Shown piece after piece: positions 1 through 64,000 of a stretch of DNA of 64,000 nucleotides. The DNA comes from Magnetococcales bacterium (GTDB taxonomy: Bacteria; Pseudomonadota; Magnetococcia; Magnetococcales; UBA8363), in assembly GCA_015228815.1 (NCBI GenBank), contig JADGCV010000002.1, positions 1-64,000 of the forward strand, written 5' to 3'. The stretch's first letter is position 1, and each line of letters begins with the position of its first letter. A program made the translations under genes and the position numbers. Under the pieces are notes generated by a model. It worked only from the letters and a program-made list of their open reading frames with translations. It did not search any database and was not told the DNA's origin.

Positions 1-1
1 T

Positions 2-352
2 CTTTCGTCTGGCAGGCGATCTGGAACAATGGCGGCGGACATTTGTTGACGCTTCGATCATGTAGTTCAATAATTGCCAGCTGATACGCACGTCGGGAGA
101 ACTTTTATGTTCGATCAGCACGTACAGCAAGGCTACATGACCGGTGATTGTCTTGACCCGGTAGAGTCGATCGGTCAGGTGGGTCCGCAACGATTCATCG
201 ACGAACGAACCCTCCACCAACTCTGGAGGATCATCGGACAACACCGCCACCACTTCCTTTGGCAATCGCTCCCGCAATAGAGTTCCCGCCGTTTCCGGGT
301 TGGAGAGCAAAGCCTTCAAGAATCGGTCGTGCGGGTGACTGATGTCGGTCAT
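2..352 (-). pseudogene. Rpn/YhgA-like recombination-promoting nuclease, C-terminally truncated
   Basis: Reading leftward from the ATG at 352-350, the protein begins MTDISHPHDRFLKALLSNPE and continues with LLRERLPKEVV, a Leu/Val-rich middle, VALLYVLIEHKSSPD and ISWQLLNYM. This is the N-terminal pattern of the Rpn family (PF04754, PD-(D/E)XK nucleases also called putative transposases). Family members normally run to roughly 300 residues. Here the family-like sequence stops near residue 98, exactly where the 55-bp TPR-gene copy begins, and the frame then reads antisense through that copy. The gene is therefore broken or chimeric. No partner gene is visible. The family assignment is good; activity of this fragment is unlikely. 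Confidence 0.7.
3..65 (+). pseudogene. 3'-end copy of the TPR/GT9-like gene
   Basis: Bases 1-55 are identical to 4697-4751, the last codons of the intact TPR gene at 3313-4767. In the same frame they encode the tail FRLAGDLEQWRRTFVDAS, then two extra codons (IM) and a TAG stop at 63-65. The match stops abruptly at base 56. Because the window starts inside the copy, the duplicated block may extend further upstream and could belong to a full paralogue or to an assembly join. Confidence 0.7.
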
Positions 353-413
353 GGTCAATTCATGGGAGCGATATCTTCATGAGACGAGGGTTTACCATTG
401 GTTGCGGATCAAG

Positions 414-1145
414 CTATTGTAACGTTTGCTTTGTATTTTCGCTGCTTGAGAAGCGGTAACCCGAGCCGCGGATCGTTTCGATCCGATGGTGGTGTCCCCA
501 CGGTTCCAATGCCTTGCGCAGGTGCCGGATGTAGACATCGACGGTGCGTCCGCCTACCTTGTCGTCTCCACCCCAGACCTGCTTCAAGACACTTTCGCGC
601 CCGTGGATCGTGTCGGGATGGGACATGAAGAAGGCGAGAATCCGAAAGGCGATTCGCCCCAGTTCGATGCGTACCGGAGGATCTCCGGCGAGGACGTTTT
701 GCTCCTTGAGGTCCAGATACAGGTCCGCCACTCGAAGCGTTCCGTCGGAGCCGGTGGTCCCTTGATGAAGCAGGGCCTGAATTCGAGCCATGAGGACAGG
801 CGGTTTGATGGGTTTGACGATATAATCGTCGGCGCCGATTTCCAAAACCCGAAGCCTGTCTTCCTCGCTGTCACGGGCGGTCACCATGATGATGGGAATC
901 TGGGCATAGGTAACCTTGGCCTTGAGGTAACGTAACAGTTCGACTCCCGACACGCCGGGCATGACCCAATCCAGGAGGATGATGTCGGGGCGTTCCTCCT
1001 CGATCATGAGCCGGGCCTGTTCGGCGTTGTCGGCCATGACGCACTGGTATCCCCCCCGATCCAGCAGCTCCATCATCAATTCACGAAAATCGGGAATATC
1101 ATCCACGACAAGAATTTTTTTTGTTGCCTTTTCTGGATGTTCCAT
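414..1145 (-). CDS. phoB: PhoB-type response regulator
   Basis: A 243-residue two-domain regulator. The receiver domain (about 10-125) has the acidic pair D15/D16, phospho-acceptor D59 in LLDWVMPG, the switch Thr in MVTARD and the Lys in DDYIVKP. The C-terminal winged helix (about 140-235) ends with RTVDVYIRHLRKALEP and RGSGYRF, closest to PhoB among OmpR-family regulators. PhoB activates phosphate-starvation genes after phosphorylation by PhoR. No phoR or pst gene lies beside it, so its kinase is elsewhere or it is an orphan. A purine-rich GGAGAAAAC lies upstream of the ATG. The family is certain; the PhoB role is inferred from similarity. Confidence 0.8.
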   Translation of the reverse strand: MEHPEKATKKILVVDDIPDFRELMMELLDRGGYQCVMADNAEQARLMIEEERPDIILLDWVMPGVSGVELLRYLKAKVTYAQIPIIMVTARDSEEDRLRVLEIGADDYIVKPIKPPVLMARIQALLHQGTTGSDGTLRVADLYLDLKEQNVLAGDPPVRIELGRIAFRILAFFMSHPDTIHGRESVLKQVWGGDDKVGGRTVDVYIRHLRKALEPWGHHHRIETIRGSGYRFSSSENTKQTLQ

Positions 1146-1242
1146 ATTTTCTGTTTTCTCCGGCGACTGAATCGGGTCCTGTTGCCTTCTCCCACCCCGG
1201 GGTGCGATGGAATTTCCACGAAGGGTGGGTCATTTTGGGAAA

Positions 1243-1779
1243 TTAAAACTCCACACCCTTGCACGCCTTGATGCCGGCATGGAAGGCGTGTTTGATTTCA
1301 CCCATCTCCGTGACCGTATCGGCAGCGTCCATGATGGCCTTGGAGGCATTGCGCCCTGTCAGGATCAGGTGCAACGATTTGGGTCGTTCTTCCTGGATGA
1401 AATGAACGACCTCGGCGTCGGTCAGCCAACCGAAGCCAAGGGCCATGTTGATTTCATCGAAGACGACCAGATCGAACGTTCCGGAAAGGGCTTTTTCGCG
1501 ACAGAATTCCCAGATTTCCCGGCTTTTTTTTCGATCGCCCTCCGGATCTTCGGTTTTCCATGTGAAGCCGTCGCCCAGGGCATGCCATTCCATGTTGGGA
1601 AACATTTTGGCCGCTTTTTCCTCACCGGTCGGCCAGGCGCCCTTGATGAACTGAATGACGCAAACGTTCATTCCCCATCCCGCGGCGCGAAAGGCCATGC
1701 CGAAGGCGCTGCTTGACTTGCCCTTGCCGTTGCCGGTCAGAACCAGGACCCGTCCCAATCGTTTTTTTTTGTGTTCCAA
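1243..1779 (-). CDS. cobO: Cob(I)yrinic acid a,c-diamide adenosyltransferase
   Basis: This enzyme transfers the adenosyl group of ATP to reduced corrinoid, giving the adenosylcobalamin form. The 178-residue length is normal for the CobO/BtuR family. A P-loop GNGKGKSS at residues 16-23, the VIQFIKG strand, FDLVVFDEIN and VHFIQEERP are family signatures. The start is a TTG with GAGGGG a few bases upstream. The only obvious B12 consumer in the window is methylmalonyl-CoA mutase (11321-13462), which needs adenosylcobalamin, so the two are likely functionally linked although not in one operon. No cobalamin riboswitch was recognised upstream. Confidence 0.9.
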   Translation of the reverse strand: MEHKKKRLGRVLVLTGNGKGKSSSAFGMAFRAAGWGMNVCVIQFIKGAWPTGEEKAAKMFPNMEWHALGDGFTWKTEDPEGDRKKSREIWEFCREKALSGTFDLVVFDEINMALGFGWLTDAEVVHFIQEERPKSLHLILTGRNASKAIMDAADTVTEMGEIKHAFHAGIKACKGVEF

Positions 1780-1844
1780 GGTTACCCCTCTTTGGTTGCG
1801 GACAGGAAACGGCGTTGCGATGGAAGGGTCCGTTTCTGTCCGTT

Positions 1845-2510
1845 TCAGTGGAATTTTCCCGTCACCAGGAATTGATGCGCAAGATGAGCGGTTTTCCGGG
1901 AGAGTACCATTCCCAGGTGGACATGGTCCACGGTGGCATGCGCGGCCCCTTCCAGACAGGTTTCGGCAATCTGAACGGTACCATCGCTGGGTCCCTCCAT
2001 GCCAAGAATCAGGTGACTCAATCCCAGGGGAAGCCTTCCGGCGATGACACCGATTTCACGACCGGGGGGGACGGCGCGGGGACCACCCGAATAGAGCCCC
2101 TGGTCCATGCTGCCACCCAACAGGATGGCGCCGAACGGCCAACGGCTGAGTCTTCGGGCGGTCAGACACCCGCGAAAGGGGGTCGCCATGGCGACCATGC
2201 GCCCGATGACTGCCTGGGGATGCTGGTAGAGCATGTGCAACGCCACCAATCCTCCGAGGCTGTGGCACACCAGATGGACGGGAGGTGCCGATTTTGCTTG
2301 TTCCATTTCCTTTCCGAAGGCGGTTTCCAGAAAACGCCACAGGCCATGGGCATTGTCGAGCAACCCGGCCCGGACGGTGGGATATTTGAAAAACAGGGTG
2401 TTGTAGCCCAGCTTTTCCAGTCTTCTGGCCATCGGTTTGAGTTCCGTGCCATCCAACCAGAGGCCGTGGACCATGACGACCGTTCCAATCTTGTCCTTCA
2501 TGCGCCGCAT
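1845..2510 (-). CDS. Alpha/beta hydrolase, lipase-like
   Basis: A 221-residue serine hydrolase of the alpha/beta fold. It shows the oxyanion-hole strand VVMVHGLWLDG at the N-terminus, a nucleophile elbow HLVCHSLGG with S84, and a likely catalytic Asp and His in SDGTVQIAE and DHVHLGM near the end. There is no signal peptide, so it is probably cytoplasmic. The family includes lipases and esterases with a GHSLGG elbow; here the first Gly is Cys. The substrate cannot be told. It follows nothing in its operon except a 65-bp gap to cobO on the same strand. Confidence 0.75.
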   Translation of the reverse strand: MRRMKDKIGTVVMVHGLWLDGTELKPMARRLEKLGYNTLFFKYPTVRAGLLDNAHGLWRFLETAFGKEMEQAKSAPPVHLVCHSLGGLVALHMLYQHPQAVIGRMVAMATPFRGCLTARRLSRWPFGAILLGGSMDQGLYSGGPRAVPPGREIGVIAGRLPLGLSHLILGMEGPSDGTVQIAETCLEGAAHATVDHVHLGMVLSRKTAHLAHQFLVTGKFH

Positions 2511-2723
2511 CGATCATCGCAAGGGTTGCCGGGGCCTGGGTGTCATCCCTTTCCGCGGGATGTTCAGGGGCCGGGGATGAATGATTTTTCCATCGTTTGC
2601 GTCCAATGCCAGTTTATACCATCATTTATTGCTCTTTGAAATGCCGGCTGCAAACTTTCGTTCATCTGGATCGAAAAAAAGAGGCGGTGAATTTGTCGGA
2701 TCGAAGCGTTGCCCGATGTGTGT

Positions 2724-3254
2724 TCAGCCGCAGCGGCGGCGGATCAGCAGGGTCTGGTAAAGTTGTCCCAGGGCCGAACGAAGCTCGGCATCGGAGACAT
2801 TGGCGACCATGCGGGCCGCTTTTTCCGACTCTTCGGGAAGTGGGGGGGGGAGCTTTTCGCGGGGTGCGGGTGCGGAAGATGGTGTGGGTCGATGACGCAG
2901 GGTTCCCTGGACCAGGCGGATGTCGCGGATGTCGCTGCCAGGGCTTGCCTTGGCGAGGGCGGCGAGAATGATGGGTTTGATGTGGAGCAGTTGGGTGACC
3001 CAGACGGAGGCATCGACGCGGATTGTGAGCAGGCCATTGAGAAGTCGTTGCGGTTCGGTATGTCCGGCAATCTGTTCCCCCACGGCTTGGCGCCAGGTTT
3101 CGCGCAGAAAATGGGCTTTCGTTTGCGGTCGTTCGCGAAAGCCTGCGGTCAGTTGGGCGACGACCTCATCGACGGCGACGAAGCGGTTGGATGGCCGCGA
3201 CGGGCTGGGGGGAAGGACGTTTTTTCCGTCCCGTGCTGAAATACCATGGTCCAT
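2724..3254 (-). CDS. DUF721/DciA-like helicase-loader protein
   Basis: A 176-residue protein with a DUF721 domain at about residues 25-115, including ETWRQAVGEQIAGHTEP and LLTIRVDASVWVTQLLHIK. DUF721 defines DciA, which loads or stimulates the replicative helicase DnaB in bacteria lacking DnaC/DnaI. The C-terminal half is Pro/charged-rich and probably disordered. It is transcribed divergently from the TPR gene at 3313. The domain is clear; the loader role is from family knowledge, since many alphaproteobacterial DUF721 proteins are uncharacterised. Confidence 0.75.
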   Translation of the reverse strand: MDHGISARDGKNVLPPSPSRPSNRFVAVDEVVAQLTAGFRERPQTKAHFLRETWRQAVGEQIAGHTEPQRLLNGLLTIRVDASVWVTQLLHIKPIILAALAKASPGSDIRDIRLVQGTLRHRPTPSSAPAPREKLPPPLPEESEKAARMVANVSDAELRSALGQLYQTLLIRRRCG

Positions 3255-3312
3255 GCGTCGATCCTGTATGCCGGTCTTGCCATGCGCTTAAGGGAAGGGT
3301 ACCCTGGAGTTC

Positions 3313-4767
3313 ATGAATATTCAACACATTCGTGCCTTGAAGAAGGGGTTGGATCATCTTTTGGCGGACCGCCCCGACAAAACCCTGGCGATCGCTGCGC
3401 GGGTATTGGAACAGGATCCGGGAAACGGCGAGGGGTGGTTTTTGTCGGGAGTCGCCTGCCAGAGGATGGGACGGCATCGGCAGGCTTTGGACCATCTGGA
3501 CCAGGCCTGTCGTCTTGCTCCCGATGTCGCCGATTATTTCAGTCACCGGGGCTTGGTGTGGTATCACCTTGGCTGCTTCGGGGAAAGCCTGGACGATTAC
3601 GCGCGGAGTTTGGCGCTCCGACCGGATGATCCGGAAACCCTGGGCAACCTGGCGCGGTTGCATGTTGCAATGCATCGGCCCGATCTGGCACGACCTCTGT
3701 TGGAAAAGGCGCTCCTTCATGATCCCGACAATGCCGCGTTGCTGGGTGACCTTGGCGTTTGTCATGTGGCGCTGAAGCGCCTTGCGGAGGGCATCGCCTG
3801 TTATCGCGCTGCCTTGGAACGTGATTTCGCCGATGCCGACATCCATTACAATCTGAGCCGGGCCTTGTTGATGTCGGGGGCGTATGAGGAAGGATGGCGG
3901 GAGAACGAATGGCGCTGGAAGAGCCGTCATTATCGCGGGGTCGAAAAAAACTTCCCAGCGCCTGAATGGAACGGCGAACCGTTGGCGGGAAAGAGCATCC
4001 TGTTGCTTCAGGAACAGGGGTTCGGAGATGCCATCCAGATGATTCGGTACGCTCCTTTGCTCGCCCGAAGGGGCGGGTGTGTCCGGGTTTTGTGCGAACC
4101 GCTCCTCGAACGTCTGTTCGCGGCGATGCCATCGGTCGTGGAGGTTGGGGTCCCCGGTTCTTCTCTGTCCCGTTCCGACTGGTGCCTTCCCATGCTTTCC
4201 CTGCCCCTTCGGTTCGATACCCGTCTGGCGACCATTCCCCGGGATATTCCCTATCTCAAGGCACCGGAAGGGCTGACGATTCCGGGATGGCGCCTGGGGC
4301 GTGGACGGGATCCGGTGGTTGGATTGATCTGGCGGGGCAAGTCCCGGGGACAATTGAACGCCTGCGATTTCGCACCGATCTTCTCCATCGGCGGGATTCG
4401 TTTTTTTTCATTGCAGAAGGGGCTTCATCCGGGAGAACTCGATGGGACGCCGGTCATGGATACCGAGGCGTCGCTGACCGACTTTGCCGCAACCGCCAGG
4501 ATCATGACCGATCTCGACCTGATCGTGAGCATCGAAACCGCCTCGGCCCACCTGGCGGGGGCGATGGGAAAACCGGTCTGGATCCTGATCCCTCATGCCT
4601 CCGAATGGCGCTGGCTCGATTCGGGGACCACGGCCCCATGGTATCCCAGCGCCACCCTCTACCGCCAGACCCAACCCGATTCCTGGGCGGACATCATCTT
4701 TCGTCTGGCAGGCGATCTGGAACAATGGCGGCGGACATTTGTTGACGCTTCTTCTGTCCACGGATGA
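3313..4767 (+). CDS. TPR protein with GT9-like C-terminal domain
   Basis: A 484-residue protein. Residues about 1-200 are tetratricopeptide repeats (for example WFLSGVACQRMGRHRQALDHLDQA and DYFSHRGLVWYHLGCFGESLDDY class repeats). Residues about 230-470 resemble glycosyltransferase family 9 folds, with GFGDAIQMIRYAPLL, VGLIWRGK and DLDLIVSIETASAHLAGAMG. Such TPR-GT fusions occur in flagellin or surface glycosylation of aquatic proteobacteria, but acceptor and sugar are unknown. Its last 55 bp are repeated at the window start. An ATG at 3313 is used; a clear Shine-Dalgarno (AAGGGAAGGG) ends about 12 bases upstream. Confidence 0.75.
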   Translation: MNIQHIRALKKGLDHLLADRPDKTLAIAARVLEQDPGNGEGWFLSGVACQRMGRHRQALDHLDQACRLAPDVADYFSHRGLVWYHLGCFGESLDDYARSLALRPDDPETLGNLARLHVAMHRPDLARPLLEKALLHDPDNAALLGDLGVCHVALKRLAEGIACYRAALERDFADADIHYNLSRALLMSGAYEEGWRENEWRWKSRHYRGVEKNFPAPEWNGEPLAGKSILLLQEQGFGDAIQMIRYAPLLARRGGCVRVLCEPLLERLFAAMPSVVEVGVPGSSLSRSDWCLPMLSLPLRFDTRLATIPRDIPYLKAPEGLTIPGWRLGRGRDPVVGLIWRGKSRGQLNACDFAPIFSIGGIRFFSLQKGLHPGELDGTPVMDTEASLTDFAATARIMTDLDLIVSIETASAHLAGAMGKPVWILIPHASEWRWLDSGTTAPWYPSATLYRQTQPDSWADIIFRLAGDLEQWRRTFVDASSVHG

Positions 4768-4792
4768 ACAAGGTATTCATTTCGCTTCCCGA

Positions 4793-5878
4793 TCATCCAT
4801 CCTTTTTCAGAAGAGTGACCAAATCGAGCCCCACCGGAGGCGGTGTCGGTCCTTCGATCTTGTACCCCGGATCTTCTTTCTTTTCCACAAGATTGATCCA
4901 TTGTCCATGGGTCACGATTCTTCCGGAAGAATCCGCGACCACCCGGACGATCGGATGCAGCAGATGGGTCGCATGATTGCCCACCACCATCACCACATGG
5001 CGGTTTTTCAGGCGCAGAATGGTCCCCATCGGGTAGACACCGACGCAGCGTACAAACTTCTGCAAGAGCACCTTGTCATAATAGCGGTCCGCCATCCCCA
5101 TCATCCGCCGCAATGCGTCATGGTGCGGTATCGGTTTGCGGAAAGGGCGGGTCCCGGTCAGGTTTTCGAAATCATTGACAATGGCGCCAATTCGACCCTC
5201 GCGGCTGATCGCTGTTCCCTTGATTCTTTGGGGATAACCGGTGCCATCGAGCCTTTCGTGATGCTCCAACGCCACACGTTGGATCACCCCTTCCTGAATC
5301 TTCATCTCCTTGAGAATGCCCGCCGTCTCGTGAACATGGGTCTGGAGAACCTTGACCTCGGGTACGGAAAGGGGCGTCTCCTTTTCAAGGATCGATCCGG
5401 GAATCCGGGTAACCCCCAGGTCGTGGAATATGCCCGCCTGCCCCATGAGTTCGGTCATGGCAACCGGTTCCCCGAGAAACTTGCAAAAAATCATCATCAA
5501 CGTTGATACGTTGACCGCATGTACATGATGACCGCCACCGCGTTGTTTGAGCAACGTCAACCCGAGGAGCGCCTGTTCCTGACGCAGTACCGAGGACATC
5601 ACCTCCCGAACCCCTTGCACGATCGGTTCGGGTTGTACTGCCTGACCGGCAAACATCTCCTTGAAAAAACGTGCGACATCGCCATCGAAGCGTTCCTGGA
5701 GCTTCGTTGCCGGACCGATTTCCCGCTCCAGCGAACTTCGGTCGTCCGCCGTGGTTGCCATCTTGTCATCATCTTCCAGGGCCAGTTCCTGGAGTTGCCG
5801 TTCCAGAATGGCATCAACGGAAGAAGAATCGACTTTTTTTTTCTCTTTTTCTTTCAGGATCCCAAGTGTGTGCGCCAT
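4793..5878 (-). CDS. HD-GYP-domain phosphodiesterase-like protein
   Basis: A 361-residue protein with a charged N-terminal third and an HD-GYP domain at about 130-300. Visible motifs are a VHAVNVS His, GIFHDLGVTRIP (HD), HHERLDGTGYP (the HHE...GYP signature) and VNDFENLTGTRPF. HD-GYP proteins hydrolyse cyclic di-GMP. No receiver or sensor domain precedes it, so input is unknown. The C-terminal 60 residues form a small beta-rich tail. The gene stands alone with an AT-rich upstream region at 5880-6050. Metal-binding positions look conserved, so activity is plausible. Confidence 0.85.
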   Translation of the reverse strand: MAHTLGILKEKEKKKVDSSSVDAILERQLQELALEDDDKMATTADDRSSLEREIGPATKLQERFDGDVARFFKEMFAGQAVQPEPIVQGVREVMSSVLRQEQALLGLTLLKQRGGGHHVHAVNVSTLMMIFCKFLGEPVAMTELMGQAGIFHDLGVTRIPGSILEKETPLSVPEVKVLQTHVHETAGILKEMKIQEGVIQRVALEHHERLDGTGYPQRIKGTAISREGRIGAIVNDFENLTGTRPFRKPIPHHDALRRMMGMADRYYDKVLLQKFVRCVGVYPMGTILRLKNRHVVMVVGNHATHLLHPIVRVVADSSGRIVTHGQWINLVEKKEDPGYKIEGPTPPPVGLDLVTLLKKDG

Positions 5879-6054
5879 GTGTGCATCCTTTCCAAGAACC
5901 TAACGTGCCATAAAAATATCCCTTCCTGGAAAATACCACAACGGTTGACTTTCAATGGAAATACATACATGATCATATTGTAATTAATATAAATGATCAT
6001 TCATTCGCATCTTGTTCTGTACATTTGGCGGCAATTCGGGATCTTCCGCAAAAG

Positions 6055-6090
6055 AAAAAACCGGTGGAATTTTTCAGCCACCGGTTTTTT
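6055..6090 (-). terminator. Rho-independent terminator after mce
   Basis: A 7-bp GC-rich stem, CCGGTGG (6061-6067) with CCACCGG (6078-6084), is flanked by A6 on the left and T6 on the right, so it can end transcription in both directions. It lies 17 bp beyond the mce stop codon and closes the minus-strand methylmalonyl operon. Confidence 0.85.
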
Positions 6091-6106
6091 CACAGGTAAA
6101 AGGAGG

Positions 6107-6517
6107 TTACTTGGCGGGAACCTGTTCCAGCTCGGTCAGGACGCCATTGAAGTCTTTCGGGTGCAGGAAGATGACGGGATTGCCATGGGCGCCAATCTTT
6201 GGTTTTTCGTTCAGGACCTTGACGCCCTTGTCGATCATGACTTTGGCGGCGGCGGTCACATCCTTGACCTCATAGCACACATGGTGCATGCCGCCGCCCG
6301 GATTCTTCTTCAGGAATCCGGCGACAGGGCTGGCATCCGACAACGGGTGCAGCAGTTCCACCGTGGTGTTGTCCAGACGCACCATCACCACCCGGACACC
6401 GTGTTCCGGCAAATCAAACGGTGCTTCCACCCGGGCTCCCAGATCATCCCGATACCGGGCCGCTGCCGCATCCAGGTCGGGCACCACAATGGCCACATGA
6501 TTCAGACGTCCGATCAT
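6107..6517 (-). CDS. mce: Methylmalonyl-CoA epimerase
   Basis: This 136-residue enzyme interconverts (S)- and (R)-methylmalonyl-CoA so the mutase can use the carboxylase product. It belongs to the vicinal-oxygen-chelate fold: LNHVAIVVPDLD at the N-terminus supplies the metal-binding His, HHVCYEV supplies another, and the C-terminal FLHPKDFNGVLTELEQ carries the catalytic/metal Glu. The length is typical. It is the last gene of the mcm-meaB-pccB-pccA-mce series and is followed by a strong terminator. Confidence 0.95.
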   Translation of the reverse strand: MIGRLNHVAIVVPDLDAAAARYRDDLGARVEAPFDLPEHGVRVVMVRLDNTTVELLHPLSDASPVAGFLKKNPGGGMHHVCYEVKDVTAAAKVMIDKGVKVLNEKPKIGAHGNPVIFLHPKDFNGVLTELEQVPAK

Positions 6518-6544
6518 TCCATTCTCCTCAAGGGTTGACGTTGA

Positions 6545-8506
6545 CTATTCGAACTCGACAAGGACCTCATCCGCTTCAACCGTCGTTCCTGCTTGAACGC
6601 GGATCGATTTCACCCGTTTTCCATCCTGTTCGCAGCGGATGGTATTTTCCATCTTCATCGCTTCCAGGACGCAAACCGCCTGCCCGGCATTGACCGTCTG
6701 CCCGACACCGACCAGCACCTTCAATACAGCCCCGGGCATGGGGGCCAGGAGCAGACGACTCGTTTCGGAAGGTTTTTTTCGCAGCATGTGCCGCGACAAC
6801 ACATGGTGCCTGGGGGAACGGGCGATTGCCGTCACTGTCCGTCCACCGCGTGACAGCAGATAGCCTTCGGCAAGGCGGCGGATGCGAAAGGCGCAGGGTT
6901 GGTCGTGAATCACCAGGGAGGCCAGACGGCTTCCCGCCTGATAGTCATGGGTGACCACCACCGGATCCTCGGCGGCAAACGCCACCATCTCGCACCCCTT
7001 CTTGCGTTCGATGGTCAGGTGCAACTCTTCGTGTTCCACCATGACCACCAGGTCCTGAAGCGGTGGAATCTGCCGGTAAAGGGCCGATTCCACCAGCAGG
7101 ATCACGGCTGCCGCCACCGCGAAGGCGCGGGTTCCATCCTCGGTTGGCGGGGCCCCCTTGAAACCGTCGGGGAAGGTTTCATCGATGAAGGCAGTCGTGA
7201 AATGGCCCGTCTCGAACCGCGGATGGCGGATGATCGTATTGAGCAGGTCGATGTTATGATCGGGTCCCTCGATCTGGAATTCGTCCAGTGCGAATTCCAG
7301 CTCGAAGATGGCGTCTTCGCGATGGAGGCCCCAGGTGATCACCTTCGCGATCATCGGATCATAATGCATCGACACCTCACCCCCTTCGAACACCCCCGAA
7401 TCGACCCGGACCCTGGAGCCTTCCTGGGGCGGGCGATAATACACCAACCGTCCCGTCGATGGCATGAAGTTGCGGTAGGGGTTTTCGGCATAGACGCGGC
7501 ATTCGATGGCGCACCCCTTCATCCGGACCTCCTTCTGGGAAAATCCGAGTGGTTCTCCCCGGGCCACCCGGATCATCTGTTCCACAAGATCCAGTCCGGT
7601 GACCATTTCGGTCACTCCGTGTTCGACCTGAAGGCGTGAATTCATTTCCAGGAAGTGGAAACTTTTGTCCGCCCCGACCACGAATTCCACCGTGCCCGCC
7701 GAATGATAACCGACTGCCTGGGCCAATCGAACGGCCTGTTCGCCCATGGTGCGGCGCAGGTTGGGATCGATGAAGGTCGAAGGGGTTTCTTCGATCACCT
7801 TCTGGTTGCGCCGTTGGATGCTGCAATCGCGATCGCCGAGCCAGACCATGTTGCCATGTTTGTCGCCCAGTATCTGAATTTCGACATGGCGTGGTTTTTC
7901 GATATATTTTTCGATGAGGATGCGGCCATCGCCAAAGTAGGAGAGTCCTTCGTGGGTGCAGGTTTCCCAGGCTTCGCGCACTTCGATTTCGTTTCTGGCG
8001 ACCCGCATCCCTTTGCCGCCACCGCCCGCGGCGGCCTTGACCATGACTGGATAGCCCACTTCCCAGGCGACAGCCGCGGCCTGATCGGCGTTTTCGATTC
8101 GGCCATCATATCCGGGAATGGTCCGTACTCCGGCCTGAATGGCGATTCGTTTGGCGCGGATTTTATCTCCCATGGCCAGGATCGACTCGTGGGATGGGCC
8201 GATGAAGGTGACGCCACGTTGTTCGAGACTTCGGGCGAAGGCGGCGTTTTCCGACAGGAATCCGTAGCCGGGATGGACCGCATCCACCTGGGTCTGGTCG
8301 ATGATTTCCAGAATGCGTTCGACATTGAGGTAGGAAAGGGTACTCGGGGCCGGGCCGAGGAGACAGGCCTCGTCCGCCTGGCGCACGAACAGGCTTTCCT
8401 TGTCCGCTTCCGAATAGACGGCGACCGTTTGCAGTTCCATTTTTCGCGCGGTGCGGATGATGCGGCAGGCAATTTCACCACGATTGGCGATCAAAATTTT
8501 TTTCAT
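6545..8506 (-). CDS. pccA: Propionyl-CoA carboxylase, biotin carboxylase/BCCP subunit
   Basis: A 653-residue alpha subunit. The N-terminal two thirds is an ATP-grasp biotin carboxylase: KKILIANRGEIACRI at the start, AAAGGGGKGMR glycine loop, EKYIEKPRHVEIQI, GDRDCSIQRRNQK and EMNSRLQVEHGVTE. A linker follows, then a C-terminal biotinyl domain with the EAMKMEN motif whose second residue pair carries the biotinylated Lys. With pccB it carboxylates propionyl-CoA to methylmalonyl-CoA. It lies 16 bp after pccB. Acetyl-CoA carboxylase is excluded by the mutase/epimerase context more than by sequence alone. Confidence 0.92.
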   Translation of the reverse strand: MKKILIANRGEIACRIIRTARKMELQTVAVYSEADKESLFVRQADEACLLGPAPSTLSYLNVERILEIIDQTQVDAVHPGYGFLSENAAFARSLEQRGVTFIGPSHESILAMGDKIRAKRIAIQAGVRTIPGYDGRIENADQAAAVAWEVGYPVMVKAAAGGGGKGMRVARNEIEVREAWETCTHEGLSYFGDGRILIEKYIEKPRHVEIQILGDKHGNMVWLGDRDCSIQRRNQKVIEETPSTFIDPNLRRTMGEQAVRLAQAVGYHSAGTVEFVVGADKSFHFLEMNSRLQVEHGVTEMVTGLDLVEQMIRVARGEPLGFSQKEVRMKGCAIECRVYAENPYRNFMPSTGRLVYYRPPQEGSRVRVDSGVFEGGEVSMHYDPMIAKVITWGLHREDAIFELEFALDEFQIEGPDHNIDLLNTIIRHPRFETGHFTTAFIDETFPDGFKGAPPTEDGTRAFAVAAAVILLVESALYRQIPPLQDLVVMVEHEELHLTIERKKGCEMVAFAAEDPVVVTHDYQAGSRLASLVIHDQPCAFRIRRLAEGYLLSRGGRTVTAIARSPRHHVLSRHMLRKKPSETSRLLLAPMPGAVLKVLVGVGQTVNAGQAVCVLEAMKMENTIRCEQDGKRVKSIRVQAGTTVEADEVLVEFE

Positions 8507-8522
8507 CGATGCCCCATCGTCG

Positions 8523-10067
8523 CTACAAAGGGATGTTCCCGTGTTTTTTCCACGGGTTGTTCATCTGTTTGTCTTTCAACATGCTTAGGCCGCGGATGAT
8601 TTTCCAGCGGGAGGAACTGGGCATGATGATGTCATCGATGAACCCACGTTGCGCCGCGCGAAACGGATTGGCGAAACGTTCGGCGTATTCCCGGGTCCTT
8701 GCCTGCAAATATTCCTCGGGGTTGTTGTTTTTTTTCAATTCGCCGCGAAAGATGATTTCTGCCGCGCCTTTGGCTCCCATGACGGCGATTTCGGCGTTGG
8801 GCCAGGCAAAGTTCAGATCGCCGCGCAAGTGTTTCGATGACATGACATCATATGCGCCGCCATAACTTTTGCGCGTGATGATGGTCACCTTGGGAACGGT
8901 ACATTCGGCAAAGGCGTAGAGCAGTTTGGCCCCATGTCGAATGATGCCACCCGATTCCTGAACCTTTCCGGGCAGGAATCCGGGAACATCGACGAAGGTG
9001 ATGATCGGAATATTGAAACAATCGCAAAAACGGACAAACCGGGCCGCTTTGACGCTCGCGTCGATATCCAGACAACCCGCCAGCACCAGAGGTTGATTGG
9101 CGACGATGCCGACCGTCCCGCCATCCATGCGTCCGAAACCGACGATGATGTTCTTGGCGAATCCCCCGTGAACTTCCATGAAATCGTGGTTATCCACCAC
9201 TTTCTCGATCAATTCCTTCATGTCGTAAGGTTTGAGGGGATCTTCCGGGATCAGATAATCAAGCGAATTTTCCTGACGTTCCGGAGGATCGCCGACGCGG
9301 ACGACCGGGGGGCGTTCCCGATTGTTGGCGGGAAGGAAGGAGAGGAGACGGCGCAATTGTGTCAAGAGCACCATGCCGTTGGGGAAGGCGAAGTGCGCCA
9401 CTCCCGAACGGGTTGCGTGAACCCGTGCCCCTCCCAGGGATTCGAAGGTTTCCTCTTCGTGGGTCACGGTCCGGACAACATCGGGACCGGTGACGAACAT
9501 GTAGGAATTTTCCTCCACCATCAGGACGAAATCGGTCAAGGCCGGGGCGTAGACCGAGCCGCCGGCGCATGGGCCGAGGATCGCCGACAGTTGCGGAATG
9601 ACGCCCGAGGCCAGGACATTGCGTTGAAAAATTTCTCCGTATCCTGCCAGGGAGGCGACCCCTTCCTGGATGCGTGCTCCGCCTGAATCGTTCAGGCCGA
9701 TGACCGGGGCCCCCGTCCGCATGGCCAGGTCGAGAATTTTGCATATCTTTTGGGTATTGGACTCCGAAAGTGTGCCGCCATGGACCGTGAAGTCCTGGGC
9801 GTAGACGAACACCTTGCGCCGGTTGATCTCTCCGAAGCCCGCCACCACTCCGTCGCCGGCGCATCGTCTTTGTTCCATGCCGAATTCGTTGCACCGGTGT
9901 TCGACGAACATATCCAGTTCTTCGAACGATCCCTCGTCAAACAGGACTTCGATGCATTCGCGGGCTGTCAGTTTGCCGCGGCCATGTTGGGCTTCGATCC
10001 GCTCCGGCCCCCCTCCCAGACGGGCTTCCGCGCGCAGACGCTCGAATTTTTTGACAATCTCCTGCAT
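8523..10067 (-). CDS. pccB: Propionyl-CoA carboxylase beta chain (carboxyltransferase)
   Basis: A 514-residue carboxyltransferase. It shows the N-terminal [20 protein letters not shown], two crotonase-like halves, the oxyanion motifs [21 protein letters not shown] and [16 protein letters not shown], and the C-terminal [16 protein letters not shown] and [16 protein letters not shown]. Together these identify PccB. It transfers carboxyl from biotin on PccA to propionyl-CoA. It sits between meaB and pccA on the same strand, so carboxylase, epimerase, mutase and mutase chaperone form one pathway unit. Confidence 0.95.
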
Positions 10068-10183
10068 GGGTCAAGGTATCCGAAAAAATTGATTGGCAAA
10101 AAGAATTGATTGACGTCTGCCTGGATAAGCGCGATTCATCCCCGCAGTTACGATTTTCCATCACGATTTTTTCGTTTGACGAT

Positions 10184-11167
10184 CTATCCCGCGGCAAACG
10201 CCTGCATGAGCAGACTGGCGGCACGAACTGCCGTGATCTTGCCATCACTGACTTTGCGTCGCAGGTCGGGCATCAAATACCGAACCTCGGAATGTGCATC
10301 GAATCGACGTGCCAGCTCTTCGCGTACCAGGGTCGCCATCCACTCCAGATTTTGTTCACGGCGGCGCATCTGAAGCGTGCCGTTGGCCGTCATGACTTTT
10401 TGAAAACGCAACATCGACTGCCAAACCTCATCGATGCCCAAACCCGTGCGGGCACTGGCGAGAAATACCGGCAGATCCCAGTCGGGACGCGGATGATGCA
10501 TCACCTGCAACGCCGAACGCAATACATGCGCCGCCTGCTTTGCCGACTCCTCGAACGGACCGTCCGCCTTGTTGACGACGATGGCATCGGCCATTTCCAT
10601 GATGCCCCTCTTGATCCCCTGCAATTCGTCACCGGCGTTGGGAAGGGCCACCAACAGGAAAAAGTCGGTCATGTCCGAGACGACCGTTTCGCTTTGTCCG
10701 ACACCGACCGTCTCGACCAGAACCGTATCGAAGCCCGCCGCTTCCAGGACCAGCATGGTTTCACGGGTCTTGCGCGCCACCCCGCCCAGCGTTTCCCCCG
10801 CCGCCGAGGGGCGAACGAAGATGTCGTTGTTGGCCATGAGTCGGGCCATGCGGGTCTTGTCCCCAAGGACGCTCCCCCCGGACAGTTTGGAGGAAGGATC
10901 GACCGCCAGAATCGCCACCCGGCGTTTTTCCTTGAGCAGATGCAATCCCAGGGCTTCGATCAGGGTGCTTTTGCCCGCTCCCGGAGGACCGGTGATGCCG
11001 ATGCGCAGGGACTTGCCGCAATAGGGGAGCAGTTGTCCGATGATTTCCTGGGTTTGTTCTTCATCCTGATGGAGCGTGCTTTCGATCAGGGTGATCGTCT
11101 TGGCGATCAGCCGCCGATCCCCTTGCAGCACCCCCTGAACATAGGTTTCGGTATCGAACCGCGCCAT
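10184..11167 (-). CDS. meaB: Methylmalonyl-CoA mutase-associated GTPase MeaB
   Basis: MeaB is the G-protein chaperone that loads and protects methylmalonyl-CoA mutase with its adenosylcobalamin. A P-loop GITGPPGAGKST, a Walker B-like AILAVDPSS, VETVGVGQSE and the NKADG base-specificity motif are present. The open frame extends to 11302, but the start at 11167 (MARFDTETYV) is preceded by GGAGGGTAAC and gives 327 residues, the normal family length, so it is preferred. The gene follows mcm with a 150-bp gap. Confidence 0.93.
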   Translation of the reverse strand: MARFDTETYVQGVLQGDRRLIAKTITLIESTLHQDEEQTQEIIGQLLPYCGKSLRIGITGPPGAGKSTLIEALGLHLLKEKRRVAILAVDPSSKLSGGSVLGDKTRMARLMANNDIFVRPSAAGETLGGVARKTRETMLVLEAAGFDTVLVETVGVGQSETVVSDMTDFFLLVALPNAGDELQGIKRGIMEMADAIVVNKADGPFEESAKQAAHVLRSALQVMHHPRPDWDLPVFLASARTGLGIDEVWQSMLRFQKVMTANGTLQMRRREQNLEWMATLVREELARRFDAHSEVRYLMPDLRRKVSDGKITAVRAASLLMQAFAAG

Positions 11168-11320
11168 TGTTACCCTCCTGTCCCGCCGGTCCCCATCGAT
11201 CGACGGGCGACCGGCCCATGCCGGACCAACCCGTCCATTGCTTCGTTCCATACGTCCGATCGATCGGGACCGGAGGAAAAACCATCCGGCCCGATCGATC
11301 ATAATTCACTGCCGGGCCGC

Positions 11321-13462
<2,142 letters not shown>

Positions 13463-13699
13463 AACCTTTCGTCTTTTTGGGTCTTTCCTGGAGGAACCAG
13501 ATGTTGGGACTTGGGACACGATCAACCGCCGCGACTTCACGGCGGGGGCCACGCATACTCGTTTGGGTGGGTCGAATGTAATGCAAGTTGCCGTGTCCGT
13601 CATCTCTTTTTTTCAACTTCCCGTTGAAAAACTTGCACTTCATCGGAAAATAGTCCATAAAATAAAATTGTCCTCCTTAACCTGAATTTATCTAAATAC

Positions 13700-14269
13700 A
13701 TGAAAATCTTTCAGAAAATACTGAAATTTCCCGACGCCGTCCGGCAATCGCCGCGGGCCTGGATGTGGGTTGGTCTCTACCTGGTGCTGCACTATTCCCT
13801 GGTGCCGATGATCCCGACCATTGAAATGTGGCTGTATGCGGTCATGAATGGGGTCGAGCATGTGGAACGGATCGTCAATGTGGTGTTGGCGGTCGTTTTT
13901 CTGGGGGTCGTCGGGGGGGTGCTTTTTTGGGCGAAGCGACGTTTTCTGGCGCTGGTCCTTCTCGTGATTGCCGGCCTGACCGCCTTGACCATCACGACCA
14001 ATCCCGACGAACGGGTCCACTTTGTGCAGTACGCCATTCTTGGCATGTTGCTGTTCAACGCCCATCCGCCACGGGGGCGTCAGGGGTTTGCCGACCTTAT
14101 GATCATGGTGGCGCTGGCGGGATTGTTGGACGAATTCTTTCAGTTTCTCCTTCCCGACCGGTATTTCGATCTGCGCGACGCCTTCATGGATGTCATGGGC
14201 GGGGCGGTCGGACTCGGGTTGATTCTGGCCTTCAGGCCCCTGTCACCCCCTGCCGACGTACATGAATGA
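13700..14269 (+). CDS. VanZ-like membrane protein
   Basis: A 189-residue protein with four to five hydrophobic segments. The pattern ERVHFVQYAILGMLLF, then DEFFQFLLPDRYFDLRDAFMDVMGGAVG, is the VanZ-family signature (conserved acidic and His residues with a final Asp-rich helix). VanZ was named for teicoplanin resistance, but most family members have unknown function. No antibiotic-resistance genes surround it. It is divergent from the mcm operon, and its 3' end is followed by a toxin-antitoxin module. Confidence 0.7.
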   Translation: MKIFQKILKFPDAVRQSPRAWMWVGLYLVLHYSLVPMIPTIEMWLYAVMNGVEHVERIVNVVLAVVFLGVVGGVLFWAKRRFLALVLLVIAGLTALTITTNPDERVHFVQYAILGMLLFNAHPPRGRQGFADLMIMVALAGLLDEFFQFLLPDRYFDLRDAFMDVMGGAVGLGLILAFRPLSPPADVHE

Positions 14270-14364
14270 AACCGGAAGGATGCCGGGGAGATGGATGAAA
14301 CAGCAGGACGGCACATGAATATCCATGGTTTGTGTGTATTGGACGATCGTTAACGGATGCATCA

Positions 14365-14568
14365 ATGAAAATAGTGGTTGTTCTGGAACCAAGTGATGAG
14401 GGTGGATACACGGCCATCGTTCCTTCCCTGCCGGGCTGCATCAGCGAAGGCGACTCTCGAGAGGATGCCTTGCACAACATTCGAGAGGCCATTTTTCTCT
14501 ACCTGGATCCTGTTGAAGATGATAAAAATTTTTCAACAAAGGCCGAGGCCCTGGAAATTGCGATATGA
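14365..14568 (+). CDS. hicB: HicB-family antitoxin
   Basis: A 67-residue protein with the HicB partial RNase H-like fold: MKIVVVLEPSDEGGYTAIVP, then LPGCISEGDSREDALHNIREAI. HicB binds and neutralises the HicA mRNA interferase and often represses its own promoter. This short form lacks an obvious C-terminal DNA-binding domain. The preferred ATG is 14365 because the family begins at MKIVVV; an upstream in-frame ATG adds 11 residues. Its stop overlaps the hicA start (ATGA). The toxin beside it is frameshifted, so the antitoxin may be orphaned. Confidence 0.8.
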   Translation: MKIVVVLEPSDEGGYTAIVPSLPGCISEGDSREDALHNIREAIFLYLDPVEDDKNFSTKAEALEIAI

Positions 14569-14793
14569 CTGTTATTCCCAGTCTCAACCATGACCAGGTG
14601 ATCCGGGCGCTGCGCAGGGATGGTTGGGTGATCGTGCGACAAAAAGGAAGTCATATCCGTCTTCAATAAGACAACGATGCAGACAACGATGAAACTGACC
14701 GTTCCTGCCCATAAACCTGTTAAAAGAACAACATTGCACCAAATTTTGAAACAGGCTGAAATCCCTCTTGAACATTTCCTGGATTTGTTGTAA
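14565..14793 (+). pseudogene. hicA: HicA-family toxin, frameshifted
   Basis: The first frame reads MTVIPSLNHDQVIRALRRDG, then WVIVRQKGSHIRLQ, the HicA double-stranded-RNA-binding-like N-terminus with the catalytic GSH, and stops at TAA 14667-14669. One base off, the frame resumes as KLTVPAHKPVKRTTLHQILK followed by QAEIPLEHFLDLL, the family C-terminus, ending at 14793. Removing a single T at 14667 restores one continuous protein. A 12-bp tandem duplication (14669-14680 and 14681-14692) lies just beyond the break. This is either a mutated toxin or a sequencing error. Confidence 0.75.
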
Positions 14794-14840
14794 CCGCACG
14801 AATGGAACGTACCGGCATCCTTAAACCGCCCCCACGCTTT

Positions 14841-14881
14841 TCGAAGAAATGGGTTTCAGGAAAGAATCGCCATGACCTTGG
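14841..14881 (+). repeat. Left copy of 41-bp direct repeat
   Basis: Identical to 18559-18599. The right copy spans the end of the UvrD-like gene (encoding LEEMGFRKESP and its stop) and the first codons of the XPB-like gene. Seven more bases to the left also match with one indel, so this copy looks like a displaced 3' end of the helicase gene. It brackets the AT-rich OLD-UvrD pair. Confidence 0.9.
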
Positions 14882-14973
14882 GTGCTGCCGGACCACCCGA
14901 TCGTGATTTGTATCTGGCGCTGGGGATGGATTACTCCTATTTATATAGTAACATATTTATCTATAAAGGGACC

Positions 14974-16713
14974 ATGATGAAATTGCGTCGCCTGCAAATT
15001 GAAAACTTTCGTGGAATCGCCAGTCTGGATCTGGAACTTGATGATACGACAGTTTTGATTGGAGAGAACAACACAGGCAAGACCGCCGTGCTGGAAGCCC
15101 TGCGGTTTGCGTTGCGTGAGGTCCGGTCCCGCCGTGGCTGTGCATTTGATGTCTACGATTTCCATCTGCCAGAGGCAAGGTCCGAGCCATCCGCAGCCCC
15201 GGCAATCAGCATTCGTTTGACCTTTCGTGAAGATGAATCCGGAGAAGGGGATAATGAACGAAAAAATAAACAAAAAGAAGAACGAAGAAGAATCCTGAAC
15301 CGTGCCGGGATTCTTCAGGTTGATTCGGATGGACATGGATGTATCATACTACAAGTCGGTGCCAAATTTCATGGAGAAACGCAGGAATTCATTCATGACT
15401 GGGAGTTTCAAAATCTGGATGGTGTGCCGCTGAAGACTTATTCAGATGCAGCCCTTTCAATTTTCCAGAAAGAGGTATCCTATTATTATCTGTCGGCCCT
15501 GCGCGATTCGGCAAGGCACTTCGATGCCAAGGGAACTTTCTGGCGACCATTTTTGAAAGAGTCCCAGTTGACAAGAGAGAAACATGAAGAAATAGAACTA
15601 AAACTTGCTGAAGTCAATGACCTGATTGTTTCTTCACACACATCTTTTTCCAAAGTTGTGGGAAGGTTGAATGAAATAAATGAGGTTGTATCGATGGCGG
15701 GAGATGGAAATCTGGTTTCTGTCGATGCTGTGCCCGGACGTTTGTTCGATATTCTTGCCAAAGCTCAGGTCAATTTGAACGCCGAAACCGGAGCAAAGAT
15801 TCCAGTCGGGCGACATGGTGAAGGCACGCAAAGTCTTGCGGTGTTGGCATTGTTTAATGCGTTTCTACAAACATGGAACCAAGGAGCGGCAATCATTGCC
15901 ATGGAGGAACCAGAGGCACATTTGCATCCAAGTGCGGTACGGGCTCTTTGGAAACTGATTGAACGCATTCCAGGACAAAAAATCATCTCAACACACAGCG
16001 GCGATTTACTTTCTGAAGTACCACCCAATTCCATCGTTCGATTGGATCGACAACAAGACAAAACAATTCCCAGGTACGTTAGGAATATTAAATTTGAAGA
16101 AAAGAAGAAGAAACAATTCAACGATCATATCCGCTATTCGAGGGGTGAACTTCTTTTTGAAAAATGTTGGATTCTTGTAGAAGGTGAAACTGAAATTATA
16201 TTGCTGCCTGAATTGGCAAGAATTATTGGAAGAAATCTGGAACGAAGCGGTGTCCGATGCGTTTACCATCGACATGCAAGTATTGAAATGTTTATTAATG
16301 TGGCAAAAGAACTAGGAATTCATTGGATTTCCATTCATGATACTGACACGCAAGGAAATAACGACCTGAATCATGGTCAGAAAAATCTGGAGTCGAGACC
16401 AGAGGACAAGGTGCTATTTAAAATTAAAGGAAACGTGGAACAATATTTATGCACAAATGGTTTCCATAAAATATATGAACATCTATTAACGAAGCAGTCT
16501 CAGAAGAAAATTACTGTTGAACCGGGTCATGATGATTATTTTGAGCAGCTTACTATGGCCGTCAAGGAACACAAGATCGCTGCCGTGTATCAAGTGCTTG
16601 ATGAAATCAGAGAAAAAATAAAACAGGCTCCTGATGGGGAAAAAGCTAAACTGGTACCTGAACTGTTGGTAAATATCATTGATACTGCAATAGAATGGGC
16701 GGAATCGAGATGA
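14974..16713 (+). CDS. OLD-family ATP-dependent nuclease (Gabija GajA-like)
   Basis: A 579-residue protein with an N-terminal ABC-type ATPase and a C-terminal TOPRIM nuclease. Walker A is GENNTGKT at 30-37; Walker B and the D-loop lie in AIIAMEEPEAHLHPSA and IISTHSGDLLSE. The TOPRIM acidic residues are in ILVEGETEIILLPEL and ISIHDTDTQG. OLD nucleases paired with a UvrD/PcrA/Rep-like helicase are class 2, which includes Gabija GajA. The start at 14974 follows AAAGGGACC; a 34-codon in-frame extension reaches back into the 41-bp repeat. The next gene overlaps its stop. Base composition is AT-rich (16141-16200 has 19 G/C of 60), unlike flanking genes, suggesting transfer. Confidence 0.8.
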   Translation: MMKLRRLQIENFRGIASLDLELDDTTVLIGENNTGKTAVLEALRFALREVRSRRGCAFDVYDFHLPEARSEPSAAPAISIRLTFREDESGEGDNERKNKQKEERRRILNRAGILQVDSDGHGCIILQVGAKFHGETQEFIHDWEFQNLDGVPLKTYSDAALSIFQKEVSYYYLSALRDSARHFDAKGTFWRPFLKESQLTREKHEEIELKLAEVNDLIVSSHTSFSKVVGRLNEINEVVSMAGDGNLVSVDAVPGRLFDILAKAQVNLNAETGAKIPVGRHGEGTQSLAVLALFNAFLQTWNQGAAIIAMEEPEAHLHPSAVRALWKLIERIPGQKIISTHSGDLLSEVPPNSIVRLDRQQDKTIPRYVRNIKFEEKKKKQFNDHIRYSRGELLFEKCWILVEGETEIILLPELARIIGRNLERSGVRCVYHRHASIEMFINVAKELGIHWISIHDTDTQGNNDLNHGQKNLESRPEDKVLFKIKGNVEQYLCTNGFHKIYEHLLTKQSQKKITVEPGHDDYFEQLTMAVKEHKIAAVYQVLDEIREKIKQAPDGEKAKLVPELLVNIIDTAIEWAESR

Positions 16714-18593
16714 ATATCAACGACAATCAAAGGCGTGCGATTGAATGGAACCATGGGGCACTATTGGTATTGGCTGGCCCTGGTTCAGGTAAAACGAGAG
16801 TCTTGGTTGATCGAGCGGCGCGTCTTCTCAAGGAATTTCCCGACTCAAGCGTTCTGGCGCTCACTTTCACGACGAAAGCTGCCGACGAAATGCGCGAGCG
16901 ACTGAATGAATCGATTGGAGGACGTTCTGACCGTGCCCATCTCTGCACCTTCCACTCATTTGCCGGGGATATTTTACGTCAGCATGGAAGCCATGTAGGA
17001 ATACAGCCTGATTTTTCGATTCTCACTCTTGATGAAGACCGTTTTTCTTTGATTGAATATGCGATGGCCACGCTGGAGTGCGATACTTCATCCATTCCAC
17101 GCGACTGGAAGAATCTATTAGTAATTCTTGACTATTTGTTCAGGGAATCGTATGACGGGGAATCCAGGGTATCCAGAATGGTTCCCGCCCCATCGTGGAT
17201 ACCTGAATTGTTCAGGAGGTACTGTGAATTATTGAAAAAAAACAACCGCCTATGTTATGGAGGACTATTGTATTTTGCGCGGAAATTGCTTGCGGAAAAC
17301 GCTGGAGTGGCGCGTTTGACGCGGTTGACTTGGCAATTCGTCTGTGTTGATGAATTTCAAGATACCAACCGTGCGCAATATGATTTGCTCAAGTTGCTTG
17401 TTGATGGTCCCCAGCCAAATCTGTTTATCGTGGCTGATGATGATCAAATCATTTATCAGTGGAATGGCGCAAGTCCAGAAAGATTGCTGGGGTTGCAGGT
17501 CGATTTCAGCATGGAATTAGTCCAACTTCCAAAGAACTACCGCTGCCCACCTGTGATTATTACCATGGCCAATCATCTGATTGGTCATAATCGGAGAAGA
17601 TCACCAGGAAAACAACCCCTTGAAGCAAATAAGGGTGTTGATCATTCGCAGGTCCTCAAATTACTGTCATTTCAATATGAAGATGACGAGGTTATGTCAA
17701 TTCCAACCGCAATTAAACAATCCGGATGGAATCCTGAAGATTGTGTCGTTCTTGCGCGTTCGACAAAGCTGCTTGCGCGTGCGGCGGAGGCCTTGAGAAA
17801 CTGTGGACTTACCCCCTATAGGTCACAACGGAAAAACGAGTTTGAGTGTGCCTCGGTGCGTTGGCTACACGCAGTGCTCAGGCTTGCCAACGCCAGACAT
17901 GATCGGGAATTTTTGCGACGGGTTTGTGTGACATGGTTGGATTTTACCGAAATATCGATCGAAGTGAATGATGTCGAAGTCGCGGCGGCGCTGAACGGGG
18001 GTGACTTTCTGCGTGCATGGGTCGCTGTCGCTTCCATGAAGATTGAACCAATGACAATGGCATCGGTTGATCAAAATGCGATTCGGTCGTTGCTGGGTCG
18101 AGTGGATCATGATCTTGTGGACCGTCTGACCTTCATGGATTTGCTTGAGTTTTTTTGGGCCGAAAAGTGGTTGGACAACCCACTGGAGAAAGAAGAAATC
18201 GATACCTGGAAGGAATTGCATGGCGCATTGATGCAAGCGTATTCACTGGAAAACGTGACGCTTCATCTTTACTTGCAGGAAATGGATTTAAAACAAAAGG
18301 CGGTCGCGCGAGTTCCCGGCTCGATCCCGTGCCTTACGGTGCATGGGGCCAAAGGCATGGAGTTCAAACATGTATTCCTTATCGGGATGGCTGAAGAGGT
18401 CTTTCCTTCCTATCAGGCGGTCAAGAAGGGGCCGGACAGTCGGGAAATGGAAGAGGAACGTCGCAGCTGCTTTGTCGCGATCACACGAACCGAAGAGACG
18501 CTCCATATGAGTTGGTCTCATTCCTACAACGGTTACCAGAAACAGCGCTCGCGCTTTCTCGAAGAAATGGGTTTCAGGAAAGAATCGCCATGA
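16710..18593 (+). CDS. UvrD/PcrA-like SF1 helicase (Gabija GajB-like)
   Basis: A 627-residue superfamily 1A helicase. Motifs seen in order are Q-motif NDNQRRAIE, Walker A AGPGSGKT (22-29), LTFTTKAADEM (Ia), VDEFQDTNRAQ (II), ADDDQIIYQWNGA (III), LPKNYRCP (IV), LTVHGAKGMEF (V) and CFVAITRTEETL (VI). The ATG at 16710 overlaps the OLD-gene stop as ATGA, so the two are translationally coupled; a start five codons earlier is less likely. In Gabija, GajB is the helicase/ATPase partner that relieves or triggers GajA. It is longer than the best-known GajB. Its own stop overlaps the next gene start. Confidence 0.8.
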   Translation: MNINDNQRRAIEWNHGALLVLAGPGSGKTRVLVDRAARLLKEFPDSSVLALTFTTKAADEMRERLNESIGGRSDRAHLCTFHSFAGDILRQHGSHVGIQPDFSILTLDEDRFSLIEYAMATLECDTSSIPRDWKNLLVILDYLFRESYDGESRVSRMVPAPSWIPELFRRYCELLKKNNRLCYGGLLYFARKLLAENAGVARLTRLTWQFVCVDEFQDTNRAQYDLLKLLVDGPQPNLFIVADDDQIIYQWNGASPERLLGLQVDFSMELVQLPKNYRCPPVIITMANHLIGHNRRRSPGKQPLEANKGVDHSQVLKLLSFQYEDDEVMSIPTAIKQSGWNPEDCVVLARSTKLLARAAEALRNCGLTPYRSQRKNEFECASVRWLHAVLRLANARHDREFLRRVCVTWLDFTEISIEVNDVEVAAALNGGDFLRAWVAVASMKIEPMTMASVDQNAIRSLLGRVDHDLVDRLTFMDLLEFFWAEKWLDNPLEKEEIDTWKELHGALMQAYSLENVTLHLYLQEMDLKQKAVARVPGSIPCLTVHGAKGMEFKHVFLIGMAEEVFPSYQAVKKGPDSREMEEERRSCFVAITRTEETLHMSWSHSYNGYQKQRSRFLEEMGFRKESP

Positions 18594-18599
18594 CCTTGG
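18559..18599 (+). repeat. Right copy of 41-bp direct repeat
   Basis: Identical to 14841-14881. It contains the last 11 codons and stop of the UvrD-like gene, a plausible ribosome binding site (CAGGAAAG) and the first three codons of the XPB-like gene. Confidence 0.9.
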
Positions 18600-20038
18600 A
18601 GTCTTCTGATTCCGCGCCTTCCACGACCCGGGAGACCGTGCCTTCCGCCGGGGTGCGTATCGAGTTCGATCAGGGGACCTTGACCCTTCAGGGATGTCCC
18701 GAGGATCTGGCCCCGGTCGCCCGGCATGTCCATTGGGACGAACGTACCGGTTGCTTCCGTGCCGAGGCGCTGGACTATGGGGCCATCGTTTTGGAGCTGC
18801 ACCGTCTAAAGATTCCCTTTACCGATCACGCCCGTCAATTTTCGACCCACCCCGGTCTCGCCGGCAATGATCCTCCACCGCGTCCCCATCAGAGGGAAGC
18901 CATCGAAGCCTGGATCGCGGCGCAACGAAGGGGCGTCGTCGTTCTTCCCACGGGTGCGGGCAAGACACTGGTCGCCCATTTGGCCATCGCTCATGTGCGA
19001 CGCAACGCCCTGATCATCGTGCCGACCATCGACCTCATGATCCAGTGGCACGATCGTCTCCAACAAAGTTTCGGGATCACCATCGGCATGTTGGGCGGGG
19101 GGAGTCACCAGGTCGAAACGATCACCGTCAGTACCTATGATTCGGCGGTGATCTACATGGAACGGATCGGCAATCGGTTTGGATTGATCGTGTTCGACGA
19201 ATGTCACCATCTTCCCGCCCCGAGCAACCGCCTCATGGCGACGATGGCCATCGCCCCTTTTCGCCTCGGACTGACCGCCACCCCTGAGCGGGCTGACGGC
19301 ACCGAGGGGGATCTGGAACGCCTGGTCGGCCCCATCTGTCACCGTTCGGAGATCGGCGATCTGGAAGGTCGGTACCTGGCCCCCTACGAACTGAAAACCA
19401 TTGCCATCGATCTGGACGAGGATGAACGGACCGCCTACAATGCCGCCTATGCCCAATACAAGGAGTTCGCCCGCGCCAGTGGCATCAGTTTTCGCGATCC
19501 CCAGGGGTGGAGCCAGTTCATCAAGGTCTGTGCCCGTTCCCAGGAAGGGCGCCAGGCCTATGCCGCCTATCGCATGCAGAAACGGATTGCCCGCGCCAGC
19601 CGCGCCAAACTCAGGGCGGTGTGGCGCCTGCTCATCCAGCACCGGCGGGAACGGGTCTTGTTGTTCACCGATGACAATGCCACCGCCTACGCCATCGCCG
19701 AAACCTTTTTCCTGCCGGTGATCACCCACCATACCCGCGCCCAGGAACGGGTACGGCTGTTGCAAGGTTTTCGCGATGGCAGCCTGCCCTATCTGGTGAA
19801 TTCGCGCATTCTCAACGAAGGGGTCGATGTCCCCGATGTCGCGGTCGGGATCATCGTCTCGGGGAGCGGTTCGGTGCGCGAACATGTGCAGCGCCTGGGC
19901 CGGATCCTCAGACCTCGTCAGGGAAAACAGGCCGTTCTCTATGAGTTGGTCTCCGGCGACACCGCCGAAACCTTCACCTCGGAGCGCCGGCGCCAACATG
20001 CTGCTTATCAAAAAAATACGGAAAATTCCGAAGAATAA
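18590..20038 (+). CDS. XPB/Rad25-like SF2 helicase
   Basis: A 482-residue DNA helicase. A small N-terminal domain (about 1-90) precedes the motor: PRPHQREAIEAW, Walker A LPTGAGKT, DECHH in place of DEAH, LTATPERADG, and motif VI QRLGRILRPRQGK. The ERADG stretch sits where XPB has its RED motif. XPB opens DNA in transcription and nucleotide excision repair. Its start overlaps the UvrD-like stop (ATGA), and a DUF790/Bax1 gene follows, the known partner of archaeal XPB. GC-rich (19201-19260 has 38 G/C of 60), in contrast to the two genes upstream. Confidence 0.8.
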   Translation: MTLESSDSAPSTTRETVPSAGVRIEFDQGTLTLQGCPEDLAPVARHVHWDERTGCFRAEALDYGAIVLELHRLKIPFTDHARQFSTHPGLAGNDPPPRPHQREAIEAWIAAQRRGVVVLPTGAGKTLVAHLAIAHVRRNALIIVPTIDLMIQWHDRLQQSFGITIGMLGGGSHQVETITVSTYDSAVIYMERIGNRFGLIVFDECHHLPAPSNRLMATMAIAPFRLGLTATPERADGTEGDLERLVGPICHRSEIGDLEGRYLAPYELKTIAIDLDEDERTAYNAAYAQYKEFARASGISFRDPQGWSQFIKVCARSQEGRQAYAAYRMQKRIARASRAKLRAVWRLLIQHRRERVLLFTDDNATAYAIAETFFLPVITHHTRAQERVRLLQGFRDGSLPYLVNSRILNEGVDVPDVAVGIIVSGSGSVREHVQRLGRILRPRQGKQAVLYELVSGDTAETFTSERRRQHAAYQKNTENSEE

Positions 20039-20059
20039 GCGCCAAGACAAGGGAATTCC

Positions 20060-21295
20060 ATGCTGACGAAGGAACTGCTCCGGTTCAACCGTCTTCGTGA
20101 TGGACGCATCACCCCCCGCTTCATCGATGTCCAGAACCGGTCCTATCTGAATCTGGCCGAAGAAATGATCGGTATCTATGCCCGGGGCGAGGGATCCAGT
20201 CACGAAGAGATCGCCGAAATGGTTCAACCCATCATCGATGCGAGCCGTTCTTCCCTCATCGGCAAGGGTTTGAACAAACTTCTCCTCGACCGCTGCCTCT
20301 TCAAGGAACCCGATGGACAGGCGGAGGACCTGCGAATGTCGGTGTTTCTGGAAGCAGTCCGGCATTTGGCCTCGCCCACGGTGGGTCATCTGGAGGCGTT
20401 TCGCGAGGGGGTGGCCGGGGCGTTGGGACATACCGCCGATTCCCTGACCCAGACCCTGTTTTCCGATCTTCCCAATCGCCAGACCCTGTCCCATTTCCCT
20501 TCGTTGAAAGGGGAAGCATTGCTCAACCGCTACAACATGGCCCTGGTTCAAGGGCTGTTACTGGCGGCGACCCGAATGGAAGTGACCATCCAGGAAAACG
20601 ATGTCGGTCGGTTTCGCCGTTTTTTCCGGCAAATCAGATTTTTTCGCCTCCTGGCCTCCATCCGGCAAAGAGGGCCGGGGGAATATCATCTGATTCTGGA
20701 TGGCCCCTTGAGTCTTTTTGATCAGGTCCGTCGCTATGGTTTTCAGTTTGCGTCGCTGCTTCCCGCCGTCTGTCATCTGCGCCAATGGACCCTGACCGCC
20801 GACGTTCGACCCAAGGGGGGGGAAGAGGGCACCTTGACCCTCGACGAGGGGAGTGGCCTGGTGGCCCAGGATGCCCATACAACGGCCTACATTCCGCCAG
20901 AGTTCGAGCGATTCGCCCTTAAATTTGCCGAGGAAAACAAGGATTGGACCCTCCTTCCCGATCCCCACCTTCTTCACTTGAAGGGATCCGACCTGATCGC
21001 CGTCGATTTTACCTTTCGTCATGGCGATGGCCAGATGGTTCATCTGGAGATGTTTCATCGGTGGCACAAGGGACCATTGTTGCGGCGCTTGCAACAATTC
21101 GACACCCCGGGTCCGGTCGCCGACCTTGCCAATCTGGCCATTGCCGTCGATCGTGGACTCGCCAAGGATCCGACCCTGGCGGACGCTCTTGAAAAATCAC
21201 ACTATTTTCAGGAACATGGTTTTCTTTTCAATGAATTTCCCCTGGTCAGACGGGCCGTCGCCTGCCTGGAAGGGTTCCGGACGAGGGAGAAATGA
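20060..21295 (+). CDS. DUF790/Bax1-family nuclease
   Basis: A 411-residue protein with the DUF790 start MLTKELLRFNRLRDGRITPR and a C-terminal PD-(D/E)XK-like stretch: DLIAVDFTFRHGDG, then MVHLEMFHRWHKGPLLRRL. DUF790 proteins are Bax1 homologues. In archaea Bax1 binds XPB and cuts DNA 3' of bubbles, standing in for the XPG nuclease. The gene lies 21 bp after the XPB-like gene and so almost certainly works with it. Substrate preference in this bacterium is unknown, and the nuclease residues are inferred by alignment from memory. Confidence 0.75.
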   Translation: MLTKELLRFNRLRDGRITPRFIDVQNRSYLNLAEEMIGIYARGEGSSHEEIAEMVQPIIDASRSSLIGKGLNKLLLDRCLFKEPDGQAEDLRMSVFLEAVRHLASPTVGHLEAFREGVAGALGHTADSLTQTLFSDLPNRQTLSHFPSLKGEALLNRYNMALVQGLLLAATRMEVTIQENDVGRFRRFFRQIRFFRLLASIRQRGPGEYHLILDGPLSLFDQVRRYGFQFASLLPAVCHLRQWTLTADVRPKGGEEGTLTLDEGSGLVAQDAHTTAYIPPEFERFALKFAEENKDWTLLPDPHLLHLKGSDLIAVDFTFRHGDGQMVHLEMFHRWHKGPLLRRLQQFDTPGPVADLANLAIAVDRGLAKDPTLADALEKSHYFQEHGFLFNEFPLVRRAVACLEGFRTREK

Positions 21296-21296
21296 A

Positions 21297-21404
21297 ATGA
21301 TGAAGACCAACCACACCAGACATCGAAACCTTTATCGACGACGACCGGTGGATTATGATGCCACGGGTGGGGCGGCCTGGACGAAACGATCCAAGGAGGG
21401 TTGA
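21297..21404 (+). CDS. Small basic ORF between bax1-like gene and rpiB
   Basis: A 35-residue ORF (MMKTNHTRHRNLYRRRPVDY, then DATGGAAWTKRSKEG). It begins one base after the DUF790 stop, has GAGGGAG eight or more bases upstream inside that gene, and ends four bases before the rpiB ATG. Arg/Lys content is high. No family is recognised. The spacing fits an operon gene, but length alone cannot exclude chance. Confidence 0.35.
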   Translation: MMKTNHTRHRNLYRRRPVDYDATGGAAWTKRSKEG

Positions 21405-21408
21405 AGGC

Positions 21409-21855
21409 ATGAACCGATTGCTGCTGGCGTGTGATCATGGGGCCTGGATGTTGAAAAACGAGTTGGTGGCGCATGTGCGCGCCAGGCAGGGCTGGGAGGT
21501 GAACGATCTGGGTGTTCATGGTCCCGAGTCGGTGGACTATCCGGCCTATGCCGCGGAACTCTGTCGGCGAATTGTTCGTGGTGAATGTCACAGGGGTATT
21601 CTTCTGTGTGGCACGGGTCTGGGCATGTCGATGGCGGCCAATCGTTTCAAGGGGATTCGCGCCGCCCTCTGTCATGATGAATACACCGCCCGCATGTCAC
21701 GCCAACACAACGATGCCAATGTCCTGGTCCTGGGCGGACGGGTGCTTGGCCCTGGCCTGGCCGTGGCCATTGTCGATGTCTGGCTTGAGGAACCGTTCGC
21801 CGGAGGCCGTCATCAGCGACGTATCGATGCCCTCGATACCCCCTTGATACCGTAG
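21409..21855 (+). CDS. rpiB: Ribose-5-phosphate isomerase B
   Basis: A 148-residue RpiB/LacAB-family sugar isomerase that interconverts ribose 5-phosphate and ribulose 5-phosphate. Signatures are LLLACDHGAW at the N-terminus, DYPAYA, the active-site ILLCGTGLGMSMAANR and ANVLVLGGRVLG. The start at 21409 has AAGGAGG upstream, while the longer frame from 21355 lacks a site. In many Proteobacteria rpiB precedes glyA as here, so it may be co-transcribed with glyA. Ribulose 5-phosphate also feeds the riboflavin genes downstream. Confidence 0.92.
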   Translation: MNRLLLACDHGAWMLKNELVAHVRARQGWEVNDLGVHGPESVDYPAYAAELCRRIVRGECHRGILLCGTGLGMSMAANRFKGIRAALCHDEYTARMSRQHNDANVLVLGGRVLGPGLAVAIVDVWLEEPFAGGRHQRRIDALDTPLIP

Positions 21856-21947
21856 TCGGCTTCGATACCGGTATCCGCCCGGGTTCTCCCTGATGCTTCG
21901 TTGCCCGACCTCCATTTGCCGCTTCATCATATCCACGAGGATTGTCC

Positions 21948-23219
21948 ATGATTGATTCGTCCGCCTCTCTCTCGATCGTCGATCCGGAACTTTATGCCGC
22001 CATTCGCGACGAGCTTACCCGTCAGCGCGACCAGATCGAACTGATCGCCTCGGAAAACATCGTCTCCCGCGCCGTGCTCGAAGCCCAGGGCAGCGTCATG
22101 ACCAACAAGTATGCCGAGGGCTATCCCGGCAAGCGTTACTATGGTGGCTGTGATTTTGTCGATCGTGCCGAGTCCCTGGCCATCTCCAGGGCCAAGATGC
22201 TTTTTGGCTGTGAATATGCCAACGTTCAACCTCACTCGGGTTCCCAGGCCAACATGGCCGCCTTCATGGCGCTGGCCGTGGCGGGAGACCCCCTCCTCGG
22301 AATGTCGCTTGCCCATGGCGGCCACCTGACCCATGGGGCCGCCCCAAACTTTTCGGGCCAGTTGTTCCGCCCGGTTCAATATGGCCTCCATCCCGAAACC
22401 GAAACCATCAATTATGACGAAGTGGAACGTTTGGCGCACGAACATCGTCCCCGTATCATCGTCGCCGGGGCCTCGGCCTATAGCCGCGTCATCGACTTTC
22501 CCCGTTTCCGCAAAATCTGTGATGCCGTCGGTGCCGATCTGGTGGTGGACATGGCCCATTTTGCCGGTCTTGTCGCGGCAGGAGAACACCCAAGTCCCTT
22601 CCCCCATGCCGACATCGTCACCACCACCACCCACAAGACCCTTCGTGGTCCTCGTGGCGGCATGATCCTGACCAATCGGGAAGACCTGGCCAAGAAGATC
22701 AATTCAAAAATTTTTCCCGGAATCCAGGGGGGCCCGCTGGAACATGTCATCGCCGCCAAGGCGGTTGCCTTTCTTGAGGCGCTGCAACCCGAATTCAAGG
22801 AGTATGCCCGCCGCATCCGGACCAACGCCAACGCCCTGGCCGAAACCCTGGTGGCCCAGGGGCTTCGGATCGTTTCTGGAGGCACGGACAATCACCTGAT
22901 GCTGGTCGATCTGACTTCGCGCAACATTACCGGCAAGGAGGCCGAGGCGGCTCTGGAACGCGCTGGCATCACCTGCAACAAAAACGCCATCCCCAACGAT
23001 CCCCGATCCCCGTTCATCACCTCGGGCATCCGCCTGGGGACCCCGGCGGCAACGACCCGGGGGTTCGACGCGGAAGATTTCAGAAACATTGGACGGTGGA
23101 TCGTCCGGGTGGTGGATGCCGTCTCTTCGCAGGGTGGGAGCGATCCCAAGGTGGAGGAAGAGGTGCGCCATCAGACCCTGGCCTTGTGTCGGCGTTATCC
23201 GGTTTATCCGAACATGTGA
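21948..23219 (+). CDS. glyA: Serine hydroxymethyltransferase
   Basis: This PLP enzyme converts serine and tetrahydrofolate to glycine and methylene-tetrahydrofolate. The 423-residue length is normal. Signatures include [27 protein letters not shown], the PLP-lysine motif [26 protein letters not shown] and the C-terminal [15 protein letters not shown]. The ATG at 21948 follows CGAGG; a TTG two codons earlier is less likely. It is followed by a 300-bp intergenic repeat before ribD. Confidence 0.96.
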
Positions 23220-23237
23220 TCTTTGTCGGAAAGAAAA

Positions 23238-23495
23238 GTAACTGCCCAGGTATCTTCCGGGTTCAATTTTTGAAAGAAAAAAGGGGTCTGTTCGCGTTTT
23301 TTGCGAAGAAGGGCAACCCCCTTGCGTGAAAACTTGCAATGCGTCCCGATCTTTTCGCAAAAACCAGGCGCGCGCCTCAAGCAAGATTCCCGCAAAAACC
23401 ACGAGGGAATCTTGCTTCGGGTGAAAGGGCGCGTGAAAGTCAAAATCAAAGTCAAAACCCTGGGGGCAATCCCCCAGACCCCTTTTTTCTTTCAA
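23238..23495 (+). repeat. Long copy of dispersed palindromic repeat
   Basis: This occupies most of the glyA-ribD gap. It has a 5' box (23238-23269, ending CCGGGTTCAATTTT), a left arm at 23270-23290 (TTGAAAGAAAAAAGGGGTCTG) and an inverted right arm at 23475-23495. Between the arms, which are adjacent in the copy at 52603-52692, lies about 180 bp holding a TTCGCG/CGCGAA-type hairpin and an inverted repeat of GCAAGATTCCC (about 23381-23414). A GGGGGCAATCCCCC hairpin sits at the right arm. The arms can also act as a glyA terminator. No FMN riboswitch was recognised here. Confidence 0.75.
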
Positions 23496-23530
23496 TATTT
23501 TTTTGAGGCATCGTTTTTTTGGAGCACGTC

Positions 23531-24658
23531 ATGTCGATGGATTTGCGGATGATGGATCGGGCACTGCGGCTTGCCGCGCGTGGTCTGGGCCGAACCCATC
23601 CCAATCCGGTCGTCGGCTGTCTTCTGGTCCGGGAAGGGCGGGTCGTGGGTCAGGGGTTTCACCCGAAGGCGGGCCTGGGACACGCCGAGGTTCATGCCCT
23701 GGCACAAGCCGGTCCTCTGGCGCGGGGCGCCACTGCCTATGTCACCCTGGAACCATGCAGCCATCAAGGACGTACCCCGCCATGCGCCGATGCCCTGATC
23801 AAGGCCGGAGTGACCGAAGTGGTCGCCGCCATGACCGATCCCGACCCCCGAGTGGCAGGCCGGGGGTTTGCGCGGCTGAAGGAGGCTGGTATAGTGGTCC
23901 GGGTTGGCCTCCGGGAGGCCCAGGCCTGGGCGCTGAATGCCCCTTTCATCAGTCGGGTCACCCGGGGACGACCGTTGGTTTCGCTCAAGATGGCCGCGTC
24001 GATGGATGGAAAGACGGCAACCCATACCGGGCAAAGCCAGTGGATCACCGGTCCCGAGGCACGGACCAGCGTCGCCCGCCTGCGCGACACCCATGATGTG
24101 GTCATGGTCGGGATCGGGACCCTTCTCGCCGACAATCCCCGTCTGAACTGCCGCATCGCCGGGGGGCGCGATCCGATTCGACTGGTGGTCGATTCAGGTC
24201 TGCGTTTTCCATTGGATGCGGCGATTTGGACGGCATCCAATGGTGCGCCTTTGTGGATTGCCACGATTGCGGCGGCGAATCACGAAACAGCCCGCTGCCT
24301 GCGTGATCGGGGCGCGGAACTTCTGATCTGCCGTGACGACGGCCAGGGACGGGTCGATCTGGCCGACATGATGCGGCGTTTGGCCGGCATGGGGGTCAAC
24401 AGCGTCCTGTCGGAGGCGGGAAGCACCTTGACCCGATCGCTGCTGACAGAGGGACTGGTGGATCGTTTGTTTTTGTACCTGGCCCCCATGTTCATCGGTG
24501 GCGTGAATGCACCCGGTCTCCTTGGTGGTGCGGGCGCATCCTTTCTGTCCGAGGCCATCGCATTGCAGGGGCTTGAGGTGACACATCTGGGCAAGGATGT
24601 GCTGTTGACCGCGACTTTGGGTGATTTCATGCGGAATGGACCATGTTTACCGGCCTGA
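23531..24658 (+). CDS. ribD: Bifunctional riboflavin deaminase/reductase RibD
   Basis: A 375-residue fusion. The N-terminal zinc deaminase has GRTHPNPVVGC, HAEVHAL and PCSHQGRTPPC; the C-terminal reductase has PLVSLKMAASMDGKTA and SEAGSTLTRSLL. It performs two consecutive steps from the GTP-derived pyrimidine to ribityl-uracil. The ATG at 23531 has GGAG seven bases upstream. It overlaps ribE by 16 bp and opens the ribD-ribE-ribBA-ribH operon. Confidence 0.95.
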   Translation: MSMDLRMMDRALRLAARGLGRTHPNPVVGCLLVREGRVVGQGFHPKAGLGHAEVHALAQAGPLARGATAYVTLEPCSHQGRTPPCADALIKAGVTEVVAAMTDPDPRVAGRGFARLKEAGIVVRVGLREAQAWALNAPFISRVTRGRPLVSLKMAASMDGKTATHTGQSQWITGPEARTSVARLRDTHDVVMVGIGTLLADNPRLNCRIAGGRDPIRLVVDSGLRFPLDAAIWTASNGAPLWIATIAAANHETARCLRDRGAELLICRDDGQGRVDLADMMRRLAGMGVNSVLSEAGSTLTRSLLTEGLVDRLFLYLAPMFIGGVNAPGLLGGAGASFLSEAIALQGLEVTHLGKDVLLTATLGDFMRNGPCLPA

Positions 24659-25302
24659 TCGAGGATACCGGCGCCATTCAGAGCCTGCAAAAAGGCGGCT
24701 CCTCGTGGATCCTGGGGGTGCGTGCCCCTTTCGACATGGCCACGGTGGCGCTGGGCGATTCCATCGCCATCAATGGGGTGTGCCTGACGGTGGTCACCAG
24801 GGAAGCGACCGGTTTTTCCGTCCAGGTCTCACGGGAGACGGTCGCGGTCACGACCATGGCACAGCTGCGCATCGGTCAGACGGTCAACCTGGAACGGGCC
24901 CTGGTTCTGGGAGGTCGCCTGGACGGACATCTCGTTCAGGGACATGTGGATTGCGTGGGTGCGGTCGAACGTCTGGTACCTCGTGGGGATTCTCTGGGCA
25001 TTTGGTTCCGTGTGCCCGCCACCTTTGGGCGTTATATTATCGCCAAGGGTTCCATTGCCATCGATGGGGTCAGTCTGACGGTCAATGAAGTGGTGGATGA
25101 CGACGCGGTCACCCGGTTTTGCGTCAACATCATCCCCCATACCGGAAAGAAAACCACCCTCGCCACCCTGACCACGGGCAGCCGTGTCAATGTGGAAACC
25201 GACCTCCTGGGCCGCTACGTGGAACGGCTCCTGACGGCGGGAAACCCGTTACGTCCATCATCGATCGTCGATGAGGCTTTTTTGACCAGGAAAGGTTTCT
25301 AG
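24643..25302 (+). CDS. ribE: Riboflavin synthase, alpha chain
   Basis: A 219-residue enzyme that dismutates two 6,7-dimethyl-8-ribityllumazines into riboflavin and the pyrimidine precursor. It begins [12 protein letters not shown] and has two tandem lumazine-binding halves; the second repeats the pattern [11 protein letters not shown] and ends in [15 protein letters not shown]. It starts inside the ribD 3' end, so translation is coupled. Also called ribC in some genomes. Confidence 0.95.
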
Positions 25303-25306
25303 GGAC

Positions 25307-26554
25307 ATGTCCTCGGACTTCAACTCCATACAGGAAATCATCGAGGATTTCCGCCAGGGACGGATGATCATCCTTGTCGATGATGAAAACCGTGAGAACG
25401 AAGGCGATTTGATCATACCCGCCGAGGATTGCACGTCCGAGGCGGTGAATTTCATGGCCCGATTCGGTCGTGGTCTGATCTGTCTGGCGATGACCCGGGA
25501 ACGGGTCGAATATCTTCAGATTCCGCTCATGGTGGTGGACAACGATGCCAAGTTCAAGACCGCCTTCACCGTATCCATCGAAGCGAAAACCGGTGTCACC
25601 ACCGGTATTTCTGCCCATGACCGCGCCCGGACCATTGCTGTTGCCATCGATGAGCAGAGCCTTCCCACGGACCTTGTCCGTCCGGGACATGTCTTTCCCC
25701 TGATTGCCAAGGACGGCGGGGTTCTGGTACGGGCCGGACATACCGAGGCCTCGGTCGATCTGGCACGGATGGCGGGTCGCAAACCGGCGGCGGTCATCTG
25801 CGAAATCTTGAACGAAAACGGTACCATGGCCCGGGTCCCGGACCTGATTCCCTTTGCACGGAACCATGGCATCAAGATCGGGACCATCGCCGATTTGATC
25901 TCTTACAGAACCCAGAACGAAAAACTGGTCCATCGTCAGGTCGAAACCCGGCTTCCTTCCCACTTCGGGGGAGAATGGCGCCTGATCGTGTATACCAACG
26001 ATGTCGATGCCTTTCAACACGTCGCCCTGATCAAGGGGGAAATCGACTCGAATCGACCGGTCCTGGTGCGGGTCCACAGCGAATGCCTGACGGGCGATCT
26101 TTTTGGTTCCGAGCGCTGCGATTGCGGCAGTCAGTTGCATTCGGCGATGCGCCATATCGGTCAGGAAGGGTGCGGGGTGCTTCTGTACCTGCGCCAGGAA
26201 GGGCGCGGGATCGGACTGATCAACAAGATGCATGCCTACAACCTTCAGGACCAGGGACTGGATACGGTCGAGGCCAACAAGAAACTTGGATTTCCCGCCG
26301 ATTTGCGTGATTATGGCATCGGGGCGCAGATGCTTCGGGATGTCGGGGTTCGCAAGATCCGGATCATGACCAACAACCCGAAAAAAATCATCGCCCTGGA
26401 AGGGTATGGCCTGGAAGTGACGGAACGGGTTCCCATTGCCATTCCGGCCAACCACAGCAACGCCCAGTATCTGGCGACCAAACGCCACAAACTGGGTCAT
26501 TTCCTTCCCGCAAGCCTTCCGGAGTTGGAAGAACAAGACGAGAAGAGTTCATAG
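25307..26554 (+). CDS. ribBA: Bifunctional DHBP synthase / GTP cyclohydrolase II
   Basis: A 415-residue fusion of the two committed enzymes of riboflavin synthesis. The N-terminal DHBP synthase has [24 protein letters not shown] and [11 protein letters not shown]. The C-terminal cyclohydrolase II has the zinc Cys motif [11 protein letters not shown] and [11 protein letters not shown]. Both halves keep their key residues: the C-terminal domain retains all three zinc cysteines, so it is probably active. It lies four bases after ribE. Confidence 0.94.
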
Positions 26555-26646
26555 CAGCGTGGCAATGCCGGGAGGTTTCGCGGAACATTTTCCGGTTCAA
26601 GAACAGCAAGGCGCACATCCCATCCTATTTCAACGAAAGTCGATTC

Positions 26647-27123
26647 ATGTCCGAACAGGTTCGCATTCTGGAAGGTCGTCTGGACGCCGGTCAGGGAGGG
26701 GTTTACGGCATTATCGTCTCCCGGTTCAATGGATTCATCACCGAACGCCTGCTGGAGGGGGCGCTCGATTGTTTTCACCGACATGGGATCGAGACATCGG
26801 GGATTACCGTGGTCCGGGTCCCCGGGGCCTTCGAGATTCCCATGGCCCTGTCCCGGATGGCCAGGAGCGGCCAATATGCCGGGATTGCCTGTCTGGGTGC
26901 GGTCATCCGCGGCGCGACGCCTCATTTCGACTATGTCGCCGCGGAGGTCAGCAAGGGGGTCGCCGCCATCGCCATGGAGAGCGGAATTCCGGTGGGGTTT
27001 GGCGTGTTGACGACCGATACGGTGGAACAGGCCATCGATCGGGCCGGGACCAAGGCGGGCAACAAGGGATGGGAAACCGCGCTTTCCCTGATCGAAATGG
27101 TCAATCTGTTCACAAAAATATGA
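26647..27123 (+). CDS. ribH: 6,7-dimethyl-8-ribityllumazine synthase
   Basis: A 158-residue lumazine synthase that condenses ribityl-uracil with dihydroxybutanone phosphate. Motifs are [25 protein letters not shown] and [16 protein letters not shown], the last carrying the catalytic His. It normally assembles into pentamers or 60-mers. A 92-bp gap follows ribBA. Placement before nusB is a very common bacterial order. Confidence 0.95.
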
Positions 27124-27249
27124 TGCCTGTCGTCTGGTCGGGGGGTGTCTTGGTCCGGAAAACGGGGCGAAAGGTTGCAGCTGTCGCATCCAGGCCAACG
27201 CCAGGGCCGAATCATGATTCATGACCCGCGACCGATACGGGACGGTACA

Positions 27250-27744
27250 ATGACCCAGGACACCTCCACCCTCGATCCGATGGAACTTGCCCGCGCCGCT
27301 CAGCATCCCGCGGGACGACACAAGGCCAGGGAACTGACCTTGCAGGCCCTTTACCAGAGTGACATCACCGGCGAACACATCCGCCATGCCGTGGAACAAT
27401 TGAGCGAGGAGATCCAGGCCGGTCATGTCGATATGGACTATTTTCAACGAATCGCCTCGGGGACATGGAACCGGATCGAGGACCTGGACCAACGCATTTC
27501 CCAGGCGACGGACAACTGGTCGATGCACCGGATCGCCGCCATCGATCGCAATATTCTGCGGCTGGCGGTTTTTGAACTGATGACCCAACCGGATCTGGAG
27601 ATTGGTATCATCATCAACGAGGCCATCATTCTGTCCAAGCGTTATGGGGACAAGAAATCGAGTGCTTTTGTCAATGGGGTTTTGGACCGCCTGGCGCGGG
27701 AGGTCCGTCCCCGAGTCGATGGGAGTGACAAGCGTGACGAATGA
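27250..27744 (+). CDS. nusB: Transcription antitermination factor NusB
   Basis: A 164-residue all-helical protein that, with NusE, binds boxA RNA for antitermination of rRNA operons. The signatures are RHKARELTLQALYQSD, IAAIDRNILRLAVFEL and INEAIILSKRYGDKKSSAFVNGVLDRL. The ATG at 27250 is preferred to 27214 because little sequence precedes the conserved region, but either could be used. It overlaps thiL. Confidence 0.93.
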   Translation: MTQDTSTLDPMELARAAQHPAGRHKARELTLQALYQSDITGEHIRHAVEQLSEEIQAGHVDMDYFQRIASGTWNRIEDLDQRISQATDNWSMHRIAAIDRNILRLAVFELMTQPDLEIGIIINEAIILSKRYGDKKSSAFVNGVLDRLAREVRPRVDGSDKRDE

Positions 27745-28753
27745 CGCAACGGTGGCATCGCTGGGGGAATTCGGTCTCATCGATCACTGTTTCAAGACTT
27801 TGGAGCGGACCGATGTACCCGGGGTGGGGATGGGGATTGGCGATGACGCTGCGGTGTTTCTGGTGCCCAGGACCCAGGATTTGCTGGCAACGACCGATAC
27901 CTTGGTGGAAGGGGTCCATTTTGTCCGGGACGCCGATCCCAGGGATCTGGGTTGGAAGGCGGTCGCGGTCAATCTGTCCGACATCGCCGCCATGGGAGGA
28001 GAACCCCGGTGGTATCTTCTTTCCATTACGCTGCCATCATCGACCCCCCTGGCGTGGGTGGAACGGCTGGCCCTGGGGATGAACGAGGCGGGGGCGCGGT
28101 TTCGGGTCACTCTGGCAGGTGGCAACACGACAAGGACGGACGGCCCGATCGTTTTGACCATCAACATGTTCGGCGTTGTCGGTCATGAACGTTCCTTGCT
28201 GCGTGCCGGGGCCGCGGCGGGGAATCGGCTCTTCGTCTCGGGGACGATCGGTGATGCCGCGCTTGGTTTGCGTCATCTGCTTGGCGTGGACGAAACCCTC
28301 CGGCGGATGGATCCCGCCGCCATCCGGTTTCTGATGGAGCGACACCTGCGTCCGATGCCTCGGACCGACCTGGGACTGACCCTGGTGGACGCGGCCATTG
28401 CCCGGGCCGTCATCGATGTTTCCGATGGCCTTCTCGCGGACGCGCAACATTTGTGTCGCTCATCGGGTGTCGGCGCCGACATTGATCTTCGGCGGATTCC
28501 CCTTTCGCCACCCGCCCGCCAATGGCTGGAGGGTAGCGAACACGACCGATGGCCACTGCTGTTGACGGGAGGAGAGGATTACGAACTCTTGTTTGCCGTG
28601 GCCCCGGGAGCCGCCGACCAACTACCCGCGATCGCCGCCCGGTTGGGCGTGACCTTGACCGAAATCGGCATCGTCACCGATCGCAAGGAGGTCCGCCTTC
28701 TGGATAATGGCAACCCGCTTTCCTTCGCCGTTCCGGGGTTCAGACATTTTTGA
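27719..28753 (+). CDS. thiL: Thiamine-monophosphate kinase
   Basis: A 344-residue kinase that phosphorylates thiamine monophosphate to thiamine pyrophosphate. It belongs to the AIR synthase/PurM-like family: MGIGDDAAVFLV, TTDTLVEGVHF, AVAVNLSDIAAMGGEP, VIDVSDGLLADAQHL and GGEDYELLFAV. The start overlaps the nusB end; ATG 27719 or GTG 27734 are both possible. The ribH-nusB-thiL order is widely conserved. Confidence 0.94.
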   Translation: MGVTSVTNDATVASLGEFGLIDHCFKTLERTDVPGVGMGIGDDAAVFLVPRTQDLLATTDTLVEGVHFVRDADPRDLGWKAVAVNLSDIAAMGGEPRWYLLSITLPSSTPLAWVERLALGMNEAGARFRVTLAGGNTTRTDGPIVLTINMFGVVGHERSLLRAGAAAGNRLFVSGTIGDAALGLRHLLGVDETLRRMDPAAIRFLMERHLRPMPRTDLGLTLVDAAIARAVIDVSDGLLADAQHLCRSSGVGADIDLRRIPLSPPARQWLEGSEHDRWPLLLTGGEDYELLFAVAPGAADQLPAIAARLGVTLTEIGIVTDRKEVRLLDNGNPLSFAVPGFRHF

Positions 28754-28867
28754 TCGTGACGTGTCACGGTACGTAGCGCGAAGCCCAGCCCGTCGATTCC
28801 AGAGCACGTTTGGATAGTGTATTCTGAAAGAAGTTTGCTGGAAAGTAACCGAACCAGACAACCGATC

Positions 28868-28896
28868 GTACCGTCAATTCTACGGTACCCTGTTTT
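28868..28896 (+). terminator. Possible terminator after thiL
   Basis: GTACCGT (28868-28874) pairs with ACGGTAC (28882-28888), followed by CCTGTTTTT. It lies about 115 bp after the thiL stop. A shorter perfect hairpin (CGTGAC/GTCACG, 28755-28768) sits at the thiL stop without a T-tract. Confidence 0.4.
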
Positions 28897-28913
28897 TCCA
28901 GTGTTATCAAGGA

Positions 28914-29081
28914 ATGAAATTCCGAACCTCGAACAAGTTCGAGGAATGGGTCCGCGAACTGTTTTTCCCGGCATTCAAAAATGATATGATGACCTGGAAA
29001 TGCCGTGATCATCAGGGTTCGCTGCCAGAAGTTGTTGCATGGGTTTCCGGTCGAAATTCGCGCCATCGGGTCGAGAAATGA
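28914..29081 (+). CDS. Small ORF coupled to the chemoreceptor gene
   Basis: A 55-residue ORF ([20 protein letters not shown], then [15 protein letters not shown], and a basic tail ending HRVEK). Its TGA overlaps the receptor start codon as ATGA, a typical coupling arrangement. The N-terminal codons lie in a perfect 8-bp hairpin (CCTCGAAC/GTTCGAGG, 28927-28944), which could control translation. No family recognised. A 100-residue minus-strand frame overlaps the same stretch and is an alternative; neither is certain. Confidence 0.35.
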
Positions 29082-31885
29082 AATCTTTTCTGTTGTGGAT
29101 TGACAATCTTTCTCTTCATTATCGATTTTATTTTATCATTGCCCTGCTTATGGTCATGGTGGGCTTGAATGTGTGGCAAAGCGTGGAAATCCATCGACAA
29201 ACCGTTTCCTCGCGTGACCTGGCCATGGTTTCCCAGGCTGCGTCCCATGCCGAGAAGGCGGCGACATTGTTTGGCCGCCAGGTGCAGGAATGGAAAAATA
29301 CCCTCATTCGCGGCCATCAGGCGAAGGAACCGGTAAACGAGTTCAAGTATTTCAAGCAGTTCGTCACTGTCGAGGGGAAGGTTCAGGAGGAATTGAAAGA
29401 GGTTCACCGCGCTTTTCAGAACCTGGGGGAAGATACCCGGAGTGTGCTTGAGCTGATTGAAAACCATAAAAATCTTGGTCGTCATTATCGTGAAGCCCTC
29501 CAGGCCAACCATGTCCCCGGCGACATCCAGTCGATTCCACGAATCGACAAGGCGGTATCGGGAATCGACCGACCGACGGCCCAGGGAATGGATGCACTGG
29601 TGGAGCGGATGCGTGGGAGAATCGAATCCCTTCACGGCGGCGCTGTGCAACATGCCGATGAGGTCGAACGCCATCAGCTGGGGTTGGCGCTGATCCTGTT
29701 TGTCGGGACAGTGTTTGGTTTGGCGGTCATCGTCCTGTTTCTGCGTTCGATTCTCCACTCCATTGCGCAAATCGAGGATGGGGTTGAACTTTTGAGCCGG
29801 GGAGAATTGACGCAACGGCTTCATGTGACCTCCGGCAACTCTTTTGGCCGCATTTTCCTGGGCCTGAACACGATGGCGGACCAATTGTCGCACGTCATCC
29901 ATGCGGTGTTGCTGCAATCGGAATCGGTCATGTCGGTGGTGGATGAGATGGTTCCGCTCAAGGGGGCCTTGCGCAAGGATTCCAACGACAATCATGCCCT
30001 GGCCCGATCCGTGGTCCAGGAAAACGATCGCCTGGACAGGGAAACCAAGGAGCTTAACGACAACATTCTCGATGCCGTCACCAACATCGAGACGGTGTCG
30101 CAGGCGGCGCAACAACTGTCGGAGAACGTGACTGCCATTGCCGCCGCGTCGGAGCAGGCCAGCACCAACGTCAACACCATGGCTTCCGCCGCGGAAGAGA
30201 TGACCAGCAATGTGGCGGGGGTCAACGCCAGTCTTGATCAGGTCAATGTTTCGGTCAACAATGTGTCCCGTTCCGTCGTCGATCTGACCCACTCCCTGGA
30301 ATCGATCCGGGAACGTTGCCAGCAGGCGGACGACATGTCAGCCCAGGCGAAGCAGAATGCCAGGGAATCGATGGAGGTCATGAACCGTCTGGCCGTTTCC
30401 GCCACCGAGATCGGCAAGGTGGTCGATCTGATCAAGACCATCGCCAACCAGACCAACATGCTCGCCTTGAACGCCGCCATCGAGGCGGCCGGGGCGGGAC
30501 AGGCGGGGCTTGGTTTCGCCGTGGTCGCCAACGAGGTCAAGGATCTGGCACGCCAAACCACCGACGCAACCCGGATGATTCAGGAGAAAACCTCCGAAAT
30601 CAGGGGATTGGTCAAGGATGTCTCCAAGGCGACCCTGGGCATTACCGAAAGGGTGCAGGAAATCAATGCCGCCAACCAGGAGATTACCAAGGCGGTCGAT
30701 TCGCAGAATCGTGAGATCAATGGCATCTCCCGCGCCATGGAACAGGTCAGTGCCGCCGCCACCGAGGTCTCCCGCAATGCCCATGAGCTGGAGGCGGCCT
30801 CCCAGGAGGTGGCGCGCGCCGCGGTCGAGGCCGCCACCGGAACCCAGGAAATCGCCAGTGCCGCGTCGCGGGTTGCCGCCAATGGTGCCATGGTTGCCGC
30901 GGAGAGCACCGCCGCCCGCGATCGGGCCGCCAAGGTGCAGGGGGCTGCCCAGGAAATTTTCGCCTCATCCACCCAGGTGCAGAAAATGATGCTGCAATCG
31001 ATGCAGCTCAGTCATTACCTGGATGGTTCCGTCGAGTATTCGGGCCGGTTGACCGAAGTGGTCCATGAAACCAGCGATGCCCTCAAAATGGCGGTCGGAG
31101 GGGTGCGTATCGAAAAGGCCCGTTTCGATGTCCGGTCCATCAAACTGGCCCACCTTCAATGGCTGGGTCGGCTGGAGCAGGTGATCCGTGGCCGTCTTCT
31201 CCTTCGGCCCGAGGAGGTATCGAGTCATAAACAGTGCAAATTTGGACAATGGTATTATGCCGAGGGGACGAACCTGTTCGGAACCATGGAACTGTATGGA
31301 GAGTTGGGTAACGTCCACGAAAAGGTCCACAATACCGCTCGTGAAATCACCGCCCTGGTCCACAACGGCAAACATGAACAGGCCCGTTCCGAAATGGATC
31401 GTCTCAACAGTCTGCGCCGTGAAATGTTCGAACTTCTCGACCGACTGTATCTGGTCCAGGACGCCACCTCGATCGACCGGCAGATCATGCCCTGGAGCGA
31501 TAAACTTCTCGTTGGCATTGTCACCTTCGACAATGATCATAAACGGCTGGTGGCGCTCATCAACGAACTCTACAACGGGATGAATCGCGGTATGGGACGA
31601 AGCGCTCTGGGGCAGATCCTTCAGGAACTGGTCGATTATACCGCCACTCATTTCAAACGTGAGGAAGAGGCCTTCGATCGCACTCATTATCCCGATACCG
31701 AGGCGCACAAACTCCTGCACGCCCGCTTTGTCGATCAGGTCCTCGCGTTTCACAAGCAATTCAATGAAGGGGGGGCCTTCATCGACATGAAACTGGTCAA
31801 ACTTCTCAGGGAGTGGCTGATTGACCATATCATGGTGACCGACAAGGCCTATGCCAAACATTTACGCAAGGGGGGCGTTCGCTGA
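29078..31885 (+). CDS. Methyl-accepting chemotaxis protein with CZB and hemerythrin domains
   Basis: A 935-residue receptor. TM1 is at about 13-35 and TM2 at about 205-230, enclosing a helical periplasmic sensor of about 170 residues. A HAMP-like segment follows, then the methyl-accepting signalling domain with tip sequence [20 protein letters not shown]. The C-terminal part adds a CZB zinc-binding domain ([23 protein letters not shown]) and then a bacteriohemerythrin with [26 protein letters not shown] and [13 protein letters not shown], which supply the di-iron ligands. It likely couples oxygen/redox or zinc/oxidant sensing to flagellar control. Confidence 0.9.
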
Positions 31886-31978
31886 ACGGGGGATCGGACT
31901 GAATGCGTTTCAGTGAAGCCATCGTTATCGATTAACCGAGAGGGCGTGGAACCCGAATCGGTACGGAAAGGATCGAAA

Positions 31979-32605
31979 TTGACTCTTCGTCATGTCGTCA
32001 TGGGTATTCTTGGCTGTATGTTTCTGGTTATGGGATGGCTTGGGTCTCCGGGGATGGCGTTGGGCCTGGAAATTCGTGACCTTCCGGAAAAAGTGGAGTT
32101 GGCGGGGTTTGGCGACACGGGAACGATGGCCGATCTTTTGCGAAAAACGCCCGTTCTGATTGTCGTCGGTTCGCATTCGACCTTTCCCTTGTTGAAGGAG
32201 CTTCCTTTTCGATGGGTCGCCCGGGGGTGGAAGATCGATCCGGAACAGTTTGTGGCGGTGGCCGCGGTCGGCAATGCCCCGTGGTTGGTGAAAAAACTCC
32301 TGGTCACCTCCAGTTTGAGACAGATCAAGGAGGAACGGGATGCCCGGGGCCGGGGGATCATTCCCAATCTGGAACGATCCCAGGTGATCGTCGATCGCGA
32401 GGGAACGTTGGCCGGGGCGTTGGGGATTGCCGCTCCAGGGAACCCCCTGGGGAAGAATGGCTATGCCGCGTACATCGTCGCCCCGGACGGAACCATCTCC
32501 CTGCTGTTGCAATCCTCCCTGCCCGAAAAAGAGGAATCCGAGATCGAACTCATTCACGCCGCCGATGCCATTCTTGACAAGGCCGCATTATCGATTAAAC
32601 CATGA
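31979..32605 (+). CDS. Exported thioredoxin-fold-like protein
   Basis: From a TTG at 31979 with GGAAAGGA upstream, the 208-residue protein begins with a signal peptide (TLRHVVMGILGCMFLVMGWL, then GSPGMALG). The open frame reaches a GTG at 31913, but that start lacks a site and would bury the signal. The mature part has VLIVVGSHSTFP, WLVKKLLVTSS and VIVDREGTLAGALGI, recalling thioredoxin-like YtfJ-type exported proteins, but there is no CxxC. Its stop overlaps the reductase start, so it belongs to that operon. Function unknown. Confidence 0.5.
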   Translation: MTLRHVVMGILGCMFLVMGWLGSPGMALGLEIRDLPEKVELAGFGDTGTMADLLRKTPVLIVVGSHSTFPLLKELPFRWVARGWKIDPEQFVAVAAVGNAPWLVKKLLVTSSLRQIKEERDARGRGIIPNLERSQVIVDREGTLAGALGIAAPGNPLGKNGYAAYIVAPDGTISLLLQSSLPEKEESEIELIHAADAILDKAALSIKP

Positions 32606-34287
32606 GCAACGATTCGATACCGTCCATGGACACCCATTCCCGGCGGGTTTTTCTGACCGGGGGGACGGGGTATGTCGGAAAACATGTGTTGGCCCGGTTG
32701 CTGGTCCAGGGGTGGCATGTGTTTGCACTGGTTCGCGCGGCCAACGGGGACAATGGCCAAAGAATCTTTCGTGCCTTGAAACCATTTTCGGAATGCACCG
32801 ATCGGGAGATGGCGCGTCTGCATATCCTGATCGGAGATGTCACGCAAACCGATTGCGGCCTGACCGGGGAGACCATCGACCGGCTTCGTGGATTGCGTCT
32901 CGACGCCTTCGTTCATTGCGCCGGCCTGACCCGTTTCGAGGAACAGCGGGCACTGGATGTGTACCGGGTCAATACCCTGGGGACACGCGCGGCATTTTCG
33001 TTATGTCGCGGACTCGATGTTTCCCTGTTCATTCATGCCAGCACCGCGTTTGTCGCGGGAGATACCACAAGCCCTTTTTATCATTTTGACTTTGATCGCG
33101 GGCAAGGCTTTCGCAATCCTTACGAACGATCCAAATTCGAGGCGGAACGGTATCTGTTTTCCGAAGCATCTGGAAGTCCCATCCGTGTGCGCATCCATCG
33201 TCTGGCGATCGTGGTTGGCGGATTTCCCCTGGGGGAAGAAGGGGATGTCGGTACTCTGTACGCTTTCCTGAAGGCACTGGAGTTCCTTCATGCCTGTTGC
33301 CGGTTGGATCTGGAACAGGGACGGGGACGCATGGAACGGTTGGGGGTGCGGCGGATGGACGATACGTTGTTCATCCCGGTGCGCGTGGCGGCGGTGGCGG
33401 AGGTCTGTATCAATCTGGTGGCCATCGACCATGTGGTTGCCGTCGTGGAACGGGAATTGATGCGTCCCGGGACCGATTCCATCCTGGTGCGCCATGTCGT
33501 CGCCGCCGAGGGAATCGCCTTGAAGACCCTTCGTGACACTTTTTGCCGCATCATGGGGATGACCGGGATTACCTTTTGTGACCCCGATGATTTTCGCGAG
33601 CGTCCCCGTACTTCCCTGGAGGGTCGTTTTCATCGGGCCACCCGTGCCTATGATCCGTATCTTCAGGAAACGGTCCATTTCAGACTCGCCCCCGAAGAGG
33701 CGGCGTGGATGCCGCCGGAACCCGTCGATCCCGCCGTGATCGCCCGTCAATTCCTGAGCCAAAGAACGAAACGTCGCGAATGCGTTCATCAGCGTAACGA
33801 TTGTTGCGGAACCGACCGGGAATTCGATCAGGGGACCGATCGATGCACGGTGCCGATTCCGATGAATCTGGGTCGCCTTGCCCTGGATGCCCTGGGGATC
33901 GACGATCCGGAACGCTATTTCGAAGGTTTGGTCCGTGGCGATTTTGGTACCGATTTTTTGCATAAAAACCGCTTTGTCACTGCCTCCATTCGTTTTGTGG
34001 TCACCGGTCCTGTCCCGTTTGACCGGACACTTTGTTTTTCACGAGGGGTGGCCCGCTTTCCATCGTCCGGCGAACGGATGATCCCTGAGTGTACCTTCAC
34101 GCTGGCATTGCCGACCTTTCGAGCCATCGTCCGGTGCGAACTTGATCCCAGGCAGGCCTTCTTTCGTGGTCGGATTCATATTGCCGGCAATCGTGAGACA
34201 GGGTTGAAATTTGCCCATCTCCTGAGCCAATACTACGCACGCATCAACGATCATGTGCTCGACGAGGTTGCGGGTCTGGCCTCATGA
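32602..34287 (+). CDS. Thioester-reductase-like SDR with extra C-terminal domain
   Basis: A 561-residue protein. Residues about 13-330 form an extended short-chain dehydrogenase of the NAD-binding_4/thioester reductase type: FLTGGTGYVGKHVL (nucleotide binding), VHCAGLTRF, HASTAFVAG and catalytic Y174/K178 in NPYERSKFEAE. Enzymes of this type reduce acyl-thioesters to aldehydes or alcohols. Residues about 420-561 form a second domain that may be SCP2-like lipid binding (GRIHIAGNRETGLKFAHLL), a tentative call. It overlaps the transporter gene by 4 bp. The surrounding ligase and aminotransferase suggest an acyl or carboxyl substrate; the substrate itself is unknown. Confidence 0.65.
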   Translation: MSNDSIPSMDTHSRRVFLTGGTGYVGKHVLARLLVQGWHVFALVRAANGDNGQRIFRALKPFSECTDREMARLHILIGDVTQTDCGLTGETIDRLRGLRLDAFVHCAGLTRFEEQRALDVYRVNTLGTRAAFSLCRGLDVSLFIHASTAFVAGDTTSPFYHFDFDRGQGFRNPYERSKFEAERYLFSEASGSPIRVRIHRLAIVVGGFPLGEEGDVGTLYAFLKALEFLHACCRLDLEQGRGRMERLGVRRMDDTLFIPVRVAAVAEVCINLVAIDHVVAVVERELMRPGTDSILVRHVVAAEGIALKTLRDTFCRIMGMTGITFCDPDDFRERPRTSLEGRFHRATRAYDPYLQETVHFRLAPEEAAWMPPEPVDPAVIARQFLSQRTKRRECVHQRNDCCGTDREFDQGTDRCTVPIPMNLGRLALDALGIDDPERYFEGLVRGDFGTDFLHKNRFVTASIRFVVTGPVPFDRTLCFSRGVARFPSSGERMIPECTFTLALPTFRAIVRCELDPRQAFFRGRIHIAGNRETGLKFAHLLSQYYARINDHVLDEVAGLAS

Positions 34288-36437
34288 TTCGGAAACTGGC
34301 TCAATTCATCGAACGTCGCTTTTTATGGATCACCGTTCTGACCCTGGTGGCGCTTTTGCCCTTTTTCGGGCCTTTGTCCCAACTCAAGGTGGAACATTCC
34401 TTCGATGCCTGGATCGATCATGAAGGGGATCTGTATCGAACCTATCAGGAATTCACCCGGACTTTTGGTGGCGATGATACGGTGCTCCTGGTTTTTGGCG
34501 TGCATGATCTCCTTGCCAGTCGGCCTGATTCGGTCGATGAGGATTACCCCCGGTCGCCGCTGGAAGACTATCTTGAGGTGATCCCCCGGCTGGCGCGGAT
34601 GGACGGGGTTGTCGGCGTGATCGATCCCATCGGGGAATGGTTCGGGTCGTCGGGACCTGGGGCTTTGGTCGGGCTTGAATTTTTCGACCCCGATCGGCGG
34701 GAGGAATACCGGAAGCGGATGGAACAGCTGTTCCCTGGAAGTATCGGTTTTTTGTTGTCCAGGGATCTGGAAACGGCGGGATTGCTGCTTTTTCTCGATC
34801 CCGCGCGCCGGGAGGATCATCCACGAATCCTCGATGCCATCGAACTGGAGTGGCAACGGGTGGGAATCCCGGTCGATTGGGCAGGGGTTTCCTGGTTTTC
34901 CAAGACCCTGAGCGCCGCCATCACCCGTGACATGATGGTGGTGGTGACACTGTTGGTCTTTGCGGCGCTGGCGGTCGTCCACTATTATTTTGCAAGTCTT
35001 TCCCTGATCGTGATCACCCTGATCGCCATGGGACTTGCCATCGGCTTTACCCTTGGGACGGCCCAGTGGTTCGGGATCCGGATGACCCTGTTTGGGCTTA
35101 TTCTTTTTCCGCTCGTGTTCTGTGTTGTCCTGACCTCCGTCATTCATCTGTTGTCCCTGCGCGGTCGCGATGGGGTTTATCGTTTTGCCGATGCCTTCTC
35201 TTATGTATTCAAGCCGGCGACATCCGCCGCCGTGACCACGGCGGTGGGGGCAATGGCCTTCCTGTTTTCTCCCCAGGAGGCGTTGCGGCATATTGGATGG
35301 ATTCTCCCTTTGGGGATCATGGTTTCGTTCATTATATCCATGATGTTCATCCCAAGTGCCATGCGCCTGGTATCGGGAACATGGGAACGTGTCGGAGCCG
35401 GAAGAGGTTCCGGAGGCGTATGGTTCGGGATGGTTGGCGATCGGTCCATGGCACGGTCGGTGATCGGTGGGACGCTTCTGGTGTTGGCTCTGGGGGCGGC
35501 GCTTCTTTTGCCGCGTCTTGTGATCGATGCCAATGCCTTGAATTTTTTCGAACCGACCTCGGACCTCATGCGTTCCTACCGCGCCATCGAGGATCGTCTG
35601 GGCGGACTTCTCCGGGTGGAACTGTTGATCGATTGTGGCGGAAAGGGCACGGTGACCGAACCCGTTCGGATCGCGGCCATCGAGGCGTTTCTCGCCGAGG
35701 TGCGTCGCTGGCCCCAGCTGTCCGGCAGTGCCGGCGGGGGCGATGTGTTGAGGGAACGTGATCCGGCCATTCGCCATCGCTGGATCAAGCCCGATGAATC
35801 GCTCATGCGCGTGACCCTCGGGTTCAGTCAGAGGGAAGACTACAAGCGGATCGAAGCGGATCTTCATCGTTTGTGGCAACACAAGATTCCCACCGGGACC
35901 TCCTTGTCCCTTCGCCTGACGGGGCAGTTGCCGCTGATCCTGGCGGCCCAGGATCGTTTGCTCGAAAGTCAGTTCGATACTTTTGCCCTGGTATTTCTTT
36001 TGATTTCCTTGTTTCTCGGGCTGGGGCATCGATCCTGGCGTATTTTCGTCCTGGCGCTGGTTGCCAATTTTGTTCCGCTCGTGATCACTGGTGGTCTCAT
36101 GGTGGTGCTGGGGGTTGCGATCAACAGCATGAATTTTTTCGTGGCCAGCGTCATGCTCGGGGTGATTGTCGATGATACCATGCACCTGCTGCATGCCCTC
36201 GATGTGGAACATGGGTTTGACGCGGGGCTGGTTCGTGTCGGGAAGGCGTTGTGGATCACCACCGCGACGGTGTTCATCGCCTTTCTGACCTTGACCGTTT
36301 CGCGGATTGTCCCCATCGCCCAGTTTGGCTGGCTTTCGGCACTGACGGTTCTGGTGGCGTGGTTGTGCGATCTGTACCTGCTGCCATTTCTTCTGGCCCG
36401 TTTCGCGAGGAGAATCCATGGTCGTCGATCGGGATGA
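34284..36437 (+). CDS. MMPL/RND-family transporter
   Basis: A 717-residue protein with the MMPL/HpnN layout: one N-terminal membrane helix (about 12-32), a soluble loop of about 180 residues, five to six helices (about 205-365), a second large loop, and a final helix block (about 555-705). LVFGV and GDDTVLLVFG near the start and VMLGVIVDDTMHLLHAL in the last block are typical; the Asp pair there is part of the proton relay. Relatives export lipids, hopanoids or siderophores in the RND superfamily. It overlaps both neighbours in an operon of lipid-like enzymes, so it probably exports their product. Confidence 0.8.
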   Translation: MIRKLAQFIERRFLWITVLTLVALLPFFGPLSQLKVEHSFDAWIDHEGDLYRTYQEFTRTFGGDDTVLLVFGVHDLLASRPDSVDEDYPRSPLEDYLEVIPRLARMDGVVGVIDPIGEWFGSSGPGALVGLEFFDPDRREEYRKRMEQLFPGSIGFLLSRDLETAGLLLFLDPARREDHPRILDAIELEWQRVGIPVDWAGVSWFSKTLSAAITRDMMVVVTLLVFAALAVVHYYFASLSLIVITLIAMGLAIGFTLGTAQWFGIRMTLFGLILFPLVFCVVLTSVIHLLSLRGRDGVYRFADAFSYVFKPATSAAVTTAVGAMAFLFSPQEALRHIGWILPLGIMVSFIISMMFIPSAMRLVSGTWERVGAGRGSGGVWFGMVGDRSMARSVIGGTLLVLALGAALLLPRLVIDANALNFFEPTSDLMRSYRAIEDRLGGLLRVELLIDCGGKGTVTEPVRIAAIEAFLAEVRRWPQLSGSAGGGDVLRERDPAIRHRWIKPDESLMRVTLGFSQREDYKRIEADLHRLWQHKIPTGTSLSLRLTGQLPLILAAQDRLLESQFDTFALVFLLISLFLGLGHRSWRIFVLALVANFVPLVITGGLMVVLGVAINSMNFFVASVMLGVIVDDTMHLLHALDVEHGFDAGLVRVGKALWITTATVFIAFLTLTVSRIVPIAQFGWLSALTVLVAWLCDLYLLPFLLARFARRIHGRRSG

Positions 36438-37488
36438 ATGGTTGCGTCGCATTCTGGCCCTTCATTTTGACCCGGAGGGGGGCGCCCCCTATTGGCTGGA
36501 ACGGCAGCGGCAGCTTGGGTTTTCGGTGCGCGACCGGATCGGTTGCATCGACGATCTGGCGCTGATGGGTCCCATGGAACTAGACGTGTTGCGGCACAGG
36601 CCAATCGAGGACTTGATTCCCCGTTCCCAGCTTGGCCGCTTTTCCCTGATCACCGCGCAAACGGGCGGTGCGACCGGAATGCCGAAAACCACCGCTTTTT
36701 CACAGGACGATTTCGAGGCCTCTTTTGTCGTTCCATTTCTGGAGACGGCCCGGGCGCTTGGGTGTTCCTGGCCATCCGCGGGCCATTGGCTGTGGATCGG
36801 GCCGGGGGGACCGCACATCATCGGCAAGGCGGCCCACAGGATTGCCGAACAAACCACCGGTAGCGATCCTTTCAGCGTCGATTTCGATCCGCGCTGGTTT
36901 CGCCGCCTGGCCGAACACTCTCTGGCGCGGAAACGTTATCTGGAACATGTTCTGGAACAGGCGCGTAACATCATCCGGGTGCAGAAGATTGCCTGTCTGT
37001 TTACCACGCCCGCCATCCTGACGCCGCTGGCCGATCTTCTCTCGACCGACCAATGCGGCGCGGTCACTTTCATCTATCTGGGCGGCATGCGGGTGACCCG
37101 GCAGGTTTTTCATGAATACCGCAGCCGCTTTGTCAATGCCACCGTCCTTTCGGGGTATGGCAATTCCCTGTTCGGGGTTTGTCATCAGCGGGGTGAAGTG
37201 GAGGAGGGGCTTTGTTATTATCCATCCTCTCCCCAGATCGTTTCCCGGGTGGTGGCGTGGATCACGGGCGTTCCAGGCCCGATCCACTTTTCCCAGGAGG
37301 TCGCCTATGGCAGCCGTGGTCAGGTCGTCATGCACCGCTTGCAGGAGAGCGCCTTGTTGATCAATGTCGTGGAACAGGATGACGCCATCCGTGTTCCGCC
37401 CCTGCCAGACGGTCCTCCCTGGGATGGATTGGGAGACCCCGGGCGACTCGAACAACGCCATCTGATCGTTGACGATGGCATCTATTGA
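36418..37488 (+). CDS. LuxE/PaaK-like adenylate-forming enzyme
   Basis: A 356-residue protein of the ANL superfamily. The P-loop TGGATGMPKTT at 82-92 is the acyl-adenylation motif, and WLWIGPGGPHIIGKA and YLGGMRVTRQVFHEY are similar to LuxE acyl-protein synthetases and phenylacetate-CoA ligases. It is shorter than full acyl-CoA synthetases, closer to LuxE. Such enzymes activate a carboxylic acid as acyl-AMP and pass it to a thiol. It overlaps the transporter by 20 bp and lies 10 bp before the aminotransferase. A natural fit is activation of a fatty or other acid for the reductase; the acid is unknown. Confidence 0.65.
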   Translation: MVVDRDEWLRRILALHFDPEGGAPYWLERQRQLGFSVRDRIGCIDDLALMGPMELDVLRHRPIEDLIPRSQLGRFSLITAQTGGATGMPKTTAFSQDDFEASFVVPFLETARALGCSWPSAGHWLWIGPGGPHIIGKAAHRIAEQTTGSDPFSVDFDPRWFRRLAEHSLARKRYLEHVLEQARNIIRVQKIACLFTTPAILTPLADLLSTDQCGAVTFIYLGGMRVTRQVFHEYRSRFVNATVLSGYGNSLFGVCHQRGEVEEGLCYYPSSPQIVSRVVAWITGVPGPIHFSQEVAYGSRGQVVMHRLQESALLINVVEQDDAIRVPPLPDGPPWDGLGDPGRLEQRHLIVDDGIY

Positions 37489-37498
37489 TGGTTGACAC

Positions 37499-38797
37499 AT
37501 GTCCCAGAGTCTTGATCATACCCTTCTGACGCAACGGATGTTGGAAAAGAAATCCCGTTTTCTCATCCCTTGTGTCTATCATTTCTACAAAAACCCCATG
37601 GTGTTGACTCGGGGGGAAGGGGGGTGGCTCTTCGACGATGGCGGTCGGCGTTATCTGGACGGTTATTCGGGGGTCGGGGTCGTCAACTGCGGCCACTGCG
37701 AACCCGGAATCGTGGCCGCGGCCACCCGTCAGATGGCAACCCTGCAACACACCACCACCATCTATCTGACCGAACCGATGCTCCTTCTTGCCGAAGCGCT
37801 GGCTCGATTTGTCCCTGGGGGGCGGTTGTGTCGTGGTTTTTTCTGCACGAGCGGCAGTGAGGCCAACGAGGGCGCCCTGTTGTTGGCCAAACTGGCGACG
37901 GGAAGGAAGGGGTTCATGGCTCTGAGTCGTGCCCTTCATGGACGAACCTGGCTGACGACGGGGGTGACGGGGCTTTCTTTCTGGAGAACCGATCCCGATC
38001 CGCCACAAAATGTTCATTTTGTTCCAAGCCCTGTCTGTCGTGCGTGTCCCATGTCGCTGTCGTATCCGGAATGTTCCCTGGAGTGCGCCGAGGTCATCGA
38101 GGAGCATCTCCGGCAACATCCCGATGAGGTCGCGGCCTTCATCGTCGAACCGATCCACGGCAATGGCGGGATCATCGTGCCGCCGGAGGGCTATTGGGCA
38201 CGGGTCCGGGAGATTCTCGACCGCCACGGCGTGCTGTTGATCATGGACGAGGCGCAGACGGGGTTTTGCCGGACGGGAAAACGGTTTGCGTTCGAACATT
38301 CGCGAGTGGTCCCCGATATTTTGACCGTGTGCAAAGCGTTGGGCAACGGGTTGCCGATCGCGGCCTTCATGACGACCGATGCCATTGCCGCCACCTATAC
38401 CCGACCGGGGGCTTCGACTTTTGGCGGCAATCTGGTGGCGTGTGCCGCGGCCCTGGCGACGTTGAACTTCATGGAACGCAACCATCTTGAAGAAAAGGCG
38501 GCCCGGACCGGTGAACGGTTGCGGTCCATTCTGCTCCGATTGCAGCAGCGTGTCCCCCTGATCGCCGAGGTGCGCGGCAGGGGCATGATGCTGGGGGTGG
38601 AACTGGCCGATTGTGATGGAACTCCTGCCGCGGCGACCTTGGATAATATTTTGGAATCCCTGAAAGATCATGGGGTTCTGGCAGGAAAAACGGGTCCTGG
38701 CCGCAATGTGTTGACGCTGATGCCGCCCCTGATCCTCGATGCGTCGCAGATTGACCATCTTGAGGCGGCCCTGGAGCGTGTTTTTTTGGAATCATGA
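37499..38797 (+). CDS. Class III (AGXT2/ornithine-type) aminotransferase
   Basis: A 432-residue PLP enzyme. GGRRYLDGYSGVGVVN, GSEANEGALLLA, VEPIHGNGGIIVPP, LIMDEAQTGFCRTG (Asp250) and CKALGNGLPIAAF with the PLP Lys279 identify it. Cysteines 180, 183, 192 and 196 form a CxxC...CxxxC cluster found in a subset of these enzymes. Class III enzymes transfer an amino group to an aldehyde or keto acid and accept omega-amino donors, so a terminal aldehyde from the upstream reductase is a reasonable partner. The real donor and acceptor cannot be seen from sequence. Confidence 0.8.
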   Translation: MSQSLDHTLLTQRMLEKKSRFLIPCVYHFYKNPMVLTRGEGGWLFDDGGRRYLDGYSGVGVVNCGHCEPGIVAAATRQMATLQHTTTIYLTEPMLLLAEALARFVPGGRLCRGFFCTSGSEANEGALLLAKLATGRKGFMALSRALHGRTWLTTGVTGLSFWRTDPDPPQNVHFVPSPVCRACPMSLSYPECSLECAEVIEEHLRQHPDEVAAFIVEPIHGNGGIIVPPEGYWARVREILDRHGVLLIMDEAQTGFCRTGKRFAFEHSRVVPDILTVCKALGNGLPIAAFMTTDAIAATYTRPGASTFGGNLVACAAALATLNFMERNHLEEKAARTGERLRSILLRLQQRVPLIAEVRGRGMMLGVELADCDGTPAAATLDNILESLKDHGVLAGKTGPGRNVLTLMPPLILDASQIDHLEAALERVFLES

Positions 38798-38836
38798 ATT
38801 CGTCGCGCGATTTTCGAAGGGCTTCGTGAATTGAAA

Positions 38837-40873
38837 ATGGCAATGTCCGAGAAAATGGAACTCCTTGCCCCGGCAGGGAATTGGCAAGCCCTGGAGGGGG
38901 TGATCGAGGCGGGGGCCGATGCGGTTTATGTCGCCGAGAAACGCTTTGCCATGCGACAACATGGGGCCTGGCTCAACTTTTCGGCGGACGATCTGACGCG
39001 GGTTGTGGCTTATGCCCATGAACACGGGGTTCGGTGTTACCTGGCGCTGAACAACCTGCTGACCGATGCCGAAATCACCTTGCTGACCGAAAGAATTCCC
39101 GATCTGATCGCCATGAACCCCGATGCCCTGATCGTTCAGGACCTCGGGGTCATTCGCCTGTTGCACGAAATGGCGCCGGGTCTTTCCCTTCATGCCAGTA
39201 CCATGATGTCGGTACACCATCCTTTTGCGGCGCAACTCCTGAAAGAATTGGCCGTCACCCGGATCATCGCCTCCAGGGACATCACCCTTCATGAGGCGGC
39301 CCGCATTGGGCGCGAGAGCGGCCTGGAAGTCGAATATTTTGTCCATGGCGACATGTGTGTCGCCCAGGGATCGCAGTGTTATCACAGCGGGATCGCCGCC
39401 GGTATGAGCGCCAACCGGGGTAAATGCTTGAAATCATGCCGCTGGGCGTGGAGTCTGATCGATCGACGCGATGGCCGGGTCCTGGGGGAGGTGGCGGATC
39501 GCCACCTCCTGGCGCGTAATGATTTATGCCTGTACCATCAAATTCCCGAACTGGCCGTATCGGGAATCCATTGTTTGAAAATAGAAGGACGCGCCCGTCC
39601 CGCCGAATACCTGATCCCGATCGTCGCGAGCTACCGTCAGGCCATCGACCGTTATTATGAGGACCCAGTGGCCTACCGGACCGATTTTGCCCAATTGAAC
39701 CGCCTCAAACACCATACCTTGCGCGAGGTCAACACCGGGCATGCCTTTCATCGGCCCGGACCCGGTTCCTCGGGGATCACGGGCAAACGGGAGCCAAGGT
39801 TTTTTTCGCTTGTCGTCCAGGAACGGCCCTGGGAAGGGGCTGATGAAGAAGAAATTCCTGGCGGGAGCCTGTCCGGGTTGCCATCAGGGACGCGGCCCGA
39901 ACTCGTGGTCCGCTGCGGGTCGCCCGAGGGGGCGGAGGCACTGCTCGATGCCCCCTGTGACTGGATCACCATCGGCGGGGAACAGTTTGTCGCCGGAGGA
40001 CGGAAACGGTGGGGCGGAACATGGATGCGCGAGTGGATGACCGCCGCACGAGGGAAAGGCAAAAAAGTCGGCATCCATGCCCCCCGGATCACCACCGAAC
40101 GGGAATTCGCGGAACTGGAGCGGTTGGTGGCGGACCTCGGGGATCACCCGCCGGATGAATACCGGATCGCCAACCTGGGGACCCTGGCTTTTTTTCACGA
40201 CCGTTCCCCGGCGCCGCTCCATGCCGATTATGGTGTCAATGTCTGGAATACCGGGGCGGTGGCGCTGTTGCGGCGGTTGCGGGTCTCTTCGTGGACCCCT
40301 GGTTTGGAATTGCCGCTGGCGGGCATTCTGGATCTTGCCAAACGGACGACCCTGCCGCTGGAGGTGATCGTTCATGGGGCCTTGCCGGGGATGTTGCTCG
40401 AATATTGTCCCATCGGTGTTCATTTGACCGCGACCTCCCGGAGCGATCCCTGTTCCGGACCGTGTGTCGGCGGGGCCTATGCCTTGCGTGACCGGGCGGG
40501 TGGCGTTTACTGGCTCGAAGCGGATCAATACTGCCGCAACCATCTGTTCATGGCCCGAGATCTGTGTGCCCTGGATCGGATCGGATCATTGGTCGCGGCA
40601 GGGGTTGCGCGCATCCGCATCGAAGGGGCATTGTACACGCCGGAGATCTTGTCGTCCCTGGTCACCTGCTACCGCCAGGCGCTGGACCGGGTCGCGGCGG
40701 GATTGCCTCTGGGCCCCTGGTCCCGCGAACGGATGGCGCGACTGGACCTTCCCCGCCCCTTGACCCGGGGTGTCTTCGGGCACACGATCGAGGCGGTATC
40801 ACAACCACTGGCGGAACTCCCGACCAACCTGGTCATCCTTCATGATGTCACCCTGGAAAGGAAACCGGCATGA
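38837..40873 (+). CDS. Peptidase U32-family protein (RlhA/TrhP-like)
   Basis: About 678 residues. The N-terminal half has MELLAPAGNWQALEGVIEAG and the four-cysteine stretch CVAQGSQCYHS...GKCLKSCRW that marks U32 proteins, which bind an iron-sulphur cluster. The C-terminal half has further Cys (CPIG, CSGPC, YCRNHLF). Known members hydroxylate rRNA or tRNA bases (RlhA, TrhP) or ubiquinone precursors (UbiU/V) rather than cleave peptides. ATG 38837 or 38843 are both possible starts. It overlaps the DUF547 gene. Its place after the aminotransferase could be chance or could mark a hydroxylase. Confidence 0.75.
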   Translation: MAMSEKMELLAPAGNWQALEGVIEAGADAVYVAEKRFAMRQHGAWLNFSADDLTRVVAYAHEHGVRCYLALNNLLTDAEITLLTERIPDLIAMNPDALIVQDLGVIRLLHEMAPGLSLHASTMMSVHHPFAAQLLKELAVTRIIASRDITLHEAARIGRESGLEVEYFVHGDMCVAQGSQCYHSGIAAGMSANRGKCLKSCRWAWSLIDRRDGRVLGEVADRHLLARNDLCLYHQIPELAVSGIHCLKIEGRARPAEYLIPIVASYRQAIDRYYEDPVAYRTDFAQLNRLKHHTLREVNTGHAFHRPGPGSSGITGKREPRFFSLVVQERPWEGADEEEIPGGSLSGLPSGTRPELVVRCGSPEGAEALLDAPCDWITIGGEQFVAGGRKRWGGTWMREWMTAARGKGKKVGIHAPRITTEREFAELERLVADLGDHPPDEYRIANLGTLAFFHDRSPAPLHADYGVNVWNTGAVALLRRLRVSSWTPGLELPLAGILDLAKRTTLPLEVIVHGALPGMLLEYCPIGVHLTATSRSDPCSGPCVGGAYALRDRAGGVYWLEADQYCRNHLFMARDLCALDRIGSLVAAGVARIRIEGALYTPEILSSLVTCYRQALDRVAAGLPLGPWSRERMARLDLPRPLTRGVFGHTIEAVSQPLAELPTNLVILHDVTLERKPA

Positions 40874-41637
40874 ATGCGACTCCCCATTGGCGTTTACCGT
40901 TCGCCGTGGCATTTCTGATGGCACTGTCTTTTTTCGGATGGGACCGTGCCGATGCCGTGGAACCCGACTGGGAAGGGTACAAGGTGGTTCTCGAACGTCA
41001 TGTCCATCCGGGCAGCGTCAACGCGACCCGGCTCAACCGGGTCAAGTATACCGACCTGAAGAACGATCCCGATTTTGCCGCCACGATCCGGTCCATCGCC
41101 GCTTTCGACGTCGCCACCTTGTCGGGATCCAGGGAGAAACTGGCCTTTTACATCAATGTCTACAATATTCTGGCACTGAAGATGGTGGCGGATCATTGGC
41201 CGGTGAAAAGCATCAAGGATGTCGGATCGCTGTTTGGCCCGGTTTGGAAGAAGGATGCCGGAACCGTGGGTGGCAGAACGGTCACCCTGGATCAGGTGGA
41301 GCATGAGATTCTTCGTCCCATGGGCGATCCTCGGGTCCACATGGCCATCGTCTGTGCCTCCGTCAGTTGTCCCGACCTGCGTCGGGAACCCTATGTCGCG
41401 GCCAATCTGGACCGTCAGTTGGATGATCAGGCCCGCCAGTTTCTCATGAACGAGGCCAAGGGACTCGTCATCGAGGGTGGCGTTGTCAAACTTTCCCGTA
41501 TTTTTTCATGGTTCGAGGATGATTTTGGCAACTCGGGTGGTGTCATGGGGTTTGTCCGCCGCTATCGCGACGATCTTCCCAAGGATGCAAAAACAGAGGC
41601 GGATCTTCCTTACGACTGGTCGGTCAATGGTGAATGA
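40870..41637 (+). CDS. DUF547-containing exported protein
   Basis: A 255-residue protein with a signal peptide (hydrophobic stretch at about 8-26) and a DUF547 domain: KLAFYINVYNILALKMV, VGGRTVTLDQVEHEIL, HMAIVCASVSCPDLR and FSWFEDDF. The Cys/His arrangement resembles a papain- or transglutaminase-like fold, but activity has not been established for the family. It shares a 4-bp overlap with the U32 gene and ends the operon. Confidence 0.75.
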   Translation: MNATPHWRLPFAVAFLMALSFFGWDRADAVEPDWEGYKVVLERHVHPGSVNATRLNRVKYTDLKNDPDFAATIRSIAAFDVATLSGSREKLAFYINVYNILALKMVADHWPVKSIKDVGSLFGPVWKKDAGTVGGRTVTLDQVEHEILRPMGDPRVHMAIVCASVSCPDLRREPYVAANLDRQLDDQARQFLMNEAKGLVIEGGVVKLSRIFSWFEDDFGNSGGVMGFVRRYRDDLPKDAKTEADLPYDWSVNGE

Positions 41638-41675
41638 ACGGGCGTGACCGATCGGGGGAAAGGCGGGGAACATGA

Positions 41676-42563
41676 TCAAAGGGTGATGCTCGATCCTTCA
41701 CGGGCAAGGTGACAGGCGGGTCCGTGGACGGTGACCTCCTTGCGGTCGATGGCCTCCTTGAAGACCCGTTCCAATTCATCGTCGCGGCGGGTCGGTTCGT
41801 GATGGGTGAAATGGATCGAGCGCACCTGGGCCGCTCGGCCCAGATCGATGTTGGCGTCAAAGGTTGAATGGCCCCATCCTTTTTTCTGGGGATAGTCCTG
41901 GATGGTGTAGGAGGTATCGGCAACGAGGACGTCCGCGCCATGAATGAAGTCGATGATCTCCTTGTTTCTTTCATTGATGTAGCCCTGATATTCCGCCCAT
42001 TCTTCGTCCTCGGGGAGGTAGATGTTGTAAAGCGGTTCATGGTCACCGGTGAAAACGATGCTTTTTCCATGGCATTCGAGGCGGTAGCCGAAGTTGAGAA
42101 CCGGATGGTTCATCAACATGTTGCGGACGGTGACGCTGCCAACCTGGATGCTTTGGCGTTCCTTGAGGGTGGTGTAATGGATGGTGGCTTTCAGTTCCGC
42201 CTCGCGGACCGGGAAATGACAGTATTCAAACTGCCGCGACAGAATCTGGCGTATGTTTTTTTGACCGACGGGGTCGAAGGCGCCATGGATGTGGATGATG
42301 TTTCCGGGGATGAAGGCGGGGATGAAAAAGGGAAACCCCTGGATGTGATCCCAATGGGTATGGGTGAGAAACAGGTGGGCCTCGATGGGAAGTTCGGCAA
42401 ACAGGGTCTGGGCCAGTGGGTAGATGCCGGTCCCGGCATCGAGGATGATCAACTCTCCCTGGTCGCCGCGTATTTCCAGACAGGTTGTATTGCCCCCGTA
42501 GCGCAAGGTTCCCGGTCCCGGAACGGGAATCGAACCGCGGACGCCTCTGAAGGTCAGTTTCAT
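41676..42563 (-). CDS. MBL-fold metallo-hydrolase
   Basis: A 295-residue metallo-beta-lactamase-fold protein. The start MKLTFRGVRGSIPVPGPGTL, then RYGGNTTCLEI, is typical of PhnP/cAMP-phosphodiesterase-like members. Metal motifs are THTHWDHIQGF (HxHxDH), FTGDHEP and the final HHEPTRRDDE. The ATG at 42563 overlaps the HDOD stop (ATGA), so it is the second gene of a two-gene minus-strand operon. The substrate may be a cyclic nucleotide or phosphodiester. Confidence 0.75.
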   Translation of the reverse strand: MKLTFRGVRGSIPVPGPGTLRYGGNTTCLEIRGDQGELIILDAGTGIYPLAQTLFAELPIEAHLFLTHTHWDHIQGFPFFIPAFIPGNIIHIHGAFDPVGQKNIRQILSRQFEYCHFPVREAELKATIHYTTLKERQSIQVGSVTVRNMLMNHPVLNFGYRLECHGKSIVFTGDHEPLYNIYLPEDEEWAEYQGYINERNKEIIDFIHGADVLVADTSYTIQDYPQKKGWGHSTFDANIDLGRAAQVRSIHFTHHEPTRRDDELERVFKEAIDRKEVTVHGPACHLAREGSSITL

Positions 42564-43459
42564 GAGTGATTCTCGAACGGGGTCATGAAACCATTCTCCC
42601 AAACGGTGGTCAACCTCATGGCATGATCGATTTCATCGGCGAAGAGTCCCAGCTCGGTGGACAGTCCTTCCAGATCCTTATTGAACAGCGCAACCATCGT
42701 CGCGGGAAGGACCACCTTCCGGGAGGGACGGCCTGAATGATCCCGGTCCATCGTTTGCGCAATCATGTTGGCGGCGTACACACAGGCCAGAAGCGGATTT
42801 CCGGCGCATCGGTCGGCCTCGTGATGCCCGCCCATGCTGTGTACGATCAGTTCCGGCAGTTGCCATTTTCGGGCCAGGGTGTCGCCGACGAGCGTGTGGG
42901 TGGTTGCGAACTCCTGCCACTCCAGGGCGACGAATTGTTCTTCTTCCAGATCTTCCCGGTCTTTCCGACGCAGAAGTGCCGTATAGCGTTCCGGAAACAG
43001 CCGGTGAAGGGCTATTTTGCCAAAATCGTGCAACAATCCCGCCACATGGCAGTCGGTGGCGTCGCGTTCCGAAAACCCGAGACCTCGTGCCAGTTTTTTT
43101 GCGATGATGGCGGTCGTCAGGCTGTGACGGTGGACCAGGGTAAGCGGTCCTGTCGCGGGGTCGGCCCCGGCGATCAGTTCCATTGGGGCGATCTCCAGGG
43201 CAAGGTTTTTGACGGTGTTGACGCCAAGAAAGACGACCGCCTGCTTGACCGACAGAATCTTGCGCGTCAGACCGAAATGATCGGTGTTGACCAGGCGTAT
43301 CAGGTGGAGGGTCAGGATCGGGTCCTGTTCGATGACCCGAACCCACGTCCGGGGCGGGCAATCGAGGTCGTTGGCCAGTTGCAGGATGCGATAGCCGCTG
43401 AGTGGAAACGCCGTGATCGATTCCATCAGCGAAAAAAGATCGGGTTCGGTGGTGGCCAT
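42560..43459 (-). CDS. HDOD-domain signalling protein
   Basis: A 299-residue protein occupied by an HDOD domain: FPLSGYRILQLAND, ILSVKQAVVFLGVNTVKNLAL, HDFGKIALHRLFPE and a GGHHEADR segment. HDOD proteins are HD-related regulators, usually lacking full catalytic residues, that act in chemotaxis, cyclic di-GMP or DNA-uptake control. The retained HD in LLHDFGK is notable. It is coupled to the MBL gene downstream. Confidence 0.75.
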   Translation of the reverse strand: MATTEPDLFSLMESITAFPLSGYRILQLANDLDCPPRTWVRVIEQDPILTLHLIRLVNTDHFGLTRKILSVKQAVVFLGVNTVKNLALEIAPMELIAGADPATGPLTLVHRHSLTTAIIAKKLARGLGFSERDATDCHVAGLLHDFGKIALHRLFPERYTALLRRKDREDLEEEQFVALEWQEFATTHTLVGDTLARKWQLPELIVHSMGGHHEADRCAGNPLLACVYAANMIAQTMDRDHSGRPSRKVVLPATMVALFNKDLEGLSTELGLFADEIDHAMRLTTVWENGFMTPFENHS

Positions 43460-43788
43460 GAGCGTTGCGGGTGGAGGATTTTTGCCAGGGTGAGCCGCCG
43501 CGATGTTCGATGCGTCGGATCGGAATGTTCGGAAACGTACCTCTGAATCTTGATGGTTTCATGGATTGTCGCGGTATTCAAGAATAAAGACGTTCCGTTG
43601 CGTGCCGATTGTGTATGAAACCTGCTGAAGGGATCTGCCATGATGCATACTGTCGCTGCCAAAGGTGAACGCATGCACCTTCCCGGCAACACACCCAATG
43701 CCCTGTCCGGGGCAAAAAGCAGTCATGCGCAGGGAGAATGTGCTTCAACATCACCATCTTTCCGTATCATCAGGGCATGATGGAGAAC
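43460..43788. other. Intergenic region, 329 bp
   Basis: It lies between the divergent HDOD and toxin-antitoxin genes. It should hold both promoters. A 46-codon frame from 43640 is visible but has no supporting family, and no strong hairpin or repeat was found. Confidence 0.4.
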
Positions 43789-44007
43789 ATGATGGACGCC
43801 ACCGCAACCGCCATAGAGGCACAAGCCCGAAAATTGAGTCCATCGGCGCGTCTGGAATTGGTGGACGCCATTCTGAGCAGCCTGGACGAACCGGATCGGG
43901 AAATGGATCGGCTGTGGTCCCAGGAGGCCGAGGAGCGTCTGGCGGCCTACCGGCGGGGGGAGATGAAGGCGATCCCCCTGGATGACGTCCTGGCCAAATA
44001 TCGATGA
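43789..44007 (+). CDS. Addiction-module antitoxin (TIGR02574-like)
   Basis: A 72-residue helical protein (MMDATATAIEAQARKLSPSA, then RLELVDAILSSLDE). The pattern of the putative addiction module component family is seen in LSPSARLELVDAILSSL followed by a charged WSQEAEERLAAYRRGE and DDVLAKYR tail. It pairs with the ParE/RelE-type toxin whose start overlaps its stop. GGAGA lies six bases upstream of the chosen ATG; a start four codons earlier is possible. Confidence 0.8.
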   Translation: MMDATATAIEAQARKLSPSARLELVDAILSSLDEPDREMDRLWSQEAEERLAAYRRGEMKAIPLDDVLAKYR

Positions 44008-44297
44008 TCCGCTTCCTTGAAGCCGCCCAGAGGGAACTCGACGAAGCGGTGGCGTTCCACGAAGGGCAGGTCATCGGTCTTGGCCGGGCGTTCCTGGCCG
44101 AAGTGTTGGTGGCTCTGGAACTGGTGCAGCGCTACCCGGAGGCGTGGCACCCCTTCGGCACCAACGCCCGGCGTTGTCGTTTGCGGCGTTTTCCCTACGG
44201 GCTGATCTACCATGCGGACGGATCGGACATTCTGATCGTCGCCGTGGCGCATTTGCATCGCCGCCCCGAATACTGGCGCGACCGTTTGAAAGGGTGA
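44004..44297 (+). CDS. RelE/ParE-family toxin
   Basis: A 97-residue toxin. IRFLEAAQRELDEAVAFHEG, LGRAFLAEVLVALE, RYPEAWHPFGTNARRCRL and FPYGLIYHADGSDILIVAVAHLHRRPEYWRDR are the ParE/RelE core, with the Arg and terminal His/Trp residues typical of ParE-like members. ParE poisons gyrase and RelE cuts mRNA; sequence alone does not decide between them. It overlaps the antitoxin by 4 bp. Confidence 0.85.
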   Translation: MIRFLEAAQRELDEAVAFHEGQVIGLGRAFLAEVLVALELVQRYPEAWHPFGTNARRCRLRRFPYGLIYHADGSDILIVAVAHLHRRPEYWRDRLKG

Positions 44298-44466
44298 CTG
44301 GAGTTTCCGTTTCCCCTCGCCTCCGGGTTCCAGCGCGGATCTGGCAATGCCCGCGCGATTTTCCCAGGCCGGGATGGTGATCAAACCTTGAAAAGCGTCG
44401 ATAAGGTTTCTATTGTCATTCCTTCGAAAAGTGACTGTTTCCCGATAACCTGTTCGAGGTGCCAGG

Positions 44467-44883
44467 ATGTTCGACCTGATCCGTGATGCGCATGCCCAGG
44501 GGGGGGCCACCGGCAACGAAGCGGCCATCGGCAACATCATCTTCATGGTGCTGCTGTTCGCCATTTTTTATTTTCTCCTGATCCGACCGCAACAAAAGCA
44601 GCAAAAGGCGCACAAGGAAATGTTGCAGAATCTGCAACGTGGCGATTCGATCCTGACGGGCGGCGGATTGCTCGGCAAGATCCATCGGATCGATGAAGAT
44701 ACCATCACCGTCGAATTGGGCGAGGTGGAGGTCGGTGACAAGACCTTTCGGCCCCTCCGGGTCAAGGTGCGGCGCGGCACCATCTCCCAGGTGACCGCCA
44801 AGGCGGGAACGCAACCCGCGGCGGACGACAAGGAAGAAAAGGAAGGGAAGGAAGGGAAGGGATCGACGTCTTCCGGATCATGA
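44467..44883 (+). CDS. yajC: Sec translocon accessory protein YajC
   Basis: A 138-residue inner-membrane protein with one transmembrane segment (about 23-41, IIFMVLLFAIFYFLLI), the RPQQKQQKAHKEM motif just after, and a soluble domain LQRGDSILTGGGLLGKIH. The C-terminus is a charged Lys/Glu/Gly tail. It is a subunit of the SecDF-YajC complex and leads secD and secF in the usual order. Confidence 0.94.
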   Translation: MFDLIRDAHAQGGATGNEAAIGNIIFMVLLFAIFYFLLIRPQQKQQKAHKEMLQNLQRGDSILTGGGLLGKIHRIDEDTITVELGEVEVGDKTFRPLRVKVRRGTISQVTAKAGTQPAADDKEEKEGKEGKGSTSSGS

Positions 44884-45003
44884 AGACTCTGGTGACATCA
44901 AGGCATTTTCCGGAACTGTCGGCGTCGGTTGCGTCCCGCGGCGTGGGCAAGGGCCGAAGGGGGACACGATGATGCCCTCCCCGCGCAATACAATGGGTGG
45001 ACA

Positions 45004-46599
45004 ATGAAACAACTTCCCTGGTGGAAGCCGGCGGTGGTCCTGCTGGTGACTCTGGTTTCCCTCCTCTATTCCGCCCCCAGCCTGATGGGTGGGGTCCCTT
45101 CCTGGTGGCCGTCATGGTTGCCGCGGCAGGTCATTGCCCGCGGGTTGGATCTTCAGGGAGGATTGTACCTCCTGTTGCATGTCGAATCGGCCAAGGCGGT
45201 GGAACAGGCGGCGGAAAACATGGTGGACGATGTCCGCGCCATCATGCGCAAGGAAAAACTTCGCTATCGCGGCGTCGAACATGCGGGTGGTACCGACGGG
45301 GTCGTCGTCAAACTGTCGCAGGCCGCCGATGTCGAACCGGTCCGCAAGGCCCTGGCGGCGGAAATCGTGAACGTCGCGTTTGCCACCGCGCCGGACGGGC
45401 TGGCCTTGACGTTGACAATTTCGGAAAACAGTCAGAAGGAAATCAAAAGTTTCGCCGTTGAACAGTCGATCCAGACCATCCGTTCGCGCATCGATCAATT
45501 CGGCGTGGCGGAGCCAACCATCCAGAAACAGGGAGAAGACCGCATCCTGGTTCAGCTTCCCGGCTTGAAGGATCCGGCGCGGGCCAAGGGGCTCATCGGT
45601 CGGACGGCCCGCCTTGAATTCAAGATGGTCGATGAAAAAGGCGACCTGGCCGGGGCCATCGAAGGGCGCATCCCTCCCGGGGACATCCTCCTGTATGGCG
45701 AACAGTTCGACCGCGCCAGTGGCAAGAAGACCCGTCAACCCTACCTGCTCAAGAAACGGACCGTCCTGTCGGGGGATCTCCTTACCGATGCCCGGGTCAA
45801 CTTTGATTCCCAGTTCAACGAACCCTACGTCTCCATCAGCTTCAACAGCCAGGGAGGCCGCAAGTTTGGTCAGTTGACGGGTGAACATGTGGGAGAACGG
45901 ATGGCCATTGTTTTGGATGGGACGGTCTACTCGGCCCCGGTGATCCGCGAACGGATCGATGGCGGTCGGGCGCAGATCAGTGGCAGTTTCACTACCGAGG
46001 AGGCCCACGACCTGGCGATCATCCTCCGCGCCGGCGCCCTTCCCGCGCCGGTCACCATCATGGAGGAACGGACTGTCGGGCCGACCCTGGGGCGGGATTC
46101 CATCGAGCAGGGATTGCTTTCAGTGTTGATCGGTGGCGCCCTGGTCGTCCTTTTCATGGGGATCTACTACAAGGGGTCCGGCTGGCTGGCCAACGTGGCG
46201 GTCGTGCTCAACATTGTCGTCCTTCTGGCCATCCTTGTCTGGATCCAGGCCACCCTGACCTTGCCGGGGATCGCCGGCATGGTCCTCCTCATGGGGATGT
46301 CGGTCGATGCCAACGTCCTGATTTTCGAGCGCATTCGCGAAGAATTGCGCCTGGGACGGACTCCTTTGGCCGCCATCGATCAGGGATACGATACCGCCTT
46401 TGTCACGATCCTCGACTCCAATCTGACGACGTTGATCACCGCCCTGGTTTTGTTTCAATTCGGGACGGGACCGGTCAAGGGATTTGCCGTGACCCTGTCC
46501 ATCGGTCTGATCGCTTCCATGTTCACCGCCATTTTCGTCACGCGGGTGCTGCTGGCCATGATCGTCAAAAACCGGCGCCTGAAATCCTTGAGCATCTGA
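45004..46599 (+). CDS. secD: Protein translocase subunit SecD
   Basis: A 531-residue RND-like membrane protein that uses the proton gradient to pull preproteins out of SecYEG. A first helix at about 8-26 is followed by IARGLDLQGGLYLLLHV, a periplasmic P1 domain with RSRIDQFGVAEPTIQKQG, and the membrane block with VLLMGMSVDANVLIFERIREEL, where the conserved Asp lies. The ATG at 45004 (MKQLPWWKP) starts the membrane helix correctly; the longer frame is not used. Confidence 0.95.
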   Translation: MKQLPWWKPAVVLLVTLVSLLYSAPSLMGGVPSWWPSWLPRQVIARGLDLQGGLYLLLHVESAKAVEQAAENMVDDVRAIMRKEKLRYRGVEHAGGTDGVVVKLSQAADVEPVRKALAAEIVNVAFATAPDGLALTLTISENSQKEIKSFAVEQSIQTIRSRIDQFGVAEPTIQKQGEDRILVQLPGLKDPARAKGLIGRTARLEFKMVDEKGDLAGAIEGRIPPGDILLYGEQFDRASGKKTRQPYLLKKRTVLSGDLLTDARVNFDSQFNEPYVSISFNSQGGRKFGQLTGEHVGERMAIVLDGTVYSAPVIRERIDGGRAQISGSFTTEEAHDLAIILRAGALPAPVTIMEERTVGPTLGRDSIEQGLLSVLIGGALVVLFMGIYYKGSGWLANVAVVLNIVVLLAILVWIQATLTLPGIAGMVLLMGMSVDANVLIFERIREELRLGRTPLAAIDQGYDTAFVTILDSNLTTLITALVLFQFGTGPVKGFAVTLSIGLIASMFTAIFVTRVLLAMIVKNRRLKSLSI

Positions 46600-46640
46600 T
46601 GGCGATTTCCTCGATTTGACTAAGGAACACCGATTGCCCC

Positions 46641-47582
46641 ATGGAACTGATCTCATCGAAAATCCATCTTGACTTCATTCGCTGGCGCTGGGCCGCTTTT
46701 CTCGTCTCGGGCCTGATGATCGTTGCCAGCGCCATTTCCTTGATGTTGCAGGGAATCAATCCAGGGATCGACTTTGCCGGCGGCACCCTGGTCCAGGTGC
46801 GCTTCGTGCAACCGCCCCAACTCCACGAAATCCGTGCCACCATGACCCGACTTGGCCTGGGTGATGTCGTCATCCAGGAATTCGGCGCCCGCGAGGAAAT
46901 CATCATCCGCGTCGAAAAACAATCCGATGACGGAGGGAAGTCGAGCCAACTTGCCGAGCAGATCGTCAAAAGCCTGGAACCCCTGGCGGGCCAGGGGAAT
47001 GTCGAACTGCGGCGGGTCGAGTTCGTCGGACCCCAGGTCGGCAGCGAACTGGCGGAACAGGGGGCGCTGGCCATGGTGTATTCCATGGTGGCCATTCTTA
47101 TCTATGTCGCCTGGCGATTTGAGCTGCGATTTTCCTACGGGGCCATTCTTGCCTTGATTCACGATACCTTCGTAGCCGTCGGCCTTCTTTCTCTGCTACG
47201 CATCGAATTCACTTTGGTGATCGTCGCCGCCATCCTGACGTTGGTCGGGTATTCCATCAACGACACGATCGTGGTATATGATCGGATCCGGGAGGAAATG
47301 AAACGTCGCAAGAAACAGGAACTGGCGGAGGTGATCAATATTGCCATCAATCAGACCCTCTCACGGACCATCATCACCTCGGGGACCGTTCTGCTGGTGC
47401 TTGTGGCCTTGTTTTTCTTCGGTGGCGAGGTGATCCACGATTTTTCTCTGACTCTTCTTTTCGGCATCATCGTCGGGACCTATTCATCCATTTTTGTGGC
47501 GAGTCCGATTGTGTTGTTGTTCGAGAAAAAAGGAATGAAGGGGGGCTCCACTTCGGTCAAGGCAAAGGAAGCGGTTTCATGA
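46641..47582 (+). CDS. secF: Protein translocase subunit SecF
   Basis: A 313-residue partner of SecD with six predicted membrane helices. INPGIDFAGGTLVQVRF at the periplasmic start and GYSINDTIVVYDRIREEM in the last block, with its conserved Asp, are SecF signatures. AAGGAAC lies upstream of the ATG. Its stop overlaps the next gene (ATGA). Confidence 0.95.
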   Translation: MELISSKIHLDFIRWRWAAFLVSGLMIVASAISLMLQGINPGIDFAGGTLVQVRFVQPPQLHEIRATMTRLGLGDVVIQEFGAREEIIIRVEKQSDDGGKSSQLAEQIVKSLEPLAGQGNVELRRVEFVGPQVGSELAEQGALAMVYSMVAILIYVAWRFELRFSYGAILALIHDTFVAVGLLSLLRIEFTLVIVAAILTLVGYSINDTIVVYDRIREEMKRRKKQELAEVINIAINQTLSRTIITSGTVLLVLVALFFFGGEVIHDFSLTLLFGIIVGTYSSIFVASPIVLLFEKKGMKGGSTSVKAKEAVS

Positions 47583-47968
47583 GCGGTACCGACGATTATC
47601 AATTGCGGTTTCATGTGGCCGACCCCCGGTTTTCCGCCGAGGAAGACCGGATCCATGATCAGGCCATGGCGGCGCTCGCCGTGGCGCTGGAACAAAAAAC
47701 CCCATGGAACAGGATGGCCGACTGTCTGACCATGGTCGCCAGTGAGGAATTCCGCCAGGTCATTCTTGATGATTTCGTCAAGATTACCCTGGCGGCACGC
47801 CATTTTCAGAATTCGGAAGGATTGAAACAGATTGCCAAAAGCACCGGGATTCCCATGGATCTCCTGATCCGTTCCAAACAGGAAATGATCCGGGAGGTCG
47901 AAGAGGCTTCGGTCGCTGCGTACCATCTGACCCAGAAGGGAGGAGGAAAGTCGTCCAACACGCACTGA
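47579..47968 (+). CDS. Unknown protein coupled to secF
   Basis: A 129-residue protein, probably mostly helical and acidic in the first half (SEEDRIHDQAM-like, WNRMADCLTMVASEEFRQVI, ILDDFVKITLAARHF). No family recognised and no membrane segment. It starts in the SecF stop codon, so it is co-translated with the translocase subunit. It may be an accessory factor, but no function can be assigned. Confidence 0.6.
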   Translation: MSGTDDYQLRFHVADPRFSAEEDRIHDQAMAALAVALEQKTPWNRMADCLTMVASEEFRQVILDDFVKITLAARHFQNSEGLKQIAKSTGIPMDLLIRSKQEMIREVEEASVAAYHLTQKGGGKSSNTH

Positions 47969-48006
47969 TGGCGGTGACGTTCGTTTGGTGGACGGCGCGT
48001 GTTGGG

Positions 48007-48023
48007 GGCAGGTCGGACCTGCC
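48007..48023 (+). terminator. Possible hairpin after secF operon
   Basis: GGCAGGT pairs with ACCTGCC around a CGG loop. No T-tract follows, so termination is weakly supported. Confidence 0.3.
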
Positions 48024-48083
48024 TCGAATCGGTTCCACCCTGATGCATCGGGGCGGATCACTTCTTGAAACGGGATCCTTTCA

Positions 48084-48461
48084 TTGGCTCGAATACTGAT
48101 CATAGACGATGATGAGAACATTCGTGCCTATCTGCGCGCCATTCTTGAGGGGGAGGACGGACACGAACTTCAAGAGGCCCGCGATGGGGACGAGGGGATT
48201 CACTTGTACCGCAAATACCGCTTTGATCTGGTGATCACCGACATCCTCATGCCGGTCAAGGATGGGGTCGAGTTGATCATGGAGATGACGGAAAGTTTTG
48301 CCGACGCCCGGATCATTGCCATGTCGGGAGGAGGGCGGGGTCTGGATGCCACCTTCAATCTGGACATGGCCAGGGATTTCGGCGCTCTGAGGGTCATGAG
48401 CAAGCCGTTTTCGCCGGAAGAGGTCCGCAAGGCGGTCTCCGAACTTTTGCCGGCTCCATAA
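48084..48461 (+). CDS. Single-domain response regulator
   Basis: A 125-residue CheY-like receiver: RILIIDDDENIRAYL (acidic pocket), LVITDILMPVKDG with the phospho-acceptor Asp, the switch residue in IIAMSGGG and the conserved Lys in VMSKPFSPEE. It has no output domain. The frame starts with a TTG at 48084 after CGGGATCC; no earlier ATG is available, so the start is uncertain by a few codons. The partner kinase is not adjacent. Confidence 0.85.
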   Translation: MARILIIDDDENIRAYLRAILEGEDGHELQEARDGDEGIHLYRKYRFDLVITDILMPVKDGVELIMEMTESFADARIIAMSGGGRGLDATFNLDMARDFGALRVMSKPFSPEEVRKAVSELLPAP

Positions 48462-48470
48462 AACCGTCCG

Positions 48471-49565
48471 TCAATTCGTCGTTTTTTCCGACCGATGGCG
48501 GATGCGGCGGCTTTCTTCACGGACGGCGGCGATCAGGACGGGAACCTTTTCCGGATCGATGCCGGGTTCCATCCCATGGCCCAGATTGAAGACATGGCCG
48601 TTGCGGTTTCCCATTGATTCAAGGACCTTGATGACCTCCATCCGGATCCTTTGGGGGGCTGCGTTGAGGACCGCCGGGTCAAGATTTCCCTGAAGTGCGA
48701 CTTTGGCTCCCAGACGGGTCCGGGCCTGGTCCAGGGGCGTTGTCCAATCCAATCCGACCACGTCGCATCCGGAGGTGGCGATCATCTCAAGATAGCCACC
48801 GCAACCTTTGGAAAAGACGATGACCGGGACCTGGGCGCCCGTGGCATCGTGTCGTTTGAGACCGGCAATGATACGGGCCATCGGTTCCAGGGAAAAACGA
48901 CGATAGGCTTCGGGTCCCAAGACTCCGCCCCAGGTATCGAAAATCTGGACCGCTTTGACACCGTGGTCGATCTGCGCGTTAAGATAGTCGGTGACGGCGT
49001 GAACCAAACGTTGCAGCAGTTGGTCGAGCAGTCGGGGGTCGTCATAAAGCATGGTTTTGATCCGGGCAAATTTTTTGCTCGATCCCCCTTCGATCATGTA
49101 GGTCGCCAAGGTCCATGGCGAGCCGGAAAAACCGATCAGGGGGATGGGATCGGGGAGGTGTTTCACGAGCAGATCGATGGCCGCCAGAACATAACCCAGA
49201 TCCTTCCCGGGATCGGGCTCGCGCAAACGATCAAGATCGCCAGGCCGGATCAGGGGATGGGGCAGATGGGGACCTTCACCGTCAAGAAAATGCAGTTCCA
49301 TTCCCATCGCTTCCGGGACGACGAGAATATCGGAAAACAGGATGGCGGCGTCGAGACCGAAACGGTTGATGGGTTGCAAGGTCACCTGTGTCGCCAGTTC
49401 GGGGTTTTTGCACAGAGCCAGGAAACTTCCCGCCTGGCGCCGGACTTCTCGATATTCGGGCAGGTAACGTCCCGCCTGGCGCATCAGCCAGACAGGCGTC
49501 TGGGGGACATCAAGGCCCAGACAGGCGCGTAAAAACAAGGATCGCGGCTCGGAAGGTATGTTCAT
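48471..49565 (-). CDS. hemE: Uroporphyrinogen decarboxylase
   Basis: A 364-residue enzyme that removes four carboxyl groups from uroporphyrinogen III to give coproporphyrinogen III in haem synthesis. Signatures are TPVWLMRQAGRYLPEYRE, AAILFSDILVVPEAMG, GFSGSPWTLATYMIEGG and the C-terminal NLGHGMEPGIDPEKV with the conserved His. It faces the response regulator and is 10 bp from it, so the two are convergent. Confidence 0.96.
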   Translation of the reverse strand: MNIPSEPRSLFLRACLGLDVPQTPVWLMRQAGRYLPEYREVRRQAGSFLALCKNPELATQVTLQPINRFGLDAAILFSDILVVPEAMGMELHFLDGEGPHLPHPLIRPGDLDRLREPDPGKDLGYVLAAIDLLVKHLPDPIPLIGFSGSPWTLATYMIEGGSSKKFARIKTMLYDDPRLLDQLLQRLVHAVTDYLNAQIDHGVKAVQIFDTWGGVLGPEAYRRFSLEPMARIIAGLKRHDATGAQVPVIVFSKGCGGYLEMIATSGCDVVGLDWTTPLDQARTRLGAKVALQGNLDPAVLNAAPQRIRMEVIKVLESMGNRNGHVFNLGHGMEPGIDPEKVPVLIAAVREESRRIRHRSEKTTN

Positions 49566-49865
49566 TGGATCAGGTTCCTGCCTGCCTGTCGCTCAGGGGG
49601 TTGATTGGCTCGATCTTGAAGGATACCCATGAGTTACCATCCATTGCAAGTTTCATCCGCTTTCCTTGTCGTCAATTTTCCCGGTGTGTTTTCCTCGACT
49701 TTTCTTGGGCGATCATGGACGGATACGGTCACCCGGGGTCGATTCTCGGTTCTTGGACAATCCCCAGGATGACATGATAGCCTGGGGTCCGGAACCGTTT
49801 GAAAGGATGAAACGGACTTTGAACAGGTTTGTTGGTATTCATTCTGCCTGTGATTGAGGCTGGAA
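49566..49865. other. Intergenic region, 300 bp
   Basis: It separates divergent hemE and the TAXI gene and must hold both promoters. No repeat, strong hairpin or conserved ORF was recognised. Confidence 0.4.
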
Positions 49866-50861
49866 ATGAGAATCTTCCGTATGGGGGCAGTGGCGGCTTT
49901 GGTATTGCTTTCTTCCTGTTCTTCGGGGGAGGAGAACAAAAATACCGGGGAGGGAACCATCATCGATCGAATCCGCGTGGGGTCGGGGGGGCTGGAAGGA
50001 AAGTTGCACCGGGCAGGAACTTCGATTTGCCAAACCCTTGCCAAAGAAAAGGAGACGGCGACGATTCCTTGCGAAACGTTGGTCAGCGACGGTTCGACCC
50101 ATAATCTCCTGGCGTTGCAGGAGGGAAAGATTGAACTTGGTCTGGCCCGGGCCGATGTCGTGTATCGGGCATGGCACGGTCAGCCTCCCTTCCAGAAAGG
50201 ATTTTCCAATCTCAGGGTTTTGTTTTCGTTGCATCAGGAGGTCGTAACCCTGATCATCCCCAGGGATGCCGCCATTTCCACCTTTCGCGGCATCGAGGGA
50301 AAGAAGATCCATGTCGGCGTTGCCGAACCGGATAATGAACGGGTGGTGCTTGACGTTCTCAAATCATGCAACCTGTCCACTTCCGACCTGACACTTGTCG
50401 ATGACGGAAAATTGACCCAGTTGTCGAGCGGGATGAAAAATCATGCCGTTCAGGCCTATTTTTCCCTGGCCAGCCATCCCGATGAGGCATTGACCCGGCT
50501 TTCCCTGGAACATTCCCTGGCGATTCTTCCCCTGACCGAACCCTGCATCGAAAAAATGGTGGACGAGCGGTCCTATTATGATAAAAGTGAAGTCCCCGGA
50601 GAACTCTACCGGGGGGTCAAGGCTCCGGTTCCCTCGTTCGGAATCCGACTCCTGGTCCTGACGACCATCGATGTTTCCGAAAAGGCGGCCTATCGGATTG
50701 TCAAGGGGATCTTCGATCATATCGAAGAGCTGCGTCAATCCAATCCGCTTTTCCACCGACTCTCTCCCAAGGTGATGTTGCCCCAGTTCAGTGTTCCCTA
50801 CCACAACGGTGCATTAAGATATTTCTCCGAGAAGGGATGGTTTCAACCCGAGGGAAAATGA
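49866..50861 (+). CDS. TAXI-family TRAP-type solute-binding lipoprotein
   Basis: A 331-residue protein. The N-terminal lipobox LLSSC with Cys18 marks it for lipidation. The mature protein has IRVGSGGLEGKLHRAG, LQEGKIELGLARADVV and VGVAEPDNERVVLDVLK, the TAXI (TRAP-associated extracytoplasmic immunogenic) pattern. No DctM/DctQ-like permease is nearby, so it is an orphan binding protein or acts with a distant transporter. A start at 49854 (TTG) is possible, but ATG 49866 has a suitable site. Confidence 0.8.
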   Translation: MRIFRMGAVAALVLLSSCSSGEENKNTGEGTIIDRIRVGSGGLEGKLHRAGTSICQTLAKEKETATIPCETLVSDGSTHNLLALQEGKIELGLARADVVYRAWHGQPPFQKGFSNLRVLFSLHQEVVTLIIPRDAAISTFRGIEGKKIHVGVAEPDNERVVLDVLKSCNLSTSDLTLVDDGKLTQLSSGMKNHAVQAYFSLASHPDEALTRLSLEHSLAILPLTEPCIEKMVDERSYYDKSEVPGELYRGVKAPVPSFGIRLLVLTTIDVSEKAAYRIVKGIFDHIEELRQSNPLFHRLSPKVMLPQFSVPYHNGALRYFSEKGWFQPEGK

Positions 50862-50888
50862 GTTTGTTTTTTTCTTGAAGGAATTCCC

Positions 50889-52595
50889 ATGGGGAAATCG
50901 CTTCTGCTCCAGACAACGGCAACCTTTCTCGATCTCATGGGGAACGGAAAGATTTATCGTGTCCCCCCGTATCAACGGGATTATTCCTGGAACGAGGAGC
51001 AATGGGAAGATTTATGGAATGACATCATCGAGATGCATGGAAATCTGGATGTCAATCATTATATGGGGGCGCTGGTCCTGGAGGGGATCTCCGACCGTGA
51101 GTTCCGGATTATCGATGGTCAACAACGTTTGGCGACATTGAGTCTGTTGGCCCTGGCAGTGCTTGATCGATTGCAGACCCTGGTAAAGGAAGGGATCGAA
51201 CCCGAACAGAACCGGGAACGTTCTATTGGGCTGCGCGGTCGCTTCATTGGCGAAAAAGATCCCGCTTCCCTGGTCGAAAGCAGCAAGCTGTTCCTGAATG
51301 AGACCGACAACGGTTTTTATCAGGACTACCTGGTTCAGGGACGAAGACCAGCCAACATTCGCCGTTTGCCCCATTCCAACCGTTTGTTATGGGAAGGTTT
51401 TCTCTTTTTTTCGTCAAGGCTTGCGCGGGAAGAGTCCATGCAGGGGAATGGTTTGGCCCTGGCGCAACTGCTCAATGAAACGGTGGCGCGCCAGCTTCAG
51501 TTCATTTGGATATCGGTGGACAATGAGTTGAACGCCTATACCGTCTTTGAAACATTGAATGCCCGCGGTCTTGAACTTTCCGCAACCGATTTGCTTAAAA
51601 ATTATCTGTTTTCGCGAATAAAAGCCAAGGCCGATCTGGAATCCCTGCAAAGGCGGTGGCATGACATGATGGGTGTTTCAGGTCAGGAAAAGTTTCCGGA
51701 ATTTCTTCGTTATCATCTGCTCTGTGACATTCCCAAGGTCAGGAAACAGCGTCTGTTCAAGTTGGTACGGGATCGGGTCGGGACGCCCGCAGAGGTGTTT
51801 GGCCTGATGGACAGCCTTGAACACCGGGCGGAATTGTTTTCCGCGGTCTTCGATCCGCAGCATGAGTATTGGTTGGAACGCCCCGAATGCCGACCGGAAA
51901 TCGAGGAGTTGCGTTTGTTCCGGGCGCAACAGATGACGCCTTTGGTATTTGCCGCATGGGAAAAGTGTAGCCGTGAAAATTTTAAATCCATTCTGAGGAT
52001 GATCTCGATAATAACATTCCGTTTTACGATTGTCAGCGGTTTGAATTCCAACGAACTGGAGCCTGTCTACCATAAAGCGGCAAAATTTATTCTTGATGGG
52101 GGTCGGGGAACGCCAGAGGCGGTGTTTGTTCATTTACGTTCGGTGTATGTAGCGGACGGCACGTTTCAACAAAATTTTTCCACGTTGTCCCTTCCGACGA
52201 AAGGAAAACAAAAATTGGCCAAATATATTTTGGCCAAACTGGAAACCGATCGTTCGGGAATGGCGTGTGACTATCAAACGGATCCGGGAACCATCGAGCA
52301 TATTCTTCCCGAGAACCCCCTGGAGGTCTGGGGGGAGATGTTTGATGAATCATCATGGGATGAGGCGCGGTATCGTCTGGGCAACATGACGCTGTTGGAG
52401 TCGAAGGCGAACCGGCTGATTGGCAATTCGGATTATTTGGAAAAATTGAAGGCTTTTAAACAGAGTCGGTACGCCCTGAGTCGTGAGGTGGCGGAGCTGG
52501 CTCCTGTGGAGTGGACCCCGGCCCTGTTGGAAAAACGACAACAGGCGATGGCCCGAAGGGCGGTGCAAATCTGGAGGCTTTCCTGCGCGCATTGA
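50889..52595 (+). CDS. GmrSD-type DUF262/DUF1524 nuclease
   Basis: A 568-residue protein. The N-terminal DUF262 domain has VPPYQRDYSWNEEQWEDLW and IIDGQQRLATLSLL, the NTP-binding/hydrolysis pattern. The middle contains LNARGLELSATDLLKNYLF. The C-terminal DUF1524 HNH-like nuclease has TIEHILPENP followed by YRLGNMTLLESKANRLIGN and Tyr-Ala-Leu-Ser. GmrSD enzymes cut glucosylated phage DNA; single-polypeptide relatives such as BrxU and SspE are also antiviral. AAGGA lies just upstream of the ATG. No methylase or other defence gene is next to it. Confidence 0.8.
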   Translation: MGKSLLLQTTATFLDLMGNGKIYRVPPYQRDYSWNEEQWEDLWNDIIEMHGNLDVNHYMGALVLEGISDREFRIIDGQQRLATLSLLALAVLDRLQTLVKEGIEPEQNRERSIGLRGRFIGEKDPASLVESSKLFLNETDNGFYQDYLVQGRRPANIRRLPHSNRLLWEGFLFFSSRLAREESMQGNGLALAQLLNETVARQLQFIWISVDNELNAYTVFETLNARGLELSATDLLKNYLFSRIKAKADLESLQRRWHDMMGVSGQEKFPEFLRYHLLCDIPKVRKQRLFKLVRDRVGTPAEVFGLMDSLEHRAELFSAVFDPQHEYWLERPECRPEIEELRLFRAQQMTPLVFAAWEKCSRENFKSILRMISIITFRFTIVSGLNSNELEPVYHKAAKFILDGGRGTPEAVFVHLRSVYVADGTFQQNFSTLSLPTKGKQKLAKYILAKLETDRSGMACDYQTDPGTIEHILPENPLEVWGEMFDESSWDEARYRLGNMTLLESKANRLIGNSDYLEKLKAFKQSRYALSREVAELAPVEWTPALLEKRQQAMARRAVQIWRLSCAH

Positions 52596-52602
52596 AGGAA
52601 AT

Positions 52603-52692
52603 GTAACGGCCCAGGTCCCCTCCGGGTTCAATTATTGAAAGAAAAAAGGGGTCTGGGGGCAATCCCCCAGCCCCCTTTTTTCTTTCAATAAT
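52603..52692 (+). repeat. Compact copy of dispersed palindromic repeat / bidirectional terminator
   Basis: The 5' box (ending CCGGGTTCAATTATTG) is followed by a near-perfect inverted repeat: ATTATTGAAAGAAAAAAGGG (52631-52650) through a GGGGGCAATCCCCC hairpin core to CTTTCAATAAT (ending 52692). It sits between two convergent genes and has A- and T-runs on both sides, so it can terminate transcription from both. Confidence 0.85.
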
Positions 52693-52697
52693 TCCGA

Positions 52698-53759
52698 TCA
52701 CTCTTCCTGGCGTTTTCTCCGGTCCACGATTTCGGGGGCATCGATGGGAAAGTGCCGCACCCGTTCCAGGATATAGCCCAGGCAATCCTGTCGGATGATG
52801 CGCTGGTCCAACGTCAGCATGGCGGGGACGAACGGGCGTGTCGTGATGAGTCTCGACCCCTCCATGCGGAAAAAACGATGTGCCACGTCGGCGCCGCTCC
52901 GATCGACCACCTCCAGAATGGGGCCAGGTCCCAAGGGGTCCAGGGCAAAGACCGTGCCCTCCGGTAACCGTTGAAAATTCTGCCGCGGCGGATCAAGCAG
53001 GAAACATAAATCCTGTTGATGATTCGGGTCAAACCCGAAGGGGCGTTCTCCGGGAACCTTGAGCATGGCGACAATCTGGAACAGGTCAAGGTTTTCCAGG
53101 GGACCGGGGTCGGCGGGGATGGATTCCAGACGAAGCAGTCGATCGAGGAAACGGACGCTCCGTTCCACCCCCTGGGGATTGTCGGGAAGGCCGCATTCGA
53201 TGGTGACGGCGGGGCAATGGTCGGCGAAGGCGGAGGTCAGGGAGGACTGGGGCTGAAGAAAAAAAACAAGTTTGTCACTGAACATGCGTCCCAGGGCAAG
53301 ATTACAGGGGGCCAGACGGGCAACCATGGCATATTCGGGATTGGCGGCGGAGTTGTTGTGAATGTCGATGGCGGCGAACACCTCCCGGCGAACCATGTCA
53401 CTCAGAACCTCCCCGGCCATGATGAATTCCGCGCCCCCCTCGCCACACCAGATGCGGTTGAAGTCCGGTTGGCCCTCCAGATGCCGCCGCCTGTCCCTGG
53501 CCGCCGCGACATTGCCGATCAAAATGGAAAGGGCGCGTGGCAGAGGGCGCCCGGAATGGCGTGAAAGAAGATTCTGGATGGCGACGAACCCCGTCGTTTC
53601 GTTACCGTGCAACAGAACCGAAACGAACAAGGGGCGCGGGTTGATTCCAGGGAGGTGACAGAGTGTCGGTCCCGGCAGAAACTTGTGGAGGTCGTGGGCA
53701 GGGGTGGAGAGAAGGGGTGCGGGAAAATGATCGCGAATGGTGAGCATCAGAGGGTCCAT
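52698..53759 (-). CDS. AstE/AspA-like (M14-related) deacylase
   Basis: A protein of about 353 residues. LFVSVLLHGNETTGFVAIQNLL holds the HxxE zinc motif and FAAIDIHNNSAANP the third ligand; TIECGLPDNP supplies the catalytic Glu. This pattern fits succinylglutamate desuccinylase/aspartoacylase, zinc enzymes that split N-acyl amino acids. The ATG at 53759 overlaps the GCS2 gene by 13 bp, while ATG 53747 just touches its stop; either is possible. With the glutamate-cysteine ligase-like neighbour it may act on a small acyl-peptide. Confidence 0.7.
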   Translation of the reverse strand: MDPLMLTIRDHFPAPLLSTPAHDLHKFLPGPTLCHLPGINPRPLFVSVLLHGNETTGFVAIQNLLSRHSGRPLPRALSILIGNVAAARDRRRHLEGQPDFNRIWCGEGGAEFIMAGEVLSDMVRREVFAAIDIHNNSAANPEYAMVARLAPCNLALGRMFSDKLVFFLQPQSSLTSAFADHCPAVTIECGLPDNPQGVERSVRFLDRLLRLESIPADPGPLENLDLFQIVAMLKVPGERPFGFDPNHQQDLCFLLDPPRQNFQRLPEGTVFALDPLGPGPILEVVDRSGADVAHRFFRMEGSRLITTRPFVPAMLTLDQRIIRQDCLGYILERVRHFPIDAPEIVDRRKRQEE

Positions 53760-55177
53760 CCATGTACCGGCGTCATGGCGCGCTGACGTTCGAGATAGGC
53801 CAGGGTAAGGGCCCCCATGTCCTTGCCGTGCCGTTCCACGAAGGCGCGTTGCCATGCCGCCCCATTCTGTCCCGTGCGCAAGCGGCCCTCGATGATTCCC
53901 AGAAATTCATCACGATCGGCGGCGTCGAGACCGGCGCGATCCAATCCCCTTCGGGCCAGGGGCAGGAGGTCCCGATAGAGCAACTCCCGCAGTGAAACGC
54001 GATTTCCCTGAAGCCAGAGGATGGAGGCCTCCAGCCCATGCCGTGCCGCAAGATAGAAGCCTGTCTGGGCTTCGAAGAAGGGAATGACCCGCTCCGGCGG
54101 CGTTTCAAGCTCCGACAGGGCATGGACCAGACCGTAGAACAAGGCGGCGTTGGCCATGCAATCCATGACGGTGGGGCCGGCGGAGGTGACCCGGTGTTCC
54201 AGACGCAGATGGGGACGTCCCTGGGAATCGAATCCGACCAGAGGTCGATTCCAACGCCAGATGGTGCTGTTGTGCATGCGGACATGATGCATGTGCTCCG
54301 GGCGATCGTTGGCGGTGATCGGGAGCAGCGGCGGAAAGGATTGCTGGTTTTCCAGGAACAATTCCAGCAACGAATCGCGGACATAGTTGTGGCCGAAATC
54401 GACCCGGGGCAGGGGGCCGCTCAGGGCACGGTCGCGGCCCAGGGGAACCGATTGCTCGAAGACCGGAATACGGGTCTCGTCCCAGAGCGACTTGCCAAAC
54501 AGAAAGGGGGCGTTGGCGGCGATGGCCACCATGGGGGCCGAGGCGATCAGGGCGGCATTGTACATGCGCACCGCCTCTTCCTGGTTGACCTGCAAATGAA
54601 TCTGAAACGATGTGGTCGCCGCCTCGACCAGGATGTCGTGATGTTCCAGCCGCAGATGTTCCCGTCCGGAAATGTTGATCTCGAACGGGGTGTCGCCATG
54701 CATCCGGATCACCTGTTCGTTCAGGGCCATGTAACGGCTGATCGGGGTCATGTTGCGAAAGGTGAGGTCCTCGAAGGAGACGGTGGGGAGGATGCCGATC
54801 ATCATGAGTCCCATCTCCATCTCCATGGCGATCCGATCACAGGTGGTCCAGGTCGTTGCCAGGGAATCGTGCATCCGGCGCAGGGCATCGCCCCTGAGGG
54901 GGCGTTCCTCGGTATTGAACTCCACATTGAACAGCGACAGCTCCGGAACCAGGGGATAGTCGCCCAGCCGTTCCAGAAACGCCTGATTGCGCGGCGCCGG
55001 ATTCCCGCCCGCATCCACGAGCCACGCTTCCAGTTCGAATCCGCCCCAACCCTGATCGTGCAGAAACCGACGCTCGGCAAACCAGGTCGCCAACAGATCC
55101 GTTTCCCGAGACAGTCGCGAACCGAAGAGAAAAAAGTCGAAGGGATTGAAACGGCTCGCCTTTGTTTCACTGTTCAT
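53747..55177 (-). CDS. GCS2/YbdK-like carboxylate-amine ligase
   Basis: A 476-residue member of the glutamate-cysteine ligase family 2. It has FELEAWLVDAGGNPAPRN, EFNTEERPLRGDALRRM, FQIHLQVNQEEAVRMYNAAL and HLRLEHRVTSAGPTVMD, matching ATP- and Mg-binding stretches of the fold. These enzymes join a gamma-carboxyl to an amine, not always Cys. The ATG at 55177 overlaps the CorA-like stop; the long frame upstream is not used. A Mg-transport-like protein, this ligase and a deacylase in one overlapping operon suggest a small peptide or amide pathway. Confidence 0.7.
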   Translation of the reverse strand: MNSETKASRFNPFDFFLFGSRLSRETDLLATWFAERRFLHDQGWGGFELEAWLVDAGGNPAPRNQAFLERLGDYPLVPELSLFNVEFNTEERPLRGDALRRMHDSLATTWTTCDRIAMEMEMGLMMIGILPTVSFEDLTFRNMTPISRYMALNEQVIRMHGDTPFEINISGREHLRLEHHDILVEAATTSFQIHLQVNQEEAVRMYNAALIASAPMVAIAANAPFLFGKSLWDETRIPVFEQSVPLGRDRALSGPLPRVDFGHNYVRDSLLELFLENQQSFPPLLPITANDRPEHMHHVRMHNSTIWRWNRPLVGFDSQGRPHLRLEHRVTSAGPTVMDCMANAALFYGLVHALSELETPPERVIPFFEAQTGFYLAARHGLEASILWLQGNRVSLRELLYRDLLPLARRGLDRAGLDAADRDEFLGIIEGRLRTGQNGAAWQRAFVERHGKDMGALTLAYLERQRAMTPVHGWTL

Positions 55178-56823
55178 TGCTTCTCCTTTCCCATGCCGAC
55201 CAGAAGAAGTATGCGTGACAACAGGGGCTTTTTGGTATCGGAAATGGCCTCCATCAGATCCCATAATCCCTGGGATTGAATCAAGGTAAACAGCAGAATG
55301 ATGGCCGAGGAGATGAAGGTCAGGAAAAACAATCCCCAGCGGATCCAAAGGGGCGCGGTGGTTTCGTCGATGGTGTTCATGCCCAGAAATCCGGTGGTCA
55401 GGGTGCCGATGAGGCTGAAGGCGGTGACCACGGTCAGTTGGGTGACTGTTTTCGACTGGCGCCGCTGCATGTCGCTGTCGAGGTATTGACTCATGTCGCG
55501 CAGTTCTTCCTTGGTCTCTTCGTAAAGGCTGTCGTTGCCAAGGTTTTTGCCGCAGAGGCGAAACAGGGATTGAATGTCGGTCCGTTCCGAGATTTCATGA
55601 AACCAGTAACGATGCGTAAAGCGGAGAAAGGCTTCGAAGCAATTGTGGATTCGATGGCGAAACGTGCGGAACGACTGACTCTGGCGGACATCGAGGTCAT
55701 GGATGGCATCGACGAGTTGGTCCGAGAAGATCAGCAGCGAGGCCCGATGAAGATGGGCGATGAGAAACAGGATGAAATATTGATGGCGGAATTGCGCCAG
55801 CATGCCCCGGTTGCCGTTGATGAAATAACTTGCCTGGGCGTCGCCGACCAACAGCATGGTCCGGCCATGACAGAGAAACCGGCAGTTGGGCCCTTCCTCG
55901 GTATTGCTCCAATAGCGGTCGAAGCAATAATTCGCCTCGAAATGGATGACATCGGGATCATTGCGCGGTATGGGTTCATCGGGATGCAACGAATCGGCCA
56001 TCCCCAGTCGCAACCATTGATCGCGGGTCAGCGAACGGGGATCGTCGAGGGCGACAAAGGCCATTTTCGGCATGTGATGGTTTTCGATCTGATGAAACCG
56101 CAACATGCCTACCTCCCCGGAGACGGCAAAAACAAGGGGCAGAAGCAGAAACGACCAATGGGCCGCTGTCGCGGGGACCCGGTGCTGTTTGGTGAAGGTG
56201 AGAAACTTGGACCGGTCGCCGAAATCGGAGGTCATCAACGATTCACCCGCAGGCCCCAGCCATTCGGCGACGGGGACGTTGTGAATTCCCAGTCCGTCCT
56301 CGTTCCATCCCGTGGGGTAGGCGCGACCGAAGCGGTAGAGCAATTCCTGGATCGTCGCCAGGGGCAGGTCGTTGCCACTGACCTCGACCTTCAGAAAGAC
56401 AAGATCGATGTCGTCGAAAAAAAATAGATCGATGCTGTCCACCGAAAGCTGGATCGGAGGATGTCCCACCCGCGGGACCACCCGCAGGGTTGTGACATCC
56501 CGGCGGCGAAAAATCTTGACCGCGGCATCGCCGGGATGGTCCTCCTCGCCGTGGATCCATGGCCCGCGGTTTTCACCATAGAGAAAACGACGGACGTAAG
56601 GGAGAAACACCGAGAATTCCTTGTAGTAGATCTCCTGGAAGCCACCGGATTCATTGCCAATTTCATCGGCCATCCGCATCCACGGCGATCCCCTGCGGAT
56701 GTCGTCGAAGAACTGCCAGTGACTTCGGGACTCATCCTCGGGCAATGGAATCAATTGGAGGGGCCAGAGGAGAATCTGGCGGAATTGCCGAACTCTGTTC
56801 GCGGCCTCGCTGGGAATGATCAT
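55174..56823 (-). CDS. CorA-like membrane protein with large N-terminal domain
   Basis: A 549-residue protein. A soluble region of about 450 residues is followed by two C-terminal transmembrane segments, the first ending in GFLGMNTIDE. A GMN motif after the first helix is the hallmark of CorA-type magnesium channels. The N-terminal domain is longer than usual for CorA (about 320 residues total) and is rich in His and aromatic residues. It could be a Mg/cation channel or a CorA-derived regulator. First gene of the overlapping three-gene set with GCS2 and AstE-like proteins. Confidence 0.65.
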   Translation of the reverse strand: MIIPSEAANRVRQFRQILLWPLQLIPLPEDESRSHWQFFDDIRRGSPWMRMADEIGNESGGFQEIYYKEFSVFLPYVRRFLYGENRGPWIHGEEDHPGDAAVKIFRRRDVTTLRVVPRVGHPPIQLSVDSIDLFFFDDIDLVFLKVEVSGNDLPLATIQELLYRFGRAYPTGWNEDGLGIHNVPVAEWLGPAGESLMTSDFGDRSKFLTFTKQHRVPATAAHWSFLLLPLVFAVSGEVGMLRFHQIENHHMPKMAFVALDDPRSLTRDQWLRLGMADSLHPDEPIPRNDPDVIHFEANYCFDRYWSNTEEGPNCRFLCHGRTMLLVGDAQASYFINGNRGMLAQFRHQYFILFLIAHLHRASLLIFSDQLVDAIHDLDVRQSQSFRTFRHRIHNCFEAFLRFTHRYWFHEISERTDIQSLFRLCGKNLGNDSLYEETKEELRDMSQYLDSDMQRRQSKTVTQLTVVTAFSLIGTLTTGFLGMNTIDETTAPLWIRWGLFFLTFISSAIILLFTLIQSQGLWDLMEAISDTKKPLLSRILLLVGMGKEKQ

Positions 56824-57087
56824 GATGGAATTCCAGGTGCTGGAGTCTGCCGTGGCGATCGGAACGACCCTGCTTTTTCGCAGTGTTCACGCTTGCATTA
56901 ACAGGAGATTGGCCATCGCTGTCAATGGGGGACATCGCCGATTCGCAAGAATTGTTGATGCCTGTCAACAACCAGGGTGACCACGGCTTGATGGAATGGA
57001 GAAAGGTACGTAATATTTGAATGTTACAGGCATTCCCGTGTCGCATTGACGGGGAAGGGCGATTGCGGGGTCCGGGAGGTCGGATGT

Positions 57088-60000
57088 GTGATCGCAGGTC
57101 GTCGAAAAGAAGGGATCCAACGTTTGGACATATCGATTCTGTTGTCGGTTCTGGCGGTGGGCGTGCTCCTTGGCGTTCTGGGAACCCTCCGGTTTGCACG
57201 GCGCCACGAACATTCTGTTCCGTTCAGGGGGTATTGCCCAACGGTCGATCACGAAATCCGCCGGCGGGCGGCCATGCTGGAACTGGTTTTGGACACCATT
57301 CCGGTGCGGGTGTTCTGGAAGGATCCCCAGGGGCGTTATCTTGGATGCAACCGGCTGTTTGCCCTGGATTCGGGACATCAATCCTCGCGAGAGGTCGTCG
57401 GCAAGACCGATCGGGAGATGCCTTGGAGTCGGGATGCGGAGGAATACCAGCTGGAGGACCGCAAGGTTCTCGATTCCGGGACGTCACTGATGAACATGGA
57501 ACGGGTGCGCCGCACCTCCAGTGGCGAGCGACAATGGCATCGGACCAGCAAGGTATTGCTTCCGGGGCCGGGTGGCGAAACACTGGGGGTCCTGGGGATC
57601 TACGAAGACATTACCCGGCGCAAGGAGATCGAAGGGTGCCTGCGGGAACAGGAAGCACGCATGCGCATGGTGCTCGACAGCGCCGGCGACGGCATCATCA
57701 CCATCAACTGTCACGGCATCATCGAATCGTTCAACCGGGCCGCCACGCGCCTGTTCGGGTACTCTTCCCGGGAAGTGATCGGGTTGAACGTCCAGTGTCT
57801 CATGCCGGAACCGTTTCGCGAGCGACACGACGAACATATCGAACGCTATATTCGCACCGGTGTCGCCCACATCATCGACCATGGTCGGGAGTTGCGTGGC
57901 CGGCGCAAGGATGGGACGGAATTTCCTCTGTTTCTGACCGTCAGTCGGATCGAGATCGGTGGCGAGTTTCTTTTTACCGGCATCATTCGCGACCTGACGA
58001 GGGAAAAGGAAAAAGAAGCCGAACTGTTGAAGCTGTCGAGTGTCGTCGAGAACAATCCCAACGCCATCATGATCACCGATCTTGCCGGAACCATCGAGTA
58101 CGTCAACCCGCAGTTTGTCGAACTGACCGGTTACGGGGTCGGCGATGTGGTGGGCAGGAATCCGAAGATTCTCGGGTCGGAGTCGGATCCCGAGAAATAC
58201 CGGCACCTGTGGCAGACCTTGAAGTCGGGCAAGATATGGCGGGGCGAATTTTTCAATCGCAGAAAGGACGGAAGTCATTATTGGGCGGGGACGACCATTT
58301 CCCCCATCGTCGATCGGGAGGGAAAGGTCATCCGTTATGTCGGGGTTTCGCGGGACATCACCCGGCAGAAGGAAGATGAAACAAGGATTCGGGAAGCGGA
58401 AAGCCTCAAGGAAAAGAGCGACATGTTGCTGATGATGTCGCTCGAATCGATCCGCGATGGTTTTGCCATTTTCGACAAGGATGGCCGGCTGGAAATCTGG
58501 AACAACGCTTTTCACGAGCTGCATGACAAGGTTGCCGAACTGATCGTCGCCGGGACGACCTATGAAGACATCCTCAGGGTGGCGGTGGAACGGGGGCAGA
58601 TCACCAAATCTGCCGAATACCGCGATCCTCTGCTTGAAGACCGGGCCCGGCGCGCGGATCGGATGGTACAAACCTTCGAGGAGGAGTTCAGCGGTAATCG
58701 CTGGATCCGGATTTCGGAAAGCCAGATGTCGGATGGCAGCAGTGTTGTGGTCTACTCCGACATCACTTCGCTCAAGATTGCCACCGCCGAGGCGAAAGCG
58801 GCGGCACGGGCCAAGAGTGAATTCCTGGCCAACATGAGCCATGAAATAAGAACGCCGATGAATGCGGTCATCGGATTGTCTCATCTGTGTCTGCAAACGC
58901 AACTGACCCCGCGCCAGCAGGATTACATCCAAAAGGTTCACAATTCGGCAACCTCGCTCCTGCGCATCATCAACGACATTCTTGATTTTTCAAAAATCGA
59001 GGCGGGCCGGTTGGACATGGAGGCGATCGAGTTTACTCTGGACGCGGTGTTGGACAACATGGAAGCGGTGATGTCCTTGAAGGCCGAGGAGAAAAATCTG
59101 AGATTTCTTCTTCTGGCCGCCGCCGACATCCCTCCGGGCCTGGTGGGTGATCCATTACGTCTGGGGCAGGTATTGATCAATCTGGTCAACAACGCCATCA
59201 AGTTTACCGAGGTGGGGCAGGTCTCGGTTCACGTCGAGGTCATCGACCGTGGAGAACATTCGGTTCGCCTCCGTTTTTCGGTCCGGGATACCGGCGTGGG
59301 GATGAGCCGGCAGGAACGGGAACGATTGTTTCGTCCTTTTTCCCAGGCTGATTCATCGACGACCCGTCGTTATGGTGGCACAGGGCTTGGATTGGCGATC
59401 AGCCGCCGTCTCATCGAATTGATGGGGGGACGGATCTGGGCCGAAAGTGAATCGGGCCGGGGTTCGGAATTTATTTTTGAGGTTTTGTTGGGGATTTCAT
59501 CCAAACGGGTGGAGAGAAACCCCGTCAACGCCCTGGGGCCGGTTGTTCGGGTCGAAGCCGGTGCGTCGGGATCCATGCCGGGCTGTGGTTGCGATGTCGG
59601 AGCGACACTTTCGGGGGCCAGGATTCTGTTGGTGGAAGACAACGAAATCAACCGGCAGGTCGCCAGGGAATTGCTGGAACAGGCGCAGGTGACGGTCCTG
59701 ACGGCGGAAAACGGTCTGGCGGCCCTGGAAATCCTTGAGCGGGAGGTGGTGGACGGGGTGTTGATGGATGTGCAGATGCCGGTGATGGATGGCATTACGG
59801 CGACACGGAAAATCCGAGCCGATCCCAGGTTCAAGGAACTGCCCATTCTGGCCATGACCGCCAATGCGATGGCCGATGATCGCGAAGAATGCCTGGCGGT
59901 CGGCATGAAGGAACACATCGCCAAACCGGTGGATCCATGCGAAATGCTCGCCAAGATCGCTCGATGGATCCGACCGGTGCATCCGGGAGGGGCTCGGCCT

Positions 60001-60672
60001 GAAAACGGTTTGCCTGAACACAAGGGACTGAATGAGGGGATGTCCCTGCCCGAGATTCCGGGCATGGATACCTTGGGGGGATTGCGTCGGATGGGCGGCA
60101 ATGTCGCGGGTTATCTTGGGCTTTTGTCCAAATTTTGCGACAACCAGCGTTCGGCCTGTTCCGCCATCGAATCGGCCTTGGCCATGGCCGATCAGGAAAC
60201 GGCCCTCAGGCTTGCCCATACCCTGAAAGGGGTATCGGCCACCATCGGCGCGGTCGAATTGACCCTGGCCGCCGGAAGGCTGGAAAAAGCCCTGAGAAAT
60301 GGCGACGAACCGGCGGTCTACCGACCACACCTCGACCTGACCTCCCAAAGGTTGGAAAAGTCGCTCGGGGATATTCAACGTGTCCTGTCCCGGACGAAGG
60401 AGGACACGGTTGCCGTGCCGGTCCAGGCGGAGACCCCGGAACTCATCGCCAGGAGAAACGACCTGCTGCGATTGGCTTCCCGGCAATTGGCCTCCTATGA
60501 TGCCGAAGTGGATCATACCCTGGCCAGCCTGCGTGATGGCCTGGTCAACGAAGCGCTGGGTTCATGGATGGATCGATTGGAACGGCAGGTGTCCCGGTAT
60601 GATTTCGAAGGGGCCGAGACGACGTTGAATGAATGTCTGGAACGATTGGGAATCGATCGGAATATTGTTTGA
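57088..60672 (+). CDS. Multi-PAS hybrid sensor histidine kinase
   Basis: A 1194-residue protein. A single hydrophobic N-terminal helix (ISILLSVLAVGVLLGVLGTL) precedes four PAS-like domains (each starting with patterns such as LVLDTIPVRVFWKDP, MVLDSAGDGIITIN, VVENNPNAIMITD and SIRDGFAIFDKDG). Then come HisKA with MSHEIRTPMN, HATPase with GGTGLGLAISRRLIE, a receiver with LMDVQMPVMDG and MTANAMADDREECLAVGM, and an Hpt-like domain ALRLAHTLKGVSATIG. The GTG at 57088 has GGGAGG upstream; TTG 57046 is an alternative. The phosphorelay output is not visible here. Confidence 0.85.
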   Translation: MIAGRRKEGIQRLDISILLSVLAVGVLLGVLGTLRFARRHEHSVPFRGYCPTVDHEIRRRAAMLELVLDTIPVRVFWKDPQGRYLGCNRLFALDSGHQSSREVVGKTDREMPWSRDAEEYQLEDRKVLDSGTSLMNMERVRRTSSGERQWHRTSKVLLPGPGGETLGVLGIYEDITRRKEIEGCLREQEARMRMVLDSAGDGIITINCHGIIESFNRAATRLFGYSSREVIGLNVQCLMPEPFRERHDEHIERYIRTGVAHIIDHGRELRGRRKDGTEFPLFLTVSRIEIGGEFLFTGIIRDLTREKEKEAELLKLSSVVENNPNAIMITDLAGTIEYVNPQFVELTGYGVGDVVGRNPKILGSESDPEKYRHLWQTLKSGKIWRGEFFNRRKDGSHYWAGTTISPIVDREGKVIRYVGVSRDITRQKEDETRIREAESLKEKSDMLLMMSLESIRDGFAIFDKDGRLEIWNNAFHELHDKVAELIVAGTTYEDILRVAVERGQITKSAEYRDPLLEDRARRADRMVQTFEEEFSGNRWIRISESQMSDGSSVVVYSDITSLKIATAEAKAAARAKSEFLANMSHEIRTPMNAVIGLSHLCLQTQLTPRQQDYIQKVHNSATSLLRIINDILDFSKIEAGRLDMEAIEFTLDAVLDNMEAVMSLKAEEKNLRFLLLAAADIPPGLVGDPLRLGQVLINLVNNAIKFTEVGQVSVHVEVIDRGEHSVRLRFSVRDTGVGMSRQERERLFRPFSQADSSTTRRYGGTGLGLAISRRLIELMGGRIWAESESGRGSEFIFEVLLGISSKRVERNPVNALGPVVRVEAGASGSMPGCGCDVGATLSGARILLVEDNEINRQVARELLEQAQVTVLTAENGLAALEILEREVVDGVLMDVQMPVMDGITATRKIRADPRFKELPILAMTANAMADDREECLAVGMKEHIAKPVDPCEMLAKIARWIRPVHPGGARPENGLPEHKGLNEGMSLPEIPGMDTLGGLRRMGGNVAGYLGLLSKFCDNQRSACSAIESALAMADQETALRLAHTLKGVSATIGAVELTLAAGRLEKALRNGDEPAVYRPHLDLTSQRLEKSLGDIQRVLSRTKEDTVAVPVQAETPELIARRNDLLRLASRQLASYDAEVDHTLASLRDGLVNEALGSWMDRLERQVSRYDFEGAETTLNECLERLGIDRNIV

Positions 60673-60678
60673 TCATTG

Positions 60679-60700
60679 ATTGAACCCGGAGGGTGCCTGG
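60679..60700 (-). repeat. Fragment of dispersed palindromic repeat
   Basis: On the minus strand these 22 bases match the 5' box of the repeat at 52612-52633 with two mismatches, keeping CCTCCGGGTTCAAT. The palindromic arms are missing. Confidence 0.6.
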
Positions 60701-60860
60701 AACGGATGGAATTGATCCCCCGAATCGTGCGGTTGAAGAACATACCAATGCCTAGCCACGCCAGTGATTATGTCGGAAACACAGGCAGAAAAGTTAGGGT
60801 TTGTTTCTCTGCAAGAACACCGACGTAATTTTCTGCGTGCGTTAGCGTGATGTCTTGTCC

Positions 60861-60982
60861 GAGCGCCGGATGCGGGAGATCCGCACGTCCGGTTCGATGA
60901 GGGGGAACTGGAAATGCGATCATGGGAGGTGGCCTTAGGTCCATGGCGAAAGCCGCATGGAAAACATGCTACCGTCCCCCTC
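60861..60982 (+). mobile_element. Group II intron 3'-end remnant (domains V-VI)
   Basis: GAGCGCCGGATGCGGGAGAT (60861-60880) continues to CCGCACGTCCGGTTC, forming the stem and GNRA-like tip of domain V with an extra GC near the catalytic AGC. A long stem of GAGGGGGA (60899-60906) and TCCCCCTC (60975-60982) encloses a domain-VI-like region, and CTCTAC follows as at intron 3' ends. No reverse transcriptase frame is present, so the element is degraded. The extra bases and the long loop are why this is not certain. Confidence 0.55.
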
Positions 60983-61024
60983 TACAGTTGGCACGCCAAT
61001 TCTCCAATCTACCGGATTTCTCAT

Positions 61025-61222
61025 TCAATGGATAGAGTCAGGTTTAGGTATGTTCAGATCCTTGCAGATTTTCACGGCAAGGTTGTCGTTAATTTCATTA
61101 TGCCTGGGAACTGTTGAGCTTTTCTTCTTCGCGCGATGAACGAACAGTGTGTGCCGATTTCCCTCACGCAACAACGCGCACCCAAATTTTTCAAGGTGGC
61201 GTACCAAATCACGTCGTTTCAT
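61025..61222 (-). CDS. hicA: HicA-family toxin
   Basis: A 65-residue protein: MKRRDLVRHLEKFGCALLRE, then GNRHTLFVHRAKKKSSTVPR and HNEINDNLAVKICKDLNIP. The layout is HicA-like, with a His in the GNRH position where most have GSH. HicA cleaves mRNA. The start overlaps the hicB stop (ATGA). A start 11 codons upstream is possible but has no partner overlap. Confidence 0.75.
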   Translation of the reverse strand: MKRRDLVRHLEKFGCALLREGNRHTLFVHRAKKKSSTVPRHNEINDNLAVKICKDLNIPKPDSIH

Positions 61223-61443
61223 GCAATGGCTACGGCCAGAGGTTCCCGAATCCATCCATCACCCTGTAACAACTCCTCAGCCATCGCCCGGTTGGCTTCA
61301 AGAACCATCTCCATTGCCTCCTCCAAATTGGCTCGCGTCTCCTCCAATGTTGCCCCCTGGGTGTTGGCTCCCGGAAGTTCCTCGATAAAACCGATATATC
61401 CCTCCGGGACTTTCTTGAAAACAGCGTTCCACTGGATGTTCAT
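61219..61443 (-). CDS. hicB: HicB-family antitoxin
   Basis: A 74-residue antitoxin: MNIQWNAVFKKVPEGYIGFI, then EELPGANTQGATLEETRANLEEAMEM, ending ELLQGDGWIREPL. It follows AAGGGG with good spacing. Its order (antitoxin first) matches the locus at 14365-14793. Both genes of this pair are intact, unlike that one. Confidence 0.8.
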   Translation of the reverse strand: MNIQWNAVFKKVPEGYIGFIEELPGANTQGATLEETRANLEEAMEMVLEANRAMAEELLQGDGWIREPLAVAIA

Positions 61444-61740
61444 GAGAATTGCCCCTTCTGTATGATCCGTAAATACTTGCGTCCGGAACTTGATGACGAG
61501 ACGTTGTGCCACGGTGAAACAACGCTTCCACAGTCAGATTGTCCAGGATTTCACCTTTCCAGTCCACTGAAATTTGTCAGGTTTGGCTCCCATTGCGTCC
61601 AAAATCTAGCCGGATGAATCAATCAGGAGCAACAACACGAGCGATTCTGACCATGAGTCATCTTAACTTTTTCAAGCCGGAAAGGAAATGGATATTCTGT
61701 CCCCTGATTTCCGTTCAGACCCTTCCCCGTGTTAAAAACT

Positions 61741-61790
61741 ATTGAAAGAAAAAAGGGGTCTGGGGGATTGCCCCCAGGGTTTTGTTTTTG
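61741..61790 (+). repeat. Partial copy of dispersed palindromic repeat
   Basis: ATTGAAAGAAAAAAGGGGTC and a GGGGGATTGCCCCC hairpin match the left arm and core of the copies at 23.3 and 52.6 kb. The right arm is eroded to TTTTGTTTTTG. The MITE at 61791 begins directly after it. Confidence 0.8.
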
Positions 61791-61910
61791 ATAGGAGTTA
61801 CGCAGTTGAAATGGCCAACTTGTTGATTTTATTGCAAACATTAAATTAACGAAAGTTAAAGTAACTTGTTGATTTTATTAGAATCACGATTTCAACTGCG
61901 TAACTCCTAT
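61791..61910. mobile_element. 120-bp MITE with 22-bp terminal inverted repeats
   Basis: Perfect inverted repeats ATAGGAGTTACGCAGTTGAA(AT) at 61791-61812 and its complement at 61889-61910 enclose 76 bp of AT-rich DNA with no ORF. Inside, the 17-mer AACTTGTTGATTTTATT occurs twice (61817-61833 and 61863-61879). No transposase is nearby, so it is a non-autonomous element mobilised in trans or a long dead one. It abuts the palindromic repeat on the left. Confidence 0.8.
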
Positions 61911-61931
61911 GCACGAACGGTCGAATCGTGT

Positions 61932-62831
61932 TCAACAGGACGTGTCGGACCGGGGCATCAGTTTTTTCTCCAGGGCGCGATGCCGGTCGAGACCGATCAC
62001 CTTTTCGAAACCGGCAAAATCCATCCGGTGGGCCAGCCCTTCGGTCGTCCCGAAATGTTTCAGGTGGGCGAAACAGTTCTGCAACGCCTCGGTGGCCGCG
62101 AACAACCCGGACAAGGCGAAGACAACCACCTTGTATCCCATCGTTTCGAGTTCCCTGGCCGAAAGGTTGGGCGTTTTTCCACCTTCGATGATGTTGGCGA
62201 AAAGGTGATGGCCGGGGAAATGGCGTGCGATGCATTCCAACTCGTCTCTGGAGCGCGGCGCCTCGACGAACAACAGGTCGGCCCCGGCGGCCAGATACCG
62301 TTCGCCCCGTTTCAGGGCATCCTCCAGGCCATGAATGGCCCGGGCGTCGGTACGGGCGACGATCACCAAGTCGCTGTCGCCGGCGGCATGGCGGGCGGCG
62401 GCAATTTTTTCGACATGTTCCGCCGGGTCGATGACCTGTTTTCCTTCCATGTGACCGCAGCGTTTCGGCCATGCCTGGTCTTCGAGAATAATTCCGGCAA
62501 CGCCAGCCGCAACCGCTTCCATGACCGTTCGCGCCACGTTCAGCGGATTGCCGTATCCGGTATCCATGTCGGCGATGACCGGTAAACGGGTTGCCCTGGC
62601 GATGGCCCGGGCGGCGTCGATCATTTCGGTGGCGGTCAGATATCCCAGGTCCGGCAGCCCCAGGCGCGAGGCGGAAATGCCAAAACCTCCCGAAAAAATC
62701 AGGTCGAATCCCGCCTGTTCGGCGACGAGGGCGCCAAGACAATCATGAACCGCCGGGGCGATCCGGATTCCGGGTCGGGCCAACAGGGTTCGCAGCCGTT
62801 TTGCCGCAGGTTCCTGGTTCCTGGTGGTCAC
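61932..62831 (-). CDS. Isocitrate lyase/PEP mutase superfamily enzyme
   Basis: A 299-residue TIM barrel. FSGGFGISASRLG, ADMDTGYGNPLNVARTV, EDQAWPKRCGHMEGK with the conserved Cys, and VIVARTDARA are the methylisocitrate lyase/carboxyphosphonoenolpyruvate mutase signatures. A GTG at 62831 has AGGAG eight bases upstream and starts at the conserved fold; the upstream ATG starts give disordered extensions. Substrate unclear: candidates are 2-methylisocitrate, 2,3-dimethylmalate or oxaloacetate. Confidence 0.85.
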   Translation of the reverse strand: MTTRNQEPAAKRLRTLLARPGIRIAPAVHDCLGALVAEQAGFDLIFSGGFGISASRLGLPDLGYLTATEMIDAARAIARATRLPVIADMDTGYGNPLNVARTVMEAVAAGVAGIILEDQAWPKRCGHMEGKQVIDPAEHVEKIAAARHAAGDSDLVIVARTDARAIHGLEDALKRGERYLAAGADLLFVEAPRSRDELECIARHFPGHHLFANIIEGGKTPNLSARELETMGYKVVVFALSGLFAATEALQNCFAHLKHFGTTEGLAHRMDFAGFEKVIGLDRHRALEKKLMPRSDTSC

Positions 62832-63065
62832 ATCATTGCTCCTGTCCGAAGGATGGGGCGATTGCATTGGCGCATGGCCTGTCCACATTGAGTCTTTCAT
62901 ATTTGCCTGCGGCAATCAACCGGTCGATCTCCCTCCCGGGGAAAGGCTTCTGGTTCATCCACTGCGCTTTTGAGTGTTTATTGTTTTTTTATGATCAACA
63001 TTGAGGTATATTCCATTTCGTCAAGTGGATTGGTTCATGTAAAGAAAAAAATTGGAGGGGTCATC

Positions 63066-64000
63066 ATGGAAAGTAATCATTTGAGTGCCGTTGTCTTTCA
63101 GGGGGGAGGGGCCTTTGGGGCGTATGAGTATGGCGCCTTCACGGCATTGTGGGAGAAGGGGATTCGTCCATCGGTGGTGACGGGGGTTTCCATCGGCGCC
63201 GTCAATGCCGCCGTCATTGCCGGGTGCCGCAACGACGATCCGGTCGCGGCGCTGGACGAATTGTGGCAGCGGCTGAGCGCCTTGCCCATGCCGGGAATTC
63301 CCGACGCCCTGCATCATCTTCTGTCCTTGCCTTACAATCCCGGAATGTATTACACCAATCCCGGATTGTTCTTTGCTCCATGGTCGCAAACCTTTTTCTC
63401 GAATCCAAGCCCTCTGGCCAAGACCCTCGACGATTTGATCGACTGGGATAAATTGAATCATGGTCCGATCCGGTTGGCGGTGACCTCCCTGAATATCGAA
63501 TCGGGCCGGCTTGAAGTGTTCGCCAATTTCGCAGGCATTGGACAGGATTCGTCTCCTCCGGGGGGACGTCGTCCGATCGATGCCCGGCATATCCTTGCCA
63601 GCGGTGCGCTTCCTCCCGGATTTCCCATGGTGGAAATCGACGGTGGACACTACTGGGACGGTGGGCTTTTCGACAATACCCCGCTCAAGCCCGCCTTCAA
63701 GGGATTGAACGGGATCAAGGATGCTCCAGGGCAAACCTGTCGTCGGACCGTTTATGTCCTGTCGCTCTTTCCCCAGAAGGGCGTGGTCCCCAAGAACATG
63801 ATCGAAGTGGACAGTCGAAAAACGAACATCAACTTTGAGTGCAAGATTGATTACGATCTGAAACTTTTCCAGAAAATGAATCGTTTCCGGGAATTTGCCA
63901 TGAAGGTCGATGAATTGCTTCCCCCGGACAGTCCTTTGCGTGAGGATGAGGGATTCAAGGATTTGCGTGCCTATCAACCGTTTACGCCGCCGGTTGTCAT
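63066..64000 (+). CDS. Patatin-like phospholipase (partial)
   Basis: At least 311 residues, cut at the window end. AVVFQGGGAFGAYEYG is the oxyanion-hole motif, TGVSIGAVNAAV holds the nucleophile Ser, and HYWDGGLFDNTPL holds the catalytic Asp. Patatins hydrolyse lipid acyl esters; bacterial ones are often secreted virulence or membrane-turnover enzymes, but this one has no signal peptide. GGAGGGG lies upstream of the ATG. Confidence 0.9.
   Translation, partial: MESNHLSAVVFQGGGAFGAYEYGAFTALWEKGIRPSVVTGVSIGAVNAAVIAGCRNDDPVAALDELWQRLSALPMPGIPDALHHLLSLPYNPGMYYTNPGLFFAPWSQTFFSNPSPLAKTLDDLIDWDKLNHGPIRLAVTSLNIESGRLEVFANFAGIGQDSSPPGGRRPIDARHILASGALPPGFPMVEIDGGHYWDGGLFDNTPLKPAFKGLNGIKDAPGQTCRRTVYVLSLFPQKGVVPKNMIEVDSRKTNINFECKIDYDLKLFQKMNRFREFAMKVDELLPPDSPLREDEGFKDLRAYQPFTPPVV

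Follow-up and report, generated by a model that had tools for sequence, protein, structure and literature searches.

The biosynthesis of the phenazine D-alanylgriseoluteic acid in Pantoea/Enterobacter agglomerans, a pathway to a redox-active compound, starts from a chorismate-derived aromatic carboxylic acid and involves the adenylating enzyme EhpF. The futalosine pathway, with the enzymes MqnA, B, C, D and E, belongs to menaquinone synthesis and makes its precursor 1,4-dihydroxy-6-naphthoate. A survey reported that Pseudomonadota are without this pathway; the one exception was a Magnetococcia MAG in which "only five genes" of it were present (PMC11707229). The available text on the gon cluster for PM100117/PM100118 in Streptomyces caniferus describes futalosine genes inside a specialised-metabolite cluster, with 1,4-dihydroxy-6-naphthoate as the branch point (PMC4763440). 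Hydroxylation of ubiquinone without O2 involves UbiT, UbiU and UbiV, and activation of an acid followed by aldehyde formation is the common feature of LuxCDE/PaaK-type activation and the carrier-dependent carboxylic acid reductases. Here, an operon of a Magnetococcales bacterium that resembles each of these systems in part is compared with them.

The operon consists of seven genes at positions 31913-41637 of the window, the whole stretch of 64,000 nucleotides that was analysed. In order, they are:

31913..32605, + strand: secreted thioredoxin-fold protein of 230 aa without CxxC (weak AF2/Foldseek match, peroxiredoxin/TlpA fold)
32602..34287, + strand: thioester-reductase-like extended SDR with a C-terminal SCP2 domain, 561 aa (NAD_binding_4; GGTGYVG and YERSK motifs)
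34284..36437, + strand: MMPL/RND-type inner-membrane transporter, 717 aa (Pfam/NCBIfam MMPL)
36418..37488, + strand: EhpF-type adenylating enzyme, 356 aa (phmmer, PDB 3hgu/3l2k)
37499..38797, + strand: class III PLP enzyme of the aminotransferase family, 432 aa (Aminotran_3 match)
38831..40873, + strand: tandem U32 protein (Pfam; cysteine alignment)
40870..41637, + strand: secreted DUF547 protein, the final gene of the operon (Pfam)

A sequence-only reading had described four coupled genes, and these open reading frames (32602-34287, 34284-36437, 36418-37488 and 37499-38797) were confirmed, all on the + strand, with overlaps of 4 and 20 bases and a gap of 10 bases between them. The operon is larger than this set, as the genes for the tandem U32 and DUF547 proteins extend it beyond 31979-38797; the thioredoxin-fold gene could also begin with the TTG at 31979. 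The 230-aa product of that gene had no match in Pfam, nor among PDB sequences when these were searched by profile; its orthologues adjoin the block in DCbin4 and in Gammaproteobacteria. The AF2 model of a 528-aa lipoprotein (pLDDT 48) was too poor for use.

The activating enzyme had been taken for a LuxE/PaaK-like protein, an assignment that was not borne out: Pfam and NCBIfam gave no LuxE or PaaK family match and only a weak AMP-binding one (PF00501, 21 bits against a cut-off of 29.9) plus distant ANL models, while residues 4-340 matched EhpF over its whole length (E 5e-27; PDB 3hgu/3l2k), the two proteins being similar in length. The TGGATGxPK-type region is kept across 12 sequences, and some plasmid homologues of the ligase are annotated as "arylcarboxylate reductase" or "phenazine biosynthesis protein". 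Since the closest relative belongs to a phenazine pathway, an aromatic acid substrate is indicated, and the EhpF-type protein is a putative aromatic-carboxylate adenylating enzyme. Unlike the EhpF system, the operon contains no phenazine genes, and the partners of the enzyme are the tandem U32 protein, the class III PLP enzyme, the SCP2-reductase and the MMPL protein. A weaker group of EhpF relatives, present in 18 genomes of the Verrucomicrobiota group and about 88 of Planctomycetota, was set aside, as the partner genes were absent at all nine of the Verrucomicrobiota-group loci read and at the one Pseudomonadota locus (L126); the neighbours there are ALDH and Fe-ADH genes.

The extra domain noticed earlier on the reductase is real: residues 459-541 form an SCP2 domain of the lipid/hydrophobe-binding type (Pfam/NCBIfam), which is encoded by a separate gene in L010, L011, L078 and the anammox loci. 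Carrier proteins or domains were not found among the operon proteins with Pfam/NCBIfam, in agreement with the sequence-only reading. Activation and reduction are assigned to separate genes and no carrier domain was found, so that the system differs from the carrier-dependent carboxylic acid reductases as well as from LuxCDE/PaaK-type activation. The transporter matched the MMPL family itself, but its proposed HpnN type was rejected, as the curated hopanoid transporter models TIGR03480 and NF052374 gave 52.2 and 33.1 bits versus cut-offs of 751.85 and 1100. The class III PLP enzyme retains the catalytic Lys279 and Arg149. When homologues were aligned, the equivalents of this lysine and of GabT Arg141 were invariant, and the equivalent of Arg398 was replaced by Thr, Ala or Ser; because this arginine usually binds 2-oxoglutarate, the reaction of the enzyme is uncertain.

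The CX6CX15CX3C motif was defined for U32 oxidases (PMC11574389), and the N-terminal half of the tandem U32 protein carries it at residues 176-203 (C176, C183, C199 and C203), as do oxidases of the UbiU/UbiV/RlhA/TrhP type. The C-terminal half has C526, C541, C545 and C568, and both sets of cysteines are invariant in 19 of 19 sequences. An RlhA identity was rejected: in E. coli RlhA the U32 domain is followed by DUF3656 (PF12392), whereas a second U32 stretch takes its place here. The protein shares about 30% identity with UbiU over the N-terminal half and only weak similarity with UbiV. In its two sets of four cysteines it resembles a fused UbiU-UbiV, and O2-independent hydroxylation is its putative activity. 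As in UbiT-UbiU-UbiV, an SCP2 domain is combined with two U32 domains that each have a four-cysteine site; in contrast to that system, the U32 domains are joined in one chain and SCP2 is fused to the reductase.

The same gene order was found again in Gammaproteobacteria, and the core of the block also occurs in genomes of the Verrucomicrobiota/Lentisphaerota group and of Planctomycetota, anammox bacteria included. The recurrence of this order in other phyla rules out a chance association, and the conservation of the genes as neighbours favours the earlier claim that they function together. Some loci are incomplete: the reductase is missing from the G555 operon, and the U32 gene from L006 and several Planctomycetota loci. 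In the EhpF tree, the only one built, from few genomes, the Magnetococcales sequences nest among those of Gammaproteobacteria, which suggests transfer. No published description of the operon was found in the literature searched, as the earlier reading had also supposed. The pathway is apparently undescribed so far and common to some Gammaproteobacteria, bacteria of the Verrucomicrobiota/Lentisphaerota group, anammox bacteria and a Magnetococcales bacterium.

The block co-occurs with futalosine genes. Homologues of all five (MqnA, B, C, D and E) are present in the genome of the window, on a different contig from the operon (contig 22; L017, G000:C22), where PF02621, the family of MqnA and MqnD, was found twice together with MqnE- and MqnC-type radical SAM proteins and a PNP_UDP_1 nucleosidase. 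Among 61 genomes (48 of them Magnetococcales), PF02621 occurs in G000 and G002 only, the same two that carry the EhpF gene. Mqn genes were present in each of the five Gammaproteobacteria that carry the block, and MqnA-E-like genes lie beside or inside it in Gammaproteobacteria and in two Verrucomicrobiota-group genomes. The arrangements include an MqnD-B-E-A-C operon divergent from the block (G064 and relatives), a single operon EhpF-U32-AT3-MqnA-...-MqnE-MqnC(-MqnD) (G555, G374) and MqnD within the block (G1342, G1071); at L077, L078, L122 and L124, Mqn-type genes share the operon or block. The sequences are divergent, and several Mqn models scored under their equivalog cut-offs (below cut-off in Pseudomonadota). 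G066, G067 and G070 have EhpF-U32-AT3, G070 also the reductase-SCP2, yet no MqnA, D, E or C; therefore, the pathway must also be able to start from a different aromatic acid or from a precursor that is imported.

Based on these observations, it is moderately probable that the operon encodes one half of a biosynthetic pathway, the tailoring and export steps, which lead from 1,4-dihydroxy-6-naphthoate to a redox-active naphthohydroquinone or naphthoquinone other than menaquinone. In the order of steps that we infer, MqnA, E, B, C and D would build the 1,4-dihydroxy-6-naphthoate scaffold from chorismate. Adenylation of its 6-carboxylate would fall to the EhpF-type enzyme; the SCP2-fused reductase would convert the activated acid to an aldehyde, whose amination to an aminomethyl group would be the task of the class III PLP enzyme. 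For the tandem U32 protein we propose a UbiU/UbiV-like role, O2-independent hydroxylation of the ring, and for SCP2 that of binding the hydrophobic intermediate, a function that UbiT may have as well. The product would leave the inner membrane through the MMPL protein, either for export or for use as a redox carrier. The orphan five-gene set of the Magnetococcia MAG is what would be expected if the five genes feed a non-menaquinone product. The gon cluster offers a parallel in its branch point; its context is that of a macrolide PKS, and the available text on it reports no U32, EhpF-type enzyme or SCP2.

An EhpF-U32-AT3-reductase core acting on some other aromatic carboxylic acid, with the Mqn genes supplying only co-regulated menaquinone, would account for the three core-bearing genomes without Mqn genes, in one of which an NMT1-type ABC importer adjoins the core (L011). 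We consider it fairly unlikely, as Mqn-type genes are found within the same operon or block at the four loci named above and co-occurrence is perfect in Magnetococcales, which are otherwise without futalosine genes. The Mqn linkage would also suit a block that replaces or extends the late prenylation, decarboxylation or methylation steps and yields ordinary or slightly modified menaquinone. The resemblance of SCP2 and U32 to UbiT and UbiU/V of quinone synthesis agrees with this, as does the presence of MK-7 in anammox bacteria (PMC12954380). However, menaquinone synthesis involves no adenylation, reduction or transamination of this kind, and none of the tailoring genes belongs to it. Neither a prenyltransferase, a UbiD-type decarboxylase nor a methyltransferase was recognised among the conserved genes, and no additional UbiA-type gene (PF01040) accompanies the block. 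We consider this route improbable. An argument for menaquinone redundancy from MenB-like matches in Magnetococcales was dropped, since MenD is absent.

The earlier proposal was that a fatty acid is activated, reduced to an aldehyde and aminated, and the resulting fatty amine or amine lipid exported. Its sequence of activation, reduction, amination and export stands, in that one conserved operon holds all four functions, and SCP2 domains bind lipids in known families; its fatty or lipid substrate does not. The ligase is EhpF-like with no match at the level of LuxE, PaaK or FadD, futalosine genes are linked to the block in three phyla, the U32 protein is left without a role, and the conserved part of the block showed no recognisable acyl carrier protein or fatty acid gene. 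We regard this proposal as very unlikely.

If the preferred reading, a pathway from 1,4-dihydroxy-6-naphthoate to a non-menaquinone product, is true, an unknown redox-active compound branches off menaquinone synthesis in several phyla, many sampled anammox genomes included. In anammox genomes, genes for a cytochrome b and for 5-, 10- and 5-haem cytochromes lie downstream of the block, and the product may serve the cytochrome b/multihaem complex whose genes belong to this cluster. A possible link to ladderanes was looked for in one paper, in which the families of the block are not mentioned. It is a tentative possibility that dedicated cytochrome b/multihaem complexes are served by an undescribed redox cofactor or lipid quinone built on naphthalene, which would be formed from 1,4-dihydroxy-6-naphthoate by amination and anaerobic hydroxylation; it would be common to anammox bacteria and would have reached Sedimenticola-type Gammaproteobacteria and Magnetococcales through gene transfer. 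Quinone/cytochrome b energetics in anammox bacteria are unsettled (PMC12954380), a question to which a quinone-like carrier dedicated to this system would be directly relevant. The pathway would also explain the orphan futalosine set of the Magnetococcia MAG (PMC11707229) and would mean that U32 oxidases of a new architecture act on a small molecule. With candidate genes and a candidate substrate named, the hypothesis is directly testable.

The block lies on contig 2 of a 4.2 Mb genome, and the sequence-only reading had taken four of its genes, encoding an acid-activating enzyme, a reductase, an aminotransferase and an exporter, for a possible fatty-amine or lipid operon. The four proteins were recovered at the positions claimed, all on a single strand, with overlaps of 4 and 20 bases and one spacing of 10 bases. 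The four genes are coupled, but the operon extends beyond them at both ends:

31913-32605, same strand, secreted 230-aa protein, first gene of the operon
38831-40873, same strand, 680-aa U32 protein, second-last gene
40870-41637, same strand, secreted DUF547 protein, last gene

Family-model searches identified the reductase as an extended SDR (NAD_binding_4, thioester-reductase type) carrying a C-terminal SCP2 domain. The exporter is of the MMPL type, but its assignment to HpnN was dropped, as its score lies far under the HpnN cut-offs. Elsewhere in the window, two other gene pairs were recognized:

14872-18593, Gabija defence pair, overlapping genes (PADLOC, GajA E 3.5e-177; GajB E 3.9e-215)
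43738-44297, type II toxin-antitoxin pair, Unstab_antitox (PF09720) and ParE_toxin (PF05016)

Directly after Gabija (18512-21295), an XPB-type helicase (ResIII, XPB_DRD and ERCC3 C-terminal domain) stands beside a DUF790 protein, possibly as an XPB-Bax1-like pair or a Gabija accessory. A 1173-aa protein at 10106-13627 had no match in Pfam or PADLOC.

The activating enzyme, previously labeled LuxE/PaaK-like, matched neither LuxE nor PaaK. Its sole strong solved relatives are two EhpF sequences, with an alignment spanning residues 4-340. The gene for EhpF is part of the set responsible for converting phenazine-1,6-dicarboxylate into D-alanylgriseoluteic acid (PMC3175449), and some Streptomyces plasmid homologues of the EhpF-type protein are annotated as "arylcarboxylate reductase" or "phenazine biosynthesis protein". 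These relatives and annotations point to an aromatic acid, rather than a fatty acid, as the likely substrate. The class III PLP enzyme (AT3) retains its catalytic lysine and HGRT arginine, but in the aligned homologues the counterpart of GabT Arg398 is lost, so the enzyme's reaction cannot be deduced from the family. A second, distant EhpF group had partner genes in none of the 10 loci read and is a useful negative control. This distant family occurs in the Verrucomicrobiota group (L079-L087) and in about 88 Planctomycetota genomes; at the loci checked its neighbours encode an iron-containing alcohol dehydrogenase and a member of the aldehyde dehydrogenase family, an arrangement resembling an uncharacterised operon from aryl acid to alcohol.

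The U32 protein contains two U32 stretches, whereas RlhA has DUF3656 instead. Its N-terminal half shares 32, 30 and 27% identity with RlhA, UbiU and TrhP, respectively, and has a CX6CX15CX3C motif identical to that reported for U32 oxidases (PMC11574389). The C-terminal half adds four cysteines, three of which are arranged in a manner resembling UbiV, and all eight cysteines are invariant (19 of 19 homologues). The natural reading would be a fused UbiU/UbiV-like, O2-independent hydroxylase.

With the EhpF-type protein as query, one pass over genome contigs yielded 11 loci. Five Gammaproteobacteria show the order reductase-SCP2, MMPL, EhpF, AT3, U32 and DUF547, except that locus L006 lacks U32; in L003 the contig end cuts the reductase. 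EhpF-U32-AT3 was found in genomes of the Verrucomicrobiota/Lentisphaerota group; on contigs that extend far enough, genes for the reductase, SCP2 and an alpha/beta hydrolase accompany it. In the Planctomycetota sample, the close EhpF group is present in about 33 of 392 genomes, 17 of which also have the hydrazine synthase alpha domain (frames of about 810-830 aa in 16) and are read as anammox bacteria. Eleven anammox loci were read, and the nine reaching AT3 all keep the relative order reductase, SCP2, MMPL, EhpF, U32 and AT3, with other genes sometimes intervening. Eight of these nine (L110, L111, L112, L114, L115, L117, L118 and L128) continue after AT3 with genes for cytochrome b-like and/or 5-, 10- and 5-haem cytochromes (counted as CxxCH; Pfam check on L117); the exception is G1088, a genome in one contig of 4.41 Mb. 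No Rieske motif was found within the stretches read of the cytochrome-bearing loci, and these genes perhaps encode a Rieske-less quinol oxidoreductase tied to the block's pathway.

The block is also linked to futalosine-pathway (Mqn) genes. In the gammaproteobacterium G064, it shares its intergenic region with a divergent operon encoding a Trx-fold protein, a 528-aa lipoprotein, a hydrolase and MqnD-, B-, E-, A- and C-like proteins; in G061, G062 and G063, these genes are likewise present, on the block's contig or on a short separate one. A single operon holds Mqn genes together with EhpF, U32 and AT3 in two Verrucomicrobiota-group genomes (G555 and G374), where two MqnC-type proteins and one MqnE-type protein exceed curated cut-offs. 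MqnD-type genes lie inside the block in two planctomycete versions. Of the 61 genomes compared around the window, 48 of which are Magnetococcales, just the two with the EhpF-type gene have members of the MqnA/D family. The window's genome has all five Mqn genes on another contig, where a repeat-rich frame resembling an inserted repeat array, with no Pfam match, separates mqnE and mqnA (L017, 2657-3199). No additional UbiA-family gene goes with the block. The 528-aa lipoprotein family (L037, 5533-7119; homologues in L004, L009, L039, L122 and L124) is conserved and has no Pfam match whatever; in both Gammaproteobacteria and Planctomycetota it is linked to the block. A survey of Pseudomonadota reported the futalosine pathway as absent; the exceptions were a single Magnetococcia MAG that had "only five genes", for which contamination was discounted, and a very small number of other cases with scattered genes (PMC11707229). 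That MAG may or may not be the window's genome. By our own reading, not that of the survey, MqnA-E would lead no further than 1,4-dihydroxy-6-naphthoate, as a side pathway requires.

With gene content, linkage and conserved residues as observed, we infer the chemical steps and their order as follows. MqnA-E would convert chorismate to 1,4-dihydroxy-6-naphthoate, whose carboxylate would be adenylated by the EhpF-type enzyme and then reduced by the SDR-SCP2 protein; the class III PLP enzyme probably aminates, the tandem U32 protein would hydroxylate the ring, and the product would leave the inner membrane through the MMPL protein. Several observations do not fit this scheme: the core is present without any Mqn gene in G066, G067 and G070, the G555 operon lacks the reductase, and U32 is missing from some planctomycete versions as well as L006. 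These misfits suggest that the core enzymes may use other aromatic acids as substrates, or that some hosts may import the precursor; at L011, an NMT1-type ABC transporter adjoins the core.

The nearest precedents are EhpF phenazine tailoring, UbiTUV hydroxylation and the gon cluster, where a macrolide naphthoquinone is fed by futalosine genes (PMC4763440); the full gene set of the block is in none of them. No published description was found in the literature searched, which included only a minority of subscription papers and no bioRxiv preprints. The block is rated as a probable branch of quinone-type biosynthesis assembled from known enzyme families.
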